This document shows, one piece after another, positions 1 to 31,111 of a stretch of DNA of 31,111 nt (its first letter is position 1; every line of letters starts with the position of its first letter). The stretch spans positions 1 to 31,111 of the forward strand of contig CACXLY010000024.1 in NCBI GenBank assembly GCA_902768605.1, given 5' to 3'. Made by a program: the position numbers and the translations under genes. The DNA is from an uncultured Bacteroidales bacterium. GTDB taxonomy: Bacteria > Bacteroidota > Bacteroidia > Bacteroidales > Bacteroidaceae. The notes below the pieces were generated by a model. The model searched no databases. It worked only from the letters and a program-made list of their open reading frames with translations, and was not told the DNA's origin.

Positions 1-29
1 TCTGTGGTCTTTCGTCTCTTCGAGACTTT
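1..29 (-). repeat. Partial copy (A) of hairpin repeat element, cut by window edge
   Basis: Read on the minus strand this end is a 13-nt hairpin (GTCTC, loop GAA, GAGAC at 14-26) followed by GAAAGACCACAGA. It matches the module at 20586-20611, where the hairpin is GTCCC-GAA-GGGAC followed by GAAAGAACACAGA. The stem differs at paired positions, so base pairing is kept. The rest of the element presumably lies beyond the start of the window. Confidence 0.6.
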
Positions 30-120
30 TGGCAAGCCCCTATTAGCTGCTATTCGTCAGAAACACCGATGAGAGAGGACCTAAAAGGAAGAGAGAGAAT
101 TTTTCCCCGGACAGCAATAT

Positions 121-164
121 TAAAAAATTTTTTTAACGTGATGTGAGCGAGCCGGCATCACGTT
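121..164 (-). terminator. Probable intrinsic terminator after the Big2 protein gene
   Basis: A perfect 9-bp stem (aacgtgatg at 135-143 and catcacgtt at 156-164) has a 12-nt loop. On the minus strand it is followed by a run of A then seven T. It lies about 120 nt after the stop codon at 285. The arm catcacgttg also matches the core of the 22-bp repeat array near 20511, so this could be a repeat remnant rather than a dedicated terminator. Confidence 0.45.
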
Positions 165-191
165 GTCAGCCAATTAGCCACGTTCTGTTTC

Positions 192-240
192 TGTTCGTTC
201 GTTCCTCCCCTATATATAAGGGGGAGGGAACAAACGAACA
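192..240. other. Long stem-loop with TATATATA loop
   Basis: The arm starting tgttcgttcgttcc at 192 pairs nearly perfectly with the arm ending ggaacaaacgaaca at 240, giving a stem of about 19 bp with one mismatch and small bulges around an AT loop. It sits 45 nt after the stop codon of the Big2 gene. No T-run follows on either strand. It could be an mRNA 3' stabilising hairpin or a terminator. The remainder of 1-284 shows no gene. Confidence 0.5.
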
Positions 241-284
241 AGAACAAAACATGGTGGCAGGTCCGCGCAATGAGACTTAACTTA

Positions 285-2114
285 CTACTTCAGTACAGGG
301 CGGACGGGACAACCTCTCATACGGGAACCATATCCTATTCTGAGTTCTTGATTATTAAATTTTGATGTTATTATCGAACCGTTGGATTGATCCGTGTCAA
401 GGCAACGCGACCTATACTCGATGCGTCCCAGATATTTAAGCTCAGTGCCTTCGCGGTAGCCGGAACAAGGCAGGAAAATGCTTTCGCCATTGCTCCTGCT
501 CGTTATCTTAGCTCCTTCGACGCCATTCTGAGTTGTAATTTCTGTCGTCGTGTAAGTGCTGTTGATCAGATTCTCAATCTGTTCCTGGCTCGGCATCTGC
601 CAGTTCTCGCTCCAGTTTGCTGTTGCTGCATCGTCCTCCGGCAGGAGTTCCGTCAAGCCGTCCGTGAAGCCGTTGTAACCGTAGCCTGCATGTATGCAGT
701 ACTTCGTCATTGTATTGTACGTGCCGTTACAGTAAATATAAGTGGTCCAGCTATAATCGCTCTTCGGTTCTGTCTCGCCAAAGGCATAGTAGTTTCCTGT
801 CTCCTCCGGGGTGTCTGCGCCGATGTTGCACGTTGCCCAACGTGTGCCGTCGGGCAAGCCGAGGTCAACCCAGCCGTGACCGTCCGTTGTGCCCGAGGTA
901 ACGCCACTCACTGTAACGGTACACGTTGCCTTTACGCCGCTACCGTCTGTAGCGCGGCAAGTTATCGTACAACTGCCGCGTGTGTGAGCTGTCACCTTGC
1001 CCGAATCGTTTACAGAAGCGACACTCGTGTCGTTGCTCGACCATGCAACCGTCTTGTTCGACGCATTCTCGGGCAGCACAGTAGCTGTGAGCGTCTGGCT
1101 GCCGCCGACATTCAGATTGATGGCTGTCTCGTTGAGTGTAATGCTCGTTACTGGCGTGCCTGCCGTCACCGTTACTTGGCATTCTGCATATACGCCACTG
1201 CCGTCCGTTGCGCTACAAACAATCGTGCAGCTGCCACTCGCTAAAGCTGATACCGTGCCAGCCTGACTGACGGTAGCAACACTTGTATTGCTGCTTGTCC
1301 AAGCTACGCTCTTGTTCGTGGCATTGGTTGGCAAAACGGTGGCTGTGAGTGTCTGCGTCGAGCCGACAGCAAGCGAGAGTGTTGTCTGGCTGAGTGTGAT
1401 GCTCGTTACAGGTGTACCGCTCGAGCTGCCAACCGTCACTTGGCACTCGGCCACCACGCCGCTGCCGTCATTGGCACGACACAATATCTTGGTGCTGCCG
1501 TTCCCTACAGCCGTCACAAGGCCAGAGGAACTGACCGTTGCCACAAGCTCGTCGAGGCTCTGCCACGTCACGCTCGTATTTGCAGCATCAGCAGGAGAGA
1601 CAGTTGCCGTGAGCTGCTTCGTTGCTCCAGGTTGCAGGCTCAATGTTGTCGCACTTAACGTGATGCCCGTTACTGGCTGACCCTCCTGATGCACACGCGT
1701 CCAGACGTTTACCCTGCTCATATTGGTTGCGTTTGTGTACATCTCCTCGGATGTCAACTTATAAACAAAGAGGGCAGTTGATGGTTTGCCCGATGCGTTG
1801 TAAATGATGATAATACCTTGGTAAGGCATGAACTCGTAGGTTGAACCTTCATTGAAGTCCGTTGTGCCGTCTGCATTGAAGGTCACTGTGCTGCCTCCCC
1901 ATTGCCACGTTCCCACGATACATTGGTTGACGGGAGTGAAAGGGCCGAACACCTCGTCGCCACTCAAACCGTTGTCGAACACGATGCTGTCCGTCTTGAG
2001 ACTGAAGTTGAACTGTGTGCCGTCACTTTGATAGACGCGGAAGCCTTGCGCCCACGCCGTCTGCAAACCTGCTACCATAAGCAACAAGGCTGCCAAAAAG
2101 TTTCTTGTCTTCAT
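285..2114 (-). CDS. Exported Big2-repeat protein with C-terminal FISUMP-like domain
   Basis: The 609-residue product begins with a clear signal peptide (about 1-22, ending AWAQ). A short segment then resembles the FRVYQSDG...DSIVF start common in Bacteroidales surface proteins, followed by a small beta-rich part around 65-125 (IVGTWQWGGSTVTFNADG). Three bacterial Ig-like group 2 (Big2) repeats follow at about 147-229, 235-317 and 321-403, each with the PVT(G/S)ITL start and the SVAxVSxxGxVTA core. Residues about 412-609 match the Fibrobacter succinogenes major paralogous type of domain: VDLGLPDGTRWATCNIGA near the start and RGCPVRPV at the end. Big2 domains usually act as stalks or adhesins, so a cell-surface role is likely, but the ligand is unknown. 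It ends 284 nt from the window edge. The next gene upstream (2147-3730) is only 32 nt away, so the two may be co-transcribed. Domain calls are firm; the function is inferred. Confidence 0.85.
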   Translation of the reverse strand: MKTRNFLAALLLMVAGLQTAWAQGFRVYQSDGTQFNFSLKTDSIVFDNGLSGDEVFGPFTPVNQCIVGTWQWGGSTVTFNADGTTDFNEGSTYEFMPYQGIIIIYNASGKPSTALFVYKLTSEEMYTNATNMSRVNVWTRVHQEGQPVTGITLSATTLSLQPGATKQLTATVSPADAANTSVTWQSLDELVATVSSSGLVTAVGNGSTKILCRANDGSGVVAECQVTVGSSSGTPVTSITLSQTTLSLAVGSTQTLTATVLPTNATNKSVAWTSSNTSVATVSQAGTVSALASGSCTIVCSATDGSGVYAECQVTVTAGTPVTSITLNETAINLNVGGSQTLTATVLPENASNKTVAWSSNDTSVASVNDSGKVTAHTRGSCTITCRATDGSGVKATCTVTVSGVTSGTTDGHGWVDLGLPDGTRWATCNIGADTPEETGNYYAFGETEPKSDYSWTTYIYCNGTYNTMTKYCIHAGYGYNGFTDGLTELLPEDDAATANWSENWQMPSQEQIENLINSTYTTTEITTQNGVEGAKITSRSNGESIFLPCSGYREGTELKYLGRIEYRSRCLDTDQSNGSIITSKFNNQELRIGYGSRMRGCPVRPVLK

Positions 2115-2146
2115 TGTTGTTTAATTAATAGTTCGTAATATCGTTT

Positions 2147-3730
2147 TTATCTCAATTGCTTAATAATACGTCCGTCGGTTGTGCGGGTGATGACGATGCC
2201 CTTCGGCATTGACCTCCGACCATCGGCCGCCTGCAACTTGCGTCCGCTGAGGTCGTAGACGTCATTCTTCATTCTTAATTCTTCATTCTTCATTTCCTTG
2301 ATGCCTGTGCCATCGAAGTACATGTAGCTGATGTTGGAACGATGCTCTTCGCCGCCGCCGCGATAGATGGTCTGCACGCCAAAGCGGTCGAAGCCCGTCT
2401 GGAAGATGTAGAGGGCGTAGGCTTTCTCGTAGATGTAGGAGCGGTTGTAGGCTTCGCTCATCTCCGGAGAGGTGAAGAGGTAGGGAACTTCGTCGATAGG
2501 TTCTGTGAGGTATTTGTATTCGTCGGGATAGAGCGTATAGGGTTCGTCGTCGTCGATGAAGAGCTGATAGCTTACCTTTGAGGGGTCGAGAAAGCGCCCT
2601 TCTGTGTCCTTGAGCGGCACGTTGAGCATGACGATGTTGAAGCCCGCCATCTCGAAATACATATCGATGAAGCCGGAGATGGATGGGTCGGCAGGCGTGG
2701 CAGGCTGCTCGACGAAGGGACGGAAGAGGGGAGCATGGAACTTCTCGCCGCGGTCGACGCCCTCATCGGAATTGTTGACGAGCAAGGCCTGATTCGTCTG
2801 GAAGCTCTGCGTGTCGGCATCGTATGTAAAGGTCGTGCTGCCGTCGGTCCATGTATATATCCAGTCGTAGTAGTTCCCGTCGGTAAGGACGTACTCCTCG
2901 TCGGCACCGCAGAAATAGAGGAGGTAGGTGGAGAGGCTGCCGGCATACTGAAGCGGGAAGGTAATCTTGTCGCCTTCAAACTTGCCCTTCATCCAAGCCC
3001 GTGGGATATTCGACTGCGAGACGCCCTGGACATAGACATCGTCGCCGTCGAATCCTACGCCAACAAGGTGGCCGCTGTTCTCGTACTCCATGGAGTAGGT
3101 CATGGGATGCAAGTCTTCGGGCGGCGTGACGGCATTGACATCCTTGAACGTCAGGACGGTGCCGTAGTCGAGGTAGTAGCTCCACTCGCCGGCGTAGGGC
3201 GTGGTGTAGGCAAGTCCGATGCCGTCGAAGTTGTTGTTGTCGGGGTCGCCGCTCGTGTCGTTGAGTATGAGGTCGTTGCCGTCGATGGTGAAGGTGATGT
3301 TGCCTTGGGTGGAGCAGGTGTAGTCAGTGATAGTGCCGCTGACCTTGACGCGCGCCAGCTGCATGCCGTAGTTGCCGTCGTCGAACCAATAGACGGTCTG
3401 CCCGAGGGGTATGGTGATTGTATTGCCCGAGACAGTACCCTCGACCCACGAACCTGTGGCGGCGTGCGAGATGATGTTCTTGAAGTAGGCCTTCGTGCCG
3501 TCGGGCGAGAAGACTACTTCGGCAGAGATGCCGTCCTGCTGCTCTGCAATGAAGTAAATGGGGGCATAGGTGGCGCCGCCCGAACGGTTGTAGTGGCGCA
3601 GTTCGCCCTCTGGCTGCTCGGTGATGATACCATGGCTATTGGCCTTCATCGGAGCGAAAGCAGGCTGCTGTGCAAAGGCAGGGACGAAGAGGAAGAACGA
3701 AATAGCGTAAAATAAGATTCTGTGTGACAT
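2147..3730 (-). CDS. Exported protein of unknown function with YDLSGR-type C-terminal tail
   Basis: The 527-residue product starts with a signal peptide (about 1-21, ending PAFAQQ). I do not recognise the central part. It is rich in aromatic residues, Asp and Gly, with repeated strand patterns such as VSGTITDY and GNDLILND, consistent with a beta-rich exported domain. The C-terminus from about 475 holds an odd linker (KNEELRMKN) encoded by an A/T repeat of the type otherwise found between genes. It is followed by YDLSGRKL and a short basic end of the kind seen at the tails of many Prevotella and Bacteroides exported proteins. Such tails resemble shortened type IX secretion sorting domains, but this one is shorter than the classical domain. 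The Big2 gene lies 32 nt downstream. The Omp28-like gene is 97 nt upstream across an A/T repeat. No enzymatic motif is visible. Confidence 0.75.
   Translation of the reverse strand: MSHRILFYAISFFLFVPAFAQQPAFAPMKANSHGIITEQPEGELRHYNRSGGATYAPIYFIAEQQDGISAEVVFSPDGTKAYFKNIISHAATGSWVEGTVSGNTITIPLGQTVYWFDDGNYGMQLARVKVSGTITDYTCSTQGNITFTIDGNDLILNDTSGDPDNNNFDGIGLAYTTPYAGEWSYYLDYGTVLTFKDVNAVTPPEDLHPMTYSMEYENSGHLVGVGFDGDDVYVQGVSQSNIPRAWMKGKFEGDKITFPLQYAGSLSTYLLYFCGADEEYVLTDGNYYDWIYTWTDGSTTFTYDADTQSFQTNQALLVNNSDEGVDRGEKFHAPLFRPFVEQPATPADPSISGFIDMYFEMAGFNIVMLNVPLKDTEGRFLDPSKVSYQLFIDDDEPYTLYPDEYKYLTEPIDEVPYLFTSPEMSEAYNRSYIYEKAYALYIFQTGFDRFGVQTIYRGGGEEHRSNISYMYFDGTGIKEMKNEELRMKNDVYDLSGRKLQAADGRRSMPKGIVITRTTDGRIIKQLR
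2264..2295 (-). repeat. A/T dispersed repeat inside a coding region
   Basis: The run attcttcattcttaattctt and its continuation has the same word structure as the intergenic A/T repeats. Here it is read in frame as KNEELRMKN, directly before the YDLSGR tail of the gene at 2147-3730. Confidence 0.75.
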
Positions 3731-3827
3731 AATATAAGGATTATGAATTATGAACTATGAATTAAGAGTGAAGAGTTTGCTACTGCGCTTAACTATGAAC
3801 TATGAATTATGAACTATGAATTATGAA
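3731..3827. repeat. A/T dispersed repeats filling an intergenic gap
   Basis: The 97-bp gap consists almost entirely of words such as tgaattatgaactatgaatt, interrupted by a core gagtttgctactgcgctta at 3773-3791. The reverse complement of that core matches 16 of 19 positions of taagtgcggcagcaaactc at 30176-30194, so this is the same element family in opposite orientation. No promoter or terminator is evident. Confidence 0.75.
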
Positions 3828-5678
3828 TTAGCGATTGTGAACGATTACTTTCTTTTCCTTATTTATATATATACCTTTGTGGCGAGGCTGCTCAACGCGA
3901 CGTCCGCTGAGGTCGTAGAAATAATTATTAATTTTTAATTTTTCGTTTTTAATTTCCTCGATGCCGTCGATTACATCTTCAAGTCCGCTGATGTTGGCTT
4001 TCTCTGCATTCACGGCTTCGCCAGTACGTGTGTCAACGAGGATGGCAACGACACGAATATTGGCTCTGTTGTCGATGGGTTCCTCCGCACTGTTGTTCAG
4101 GCACGTCTTGGTGAACTTGTTGTCGGCGACGTCGAAGGTGTAGGTGTGTGCATAGGGCGTGTTCTCGACGATGTCTGTAGGCAGACTGCCGTCGAGGGCA
4201 GCATCGCCGGCAGCAGATGTCTGTATGGCGACATCGTTGAAATGCATGTCGAGGATAACGCCAGGCTGTGACACCCATGGGGAGAGATAGGGGTCGCTGC
4301 TATAGCTGCTGTTGCCCGAGAGGGCGTTCTGCTGGCTCCAGTAGCGTCCTTTGCCATAGAGGTCGTCGGCCACAAGGACGTACGTCAGGCGGTAAGGATT
4401 GACGGGGAAGTTGCGTATGAAGGTGGCGGTGGCCGTCACATCGATTGTGGTGCCCGATGTCCAATGGGCTTCGAGTTCGAGAGCTGCAGGAGCCATGATG
4501 GCCTGCCGTGTCTTCCAGTCGTTCTCGATGCCAAGGCTCGTGCCGCCGGTACCATAGAAAGGACTCACGGCCAGCACGCGGTCGAGGTAGGCAGCAGGGT
4601 AGCCCGACGGGTTAGCCGGCATCGCGGCAATGACATCCATCTCGTCGCCGTCGTGATAAGCTATGCCCACGAAATCGTCAGGATGCAGCCTTGACATCGC
4701 CTCCATAGCCGCTGTGCCAAGAGGACAGTACTGACACCACGCTCCAGTATATTCCTCCATGAGGGGCTTGTGCTTGGGCAACTCCGAGAGGAAAGGCATC
4801 TCGAAGCTAACAGTGGCTTGCTCGTCCTCGTTGTCCGAGCCGTTGACAGAGATGATGCTGAGCGTGATGGTGCGTGTGCCAGGTGTCTGTACAGCAGGTA
4901 TCGTGACGTTGATTTTCTTCTGCTGACCGTAGTAGGCAGTGCCGAAGCTCGTGTTGACGCGCCGTTCCGTGGCGTTGCCGTCCATCTCTAAGGAATAGAC
5001 AATATTCCTGATGGGTACCGTGCCATGATTGATGACGGTGAGAGACAGCGTAGTCTGTTTGCCGACAGAAGCATAAGCCGCCAGGTCATCGGGCAACAGC
5101 AGCGAGGCAGCACGCTCGTGAATGCCTTCGCCACCAAGACGCAACAGGAGAGCCGAGGTGCCAAACATGGCCGTAGTCTGCCATTTGCGATAGGTGCGGG
5201 AGGTGTGGATGTAGAGTTCCTCGCTTCCGTTGAAGCACATGAGGGGCGTCTGGTTGGCATCGGTCGCCGTCGTTCCTATCGACGACACCTCGAACGAGTA
5301 GCCGGCATAGAAGCCTTCTTCAGTGATGACATAAGGTTCGTCAAACGTCACGTCGGCCCAGCTACCGGAGGGCGTAAAGCTGACGCTGCAGATGTCGGGG
5401 ACATTCTTGCCGCTGGCAAGGGTCAGTTCCGATGAGAGCCAAGCCATGTAGTCGTGGGCATTCCTCGCAGCTGAATTGATGGGAATGCGCAGCCCGCGCA
5501 CTTCCTTTCCCACGAGGAAAGGGTCGTCGAAATGAATGGCTACGTCGTAGGTCTCGACTTTCTTCGTACCTTTGGCTGTCAAATCGCCATTGCCTTGATA
5601 GAGACCATAGAGGAGGTCGTCGGCCTGAACCGCCCAGGCGGTCATGAATAATGATAATGCAAGTAAAAGCTTTTTCAT
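3828..5678 (-). CDS. Exported Omp28-like, thioredoxin-fold protein
   Basis: The 616-residue product has a signal peptide (about 1-19, ending AVQA). Residues about 20-185 are a beta-rich exported region. Residues about 188-295 look like an Ig-like or CARDB-like segment (LLLPDDLAAY... TLSLTVINHGTVPIRNI...). The segment from about 305 reads MEEYTGAWCQYCPLG, the start of an Omp28-type thioredoxin-like domain, with a CxxC pair at C315 and C318. Omp28 relatives are outer-membrane or surface proteins of Bacteroidetes, and a CxxC could act in thiol chemistry, though this is not shown for most members. After an A/T repeat-encoded linker (KNEKLKINN) the protein ends in a YDLSGRRV tail of about 40 residues. 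The start lies 36 nt after the T-tract of the ATPase operon terminator, so it should need its own promoter, but I see no clear one. Confidence 0.8.
   Translation of the reverse strand: MKKLLLALSLFMTAWAVQADDLLYGLYQGNGDLTAKGTKKVETYDVAIHFDDPFLVGKEVRGLRIPINSAARNAHDYMAWLSSELTLASGKNVPDICSVSFTPSGSWADVTFDEPYVITEEGFYAGYSFEVSSIGTTATDANQTPLMCFNGSEELYIHTSRTYRKWQTTAMFGTSALLLRLGGEGIHERAASLLLPDDLAAYASVGKQTTLSLTVINHGTVPIRNIVYSLEMDGNATERRVNTSFGTAYYGQQKKINVTIPAVQTPGTRTITLSIISVNGSDNEDEQATVSFEMPFLSELPKHKPLMEEYTGAWCQYCPLGTAAMEAMSRLHPDDFVGIAYHDGDEMDVIAAMPANPSGYPAAYLDRVLAVSPFYGTGGTSLGIENDWKTRQAIMAPAALELEAHWTSGTTIDVTATATFIRNFPVNPYRLTYVLVADDLYGKGRYWSQQNALSGNSSYSSDPYLSPWVSQPGVILDMHFNDVAIQTSAAGDAALDGSLPTDIVENTPYAHTYTFDVADNKFTKTCLNNSAEEPIDNRANIRVVAILVDTRTGEAVNAEKANISGLEDVIDGIEEIKNEKLKINNYFYDLSGRRVEQPRHKGIYINKEKKVIVHNR
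3920..3957 (-). repeat. A/T dispersed repeat inside a coding region
   Basis: A run of attattaatttttaattttt type is read in frame as KNEKLKINN. It abuts the 19-bp string cgtccgctgaggtcgtaga, which encodes YDLSGR and is identical in the gene at 2147-3730 (2231-2249). Confidence 0.75.
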
Positions 5679-5714
5679 TGTATCTTAGTTATTGTCTTTA
5701 CTGAATTTGGTGTG

Positions 5715-5774
5715 AAAAAAGGCATAAAAGCAGATTCCTCCATGTGTTTGGGATGACGAAACTGCTTTTATGCC
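5715..5774 (-). terminator. Strong intrinsic terminator ending the V/A-ATPase operon
   Basis: A perfect 13-bp stem (ggcataaaagcag at 5721-5733 and ctgcttttatgcc at 5762-5774) has a 28-nt loop. On the minus strand six T follow immediately (5720-5715). It begins 56 nt after the stop codon of the subunit B gene, so transcription of the operon most likely ends here, before any D, I or K gene. Confidence 0.85.
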
Positions 5775-5830
5775 ATTATCTATAATATATGTCAAAGCTC
5801 CCTTTCGGGCGCTTCGCTTGTAGGAATGCT

Positions 5831-7153
5831 TTATTTCCAATAGATGTCGGTGAACTCCTTCTTGATGTTCACCTCTTCGAGCTTGAAGTACTTTCGGAAG
5901 AGACTCCAAGTGACGTCGAGCATCTCCTCGGTGTTGAGGTTGACGTCGATGGCAAGGAGCTTGCTCGAATAGTCCTTCGCAAAGTCGAGACAACGGTTGT
6001 CGTAGTCGGTGAGGTCGAAGCCGTTCTCCAGCTTTGTCTTGGCATTGGCTGCATCGGCATAGAGTCGGATGGCAGCGTTCATGACTTGGCTGTGGTCCTT
6101 TCTGGTCTTCTTACCTGCGACGAGCTGCTTCAGACGGGACAGCGAACGGAATGGGTCGACGATAACCTTGCCGATGTCACTGTCGCGACGCAGATAGAGC
6201 TGACCCTCCGTGATGTAACCCGTGTTGTCGGGCACGGCGTGTGTGATGTCACCGCCTGACAGGGTTGTCACGGCGATGATGGTGATGGAACCGCCGCCTG
6301 CGCTCTCGGGGAACTGCACGGCCTTCTCGTAAATCTTCGCCAAGTCGGAATAGAGCGAACCGGGCATGGAGTCCTTCGACGGAATCTGGTCCATACGGTT
6401 GCTCACGATGGAGAGAGAGTCGGCATAGCTGGTCATGTCGGTCAGCAGGACGAGCACCGTCTCGTGCTTCTCGACGGCAAAGTACTCGGCAGCAGCCAGC
6501 GCCATGTCGGGAATGAGGAGTCGCTCGACGGCAGGGTCCTCGGTGGTGTTGATGAAGGAGATAATGCGGTCGAGCGCACCAGCGTTAGCGAAGGTGTTGC
6601 GGAAGAAGTAGTAGTCGTCGTTGGTCATACCCATGCCGCCCAGGATAATCTTGTCGCACTTGGCACGCATGGCAACGAGGGCCATCACTTCGTTGAACGG
6701 CTGGTCGGGGTCGGCGAAGAAAGGAATCTTCTGACCCGAGACGAGCGTGTTGTTGAGGTCGATACCTGCAATACCCGTGGCGATGAGTTCGCTGGGCTGC
6801 TTTCTGCGGACGGGGTTCACGGAGGGACCGCCAATCTCTACTTCCTTTCCTTCAACCTCAGGACCGCCGTCGATGGGTTGTCCGTAGGCGTTGAAGAAGC
6901 GTCCTGCCAGCTGGTCGCTGACCTTGAGGGTAGGGCTCTTGCCGAGGAACACAACCTCCGCATTGGTGGGAATGCCGCCAGTGCCTTCGAACACCTGCAG
7001 CGTCACGTCTTCGCCGATGATTTTAACCACCTGAGCCAACTTGCCGTTGATGGTGGCGAGCTCATTGTAACCCACACCTTTCGCCTTGAGCGAACAGGTA
7101 GCCTTCGTTATCTGGCTTATCTTTGTATATACTTTCTGAAATGCTGTACTCAT
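5831..7153 (-). CDS. ntpB: V/A-type ATPase subunit B
   Basis: The 440-residue product is the non-catalytic nucleotide-binding subunit of the V1 head, which alternates with subunit A in an A3B3 ring. The N-terminal beta barrel spans about 1-80 and the central nucleotide-binding fold about 100-350. Where the catalytic subunit has a P-loop, this one has SGQKIPFFADPDQPFNE, as expected for a B subunit. Other family marks are TEDPAVERLLIPDMALAAAEYFA, MTSYADSLSIVSNRMDQIPSK and VDPFRSLSRL; the last forms part of the active site at the A/B interface. The length fits the family. The gene for subunit A ends 5 nt upstream, so the pair is tightly coupled. It is the last gene of the operon, followed by an intrinsic terminator. 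Confidence 0.97.
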   Translation of the reverse strand: MSTAFQKVYTKISQITKATCSLKAKGVGYNELATINGKLAQVVKIIGEDVTLQVFEGTGGIPTNAEVVFLGKSPTLKVSDQLAGRFFNAYGQPIDGGPEVEGKEVEIGGPSVNPVRRKQPSELIATGIAGIDLNNTLVSGQKIPFFADPDQPFNEVMALVAMRAKCDKIILGGMGMTNDDYYFFRNTFANAGALDRIISFINTTEDPAVERLLIPDMALAAAEYFAVEKHETVLVLLTDMTSYADSLSIVSNRMDQIPSKDSMPGSLYSDLAKIYEKAVQFPESAGGGSITIIAVTTLSGGDITHAVPDNTGYITEGQLYLRRDSDIGKVIVDPFRSLSRLKQLVAGKKTRKDHSQVMNAAIRLYADAANAKTKLENGFDLTDYDNRCLDFAKDYSSKLLAIDVNLNTEEMLDVTWSLFRKYFKLEEVNIKKEFTDIYWK

Positions 7154-7158
7154 CTTTC

Positions 7159-8904
7159 TTATGAATTAAGCAAGTTCTCAACTTGCGAAATGTAGTCGTA
7201 GTATTGTTCGCTCTTATAGGTGGAGTAGTTCATCTGCTTGCAGAGGTTAATCATCTTCTTGAAGTAGTCGATGACCTGCAGGAAGGTGTCGAACTTGTAG
7301 TCGTCTTTGTCGCAGATTCTGGTGACGAGGTTGAGAATCTCTTCCTGGCGCGCGAGCGGCGTCACAGCGTCCACCTCGTCGAAGGCATCCTGCTGAAGGA
7401 TAACGTAGTCAATCACTTCGGACTTCCAGAAGACGATATGGTAATCGACGGGCACGCCGTCGTCGCCCAGGATGTTTATCTGCTCGGCAATCTCCTTGCC
7501 GCGCTGCATGCGGGTCTTCAGGGCGAGCACCTTCGGAATCCATTCCTCGTTGATGTGCTCCTTGATGTATTCCGCGAACTCGGGGTACTCGAGGTATTTG
7601 GAGTAAGAGTCGATAGGGTTGACGGCGGGGTAACGTTTCTTGTCGGCACGGTCCTGCTCGAGTGCGTAGAAGCAACGTGCGACCTTCTTCGTGCTTTCAG
7701 TCACGGGCTCCTTCAGGTTACCGCCGGCAGGCGATACGGTGCCGAGGAAGGTGACGGAGCCCACCTCGCCATTGTTGAGGTAAACATAGCCGGCACGTCC
7801 GTAGAAGTTCGAGATGAGGGCACCGAGGTCCATGGGGAAGGCGTCGGGACCTGGCAACTCTTCCATACGATTGGACATCTCGCGAAGCGCCTGAGCCCAA
7901 CGGGACGTGGAGTCGGCCATCAAGAGGACGCGGAGACCCATCGAGCGGTAGTACTCTGCCATTGTCATAGCTGTATAGACGGAGGCTTCGCGGGCTGCGA
8001 CAGGCATGTTGGAGGTGTTGGCAATGATGATGGTACGCTCCATCAGCTTGCGGCCAGTGTGCGGGTCAACCAACTCGGGGAACTCGGTGAAGATTTCCAC
8101 GACCTCGTTGGCGCGTTCGCCGCAGGCTGCAATTACCACGATGTCGGCCTCTGCCTGCTTTGATATGGCGTGCTGCAGCACGGTCTTGCCAGTGCCGAAC
8201 GGTCCGGGGATGAAGCCCGTGCCGCCTTCCACGATGGGGTTGAACGTGTCGATGGTGCGCACGCCTGTCTCCAGGAGCTTGAATGGACGCGGTTTCTCGC
8301 GGTAGTTTGTCATCGCGAACTTCACGGGCCAATGCTGCACCATGTCGACCTTGATGTCGTTCCCCTGCTCGTCTGTGAGGACGGCAATCGTGTCGTGTAT
8401 CTTGTACTTACCCTTCGCCACGATGCTCTTCACGGTAGCCGTGCCCTTCATCTGGAAGGGCGCCATTATTTTCAGGGGCTGATGGTTCTCCTCGACTTTG
8501 CCGAGCCATGCGCTTGCCTGCACTCTGTCGCCGACTTTTACGAGGGGTTCGAACTCCCAGAGACGTTCGGCGTCGAGTGCTTCGGTGTACTGTCCGCGCT
8601 TGAGGAAGACGCCGTCCATCTTGTCGAGGTCGTTCTGCAGACCGTCGTAGTTGTGGCTGAGCATGCCGGGGCCGAGCTGAATCTCGAGCATGTGTCCCGT
8701 GAACTCTGCCTCAGCACCGACCTTCAGTCCGCGCGTGCTTTCAAAGACCTGCACATATACGTCTTGTCCGACCACCTTGATGACCTCAGCCATCAGCCGG
8801 TCGCCGCCTGTCGTGATGTAGCATATCTCGCCCTGGAGCACCGGTCCGTCGACACGGAGCGTCACCATGTTGGAGACTACGCCACTTACAATTCCTTTTG
8901 TCAT
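7159..8904 (-). CDS. ntpA: V/A-type ATPase subunit A (catalytic)
   Basis: The 581-residue product is the catalytic subunit, hydrolysing or making ATP at the V1 head. The P-loop GPFGTGKT lies at 234-241. The catalytic Glu is in ACGERANEVVE (about E263), and the arginine- and serine-rich segment LMADSTSRWAQALREMSNRMEELPG follows. The alpha/beta ATPase signature PAVNPIDSYS is present. A long non-homologous region between the N-terminal barrel and the P-loop, typical of V/A-type A subunits, is seen at about 110-200. No intein interrupts it. The four-helix-bundle gene lies 57 nt upstream, separated by an A/T repeat arm. Subunit B follows after 5 nt. Confidence 0.98.
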   Translation of the reverse strand: MTKGIVSGVVSNMVTLRVDGPVLQGEICYITTGGDRLMAEVIKVVGQDVYVQVFESTRGLKVGAEAEFTGHMLEIQLGPGMLSHNYDGLQNDLDKMDGVFLKRGQYTEALDAERLWEFEPLVKVGDRVQASAWLGKVEENHQPLKIMAPFQMKGTATVKSIVAKGKYKIHDTIAVLTDEQGNDIKVDMVQHWPVKFAMTNYREKPRPFKLLETGVRTIDTFNPIVEGGTGFIPGPFGTGKTVLQHAISKQAEADIVVIAACGERANEVVEIFTEFPELVDPHTGRKLMERTIIIANTSNMPVAAREASVYTAMTMAEYYRSMGLRVLLMADSTSRWAQALREMSNRMEELPGPDAFPMDLGALISNFYGRAGYVYLNNGEVGSVTFLGTVSPAGGNLKEPVTESTKKVARCFYALEQDRADKKRYPAVNPIDSYSKYLEYPEFAEYIKEHINEEWIPKVLALKTRMQRGKEIAEQINILGDDGVPVDYHIVFWKSEVIDYVILQQDAFDEVDAVTPLARQEEILNLVTRICDKDDYKFDTFLQVIDYFKKMINLCKQMNYSTYKSEQYYDYISQVENLLNS

Positions 8905-8910
8905 ATCTAT

Positions 8911-8946
8911 TTAATTCATAATTTTTAATTCATAATTCATAATTAA
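8911..8946. repeat. Left A/T arm of the inverted-repeat element holding the IVP gene
   Basis: This 36-bp stretch built of ttaattcataat words is identical at 35 of 36 positions to 10207-10242, the left arm of the neighbouring empty element. The opposite arm is at 9324-9360. Confidence 0.85.
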
Positions 8947-8961
8947 GCTACGCTTCCAGCC

Positions 8962-9327
8962 TCATTCATCTTTGGCGAATGTCGTCTTGACGATGCTCGT
9001 CAGCAGCTTAATTAATTCTCGACAGTCTTTGAGCAGATTGTCTCCCTGCTCTGGGGTTAAGTATTCAGTCGCTTGCAGCAGTTCTATCCAGTATTCACTT
9101 TCACTTGCTTCTTTCAGCGAGATGTTCATCTTCGTTCCGAAATCCGGTCGCGTCTGTCCTCGCAATGCTTCCTTTATGTTAGCTCCGATGCTTGTGCCGC
9201 ACCGCAGCAGTTGTTTCGACATATCATATTCACATTTCTCCTTAATCAAGTATTTCCTGAGATTCACACAGCGGACGGCAAAAGCAAAGCTCTTCATCAG
9301 TACAGCATTGGTCTCAGCATCCCTCAT
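8962..9327 (-). CDS. Four-helix-bundle protein of the 23S rRNA intervening-sequence (S23/IVP) family
   Basis: The 121-residue, entirely helical product carries the family's hallmark pattern: KSFAFAVRCVNLRKYL, then MSKQLLRCGTSIGANIKEAL, then DFGTKMNISLKEASESEYWIELL and a C-terminal LLTSIVKT helix. Members were first found inside 23S rRNA intervening sequences. They are also related to the accessory Avd proteins of diversity-generating retroelements. The cellular role of stand-alone copies is unknown. The gene is placed between the DUF2764 and A genes of the ATPase operon, where no such gene is expected. It is enclosed by A/T-rich inverted arms. The start codon touches the arm, and the 30-nt gap to the upstream gene consists only of repeat. 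The 6-bp string ATGAGG occurs both at the start codon and just after the stop. It is best read as a passenger, not an ATPase subunit. Confidence 0.9.
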   Translation of the reverse strand: MRDAETNAVLMKSFAFAVRCVNLRKYLIKEKCEYDMSKQLLRCGTSIGANIKEALRGQTRPDFGTKMNISLKEASESEYWIELLQATEYLTPEQGDNLLKDCRELIKLLTSIVKTTFAKDE

Positions 9328-9360
9328 AATTATGAATTGTGAATTATGAATTGTGAATTA
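9324..9360. repeat. Right A/T arm of the element holding the IVP gene
   Basis: The stretch starts ctcataattatgaattgtga and is in inverted orientation to 8911-8946. It closely matches 10269-10303, the right arm of the empty element. It includes the start codon of the IVP gene and the stop codon of the DUF2764 gene (9358-9360), so the repeat sets both gene ends. Confidence 0.8.
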
Positions 9361-10200
9361 TATTGTGAATTCTTCGGGGACTTGCGCCTCGCTGCGAAGG
9401 TCGTTGATTATCTTCTGGAAGGTTTCCTTGCCCTGCTCGACGTCGAGTTTCGCCCAGCGTTGCTGCATCGCGAGTTTGCAGAGGTAAGCGAAGACGGCTT
9501 CCATGTTGAAGGGCTCGAAGAAGGTGCGTTCGTCGAGCCATATCCACTTGAAGGCGTCTATCATCTTCTCTTTGCGGACGGGGTCTTCCTCCTCGACGAT
9601 CTTCATGAGCTGAGGGATGTAGTCGAGTTCGTGACTGAGGTTGAAGTCCTTCGTCTTGTTCTCGCGTATCATCTCCTGCACTTCGCCCTCGCCTTTGATG
9701 AAATCGCCGACACTCCAGCCCTGTGCGCGTGCCAGCATGGCTGTGAGGACGTTGGTGATGTCGAGGTTGAGCTTGTACCAGCGGCGCATCATGCGGTTGG
9801 GGCAGGTGCGGATAGCGTAGTCGAGGAACTGGTAGGCCATCTCGTCCTCGGGGAAGTAGCCTGCCTTGTCCTTGTTGAATGCGTACTCACGCGCAAAGAT
9901 ACTCATGAAGGCTGGGTAGCGGTGCACGTTGAAGTTGAGTTCTGTGGCGCTGGTGATGAGGTCGCGCAGCTGGTCGAGCGTGAAGTTGCCCCACTGGTCG
10001 ATGCTTGCGTCGGGATTCTTGAGGAGCTTGACGAGGTTGCTGCAGTCGAACTGCAGGAAGAAGTAGAAGAGCAGCTTCTTGTCGAGCGGCGTGAGCTGTT
10101 CGTCGCACTGCTCGCGCATGTCCTCGATGCTGAGGCCCGGCTTCGCGTCCTTCAGGTCGATGTCCGGCAAGCCGGCTATCATGCAATAGTAATTGGCCAT
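9358..10200 (-). CDS. DUF2764 family protein, V/A-ATPase operon component
   Basis: The 280-residue product starts MANYYCMIAGLPDI, the usual opening of the DUF2764 family. This family is encoded in Bacteroidetes V/A-ATPase operons between subunits E and A. It is mostly helical, with a strongly conserved WYKLNLDITNVL segment around 140-155 and no signal peptide. The position, and the lack of a classical C subunit in these operons, suggest that it takes the place of the C/d-type subunit linking the V1 stalk to the membrane ring. That role is inferred, not shown. The last codons (EFTI) and the stop are made of A/T repeat sequence, so the native C-terminus may have been replaced when the repeat arrived. 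The subunit E gene lies 100 nt upstream across a second A/T inverted element. Confidence 0.9.
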   Translation of the reverse strand: MANYYCMIAGLPDIDLKDAKPGLSIEDMREQCDEQLTPLDKKLLFYFFLQFDCSNLVKLLKNPDASIDQWGNFTLDQLRDLITSATELNFNVHRYPAFMSIFAREYAFNKDKAGYFPEDEMAYQFLDYAIRTCPNRMMRRWYKLNLDITNVLTAMLARAQGWSVGDFIKGEGEVQEMIRENKTKDFNLSHELDYIPQLMKIVEEEDPVRKEKMIDAFKWIWLDERTFFEPFNMEAVFAYLCKLAMQQRWAKLDVEQGKETFQKIINDLRSEAQVPEEFTI

Positions 10201-10206
10201 CTTTTT

Positions 10207-10303
10207 TTAATTCATAATTGTTAATTCATAATTCATAATTAATGCCTTCGCTTGACTAAGGGCGTAGCCTCATTATGAATTGTGAATTATGAATTATGCA
10301 TTA
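10207..10303. repeat. Empty A/T inverted-repeat element between subunit E and DUF2764 genes
   Basis: The left arm 10207-10242 and the right arm 10269-10303 are inverted copies of tgaattatgaatt words around a core of 26 nt (tgccttcgcttgactaaggg...). Both arms nearly match those that surround the IVP gene 900 bp away, in the same orientation. The stop codon of the subunit E gene (10301-10303) lies at the very end of the right arm. The transcript could fold into a long hairpin here. Confidence 0.85.
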
Positions 10304-10888
10304 GAATAACATTTCAACGAGCTGCGGACGCAGGAAGTTTTTGAAGTAGGTTTCGAACTCTTCTTTGCCGAAGTTCACTTTGTAGCTGCCGTCGGCCGGG
10401 GCGATGGAGAACAGGGTGTCCTTGCCGTTGACCTTGTTGATGGTTACGCCCTTGTCGAGGAGCGCCTTTGCCTTGGCGGCGAAATAGGCCTTGAGGCTGT
10501 CGGCTTCGCTGCTGGAGATGACGATGGGTTCGTTGGCAGACCATTTCTCGGCCAGAGCGACAGCAAACTGCCCGAGGAAGTCGGGGCTTGCGGTGAGGCC
10601 CTTGACGGCTTCCTTGACGACGCCGTCGGTGAGCACGTTCGTCACTTCGCTCTTGAGTGCGCTAAGCGCTTGCCCTGTGTACATCTTGAGCTCGCTGCGT
10701 GTGTTGGCAGCGGTCTCGCTGGCCTGCTTCTGCGCTTGGGCCGTGATGTCCTGTGCTTGCTGGCGGGCCTGTTCCAGTATTTTCTCTGCTTGCCCCTTTG
10801 CTTCGGCGATGATGCGTTCGGCTTCTGCCTGTCCCTTTTCCACGCCTTCGCGCAGGATTTTCTCGGTGAGTTCTTGTATCTTTTCCAT
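10301..10888 (-). CDS. ntpE: V/A-type ATPase subunit E (peripheral stalk)
   Basis: The 195-residue product has a long N-terminal helix (about 1-90) rich in Ala, Gln, Glu and Lys (EAERIIAEAKGQAEKILEQA), the typical coiled coil of the E subunit. It is followed by a globular C-terminal domain (about 100-195) that caps the A3B3 head. Subunit E normally pairs with subunit G/H in the peripheral stalk; no G gene is visible, as is usual in this phylum. It is the first gene of the operon. The start is chosen because it follows a plausible promoter at 10921-10960 and no earlier in-frame start is likely. The sequence upstream of the ATG is A/T-rich, as in other Bacteroidetes genes. Confidence 0.92.
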   Translation of the reverse strand: MEKIQELTEKILREGVEKGQAEAERIIAEAKGQAEKILEQARQQAQDITAQAQKQASETAANTRSELKMYTGQALSALKSEVTNVLTDGVVKEAVKGLTASPDFLGQFAVALAEKWSANEPIVISSSEADSLKAYFAAKAKALLDKGVTINKVNGKDTLFSIAPADGSYKVNFGKEEFETYFKNFLRPQLVEMLF

Positions 10889-10920
10889 TATTATAATGTA
10901 TATTTGTTCATTTTACGGCG

Positions 10921-10960
10921 CGAAGATACAAATTTTAACTGGGATTTCCATACATATCAA
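10921..10960 (-). promoter_or_regulatory. Probable promoter of the V/A-ATPase operon
   Basis: On the minus strand a TTG (10960-10958) is followed after 20 nt by TAAAATTTG (10937-10929), close to the Bacteroidetes -33 and -7 elements (TTTG and TAnnTTTG, here with one extra base). A second near match, TATCTTCG at 10928-10921, overlaps it. Either would start the transcript about 30-40 nt before the subunit E start codon. Confidence 0.45.
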
Positions 10961-10962
10961 CG

Positions 10963-11004
10963 AAAAAATTGCCCTATCTGTCATTATCTGAACAGAAAGG
11001 GCAA
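10963..11004 (-). terminator. Intrinsic terminator after the alpha-L-fucosidase gene
   Basis: The stem ttgccct (10969-10975) pairs with agggcaa (10998-11004), and inner pairing extends it (atctgt with acagaa, imperfect). On the minus strand six T follow (10968-10963). It lies 16 nt after the fucosidase stop codon and just before the ATPase promoter. Confidence 0.8.
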
Positions 11005-11019
11005 ATGGCTGATTGCTTT

Positions 11020-12393
11020 TTAATAGACGCCCACCTCGGAGAGGGCGAGTTTGCCGTGATGTCGCATGACGGTGATGCGCACTTTCTCAGCCTTGACGGC
11101 CGGGAAGCGGTGCTGCTTGACGCGGCATTCGGGAGCGAGGCCTTCGAAGATGGTATGCCAGCGCTTGCCCTTCTTGTATTCGACCTTGTAGGTCTGTATG
11201 CTGCCCTTCGTCTCCTCGACGATGGTGACGAGCGAGATACTCCTCTTGCCCTGCAGGTCCACCTCCCACCACGGCTCTTCGATGGTGGGGTGCGAGGTCC
11301 AGCCTGATGAGAAGTCGTCGTCGTTGGCAAAGTCGCCCAGGCCGTAGTCATAGCTCCAGCTGTACTCCGTGGGCTTTTGCTTGGCGATGTTCTGCCGCGT
11401 GATGGGTGCGTCGCATTCGGGGAGGGGCCTCGTGGGGCCGTCGTGCTTCCACATCTGGCCTATCTGGCGAAGTGCCTCGACGGCGTTGTCGTCCATCCTG
11501 CCCTCGCGATTGGGGGCGACGTTGAGGATGAAGTTGCAGTAGGCTTCGTTGTAGGGGCGGATGTTCTCCTCGACGAGCCAGCGTACGCTCTTCAGCTTGT
11601 CGGTGGGCATCGATTCTTTCCAGAACCATGTCCGCTGGATACTGAGGCAGGCGAGCGCCGGCAGGCGGTTCTCGCTGGTACTTATCTTCTGGCCTGCTCC
11701 CTGCTCATAGCTCTTGATGTCGGTGTAGAAGAGGGCCTCGCGGGGATATTTGGCGGCGTTGAGGTCCATGAGGAGACAGTTCGGTTGGAGGCTCTTGACG
11801 TAGTCGTATATCTCGGGGAAGGAAATTTCGTCGTACGAGATGCGCGACCAGGGGGCGTCCCAGCCGTCGATGATGAGGGCGGTGATGTCGCCGTACTGGG
11901 TGAGAAGCTCGCGCAGCTGCTCCTTGATGAACTTGGTGTGCTCGGGCTTGATGTGGCCGGGGCGGATGCGGTGGTGGGTGTCGAGGATGCTGAAGTAGAG
12001 CATCACGGCAAGGCCTTCCTGTCGGAAGGCATCGACATACTGGCGGACGACGTCGACGTGGGCGGGCGACTGCATGGAGTTGTAGTCGGTCGTCTTCGTG
12101 TCCCAGATGCAGAAGCCGCTATGGTGCTTGGTGGTGAGGCAGCCGTAGGTCATGCCCGCTGCCTTGGCGGCCTGGGCCCATTGGCGGCAGTCGAGTCGGG
12201 TAGGGGCAAAGGAGGAGACGGGCATGTCGGGGTCGGGCCAGTCCTCGATGGAATAGGTGGGCATGTTGTAGTGGATGAACATGCCGAAGCGCAGGTCGAC
12301 GAAGGCTTGCTGCAACTCGCGCAGGGACTTCTGCTGCGCTGCTGCCAGCAGGGCCGTCAGCAGGAGGGAAGAAAGCAGGATGATTCGTTTCAT
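11020..12393 (-). CDS. GH29 alpha-L-fucosidase with C-terminal discoidin-like domain
   Basis: The 457-residue product has a signal peptide (about 1-20, ending LLAAAQ), so it acts outside the cytoplasm, probably in the periplasm or at the surface. The GH29 barrel shows the usual landmarks: RFGMFIHYN at about 35-43, LTTKHHSGFCIWD at about 86-98, and ALIIDGWDAPW at about 172-182, in which D176 is the likely nucleophile. The barrel ends at CNFILNVAPNREG. Family members release terminal alpha-L-fucose from glycans with retention of configuration. Residues about 350-457 (SSGWTSHPTIEEPWWEVDL...VRITV) form an F5/8 type C-like domain that may bind glycan. It stands alone between two hairpins, 393 nt from the next upstream gene. 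The upstream gap is filled with repeats and shows no clear promoter. Its specificity within GH29 cannot be told from the sequence. Confidence 0.93.
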   Translation of the reverse strand: MKRIILLSSLLLTALLAAAQQKSLRELQQAFVDLRFGMFIHYNMPTYSIEDWPDPDMPVSSFAPTRLDCRQWAQAAKAAGMTYGCLTTKHHSGFCIWDTKTTDYNSMQSPAHVDVVRQYVDAFRQEGLAVMLYFSILDTHHRIRPGHIKPEHTKFIKEQLRELLTQYGDITALIIDGWDAPWSRISYDEISFPEIYDYVKSLQPNCLLMDLNAAKYPREALFYTDIKSYEQGAGQKISTSENRLPALACLSIQRTWFWKESMPTDKLKSVRWLVEENIRPYNEAYCNFILNVAPNREGRMDDNAVEALRQIGQMWKHDGPTRPLPECDAPITRQNIAKQKPTEYSWSYDYGLGDFANDDDFSSGWTSHPTIEEPWWEVDLQGKRSISLVTIVEETKGSIQTYKVEYKKGKRWHTIFEGLAPECRVKQHRFPAVKAEKVRITVMRHHGKLALSEVGVY

Positions 12394-12397
12394 AGGG

Positions 12398-12440
12398 GTT
12401 GATGGGATTGATGGGCTGAATGGGGTTAATGGGTTTGATG
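12398..12440. repeat. 9-bp tandem repeat just before the fucosidase start codon
   Basis: About five imperfect copies of a 9-bp unit (ttgatggga, ttgatgggc, tgaatgggg, ttaatgggt, ttgatg) lie immediately upstream of the fucosidase ATG. They fall in its 5' leader, where changes in copy number could alter translation. Confidence 0.7.
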
Positions 12441-12467
12441 TGAGGGGGCCACTGGAGGGGTCGGACG

Positions 12468-12679
12468 TTCCTTGCTGTGGCGTCGGGCGTTCCTTGCTGT
12501 AGCGTTTGGCTTTCCTTGCTGTGGCGTCGGACGTTCCTTGCTGTGGCGTCGAATTCCCCCTTAAGGGGGGGGTAGGGGGCTAATAAGGCTAATAAGGCCA
12601 ATAAGGCTAATAAGGCCAATAAGTCCCTTGCTGTGGCGTCGAATTCCCCCTAAAGGGGATAGGGGGTCCCTTGCTGTGG
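12468..12679. repeat. 22-bp period repeat array with GAATTCCCCC elements
   Basis: The core ttccttgctgtggcgtcg starts at 12468, 12490, 12512 and 12534, exactly 22 bp apart. Variant copies start at 12624 and 12667. A palindromic element gaattcccccttaagggggg follows at 12551, with a second copy at 12641. Between them, 12581-12622 holds a 9-bp tandem repeat (aataaggct/aataaggcc). The same 22-bp unit is found inverted at 20820-20940. Together with 12398-12440 and the hairpin at 12710, this accounts for most of the 393-bp gap between genes. Confidence 0.85.
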
Positions 12680-12709
12680 CGTTTTTGCCGGCGACGTGTT
12701 TCTATAGCA

Positions 12710-12749
12710 ATAAGTACGTGTCATCATTGGCTGAGGGACACGTACTTAT
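12710..12749 (-). terminator. Probable terminator hairpin after the fasciclin lipoprotein gene
   Basis: A perfect 13-bp inverted repeat (ataagtacgtgtc at 12710-12722 and gacacgtacttat at 12737-12749) has a 14-nt loop, 37 nt after the stop codon at 12787. No T-run follows on the minus strand, so it may stabilise the mRNA end instead. Confidence 0.55.
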
Positions 12750-12786
12750 CTATGACGTTTCTATTGGCAGTCGGTCAGGTGTCGGT

Positions 12787-14943
12787 TTACCAGATGTCCT
12801 CCGGGCGCTCGGGGCTGTCGAAGATTTCCTTCGGACAGTACTCGAAGTAGTCGAGGTAGAGCTCAGGCCTGGAGAGGTCGGGCTGCACGGACTTGAAGCG
12901 GACGTAGTAGGTCTGCCCTGGGTCGAGCGTCTGGCGCACGATGATGTGGCGGCTGCAGTTGTTCTTGGCGCGTGCTGTCGTCGAGTTCATCTCGGTCTCG
13001 TGACGCGTGGCCTTCATCAGACCGTGGTTACGGAGCTTATGGTCGATATCGATGATTTCGTCCTCCTCCTTGCCGCTGTCCTGCAGGTCGCCCCATGTGG
13101 CGCCCTCACCGAAGAACCTCTCCACGTTGTACGTCATGTTGATGGGGATGCCTGCCACGGGTAGGTTGTTGGGGTCGCTACCGAAATAAACCTGCACGAT
13201 GCCGCGTGCCGCCGTGGCAAGCAACTTGTAGCGGAACTCGTAGGTATTGCGTTTGGGGACGGGCGGCAGGCGGAACATGATGTCGAAGTGGCCGAATGCC
13301 TTGTCCTCGTCGCCGCTGTAGTTGGCCCACGGTGTCTTATAGCCGTTGTAGTGGATGAAGTGGGTCTCCTCGTTCAGTACCCTCATGTTGTCGAAGTAGT
13401 TGTATCGGTTGTAGAGGGACACGAAGACGTGCTGCCACTTGCCCAGCGGGCTGTCGGCGCGGCGTATGCCGTTGGTGATGGCCTCGGGGAAGAGGGCGAA
13501 GAGGTCGAAACGTATGCGCTCCTTGCTCAAGTCGTTGCGCACGACGTCGGTATAGGCGAGGGGCTGGTCGATGGGATAGATGCAGGCGTTGACGATGTCG
13601 CTGACCACTGCCATCTCGCTCTGCGTCTGGATGAGGACGCCGCGCTTCTCGGGAGCGCAGTAGCTCTCATGGCCGTCCTCTGTGATGCCGTTGTTCCTCT
13701 GAGGGAATGTGTTGAGGTAGATGCCCTGGCTCTCAGGGCTCTCGTAAATTTTGATGAGGCGGTCGCCGCCGAATACGGGATACCACTCCATCACGGGGAT
13801 AGTGTACTTCGAGGGCGAGCTGTAGCTGTAGCCCAGCTCGTTGCAGTGGTGCACGAGCTTGTTGGCTGGAATTCTCATGGGCAGGACGTGGTAGGCCACC
13901 CACTGATACAGCATGTTCTTTGGCGAGCGGTAATCGGTATTGACAACATAGCCGCCGTCGCTGATGTACATATTGTTCGAGGCAATCCAGTCCTGCAGTT
14001 TCTCCACAGCATCGTTCTCGGTAGGGTCGATGCCCTGTGACCTCCAGAACTCGTCCGTCTCGCAGAAGATGGTGAAGCCGTACTTGCGGTGCTCGGGAGC
14101 GTGAGCGTCGGGATCGCCCGCCGTGGCAGACATGTCGCCGCCACTCTTCGACTGGTAATCCTTCATATCGAGGTTCTCGCCTTCCGCCTGATACAAGGCC
14201 TCGTAGGCCTCGTCACGTACAGCGCTCAGCGTGTCCATAAAGCCGCAGGCCTGCAATGCCTTGGCAAACATCAGGTAGCCGTCGCGCTTCTCGTCGAGTA
14301 TAATCTGGAGATAGCGGGCGAGTGACTCGTCCTTGGGTGCTATCACCTTATGCAACTTGTGCAAGACACCATTGATGACCGGAATGTCGCAGTTGATGGG
14401 GTCGATGGGACACTCCTTGTCGAGGAAGATGGTGTCACCCTTCGCCTGACTCACCGTCAGCTTGTGGTCGTATATATTGGGCAGAGGGAACTCTGCATTC
14501 GTTTTTCCGTTTGCAATTGTGGTAATCACATCGATGGTGTATCGCTGCGACTCCATGTCTCCACCGTCGATGACGGTGTTCTGCACGACAACCTTTCGTA
14601 CAGAGTCAAGTTTTCTTTCGTCTTTGAATGCGTCCCACGAAGGTTCGCTTATCAGGCCTTGTTCGACAAGGTCCTTCAAGTATTCGTTGATGGCTTCGTT
14701 TGTCAGGGCGAAGCATGTGTAGTTACCACGCGCTGTCAACAGCTGGTAAACCGAGGACCTACTCCTTCCACTCACAGGCACCACCTTTGTCAACTCCAGA
14801 TACTGCGAATAGTCTGGGTGCGCTTCAAGATAACTGGCAACAGTGTGTTCCGTGAAAACATAACGCGCAGAGGTGTCAATGTCCTCCGTGCATGAACATA
14901 TAATAAAGATTAGGGCGGTAAGTGAAAGTATGAGCTTCCTCAT
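12787..14943 (-). CDS. Lipoprotein with two fasciclin (FAS1)-like domains
   Basis: The 718-residue product starts with a lipoprotein signal peptide. The likely lipobox is ICSC, with modification at Cys 18, so the protein should be anchored in a membrane and perhaps surface exposed. Residues about 27-210 look like a first FAS1 domain: YVFTEHTVASYLEAHPDY, NYTCFALTNEAINEYL and the closing VINGVLHKLHKVI motif. Residues about 215-475 look like a second, longer FAS1 domain (GYLMFAKALQACGFMDTL, TIFCETDEFWRSQGI, YQWVAYHVLPM, VNACIYPIDQPLAYTDVV). The C-terminal part, about 485-718, seems to be a beta-rich domain without a name I can give. FAS1 lipoproteins in Bacteroidetes often sit beside glycan-uptake loci; the role here, adhesion or glycan binding, is inferred. 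Hairpins lie on both sides, so it is probably a single transcription unit. Confidence 0.8.
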   Translation of the reverse strand: MRKLILSLTALIFIICSCTEDIDTSARYVFTEHTVASYLEAHPDYSQYLELTKVVPVSGRSRSSVYQLLTARGNYTCFALTNEAINEYLKDLVEQGLISEPSWDAFKDERKLDSVRKVVVQNTVIDGGDMESQRYTIDVITTIANGKTNAEFPLPNIYDHKLTVSQAKGDTIFLDKECPIDPINCDIPVINGVLHKLHKVIAPKDESLARYLQIILDEKRDGYLMFAKALQACGFMDTLSAVRDEAYEALYQAEGENLDMKDYQSKSGGDMSATAGDPDAHAPEHRKYGFTIFCETDEFWRSQGIDPTENDAVEKLQDWIASNNMYISDGGYVVNTDYRSPKNMLYQWVAYHVLPMRIPANKLVHHCNELGYSYSSPSKYTIPVMEWYPVFGGDRLIKIYESPESQGIYLNTFPQRNNGITEDGHESYCAPEKRGVLIQTQSEMAVVSDIVNACIYPIDQPLAYTDVVRNDLSKERIRFDLFALFPEAITNGIRRADSPLGKWQHVFVSLYNRYNYFDNMRVLNEETHFIHYNGYKTPWANYSGDEDKAFGHFDIMFRLPPVPKRNTYEFRYKLLATAARGIVQVYFGSDPNNLPVAGIPINMTYNVERFFGEGATWGDLQDSGKEEDEIIDIDHKLRNHGLMKATRHETEMNSTTARAKNNCSRHIIVRQTLDPGQTYYVRFKSVQPDLSRPELYLDYFEYCPKEIFDSPERPEDIW

Positions 14944-14990
14944 TGTTGTATTCTGTTTTGTTGTTTGCTATGATTAGCAGTTATTAAGAG

Positions 14991-15027
14991 ATTCTCTTGG
15001 TCAGGCACGAGGCCTGACCAAGAGAAT
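14991..15027 (-). terminator. Terminator-like perfect 15-bp hairpin after the giant discoidin protein gene
   Basis: attctcttggtcagg (14991-15005) pairs perfectly with cctgaccaagagaat (15013-15027) around a 7-nt loop. It lies 22 nt after the stop codon at 15050 and 47 nt before the next start codon. No T-run follows. The stability and position still make it a likely transcript end. Confidence 0.65.
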
Positions 15028-15049
15028 TAAGAGAGTTTATCTTTCGATA

Positions 15050-18000
15050 TTATTCAGCATCTGCCATGAGGTTGAGAACGTAGGTGTAGTCGGCAATATC
15101 GACTGAGCCGTCACCGTTAACGTCGCCTGCGGGATCGTTGTTCTCGTCGGCCATCAGGTTCAGGATGAACGTTGCGTCAGCAATATCGACATCACCGTCA
15201 CCGTTAGCATCGCCTTCAGCACCGTTGAGAGGCTTGCCACCTTCTGCCCTCATCTGAGCCATGGTGATGAAGCGGAACTTGCGAACATTCAGTGCCAAAG
15301 CTTCCTGCGCAGCAGCATCGTAGTTGATGTACCAGCGGATACCGTGGTCAACGCCTGAGCCGAAGCCGAGCTTGCTAACACCCTTAGATACGTTGATGTA
15401 AACAGTTGTCCATTCATCGGCAGCAGGAATCTTGTCCAGATTCTCCTTCACTTCTGTGGTCAGCAGAGGAGTGTTGTACATTACCATGCCGTTTTCGAGA
15501 TCCTGTTCGCTCTTGTAGTCGAAAGCAATGATCTGCTTGTCTTCTGCCAGAGGCTCATAGATGTTCTTCAGGTCAATCCAGGGCCTTGTGCCTTCCGTTG
15601 AGATGTCGAATGTGAAGCTTTCCAATTCGTCAACGCCCATGACACTATTGCTCTGAGCAGTAACCTCGAGATAGTCGGGGAATTCAGCGAAGAGCTCAGC
15701 CTTAGCAGCCAGAGCAGCTTCAGCATTTGCATAAACGCCGTCGCTCAGGCTTTCTCTTGTGGCATAAACTGCCTCTTCTGCCAAACCATCCAAATCATGG
15801 TTGCCGTCGCACCACTTAACATAGACCTTAGTCGTTGCGTCGAAGAGAGTAGCATAACCCTTCTTCGTGTTGTAGATAGACTCCATGATTTCACCGATAG
15901 CCTTCAGGTTATCGAAGGTGAAGGCTTCTGCGTTAACGTTCTCGTTGAGAGCAGTTCTCTCAGCAGCTGAGAAGTTAGCCATGCCTGGGTAGTCAGCTTC
16001 TGAGTCGCCTGCTTCGGGATCATAGACGTGATAGTTCTCTGTCAAGCCAATGATACGATCGTTAGCATACTCTTTAGCTTCTTCGAGTGCTTCAGCAGCG
16101 TCCTCGCCAAGATAAACGAGGCCGAAGTTACCAACGGCTGCCCATTCGCTGCCCTGAGTGCCTTCGTTCTTTACACCGAGAGTCAGAGTGCCATCAGTTA
16201 CCTTAGCCACCAGCGTGATAGCGTAGCGGCCCTGTGCGAATGCGTAAGCTGCGCCTTCACTGCCCCAGATACCCCAGCCGAGTACTTCGGAAGAGTCGGC
16301 ATTGTAGATCTTGTGGTCAGCGATAGTGCCACGCCATGCATCAACAGAGTCAACAGCGCCTTCGAGGATTACGGGGAAGTAGGTCTGTACATCGTTAGCA
16401 TAAGCCATAGCAGCGTAGTTGTAGCTCAGGAGCTTCTCGTCGCCGTTAGCGCGATATGCTGCGTTGAGAGTTACCTTATAGTAACCGTTCTTCAGATCCT
16501 TGAGAGTCTGGTTGACGTCGAATGTCTTGTTCTCGTTAACGAACTCAGCAGCGTAGATCTCGTTGTCGGCAGAGCTTGTGCCAGTGCGGTAGATGACACC
16601 GTTCCAGCCTTCTGCTTCGAGGTCGCCCTTCTTGTCAGGTTCGTTGGGATCGCCAGCCTTCTTGAAGGTCGGGTTCACGATGAGGCAGGTGATGTCCATG
16701 CCTTCGCCATAACCGACTGCTACGGCTGCAACCTTCATTGATTCCATGAACTCGAGCTCACCATTCAGGATGCTGTCGTTCAGCACATGTTCGTCGAGGA
16801 TGTAAGCAACGTTACCGTTGGGATAAGCATCAGAGGGAGCAGCAGCTTCGCCTGTGATGTAACCAAGCAGCACGTCCTTAGCCTCGCTGTCGGTCAGGCT
16901 TTCGCAAAGTGTAGCGAGTTCTGCAGCTTCTGCCTCGAGCTTGTCATAGAGAGCAGCACTTGCCTCGATGGCGTCGCGGAGGGTTTCAAGCTTGTAGTTA
17001 ACTGCGAAGAGTTCCTCCATGTTGGCGCAACCTTCGATTTCGGGAACAGTAGCCTTGTACTCGTTGATGAGTTCCTGCTGTGCGCGATACTTGTCGGCAT
17101 CGAATTCGTTAGCAGCTACAGTATACTGGTCCTTGAGAGCCTCAAACTCTTCGGGAGTACCGAAGTAGAGTTCGTTCATCTGAATCTGAGAGCCTTCGTA
17201 AGCCTTTGTTACGACTACCTTATAATAAAGATACTCGCCTTGTTCTTCGCTGAAGCCGAAGTAAGAGGGCTGTGCATCTACGGGATGCAGGCGGTCCTGA
17301 CCTACCTCTTCCTTCTTGTCGATGAGAACCCAGCCTTCAGCATCCTTGGTAGCTTCGCCGTCGCCTTCGAAGTTAGCGGCATAGATGTACCAAGTTCTCC
17401 AGTTACGTTGCCAATACTGCTTTGCGTCGTTACCTGTTGTCAGAGTATAGAAGAATGGAGAGGTCTTGTCCTGTGTACGGAAGATGATGTATGTGTCGCC
17501 ACCTTCGTCGGCATTGCCGCCCCACTTTGTAGCCTTGACTTGCTTCTCTTCGCCGGTCTCTTCGTCGATGACTGTCTTATTGAGAGCGATACCGTCGATG
17601 AGGTTACCGTAGAAGCCATCACCAAACTGAGCGACTGTGTGGCCACCGAGCAGGATGTAGTAGCATTCGTTGTCCGGGTCAGTTGCCTGGATAATCCATC
17701 CGAGGTAGTCCATCTCGGCCTGGAGCTCTTCGTTTGTAAGAGCACCTTCGTTGGTCTCCTCGTTAACGATGTAAGCGTGTGTGCCGCGGATGTACTTAGC
17801 GCAAGGAGCGATGTTCTCGGATGTGTAAGCGGTCTGCCAAGCACTCATGCTGGGAGATGCGATGTCAGCACCTACGACTTCTGTATATACGGAGTCGTAC
17901 TTCTCATAAAGGTCGGCAGAAGTCTTGATCTTGTTTTGGAGGTCAACGAGCTCGTTCTTGAGTTTCATCACGTCAGGAGCGTTGACGGTAGTCTCCAGCT

Positions 18001-20221
18001 CTTGGTGCTTCTCGTTGTACTCGTCGATAAAGCCCTTGTAAGCAACGCGCTCAGCGGGGTTGTAACCTTCGAATTGAGATGCAAACTCTTCACGATACTC
18101 CATGAGGTTACCTGTGTTGTAGAACGTGAATTCATTCATCTGGATGAGGTCACCGCTACCGGCGGCTGTTACTTCAATCTTGAAGTACTTGTAAGGCACC
18201 TTGCAACCTTCGGAGAGATAGATGTAGCTTTCGAACTCATTGTCGGTATGGAGGATGTCCTCTCCAATGTTATTCTTATCATCAATGAGCACCCAAGCGT
18301 CGGAGTTACGAAGTGCTGCGGGATCGAAGCCTTCGTCTTCCTTGCTGATTTCGGTGTCGAAGTTAGCGCCCCATATCTTCCAGTTCTTCCAGTTACGTCC
18401 GGGATAAGAGTGGGTGTCGCCACCAGTTACGAGGCCATAGTATGTGGGCTGGATGGGTTCGTCGGCCTTGAAGATGGTCCATGCGGGCAATGAGTTGGTA
18501 CACCACTTGGTTGCCACTCCTTGTCCTCCATAAGCAATGCCGTCATAGAGCATAGAATCGTCCTCGCCTCCGAAGCCGCCGCTACCTGCGATGTGAGTGT
18601 AGGTGGCGTTGATGGGATCGGGAATTGCAGAATTATTAATAATGTAGGAGTTGATGCGGTTTGCTTCCTTCACAGCCTGGGCGCCGGTAAGCTGACGGTT
18701 TGCCTTGATGTAAGCGAGGTTACCGACAGGATAGTCTTCGCTGGGTTCGATGACTGTCTGGCCAATCCAAGCATTCAGGTAAGCGACTGCTTCATCAGAG
18801 AGTTCGCCGCCGTCGATGGCATTGATGGCCTGGTTGCTGGCGGTAATCAGCTCTGCGTAATTGGCAGCAGAAGCGTTGATAGCATCAGTGAGGTTGTCGA
18901 CTGCAGCGCGGAGGTTGCCCAGTTCAACGGGGTCGCTGCAAGCTCTAACCTGTGCGATGGTAGCTTCCATCTGGTCGAGGAGTGCCTTCTCTGCGAAGAG
19001 GTCGGGGTTGAAGTTAGCTTCAGCAGCGTTGGCAATGTCGTCGCGGTCGAGAATGACTGTGTAGGCGTCGCCGAGGATCATGTCGGCCATCTGCATGGTG
19101 CCACCGCCTCTGATTTGGTCGAGCTCTACTTTGAAGTACCTGTACTCTGTGGTATTCTCTTCAGAGAAAGTGAAGAAAGAGGACATGTAGTTAGCAGCGG
19201 GGAGCTCATTCATGCTGTTGCCGGTAGGAACGTTAGCTTTGTCGTCGAGGAGTACCCATGCGTCGGATTCGCGTGTGACATTTGCTTCGTCAGTAGCGTT
19301 CATGCCATAGATCTGCCACTGCTTCCAGTTACGGTCGGGATAGCTACCTGTATCGTTGGCCGTAGTGAGGATGTAGTAGGCGGGAGCCATTGCGCGTGAA
19401 GCCTTGAAGATGATGTAGGCACCGTTTGAGGTCTCACCCTTGTTTCGGCCTGTGAAGCCACAACACCACTTGGTGCCCGAGTCGCCGTCGAGGAGGTTGG
19501 CAGCGCCTTCGTTGTTGTAGCCTCCGCTATTGGCGATGTTGAAGAAGTTGACGGGTTCGTCGGTGCTTGTGCCTTGCTCTTCCTTCCATTTCAGATAGGC
19601 TTCCAAGTCGCCATAGGTGCCCAGGCCCCACTCTGCCATCTGCAGATAGACGTCAGCGCCTTCGACGCTCTGCTCGATCTCGATCCAGTAGTACTGGTAA
19701 GCAGTAGTAGAAACTACGCTAAACTCGAGGTTGACAGGAGCGAAGTTTGCTGCGGGCAGCGGCTCGTCCTGCTTGTCGTCGACGAGTGTCCAGCCCTCGC
19801 CTTCGCGAACTGCATCGGCATCGTTCTCGAAGTTGCCGGCATAAATCTTCCAGGATGCCCAGTTACGACCCGGATTGCTTCCGGTGTCGTTTGCTGTAAC
19901 GAGGAAGTAGAATTCGGGAACGACGGGCTTCTCTGCCTTCACGATGATGTACATCTTGTTCGCAGAGGCATCGGTGTTGATGGGCCATGCTTCCTCGTCG
20001 CTGAGGCTGGCATCGAACCATCCGCCCCACTTGGTGTCGATTTTCGTGTCCACCAACTTGGCATACGATTCTTTGTGACTAACGTCAGACTGACCGTAGG
20101 AAAGCATACCGTCAATAGGCGTGAGCTGGAAATACTCAGCCCTTGCACTCTGAGCAGCCGTCATCATGAGAGCGACGAGGCATAACCAAAGAGTGCGTGA
20201 AGATGTAATTACTTTCTTCAT
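15050..20221 (-). CDS. Giant exported protein with four discoidin-like modules and a dockerin-like tail
   Basis: The 1723-residue product has a signal peptide (about 1-28, ending SARA). Four copies of an F5/8 type C-like module lie at about 35-202, 227-385, 540-702 and 860-1020, each with a variant of TANDTG-x-PxRNWxxWxIYGxN and a GWxLxDDK strand. Helical linkers at about 405-530, 715-850 and 1025-1160 (for example LRAAVDNLTDAINASA) separate them. From about 1175 to 1420 there is a jelly-roll-like region. The C-terminus (about 1670-1723) has two calcium-loop motifs, GDANGDGDVDIADATF and GDVNGDGSVDIADYTY, as in type I dockerins. The protein is very acidic and uses more A/T-ending codons than its neighbours, which suggests high expression. 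The ATG follows a run of nine A, typical of well-translated Bacteroidetes genes. A surface glycan-binding role is likely; no catalytic domain is recognised. Confidence 0.82.
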   Translation of the reverse strand: MKKVITSSRTLWLCLVALMMTAAQSARAEYFQLTPIDGMLSYGQSDVSHKESYAKLVDTKIDTKWGGWFDASLSDEEAWPINTDASANKMYIIVKAEKPVVPEFYFLVTANDTGSNPGRNWASWKIYAGNFENDADAVREGEGWTLVDDKQDEPLPAANFAPVNLEFSVVSTTAYQYYWIEIEQSVEGADVYLQMAEWGLGTYGDLEAYLKWKEEQGTSTDEPVNFFNIANSGGYNNEGAANLLDGDSGTKWCCGFTGRNKGETSNGAYIIFKASRAMAPAYYILTTANDTGSYPDRNWKQWQIYGMNATDEANVTRESDAWVLLDDKANVPTGNSMNELPAANYMSSFFTFSEENTTEYRYFKVELDQIRGGGTMQMADMILGDAYTVILDRDDIANAAEANFNPDLFAEKALLDQMEATIAQVRACSDPVELGNLRAAVDNLTDAINASAANYAELITASNQAINAIDGGELSDEAVAYLNAWIGQTVIEPSEDYPVGNLAYIKANRQLTGAQAVKEANRINSYIINNSAIPDPINATYTHIAGSGGFGGEDDSMLYDGIAYGGQGVATKWCTNSLPAWTIFKADEPIQPTYYGLVTGGDTHSYPGRNWKNWKIWGANFDTEISKEDEGFDPAALRNSDAWVLIDDKNNIGEDILHTDNEFESYIYLSEGCKVPYKYFKIEVTAAGSGDLIQMNEFTFYNTGNLMEYREEFASQFEGYNPAERVAYKGFIDEYNEKHQELETTVNAPDVMKLKNELVDLQNKIKTSADLYEKYDSVYTEVVGADIASPSMSAWQTAYTSENIAPCAKYIRGTHAYIVNEETNEGALTNEELQAEMDYLGWIIQATDPDNECYYILLGGHTVAQFGDGFYGNLIDGIALNKTVIDEETGEEKQVKATKWGGNADEGGDTYIIFRTQDKTSPFFYTLTTGNDAKQYWQRNWRTWYIYAANFEGDGEATKDAEGWVLIDKKEEVGQDRLHPVDAQPSYFGFSEEQGEYLYYKVVVTKAYEGSQIQMNELYFGTPEEFEALKDQYTVAANEFDADKYRAQQELINEYKATVPEIEGCANMEELFAVNYKLETLRDAIEASAALYDKLEAEAAELATLCESLTDSEAKDVLLGYITGEAAAPSDAYPNGNVAYILDEHVLNDSILNGELEFMESMKVAAVAVGYGEGMDITCLIVNPTFKKAGDPNEPDKKGDLEAEGWNGVIYRTGTSSADNEIYAAEFVNENKTFDVNQTLKDLKNGYYKVTLNAAYRANGDEKLLSYNYAAMAYANDVQTYFPVILEGAVDSVDAWRGTIADHKIYNADSSEVLGWGIWGSEGAAYAFAQGRYAITLVAKVTDGTLTLGVKNEGTQGSEWAAVGNFGLVYLGEDAAEALEEAKEYANDRIIGLTENYHVYDPEAGDSEADYPGMANFSAAERTALNENVNAEAFTFDNLKAIGEIMESIYNTKKGYATLFDATTKVYVKWCDGNHDLDGLAEEAVYATRESLSDGVYANAEAALAAKAELFAEFPDYLEVTAQSNSVMGVDELESFTFDISTEGTRPWIDLKNIYEPLAEDKQIIAFDYKSEQDLENGMVMYNTPLLTTEVKENLDKIPAADEWTTVYINVSKGVSKLGFGSGVDHGIRWYINYDAAAQEALALNVRKFRFITMAQMRAEGGKPLNGAEGDANGDGDVDIADATFILNLMADENNDPAGDVNGDGSVDIADYTYVLNLMADAE

Positions 20222-20330
20222 TTTTTTTTGGTTTTAGAAGTTAATAAATTGGGTTAACTAAATGTTTATTTTTGCTTGTTTTATGCTCTTTCTCATGTAT
20301 GCACATACGCACATTGCGCCTTGTGAAGGG

Positions 20331-20338
20331 CAAAGTTA
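20331..20338 (-). promoter_or_regulatory. Candidate -7 box of the giant discoidin protein gene
   Basis: TAACTTTG on the minus strand fits the Bacteroidetes TAnnTTTG -7 element exactly. It would give an A/T-rich leader of about 105 nt. No good -33 TTTG lies at the usual distance, so the call is tentative. The rest of 20222-20510 shows no gene or repeat that I recognise. Confidence 0.45.
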
Positions 20339-20510
20339 AGGTTTTTTGAGCACTTTTTTGCTTTCCTTGACACAAACTTTGCATTATTTAAGGATTTTTA
20401 ACGCATGTAGGTTAGTCTTTCGCCTAATCATAGATGTTTCGGGCATTCGCAAGCCATTGAAGGGGCTAAAACCTTGTGTCGGCAACAAAGACGTTCCAGG
20501 AGGGTAGTGA

Positions 20511-20586
20511 CATCACGTTGCCAGGACCTTCGCGACACGTTGCAAGCACCCTCGCATCACGTTGCTGCGGCGATGACATCATAAAG
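20511..20586. repeat. Second 22-bp period array, core catcacgttg
   Basis: catcacgttg at 20511, cgacacgttg at 20533, catcacgttg at 20555 and a decayed catcataaag at 20577 are spaced exactly 22 bp apart. The core differs from that of the arrays at 12468 and 20820, but the period is the same. The last unit runs into the hairpin element that follows. Confidence 0.75.
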
Positions 20587-20793
20587 TCCCGAAGGGACGA
20601 AAGAACACAGACGGGGGTGTAACCCCCGGTAATGGTTTGCCCCCAAGGAAAGTCCCGAAGGGACGACAGAACCCTAAGCAAGCTGGAATTAGATAAATAA
20701 TATATTCTGTCGCCCTTCCAGGGCTTAGAGATAGTGTATAGCATGGGGCCGGGGGTTGTCACCCCCGTCTGTTGTCTGTCGCACCTTCGGTGC
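20581..20793. repeat. Structured hairpin repeat element, copy B (four hairpins)
   Basis: Four 13-nt hairpins with 5-bp stems and 3-nt loops lie at 20586-20598, 20652-20664, 20712-20724 and 20781-20793. The first two are in one orientation and the last two are inverted. Each is followed, in its own orientation, by GAMAGA. An outer inverted pair, acagacgggggtgtaaccccc and its mirror near 20751-20772, makes the whole unit a long palindrome. The final hairpin is followed by TTTTTT on the plus strand, so it could also act as a plus-strand terminator. Confidence 0.75.
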
Positions 20794-20819
20794 TTTTTTA
20801 CCGGACGACAATAATTCCT

Positions 20820-20940
20820 ACAGCAAAAGACCCCCTAACCCCCTTTAGGGGGAATTCAACGCTACAGCAAGGAAAGTCGATTCCCACAGCAAGGAAAGTC
20901 GATTCCCACAGCAAGGAAAGCTCGACGCTACAGCAAGGAA
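20820..20940. repeat. Third 22-bp period array, inverted relative to 12468-12679
   Basis: The core acagcaaggaa occurs at 20864, 20886, 20908 and 20930, exactly 22 bp apart, with a partial copy at 20820. A ccccctttagggggaattc element lies inside it, as in the array near the fucosidase gene but in reverse orientation. With the two preceding features, this explains most of the 813-bp gap at 20222-21034. Confidence 0.85.
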
Positions 20941-20983
20941 AAACGAACGCCACGCGAGGGGTTGGCTGGGGCCTCGCGTGGCG
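20941..20983 (-). terminator. Intrinsic terminator after the first CotH protein gene
   Basis: A perfect 12-bp G/C-rich stem (cgccacgcgagg at 20948-20959, cctcgcgtggcg at 20972-20983) has a 12-nt loop. On the minus strand it is followed by the T-rich TTCGTTTTTCC. It lies 51 nt after the stop codon at 21035. Confidence 0.75.
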
Positions 20984-21034
20984 CTGGTTGGCGGGAGCTG
21001 TCGGAGCTCCTGAAACTATGTGAAAGAGATGGAT

Positions 21035-24000
21035 TTACATGCTCTTCAGGAGCAGCACGACATCCTGGGCGTTGATTTTCCCGTCGGCATTGAGGTCGGC
21101 AGCCTCGGGGACGAAGCCTTCGACGGGTTTGCCTACGATGTAGAGCCTGAGCGCTTCGTAGTCGAGCATGTTCACCTGGCCGTCGCCGTTCACATCGCCT
21201 GGGACGACGGGTTGCGGCGTGTCGAAGTAGAAGTCGTAGGGTGTATAGTTGGTGGCTCCGAGCGTAGTGTCGTCCTCCCGGCGGTCGAGGAGTTTCCATC
21301 CGCTGTCGTTCGGGTCGTCGCTTTGTGTGTTACTGCCAAAGAGCGACCACGTGACGGGGTTGCGGCCGGGGAACGTCTGCGTGTCGGCTGCCGTGGTAAT
21401 GCGATAGCCGGACAACGCGACTTGTTCGCCTGCGTCTATATATATATATAATGTGGTGCCTGCATAGAAGTTGGCACAATACTTCGTGTGGATGTCGTCG
21501 TCGAAGAGATCGACGGGGTCGTGGTCCTTGATGTATGTGCCGGTCCAAGCGTATGTGGAGAGCGGCGTCACCTCGTTGCCGTCGGTGTCGAGGAGGTCGA
21601 ACTCGCAGAACTGTATGGTGTTGCCGCTGGCTACCTTCTCGATGGCGAGCTGATAGTAGCGGTGTCCGGGCAGTGGGGCAATGACGGTGACGGTGCAGGT
21701 GTCGCGCAGGGTGCCCACGTTCGGTGCGGAGACGATGATGTCGGCTGTGCCTACGCCTACCGCCTTGACCATTCCGTCGGCATCGACCGTAGCGACGGAC
21801 TCGTCGGTGCTGGTCCAGAGCATAGTGACGTCCTGCATGGCCGTCGGCGTATAGCTTACCAGGAGCTGGAGCTCCTCGCCTTGCGGGATGGTGGCGGTGT
21901 GCTGGTCGAGGGTGAGCGTCTTGAGCGTGTGCGGGATATAGAAGTCGTAAGGCGTGAAGTTTGTCGCCTCGAGGGTCCAATCGTCCTCGCGCTCGTCGAT
22001 GAGCGTCCATCCCTCATCGTCGGGGTCTTGCAGCTGCACGTTGCTGCCGTAGAGTCTCCATGAAGAGGGGTTTCGCTCGGGTACTTCGCCCGTGTCGTTG
22101 GCGGTGTAGATGCGATAGCCATAGGCATCGACGTCGCTGCCGGCATCGAAGAGGAAGTAGGCCCTGCCGGGGAAGTAAGCGCAGTATTTCGTATAGAGCT
22201 GTCCGTCGGCTGCATTCGGCCAGTCCTCGCCGCTGTAGCCTTCGGGCCCGCCTGCATAGATGCTGAGGTCGCCGACCTCGTAGAGCGACTCGTCGAGGAT
22301 GTCGAACTCGCTGAACTGTATGGTGCCGTGCCGTCCGCCCTGCACCTTCGTGATGACGAGGTTGTAGTAGCGGAACCTCATGGCATCGCCGGTGGAGTTG
22401 GTGTAGCGCCCTTCCTTCAGATAGACCCTGCCGCTTGCTTTGCTGAGCACGGGCGACGGGTCGTGCTGCCGTCCGTTGTCGAGGTTCTGGCGCCACCTGT
22501 CGCGCTGGCCGCTGCCATTGAGCAGGTAGCAGAGCTCGCCGTTATCCACCTGGGTGGGCGTCATGTGGTTGGTCTGCATGGAGGTGTAGTCCCAGCAGTT
22601 CTCCACGACGGTACTCTTGTCGGCGAAAGCGAACTCCTTGCCCTCCGTAGCGCCCGTGATGGTGCCCAGATTGTAGCAGTCCCGCACGTTCAGCTTGCCG
22701 GCAGAGGGCGCGATGATGGCAGCAGCATTCTCGTGAGCCGTGACGGTGCCGAGATTGCAGCAGTCGGAAAGGTTGAAGACAGACAACAGACGTCCGTAGC
22801 CGACGATACCGCCGGCATTTCCCTCAGTAGCGGTGACGCTGCCCCTGTTTTCGATGCCCGAGATGATGGGCGTGCCGTTGCGTGCGTAGCCGAGAAGCAT
22901 GCCGACATACGACGTGCCCTCTGCGCTGCAGCTTTCGTCGAAGATGATGTCCTTCAGCGTACAGCCGCTGACGTATCCGAAGAGGCCCACGCCCTCCGTC
23001 CCGCTGATGTGCAGGTTGCGAATGGTATGCCCCTGTCCGTCGAAGGTGCCGGCAAAGAGTTTCCTCGAGGTGCCGATGGGCTGGAAGTCCTCGTTGAAGG
23101 CCGTCATGTCGATGTCGGCCGTTAGCGCGGCCTGTGCATCCGTCTCGCCGCCCTCGTTGACCATCTGGCAGAATGTGCAGAGGTCGAGGCCGGAGCCTAT
23201 CTGATAGACGCCGCCCACCTGGCGAAGCGTGCCGTAGGACAACATGGCGTCCATCCAGGCCACACGGTTATAGACGAAGTCGCGGACGCGGTCCACCTCC
23301 GCCTCCCACGAGCCCGGAACGGCAGGGTTAAGCGAGAGCCACTGGTTCAGATAAGGCCAGCGATAGAAGTTCAGGGTGGCGGAAGCGCGTATCTCATTCC
23401 TGAGCGAATCCACGTCGGCAGCCACGTCGGCCGGCTCGAACTTGCCGCTGCGGCGAAGCTTTGCCCACATCTCCTGCATCTGAGCTAAAGCGGAGGGGTC
23501 GGAAAGCACGCGGCTGACGAACTGCGTCCAGTTGCCCGTGTCGCGCACTATGTACGTCCATTCCATCCGCTCGTTTGCGGGATAGGTCGTCTGGTCGTTC
23601 TCGAGGGCGAGGTCCGCGTCCCAGACAGGGCCTACATAGAAATGGTCGTCGCCACGCTCCTTGTAGAGGAAGACCTGGCAAAGCATGTCGGTGTTGCCGT
23701 TGAACTCGCTCGTCAGGATGTGCCTCAGGAACGTCTCCATGTCGAGAACGGAGCGCATGCCCGTCTCCGGGTCAGTATAGTTGGGGCCGAAGACGATGTC
23801 CTCCATGGCGTTCCATGTGTTCTGTATGTAGTTGAACTGCTCGGGCTGGATGATGTCTTCATCGGGGTCGTGCACCGTAATGGGATTGCCGTGCGACGAC
23901 CAGAAGTAGTATGGCTCGCGCGTCGCGTTGTTGTCCACCTCGACATAGTAGCCGCCCGTGATGTTCTCCTCATCGATGTCGTCCTCCGTCATCTCGGTGA

Positions 24001-24958
24001 TGCTGATGCGATTGGGGTCCACCGAGACGGCATCAGCCAGGGTGTAGGTGCCATGGTAGTCGCCATTGACGAGCAAATCAACGACCTGGCTCCACGGCGT
24101 CCATTGCATCTCGGCACGCTTCGACATGGCCCATGCCACGGGATTGCGCATGAGCGTCTTGTCGCGGTAACTGTTGATGAGCACCCACTTCCGACACTTC
24201 GTGGGCGATTCGTTTGCCGAGCCTCGCATCACGTGGTGGCTCTTGCCGTCGTTATACTTCATGCGGAACGCCTTGTTCTCATGCGTGGCCGAATAGTTGC
24301 CGCGGACTCGGAACAGGATAGGGTATTCCTGGATGCGCGTCCCGCCGTCGTAAATGAGCACGGATTGCGACTCGAAGTCCTCGCCCCGGTTAACGGGCAT
24401 GATGTTGTCCTGCACGTGTACGCTGAGGGTCGGCAAATTGGTGACCTGGTAGAACTGACTGTCGTCGCCCTCCCCCGCATGGCCGTAGAACTTCAGTTCG
24501 GCGATGTTGCAAAACGACCCTGCACTGCCCACATAGCGCACGTAGCGGAAGCCGCGGCTCACATTGATGTCGATTCGCGCCTCAGCGTCTTTGGCGGGTT
24601 TCTCGCTTATGAGGTAAAGCGGCAGGGCATCCATGAAGTCGGGACTGTTGGCACCTTCGAAGAGGCTGAGCAACATGCGGTCGGGGCCCATGCTTCCCGG
24701 TGCGGGCGTGAAGCTGACGCGCGTGATGACGTGGGGCTCGCCGAGGTCAAGGCCCACCCATTGCAGCTTGTCGAGATTCGTGCTGTAATACGTTGAGGGA
24801 TTTCCGTCGAAGGCCAGGAGCGCCTTTGACTCCGTACCGGAGTACATCAGAGAACCGTCGAGCAGATGGTCGACGGTGGCATCGTAGGCGAATGCCGTGC
24901 CATAAACAATAGTCAGATAAAGCAGGGCAACGAGCCTGCGGTAGAGGGGTGTTATCAT
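21035..24958 (-). CDS. CotH-kinase surface protein with discoidin, GLUG-like, Big2 and dockerin-like modules
   Basis: The start is set at the ATG of MITPLYRRLVALLYL because it opens a signal peptide (about 1-24); the frame stays open 51 codons further upstream, but that part has no signal features. In the 1307-residue product the order is: F5/8-like domain about 25-160; CotH kinase-like domain about 175-575 (FRVRGNYS at 217-224, RDKTLMRN, LVNGDYHGTYTLAD, VWDADL with D447 and D449); GLUG-like repeats about 585-790 (GLFGYVSGCTLKDIIFDE); F5/8-like domain about 863-1008; Big2 about 1011-1092; a third F5/8-like domain about 1099-1245; and a dockerin-like pair at about 1253-1307 (GDVNGDGQVNMLDY, ADLNADGKINAQDV). 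CotH domains are atypical kinases that modify secreted proteins; a role in surface protein phosphorylation is inferred. The gene is a tandem paralog of 25189-29580. Confidence 0.87.
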   Translation of the reverse strand: MITPLYRRLVALLYLTIVYGTAFAYDATVDHLLDGSLMYSGTESKALLAFDGNPSTYYSTNLDKLQWVGLDLGEPHVITRVSFTPAPGSMGPDRMLLSLFEGANSPDFMDALPLYLISEKPAKDAEARIDINVSRGFRYVRYVGSAGSFCNIAELKFYGHAGEGDDSQFYQVTNLPTLSVHVQDNIMPVNRGEDFESQSVLIYDGGTRIQEYPILFRVRGNYSATHENKAFRMKYNDGKSHHVMRGSANESPTKCRKWVLINSYRDKTLMRNPVAWAMSKRAEMQWTPWSQVVDLLVNGDYHGTYTLADAVSVDPNRISITEMTEDDIDEENITGGYYVEVDNNATREPYYFWSSHGNPITVHDPDEDIIQPEQFNYIQNTWNAMEDIVFGPNYTDPETGMRSVLDMETFLRHILTSEFNGNTDMLCQVFLYKERGDDHFYVGPVWDADLALENDQTTYPANERMEWTYIVRDTGNWTQFVSRVLSDPSALAQMQEMWAKLRRSGKFEPADVAADVDSLRNEIRASATLNFYRWPYLNQWLSLNPAVPGSWEAEVDRVRDFVYNRVAWMDAMLSYGTLRQVGGVYQIGSGLDLCTFCQMVNEGGETDAQAALTADIDMTAFNEDFQPIGTSRKLFAGTFDGQGHTIRNLHISGTEGVGLFGYVSGCTLKDIIFDESCSAEGTSYVGMLLGYARNGTPIISGIENRGSVTATEGNAGGIVGYGRLLSVFNLSDCCNLGTVTAHENAAAIIAPSAGKLNVRDCYNLGTITGATEGKEFAFADKSTVVENCWDYTSMQTNHMTPTQVDNGELCYLLNGSGQRDRWRQNLDNGRQHDPSPVLSKASGRVYLKEGRYTNSTGDAMRFRYYNLVITKVQGGRHGTIQFSEFDILDESLYEVGDLSIYAGGPEGYSGEDWPNAADGQLYTKYCAYFPGRAYFLFDAGSDVDAYGYRIYTANDTGEVPERNPSSWRLYGSNVQLQDPDDEGWTLIDEREDDWTLEATNFTPYDFYIPHTLKTLTLDQHTATIPQGEELQLLVSYTPTAMQDVTMLWTSTDESVATVDADGMVKAVGVGTADIIVSAPNVGTLRDTCTVTVIAPLPGHRYYQLAIEKVASGNTIQFCEFDLLDTDGNEVTPLSTYAWTGTYIKDHDPVDLFDDDIHTKYCANFYAGTTLYIYIDAGEQVALSGYRITTAADTQTFPGRNPVTWSLFGSNTQSDDPNDSGWKLLDRREDDTTLGATNYTPYDFYFDTPQPVVPGDVNGDGQVNMLDYEALRLYIVGKPVEGFVPEAADLNADGKINAQDVVLLLKSM

Positions 24959-24989
24959 TAATTTATGTTTCACTTGTTCTTTTTCTATT

Positions 24990-25152
24990 GTAGTTAAGTA
25001 GTTAAGTAGATATCGCTTCGCTCGTCCTTCGGACAGTAGCTCTTGCGCTCCGTAGGTGCTCAGGCGCAGGCGGAGAAGCCAATACCTCTTTCGCCTGCTT
25101 TCTGCTTCCAAAGCATTCGGCTTAACTACTTAACTACTTAACTACTGACTAC
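24990..25152. repeat. Inverted-repeat element between the two CotH genes
   Basis: gtagttaagtagttaagtag (24990-25009) is mirrored by cttaactacttaactacttaactac from 25121. The core includes cgcttcgctcgtccttcgga. The layout (short tandem words as inverted arms around a small G/C-rich core) is the same as for the A/T elements at 8911-9360 and 10207-10303, but with a different arm word. The 230-bp gap holds no other feature I can support. Confidence 0.75.
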
Positions 25153-25188
25153 ATGACTACTTTAGTGACTTCATTTATATTCTTTGCG

Positions 25189-28100
25189 TCACTTGAGTAT
25201 CTTTTTGCCGTTTATGATGCTAATGCCTTTCTGCATCTTGCCGATGCGTTGGCCTGCGAGGTTGTATATCTTGAGGTCCGTCTTTTCTGTAGTAAAGGGG
25301 GCAGAGGCGATGCCTGTCTCGAAGTCTTCGAAGTTGAATGCCTCGACCGCCGTACCGGCCGGAAGGTCGAAGTAGGCGCGATAGCCCTTGAGGCTCGTCT
25401 CCAAGCCAGCCTTCACGATACTGCCGTCCGTGGTCACCACATAGACGTCGTCGGTGCTGTTCGTCAGCTGCCACTCGCCTGCTTTCACAGGAGCGAAGGT
25501 GCTGCGGAAGAAGTAGCGGTTCCGGACGACTGCATAAGAGCCATTGGTGTCGTCCGCATCAATCCCGACATTCGAAAGCACGATGTCGTCCGCGATGGCG
25601 GCAGGCACGTAGATGACGTACGGCAGGGTTGCCTCGATGGTTGCCACAGGAGAGAAGCCGAGCTCACCATCCGTGAGCTGGTCGAACTTGTAGGCTCTGG
25701 CATCCGCACCAAAGACGTCCTCTATGTTGTTGATAGAGAAGGGCAGACAGATGGTGTTCCAACCCTTGTCGAAAGGTCGGCGGAGGGTAACGTTGTCGTA
25801 AATGAAGGGATGGATTCCCGCGAAGGTGTTCTCGTCGAGCAACAAGTCGTTGGCAGGGAGCTCCGAAAGGGTGAAGTTGTAGGCTGTGTAGTTTGTGGCG
25901 CCGAGTGTCAAGTCGTCCTCTCGTCTGTCGAGAAGCGTCCAGACGCCCTCGTTGGGCAATTCGCTCTGCGTATTGCTGCCGAAGAGCGACCACGAGACGG
26001 GGTTGCGGCCCGGATTGTTCTTGGTGTCGTTGGCCGTAGTGAACCGATAGCCGGAGAGCTGCACTTGGCGGCCCGCATCGATATAGATGTACAGAGAATT
26101 GCCAGACGAGAAGGGTCCGCAGTATTTCGTATAAACGTTATCGTCGAAGAGGTTCGCCTGCACCTCGTCGCTGTAATGCGAACCTGTATAGGCATAAAGC
26201 GTGAGGGGCTCTATCTCGTTGCCCTCCTCGTCGAAAAAGTCTATCTCGGAGAGCTGTATTGTTGGGCCGCTGAGCACCTTCTCGATGGCAAACTGATAGT
26301 AGCGGTATCCGGGTTGCCGTTCCTGGACGGTGACGGTGCAGGTGTCGCAGAGGGAATTGTCGTCGATTGCCGTGACGATGATGTCGGCTGTGCCTACGCC
26401 TTTCGCTTCGACGTGTCCCTTGCCGTTGACCGTTGCGACGGCGGGATTGGTCGTTTGCCATTGGAGTTCGAGCCCCTCCATTGTGCTGGGCATGCAGCTG
26501 GTATGGAGCTGCAGCTTCTCGCCGCAGACGACCGTTGCGGTCTGCTGGTCGAGGGTCAGCGACTTCAGCGGGTCGGAGATGTAGAAATCGTAGGGCGTAT
26601 AGTTCGTGGCGCCAAGCGTCCAGTCGTCCTCGCGCTCCTCGATGAGCTCCCATCCCGCGTCGTCCGCGTTGTAGAGCTTTGTGTTGCTGCCATAGAGCCG
26701 CCAGGAGCTGGGGTTGCGCTCGGAGTGATTGCCCGTGTCGTTGGCAGTATAGATGCGATAGCCGCAGAGCCCGACGGTCCGCTTTGCGTCGAAGAGGAAA
26801 TAGGCGTAGCCGCGGAACGAGCCGTTGCAGTACTTCGTGGTGACGCTGTTGTCGGCGGCATTTTCCCAGTTCTCGTGGGAGATGCTCGATTCCGTGCCGG
26901 CGTAGATGTAGAGGTCCTGTGCCTCCTCGCCCCTCTCGTCGAGTACGTCGAATTCCGAGAACTGAATGCAGCCGTTGACGCCACCTTGCAGTTTCGTCAC
27001 GACAAGGTTATAGTAGCGGTATTTCGGCGGATTGGGATTGTAGTTCGTGAAGTGGCCTTCGTTCTCGTAAATGATGCCGCCCTTGCTCCAGAGCACGGGG
27101 AAGGCTTGATGCGGCTTGCCGTTATCGAGGTTCTGATGCCAGATGTTGCTGCCGGCATTTGCATTGATGTGATAGCACAGCCAGCCGTTATCGACCTGCT
27201 CGGGCGTCATGTTGTTGGTCTGCTTGGAGGAGAAGTCCCAGCAGTTGTCGATGGAGGTGCCCTTCGTGCCGTAGGCGAACTCCTTCCGGTCCGAAGCGCC
27301 GGCGACGCTGCCGATGTTGTAGCAGTTCGCGATGGTCAGGTTGCCGCCCGACGCGCCGACAAGGGCTCCTGCTCCGCTGGTGGCAGTGATGCTGGCCGTG
27401 TTGCTGCAATTCGTCATGCTGAGGGAATTGGCGTAGCCCACGATGCCGCCGGCCGAACTGCCCGATGCGGTGACGCTGCCGTGGTTCTCGATGCCGCTGA
27501 TGGTGGCCGTGCCGTTGTAGGCATAGCCCACAAGCATGCCGACCCTGCTGGCTCCTGCTACGGAGCACGTCTCGTCGAAAATGATATTGCTGAGCGTGCA
27601 GTTGGCGGTATAGCCGAACAGACCAGTGTTGTTGTTGCCCGTCAGGTGGAGGTTGCGGATGGTATGTCCCTTGCCGTCCAGGCTACCCGCAAAGTTCTTC
27701 GACAGCGTGCCGATGGGCTGGAACATCTCGTTGCAATTCGCCATGTCGATATCCGCCACGAGCACCGCCTCGGCATCCGTCTCGCCGCCCTGGTTCACCA
27801 TTTGGCTGAAGGTGCACAAGTCCATGCCGGAAGCTATCTGATAGATGCCGTCCACCTGATGCACGCGTCCGTAGGACAGCATCTCGTCCATCCAGGCCAC
27901 GCGGTCACGTACGAAGTCGCGCACCCTGTCCACTTCCAGCTCCCAAGACCCCGGGATGTCGGGGTTGAGCGAAATGTATTGGGTAAGATATGGCCAACGA
28001 ATGAAGTTGAGATTTGCAGAGGCGCGTACCTCGTTCCGCAGCGAATCGACGTCCGCCGCCACCTCTTCGGGCTCGAATGCTCCTTTTTGGCGAAGCATTG

Positions 28101-29580
28101 CCCACATCTCCTGCAGCTGCGCGAAGGCGGAGGGGTCGGACAGCACGCGGCCGACGAACTCCGTCCAGTTGCCCGTGTCGCGCACCTTGTACGTCCAGTC
28201 CATCCGCTCGTTTGCGGGATAGGTCGTCTGGTCGTTCTCGAGGGAAAGCTCGGCGTCCCATACGGGACCGGTGTAGAAATGGTCGTCGCCGCGCTCCTTG
28301 TAGAGGAAGACCTGGCAGAGCATATCGGTGTTGCCGTTGAACTCACTCGTCAGGAAGTATCTGAGGAACGTTTCCATGTCAAGCACCGACCGCTGGCCTG
28401 TCTGCCAGTCGGTATAATTGGGGCCGAAGACGACGTCCTCCATCGCATTCCACGTGCTCTTGATGTATTGGAACTGAGCCGGCTGGATGACGTCCTCATC
28501 GGGGTCGTGCACAGTGATGGGATTGCCGTGGGAGGACGAGAACCAGTATGGCTCGCGGCTCGCATTGTTGTCCACCTCCACGAAATAACCGCCCGTGATG
28601 GTTTCCTCGTCGAGGTCGGTCTCGGTCATTTCCGTGATGTTGATGCGCTTGCCGTCCACCGAAACCGCATCCGCCAGCGTGTACGTGCCGCGGTAATCGC
28701 CGTTGACGAACAAATCCACGATTTGGCTCCACGGCGTCCATTGCATCTCGGCGCGCTTCGACATCGCCCACGCCACGGGGTTTCGCATGAGTGTCTTGTC
28801 GCGGTAGCTGTTGATGAGCACCCACTTCCGGCACTTCGTGGGCGACTCGTTGTGGCCGCCGCGCATCATGTGGTGCGTCTTCCCGTCGTCAAACTTGATG
28901 CGATATGCCTTGTTCTCGGGCGAGGAGGAGAAATTGCCGCGCACGCGAAACAGGATGGGGTAGTCCTGAACCATCGTGCCGCCCTCATAGATGAGCACCG
29001 ACCTCGACTCGTGGTCCTCGCCGCGTACCGTCGGCTTGATGTTGTTCTGTACATGTACGCTGAGCGTCGGCAGATTGGTCACCTGATAGAACTGGCTGTC
29101 GTCGCCCTCGCCAGCATGGCCGTAGAACTTCAGCTCTGCGACGTTGCAGTACGACCCCGCGCCGCCTACGTAGCGGACATAGCGGAAGCCGCGGCTGACG
29201 TTCACGTCGCTGGTGACGGTGGTGCCGGTCGGCGGCGTCTCGCTGATGAAATAGAGCGGCATGGCATCCATGAAGTCGGGGCTGTTGGCGCCCTCGAAGA
29301 GGCTGAGCAGCATGCGGTCGGCGCCCTGGCTGCCCGGAGCGGGCGTATAGCTGATGCGGGTGACGACGAAGGGCTCGCCCAGGTCAAGACCTACCCATTG
29401 CATCTCGCTCGCACTCGTGCTGTAATACGTTGATGGCTTGCCGTCGAAAGCCAGGGCAGCCTTGTCGGCAGAGCCCGAACAGACCAGCGAACCGGACAGC
29501 AGATGGTCGGTGGCGGAGTCGTAGGCATGGAGGCAAAATGAAGCCAGAAAAACGGCAAGCAGAATGGGCAATCTTTTCAT
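25189..29580 (-). CDS. Second CotH-kinase surface protein, with a different C-terminal tail
   Basis: The start is set at the ATG of MKRLPILLAVFLASF, which opens a signal peptide (about 1-19); the open frame continues 35 codons further upstream without support. The 1463-residue product is closely similar, with few gaps, to the 1307-residue neighbour through the first F5/8-like domain, CotH domain, GLUG-like repeats, second F5/8-like domain, Big2 and third F5/8-like domain. It then diverges. In place of the dockerin-like pair it has about 210 residues beginning near NDLLLDENTF, with KGWNTICLPFSI and ending in IYNLAGQRIGKMQKGI, a Bacteroidales C-terminal tail type. In the metal-binding WDxD motif, the second acidic residue is Glu (WDAEL, about 441-445) instead of Asp. 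A -7 box at 29614-29621 lies just upstream. The function is inferred as for the neighbour. Confidence 0.87.
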   Translation of the reverse strand: MKRLPILLAVFLASFCLHAYDSATDHLLSGSLVCSGSADKAALAFDGKPSTYYSTSASEMQWVGLDLGEPFVVTRISYTPAPGSQGADRMLLSLFEGANSPDFMDAMPLYFISETPPTGTTVTSDVNVSRGFRYVRYVGGAGSYCNVAELKFYGHAGEGDDSQFYQVTNLPTLSVHVQNNIKPTVRGEDHESRSVLIYEGGTMVQDYPILFRVRGNFSSSPENKAYRIKFDDGKTHHMMRGGHNESPTKCRKWVLINSYRDKTLMRNPVAWAMSKRAEMQWTPWSQIVDLFVNGDYRGTYTLADAVSVDGKRINITEMTETDLDEETITGGYFVEVDNNASREPYWFSSSHGNPITVHDPDEDVIQPAQFQYIKSTWNAMEDVVFGPNYTDWQTGQRSVLDMETFLRYFLTSEFNGNTDMLCQVFLYKERGDDHFYTGPVWDAELSLENDQTTYPANERMDWTYKVRDTGNWTEFVGRVLSDPSAFAQLQEMWAMLRQKGAFEPEEVAADVDSLRNEVRASANLNFIRWPYLTQYISLNPDIPGSWELEVDRVRDFVRDRVAWMDEMLSYGRVHQVDGIYQIASGMDLCTFSQMVNQGGETDAEAVLVADIDMANCNEMFQPIGTLSKNFAGSLDGKGHTIRNLHLTGNNNTGLFGYTANCTLSNIIFDETCSVAGASRVGMLVGYAYNGTATISGIENHGSVTASGSSAGGIVGYANSLSMTNCSNTASITATSGAGALVGASGGNLTIANCYNIGSVAGASDRKEFAYGTKGTSIDNCWDFSSKQTNNMTPEQVDNGWLCYHINANAGSNIWHQNLDNGKPHQAFPVLWSKGGIIYENEGHFTNYNPNPPKYRYYNLVVTKLQGGVNGCIQFSEFDVLDERGEEAQDLYIYAGTESSISHENWENAADNSVTTKYCNGSFRGYAYFLFDAKRTVGLCGYRIYTANDTGNHSERNPSSWRLYGSNTKLYNADDAGWELIEEREDDWTLGATNYTPYDFYISDPLKSLTLDQQTATVVCGEKLQLHTSCMPSTMEGLELQWQTTNPAVATVNGKGHVEAKGVGTADIIVTAIDDNSLCDTCTVTVQERQPGYRYYQFAIEKVLSGPTIQLSEIDFFDEEGNEIEPLTLYAYTGSHYSDEVQANLFDDNVYTKYCGPFSSGNSLYIYIDAGRQVQLSGYRFTTANDTKNNPGRNPVSWSLFGSNTQSELPNEGVWTLLDRREDDLTLGATNYTAYNFTLSELPANDLLLDENTFAGIHPFIYDNVTLRRPFDKGWNTICLPFSINNIEDVFGADARAYKFDQLTDGELGFSPVATIEATLPYVIYVPAAIADDIVLSNVGIDADDTNGSYAVVRNRYFFRSTFAPVKAGEWQLTNSTDDVYVVTTDGSIVKAGLETSLKGYRAYFDLPAGTAVEAFNFEDFETGIASAPFTTEKTDLKIYNLAGQRIGKMQKGISIINGKKILK

Positions 29581-29613
29581 ATCATTACGCGCGTGAGTGC
29601 AAATTAAGCGCCG

Positions 29614-29621
29614 CAAAGATA
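29614..29621 (-). promoter_or_regulatory. Candidate -7 box of the second CotH gene
   Basis: TATCTTTG on the minus strand, followed by CGGCGC, fits the Bacteroidetes TAnnTTTG -7 element exactly. It lies 33 nt before the chosen start codon and supports that start over the earlier in-frame ATG at 29685. A good -33 box is not visible. Confidence 0.55.
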
Positions 29622-29688
29622 GTATTTTTTTCGATAGGTTGTTTAATTGCCGCGTTTTTTTTCCCGTTAAAGGAGAGAATTGCAATAA

Positions 29689-29763
29689 AATTCACAATTC
29701 ACAATTCACAATTCGTAATTCATAATTCACAGTTGTTAATTCATAGTTCATAGTTCATAATTT
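29689..29763. repeat. A/T dispersed repeats
   Basis: About nine copies of words such as attcacaattcacaattcat and ttcatagttcat lie directly beside the 282-bp inverted-repeat unit that follows. No gene is present from 29581 to 30244. Confidence 0.75.
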
Positions 29764-29772
29764 ATCGAAATG

Positions 29773-30054
29773 ATATAGCAGTTGGCACGCTTTTTGGTTA
29801 GTTGAAAGAGCTAAGGCGAGTAAAGATGAAGGCTGAAAGCCTGATAAGAACATAGGCGGGGGTGGAACCCCGTAACCAGTACGAGCGGTAAACGGAACCC
29901 TGAAAGGGTGGAGAGATTTCTGATGTTCTGTCGTGCTTTCAGCACTTAGTTGTTGCGATGTCTTCTACCCCCCCGCCTGTATTCTTTCCAGCCTTTGACT
30001 TTCCCTTCGGCCGTCGACCTTCGGTTCAGGCTTTCATCATGCCAACTGCTATAT
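29773..30054. mobile_element. 282-bp MITE-like unit with 15-bp terminal inverted repeats, hairpin element copy C
   Basis: The ends are perfect 15-bp inverted repeats, atatagcagttggca (29773-29787) and tgccaactgctatat (30040-30054). Inside are three 13-nt hairpins of the family seen at 20581-20793: aggct-gaa-agcct at 29830-29842, accct-gaa-agggt at 29897-29909, and the inverted gtgct-ttc-agcac at 29933-29945. A G-rich inner inverted pair (aggcgggggt near 29853 and acccccccgcct near 29967) adds another level of folding. No open frame that looks coding is present, and no clear target-site duplication is seen. A non-autonomous mobile element is the best reading. Confidence 0.65.
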
Positions 30055-30060
30055 TATTGC

Positions 30061-30230
30061 CTAATTAATTGCGGCAGCAAATTCTTCATAATTCACAATT
30101 CATAATTCATAATTCATAATTAATTGCGGCAGCAAATTCTTCACAATTCATAATTCTTAATTCATAATTCATAATTAAGTGCGGCAGCAAACTCTTAATT
30201 CTTCTTTCTTAATTCTTAATTTTTAATTCT
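30061..30230. repeat. Three tandem copies of an A/T element with a gcggcagcaaa core
   Basis: The core gcggcagcaa starts at 30071, 30125 and 30181 (spacing 54 and 56), and each copy is followed by aattctt/aattcataattcat words. A reversed copy of the core is at 3773-3791. This fills the space between the MITE-like unit and the HU gene terminator. Confidence 0.8.
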
Positions 30231-30231
30231 T

Positions 30232-30259
30232 CAGGGCTGGAGGTTCACTCCAGGCCCTG
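30232..30259 (-). terminator. Terminator-like hairpin containing the HU stop codon
   Basis: An 11-bp stem with one bulged G (cagggctggag at 30232-30242, ctccaggccctg at 30248-30259) encloses a 5-nt loop in which the TGA stop codon lies (30245-30247). The minus-strand sequence after it is A/T-rich but has no pure T-run. Confidence 0.5.
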
Positions 30260-30709
30260 AATGGTGTCGGTGTTCTTGATGACCTCGATGGCGTCGGCTG
30301 CGAGCTTGCGGCTGGGCACGAGCTGGAACTCTGCGTCCTTCTTCAAGTCCTTGAAGTCTTCGCCGGGCGTCCAGCAGACGTTAACGGCCTTGATGTTTGC
30401 GGCGGTGAAGTCCTCGGTGGTGACGGCGGGCTCGCAGTTGAGCTCAACGTGGAACTTGCCAAGGTCGCCGAGATTCACGCTGTTGCCTGCGAGCAGCTGC
30501 TCGCGGATGCAGTGAATCATGTCGGTGATGACGCCGCGGATGGTGCCCTTGGAGAAGGGCGAGTTGTGGTCGGCCATGTGAGCGACAAACTGGTCGAAGG
30601 AGAGCTTGTCGTGTACCTGTGCCGTACCCATTGCTACGGTTGCGTAGTGCTGGTCGGTTTTCTTGGTTCCGGGCTTCTTGGAACCGATGTAGATGCTGTA
30701 GTTAATCAT
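30245..30709 (-). CDS. HU-family DNA-binding protein (Bacteroidetes HU-HIG type)
   Basis: The 154-residue product starts MINYSIYIGSKKPGTKKTDQHYATV, the usual opening of the HU-related DNA-binding family common in many copies in Bacteroidetes genomes. The HU-like fold spans about 1-125: the helices around 38-75 (LSFDQFVAHMADHN, KGTIRGVITDMIHCIREQL) are followed by the VNLGDLGKFHVEL strand pair and the DNA-contacting arm region. The C-terminal 30 residues (DLKKDAEFQLVPSRK...) are a short extension. The protein probably bends and compacts DNA. A candidate promoter lies about 370 nt upstream, and the leader is almost wholly tandem repeats. The stop codon lies in the loop of a hairpin. Confidence 0.92.
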   Translation of the reverse strand: MINYSIYIGSKKPGTKKTDQHYATVAMGTAQVHDKLSFDQFVAHMADHNSPFSKGTIRGVITDMIHCIREQLLAGNSVNLGDLGKFHVELNCEPAVTTEDFTAANIKAVNVCWTPGEDFKDLKKDAEFQLVPSRKLAADAIEVIKNTDTIQGLE

Positions 30710-30712
30710 GGT

Positions 30713-30985
30713 TGTTAGAGTTTAGAGTTTAGAGTTTAGAGTTGAGAGTCAGTTTTGAAGTTTAGTGTTTAGAGTTTAGAGTCAGTTTAGTTTTTGTGGA
30801 GTTATGATGTGGAGTTATAATTGGGAGTTATAATTGGGAGTTATAATGGGGAGTTATAATGGGCCGATACATTTGGCTCCTCATAACTTCTCCTCATAAC
30901 TTCTCCTCATAACTTCTCTTCTTAACTCCTCTTCATAACTTCTCTTCATAATTTTTAATTTTTAATTTTTAACTCTTAATTTTTA
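30713..30985. repeat. Run of several simple tandem repeats in the HU leader
   Basis: Three arrays follow each other: a 7-bp unit (tttagag) from 30718 to about 30785; a unit of about 15 bp (ggagttataattgg) at about 30800-30862; and a 13-bp unit (tcctcataacttc) at about 30878-30955, ending in A/T-rich attttt words. The second and third are partly complementary (gagttat and ataactc-like words) around gccgatacatttggctcc, so the transcript could fold. Only 30986-31077 of this 402-bp gene-free stretch lacks repeats. Confidence 0.8.
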
Positions 30986-31077
30986 TTATGCTAAGTTGAG
31001 CTTTCTGTCGTTTCGAATTGCGCACTTCGACGTTTCATGTTTGCTCACTTGGCAGGGTGTCGTTTGTTTTGACGATA

Positions 31078-31085
31078 CAAAGGTA
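31078..31085 (-). promoter_or_regulatory. Candidate -7 box upstream of the HU gene
   Basis: TACCTTTG on the minus strand matches TAnnTTTG exactly. It would give a leader of about 360 nt made mostly of tandem repeats. The region where a -33 box should lie is close to the window edge and shows no clear TTTG. A nearer promoter inside the repeats cannot be excluded. Confidence 0.4.
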
Positions 31086-31111
31086 CGACATTTTGAAATG
31101 CCGCTGATGCT

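Follow-up and report, generated by a model that had tools for sequence, protein, structure and literature searches.

The window, by which we mean the whole stretch of 31,111 nucleotides analysed here, carries a V/A-ATPase operon on its minus strand, with the gene order E, DUF2764-like gene ("D"), IVP, A and B. The nearest kin of this operon are found in rumen Prevotellaceae/Bacteroidales MAGs. ORF 9358-10200 is the gene which we take to be DUF2764-like. The genes and repeat elements of interest are the following:

7159..8904, minus strand: V/A-ATPase subunit A, next after the IVP element in the operon (NCBIfam match)
8909..8945: arm of element 1 on the IVP stop-codon side (downstream in operon direction), 37 nt of AATTCAT heptads
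8962..9327, minus strand: IVP gene (23S rRNA-intervening sequence protein, four-helix bundle, 121 aa; PF05635, TIGR02436, 2RLD, AlphaFold2 model)
9327..9363: arm of element 1 on the IVP start-codon side, 37 nt, abutting the IVP start
9358..10200, minus strand: presumed DUF2764-like operon gene, preceding the IVP element (no NCBIfam match)
10199..10239: one arm of element 2 (gene-less), 41 nt; 83% complementarity with 10272-10312
10243..10268: core of the gene-less element 2, 26 nt, with GCTACGCCC on the minus strand
10272..10312: second arm of element 2, 41 nt
10301..10888, minus strand: V/A-ATPase subunit E (best NCBIfam E-value 6.4e-23, under the curated cut-offs)

The arms of both elements are inverted tandem arrays of AATTCAT/AATTCAC heptads (7-nt unit AATTCAY). 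Those of element 1 (8909-8945 and 9327-9363) are 86% complementary over 37 nt, and gene and arms together form an IVP element of about 450 bp. An earlier sequence-only reading of this DNA had pointed out matched inverted arms at the IVP gene and at a gene-less element of the same operon. Their coordinates hold, as do the 26-nt core (10243-10268) and the agreement of the left arms at 35 of 36 positions, with one mismatch between 8911-8946 and 10207-10242; the spacing of the two elements, given there as 900 bp, is about 840 bp. The arm 9327-9363 overlaps the TAA stop codon of the upstream DUF2764-like ORF (9358-10200), and in this operon the IVP element supplies the stop codon of the upstream gene and the A/T-rich leader of the downstream one.

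The assignment of ORF 8962-9327 (minus strand) to the IVP family was likewise borne out (PF05635, E-value 1.7e-26; TIGR02436, E-value 2.1e-28). The protein is 57% identical to the structure 2RLD, the IVP BT_0352 of Bacteroides thetaiotaomicron VPI-5482 (E-value 4.3e-36), and its AlphaFold2 model (mean pLDDT 94.3) matches 2RLD and 2GSC. In its predicted fold it also resembles Avd, which the model matches more weakly, with unrelated bundles scoring almost as well. The IVP element contains no gene besides the PF05635 ORF; neither a transposase nor a reverse transcriptase was found in it. No rRNA was matched in the window by Rfam at gathering scores, and the IVP element sits in the V/A-ATPase operon, outside an rRNA gene. 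Folded as RNA, the 103-nt gene-less element reaches -27 kcal/mol (z -5.77; none of 200 shuffles as good), while the whole 460-nt IVP element folds mildly better than its shuffles (z -2.78; 1 of 100 as good).

Other repeats were noted in the window. Further heptad arrays of the AATTCAY-like A/T family lie at 3726-3844, 29683-29757 and 30055-30229; they include, at 30055-30219, a higher-order tandem repeat of 55 bp with GCGGCAGCAAATTCTTC as its core. Another dispersed repeat, with 22-bp units around CCTTGCTGTGGCGTC, has inverted copies 8 kb apart (12446-12682 and 20832-20982). At 30798-30990, tandem units of 13 bp (GGAGTTATAATTG, then CTCCTCATAACTT) are roughly inverted around a short core; this array resembles a longer-period version of the heptad-arm design. 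The ORFs 21035-25111 and 25189-29685 (minus strand; 1358 and 1498 aa) are tandem and evidently paralogous, with direct DNA repeats 71-85% identical between the two.

Inverted arms at IVP genes

To score arms, the 220 nt upstream of a gene were aligned to the reverse complement of the 220 nt downstream, with a cut-off of at least 14. The main sample comprised 93 distinct IVP genes from 16 related genomes, the operon loci and the window; it was obtained from 109 matches by dropping 3 with E-values over 1e-10 and 13 identical genes. All 16 genomes behind the operon loci have IVP matches, which exceed the Pfam cut-off in 15 of them. Above about 50 bits, every IVP match lies in a retrieved locus except one at a contig end (G004:C75), and the sample leaves out about two dozen weaker matches (below 47 bits, mostly ORFs of at least 185 aa).

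Inverted arms were found at 84 of the 93 IVP genes, as against 22 of 312 other genes from the same loci, and none of 465 shuffles scored 15 or more. Among the control genes, arms occurred at 15 of the 151 that lie no more than 450 nt from an IVP gene and at 7 of the remaining 161. The figure of 84 is the count before rescoring. Two of the nine genes below the cut-off are pieces of one broken gene; when the other seven were rescored with another start and wider flanks, four reached 14.5-52.5, one lay at a contig end and two were still low. A second sample, from Bacteroidota, consisted of 70 loci (74 ORFs minus 4 with short flanks; 30 listed and 40 picked by genome blind to flanks, all high-scoring). 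Here 40 of 70 IVP genes had arms compared with 10 of 186 other genes, 30 of the 70 staying under the cut-off; with a score of at least 20 the counts were 17 of 70 and 1 of 186. The enrichment of inverted arms at IVP flanks proposed from the single locus is thus present in both samples.

Arms were also found at all 12 plasmid IVP genes (12 of 27 records, chosen blind to flanks), with scores of 14-39 that stand without control genes. The carriers belong to five phyla (Bacillota, Spirochaetota, Chloroflexota, eight cyanobacteria and one Bacteroidota). For one plasmid locus (L221) the gene ends were set by hand, and in another (L225) the matching arms lie 150-195 nt away from the IVP gene. Several plasmid IVP genes have partner genes of a single system on their two sides: hsdS-hsdR, csx2-cas1, helicase-methylase and, on the opposite strand, cas2-cas1. 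The neighbours of IVP genes on Anabaena and Nostoc plasmids (L225, L226) and on a Pseudanabaena plasmid (L229) are CRISPR genes, either cas2-cas1 (opposite strand) or csx2-cas1; the 23S rRNA IVP domain is named in a figure legend on CRISPR-linked proteins, the part of that article available to us (PMC10910872). More generally, IVP elements occupy gaps between genes, often within operons, and of 86 IVP genes, 62 are co-directional with the genes on either side. An IVP pattern matched 8 stretches of viral contigs, none of which was confirmed.

The arms have a median length of 36 nt and lie at median distances of 9 nt from the start and 11 nt from the stop codon. Their best period is 7 in 62 of 84 cases in the main sample and in 34 of 40 in the Bacteroidota sample, with a period of 8 in 15 and 5 cases, respectively; autocorrelation peaks at 7, 14 and 21, peaks that are seen more weakly in control upstream regions as well. 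The unit itself varies (AATTCAT, AGTGAAG, ATTTACG, GATTAAG, AGTTGACG, GGGGCAA, GAGGTCG and others). What had been taken for one dispersed A/T repeat family is instead a set of element-specific heptads of many sequences.

Within an element, the similarity of the two arms is 23-26 at every IVP distance, whereas that of the same arm between elements drops to 8-12 under 55% IVP identity; only armed elements entered this comparison, and the within-element value is raised by this selection. Judged by these alignments, the arms of one element are shown to stay matched while their sequence drifts. For pairs without recognisable homology of the outer flanks, arms were alike (score of at least 14) in 4 of 5 pairs with an IVP identity of at least 0.7, in 37 of 69 at 0.55-0.7, in 71 of 619 at 0.4-0.55 and in 10 of 1743 below 0.4. 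In the IVP tree, AATTCAT is the unit of the window's clade, and the sisters of this clade carry AGTTCAT (L079) and AGTCCAT (L081). By sequence comparison, then, the arm unit follows IVP kinship even at unrelated loci.

Operon junctions, gene-less copies and spread between species

A scan with the D protein yielded 40 loci of the V/A-ATPase operon in relatives. The D-A junction, visible in 39 of them, contains IVP in seven (L002, L011, L019, L022, L023, L024, L034), each time accompanied by arms. One relative (L007) has a gene-less AATTCAT element there, and 31 have neither, three of these (L003, L015, L033) showing other, GC-rich sequence. The A-B junction is occupied by IVP with arms in 3 of 38 relatives, in two of them instead of D-A (L007, L009) and in one at both junctions (L011). 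The same junction is a bare gap of 7-17 bp in 18 of 38, and elsewhere it contains AATTCAT arrays without a gene (L002, L024), AGTTGACA-type arrays (L028, L029, L038, L039 and, short, L037), GGTTATAA-type arrays (L016, L034) or, in some relatives, mixed spacers. A different inverted element with GC-rich arms (CCCTCCC / GGGAGGG) was seen at the A-B junction of L003, L019, L022 and L023. Like the window, 10 of 39 relatives have a gene-less AATTCAT element at the E-D junction. The IVP gene and its arms come and go jointly at the operon junction, in keeping with the earlier suggestion that they are present or absent as a unit. Comparing occupied and empty junctions by eye, we saw no clear target-site duplication.

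The sequence-only reading had likened the string ATGAGG, located at the arm/core junction of both elements and again after the IVP stop codon, to a short duplication. The positions are correct, but the string at the IVP gene is its start codon, directly after the last unit of the arm. It is absent from the core and junctions of all 20 gene-less copies from two related genomes, which had been picked for the presence of a convergent array pair, and of all 10 gene-less copies at the E-D junction of relatives, and the A-B copies of IVP in L009 and L011 start with ATGAAG. For these reasons, ATGAGG was rejected as a target duplication.

Heptad arrays are also dispersed through genomes. In the 16 related genomes, AATTCAYAATTCAYAATT has 0 to 175 matches per genome and its reversed control 0 or 1, so the arrays are not a product of chance. 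Among the matches listed for two genomes (G006, G002), neighbouring arrays are convergent in 26 cases, divergent in none and on the same strand in one; two of the 26 convergent pairs flank IVP genes. In 20 convergent pairs examined in two related genomes the loops measure 23-139 nt, and 8 of the 20 gene-less copies have the GCTACGCCC core in common. A nested arrangement was noted at L213, where GGTTAGA-type inverted arrays lie within the loop of an AATTCAT-type hairpin.

The 9 genomes that possess the corresponding IVP clade have more AATTCAY arrays than the other 7 (one-sided p = 0.008, not corrected for kinship). Among 151 genomes of the family, an IVP match was found in 17 of 30 with AATTCAY arrays and in 24 of 121 others (odds ratio 5.3, p = 1.4e-4, not corrected for kinship); the other 13 of the 30 have no IVP match at 1e-25. 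An IVP with the AGTTGACR unit was not found in G001, G005, G006, G007, G008 and G014, all of which carry AGTTGACR arrays. The idea that arrays strictly depend on a cognate IVP genome-wide was therefore partly borne out for AATTCAY and not for AGTTGACR. Both these AGTTGACR arrays and the fact that 97 of 102 close IVP pairs (identity of at least 0.7) merely share flanking sequence argue against a strict helper role of IVP; the latter also means that movement is rare.

IVP genes can be far more similar between species than their neighbour genes. Between L009 and L011, identity at fourfold sites is 1.00 for IVP, 0.61 for A and 0.73 for B. The element is identical at 447 of 448 positions, as against 31 mismatches in the 300 positions before it and 18 in the 300 after it. 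The tract free of flank mismatches takes in 53 bp of A and 41 bp of B, a pattern that suits homologous recombination better than transposition. Between L019 and L034 the values are 0.98 for IVP, 0.45 for E and 0.68 for A; mismatches cease 10 bp before the end of D and restart 3 bp ahead of A; between these limits there are four, besides a 33-nt extra arm stretch in L034. Such near-identical elements in diverged species indicate that the IVP element has spread horizontally. The dN/dS values of IVP in five pairs (0.04-0.08; rough, as dS exceeds 2 in two of the pairs and is close to 1 in the other three) point to a protein under strong purifying selection.

Known systems and proposed explanation

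The closest described case is the rRNA intervening sequence (IVS) of C. burnetii, which, in the accessible text of PMC4990558, has an S23p ORF, a 28-bp terminal stem and tandem heptamers before the ORF, and is excised by RNase III with a cut at the first repeat. For CPR bacteria, too, rRNA insertions with IVP ORFs have been reported (PMC11270868, available in part). Like 23S rRNA IVSs, the window element has an IVP/S23p ORF within terminal inverted repeats able to form a stem, and it shares with them a patchy presence and horizontal transfer. Unlike them, it lies between protein genes of an operon and not in rRNA, it has heptad arrays on both sides, and there are many copies and units per genome as well as gene-less copies. 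In REPINs, inverted doublets are separated by a short spacer and the RAYT gene is flanked by its own repeat family, according to the available portion of PMC3116915. As in that system, a short repeat is scattered over intergenic DNA as inverted doublets of fixed polarity, and a gene is flanked by its own repeats. IVP, however, is a four-helix bundle and not a tyrosine (Y1) transposase, no cognate Y1 is encoded in the element, and the arms are short tandem arrays of a freely varying unit.

The arms are also like the heptameric intergenic repeats of Xanthomonas (GGGAATC), Nostoc and Beggiatoaceae (TAACTGA), which are 7-nt tandem units in intergenic DNA and often form convergent pairs, with 70 cases in Xcc and 75 in Xac (PMC4692102, in part). 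Cyanobacteria and Bacteroidetes are among the groups with such repeats (PMC4679880, excerpt), and in the portions of the published descriptions at hand no link to IVP genes is made. Structure 2GSC is an IVP of Xanthomonas campestris, a species that also has heptameric repeats. In a literature search that mostly left subscription journals aside, IVP and heptamers were encountered jointly only in the available text of PMC4990558, for one rRNA IVS. The element is unlike an insertion sequence or MITE in that no known transposase is found in its full-length form. It is unlike diversity-generating retroelements in encoding no reverse transcriptase, and by sequence its IVP belongs to PF05635, the likeness to their Avd being one of predicted fold.

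We consider it probable that the IVP gene and the inverted heptad arrays on either side of it constitute one compact heritable element with a cognate IVP, pairing arms and non-autonomous gene-less derivatives, because of their co-occurrence, their joint transfer and the tracking of IVP kinship by the arm unit. The comparisons above show the IVP gene and its arms to occur, to be inherited and to be transferred jointly. By analogy, we read the IVP element as akin to rRNA intervening sequences, but free-standing and operon-dwelling, and its gene-less copies as REPIN-like. The sequence-only reading, in which IVP is cargo or helper of the arms, was correct in its observation, where it understated the case, and partly supported in its interpretation, which was right in spirit but wrong in detail; the link between unit and kinship favours a probable cognate partner over mere cargo.

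We infer a binding of IVP to its arms or a role in driving their movement, and a cleavage of the stem, in steps given here with the most likely one first. The arms would pair in the transcript, perhaps also in single-stranded DNA, placing IVP in the loop of a long stem, which is the arrangement of 23S rRNA intervening sequences. In mRNA such a stem could be a substrate of RNase III, which would make insertion into an operon tolerable; the element would be tolerated because it lies between stop and start codons and is possibly cut out of the transcript. IVP may recognise the stem of its own clade and so be the cognate factor of the element. Gene-less copies (arms plus a short loop) may be non-autonomous derivatives, as REPINs are to RAYTs. 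Between species, the element would pass for the most part through recombination, either at the cognate junction or with arms already resident, and only rarely would it reach a new site by some other route.

A different account would make the heptad hairpins an independent repeat class that forms in intergenic DNA through slippage and template switching at hairpins; IVP genes would be guests that lodge in these hairpins or enter them by recombination. Gene-less inverted arrays of several units do occur at the same operon junctions and genome-wide, also where no IVP of the matching unit was found (AGTTGACR), and template switching alone would keep arms matched, as it does in quasipalindrome correction. 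We nevertheless hold this account to be rather unlikely, given that the arm unit tracks IVP kinship even at unrelated loci, that what species share is the IVP gene plus arms, and that arms are rare at genes without a nearby IVP (7/161). Inverted doublets, fixed polarity (26 to 0) and a gene flanked by its own repeat family would suit a REPIN/RAYT-type system well, with the hairpins moved by a Y1 (HUH) transposase encoded at another genomic site and IVP as cargo. This is improbable in view of the 6 of 16 genomes without a Y1 match (G001, G004, G005, G009, G011, G012; MAGs, possibly incomplete), which include the array-rich G005 (159 matches) and G012 (96). Even more improbable is an RNA-based copying in which IVP, being Avd-like, lends the hairpin RNA to a reverse transcriptase acting in trans. 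RVT_1 was found in 7 of the 16 related genomes and is missing from 9 (MAGs, possibly incomplete). Both Y1 and RVT_1 are missing from G001, G004, G005, G009 and G012 among these 16 MAGs. Neither enzyme was retained as a general mover, several array-rich MAGs, possibly incomplete, being without them.

Returning to the heritable element with a cognate IVP, its parts are known, and their assembly and range are new; there is a reasonable likelihood that it merits a separate class. A broader and more tentative generalization, which we regard as possible but somewhat doubtful, is that self-matching hairpins form a class of mobile DNA apart, free of transposases, with IVP as its signature protein across bacterial phyla. 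Their heptad "address" would drift freely, remain identical in both arms and be read by the resident IVP. The rRNA intervening sequences would then be a special case, elements that had ended up in rRNA, and the heptameric repeats long known from Bacteroidota, cyanobacteria and Xanthomonas would be largely gene-less copies.

IVP/S23 proteins are described as having no known function in the accessible text of PMC4990558, and a structure has been solved since 2006 (2GSC). With the element proposed here, the IVP family gains a consistent genomic home and a candidate ligand, each protein with its own repeat word. The element would connect rRNA intervening sequences, orphan IVP genes and heptameric intergenic repeats, which are mostly treated apart in the literature available to us, and it gives a name to intergenic hairpins that remodel operon spacers in Bacteroidota.
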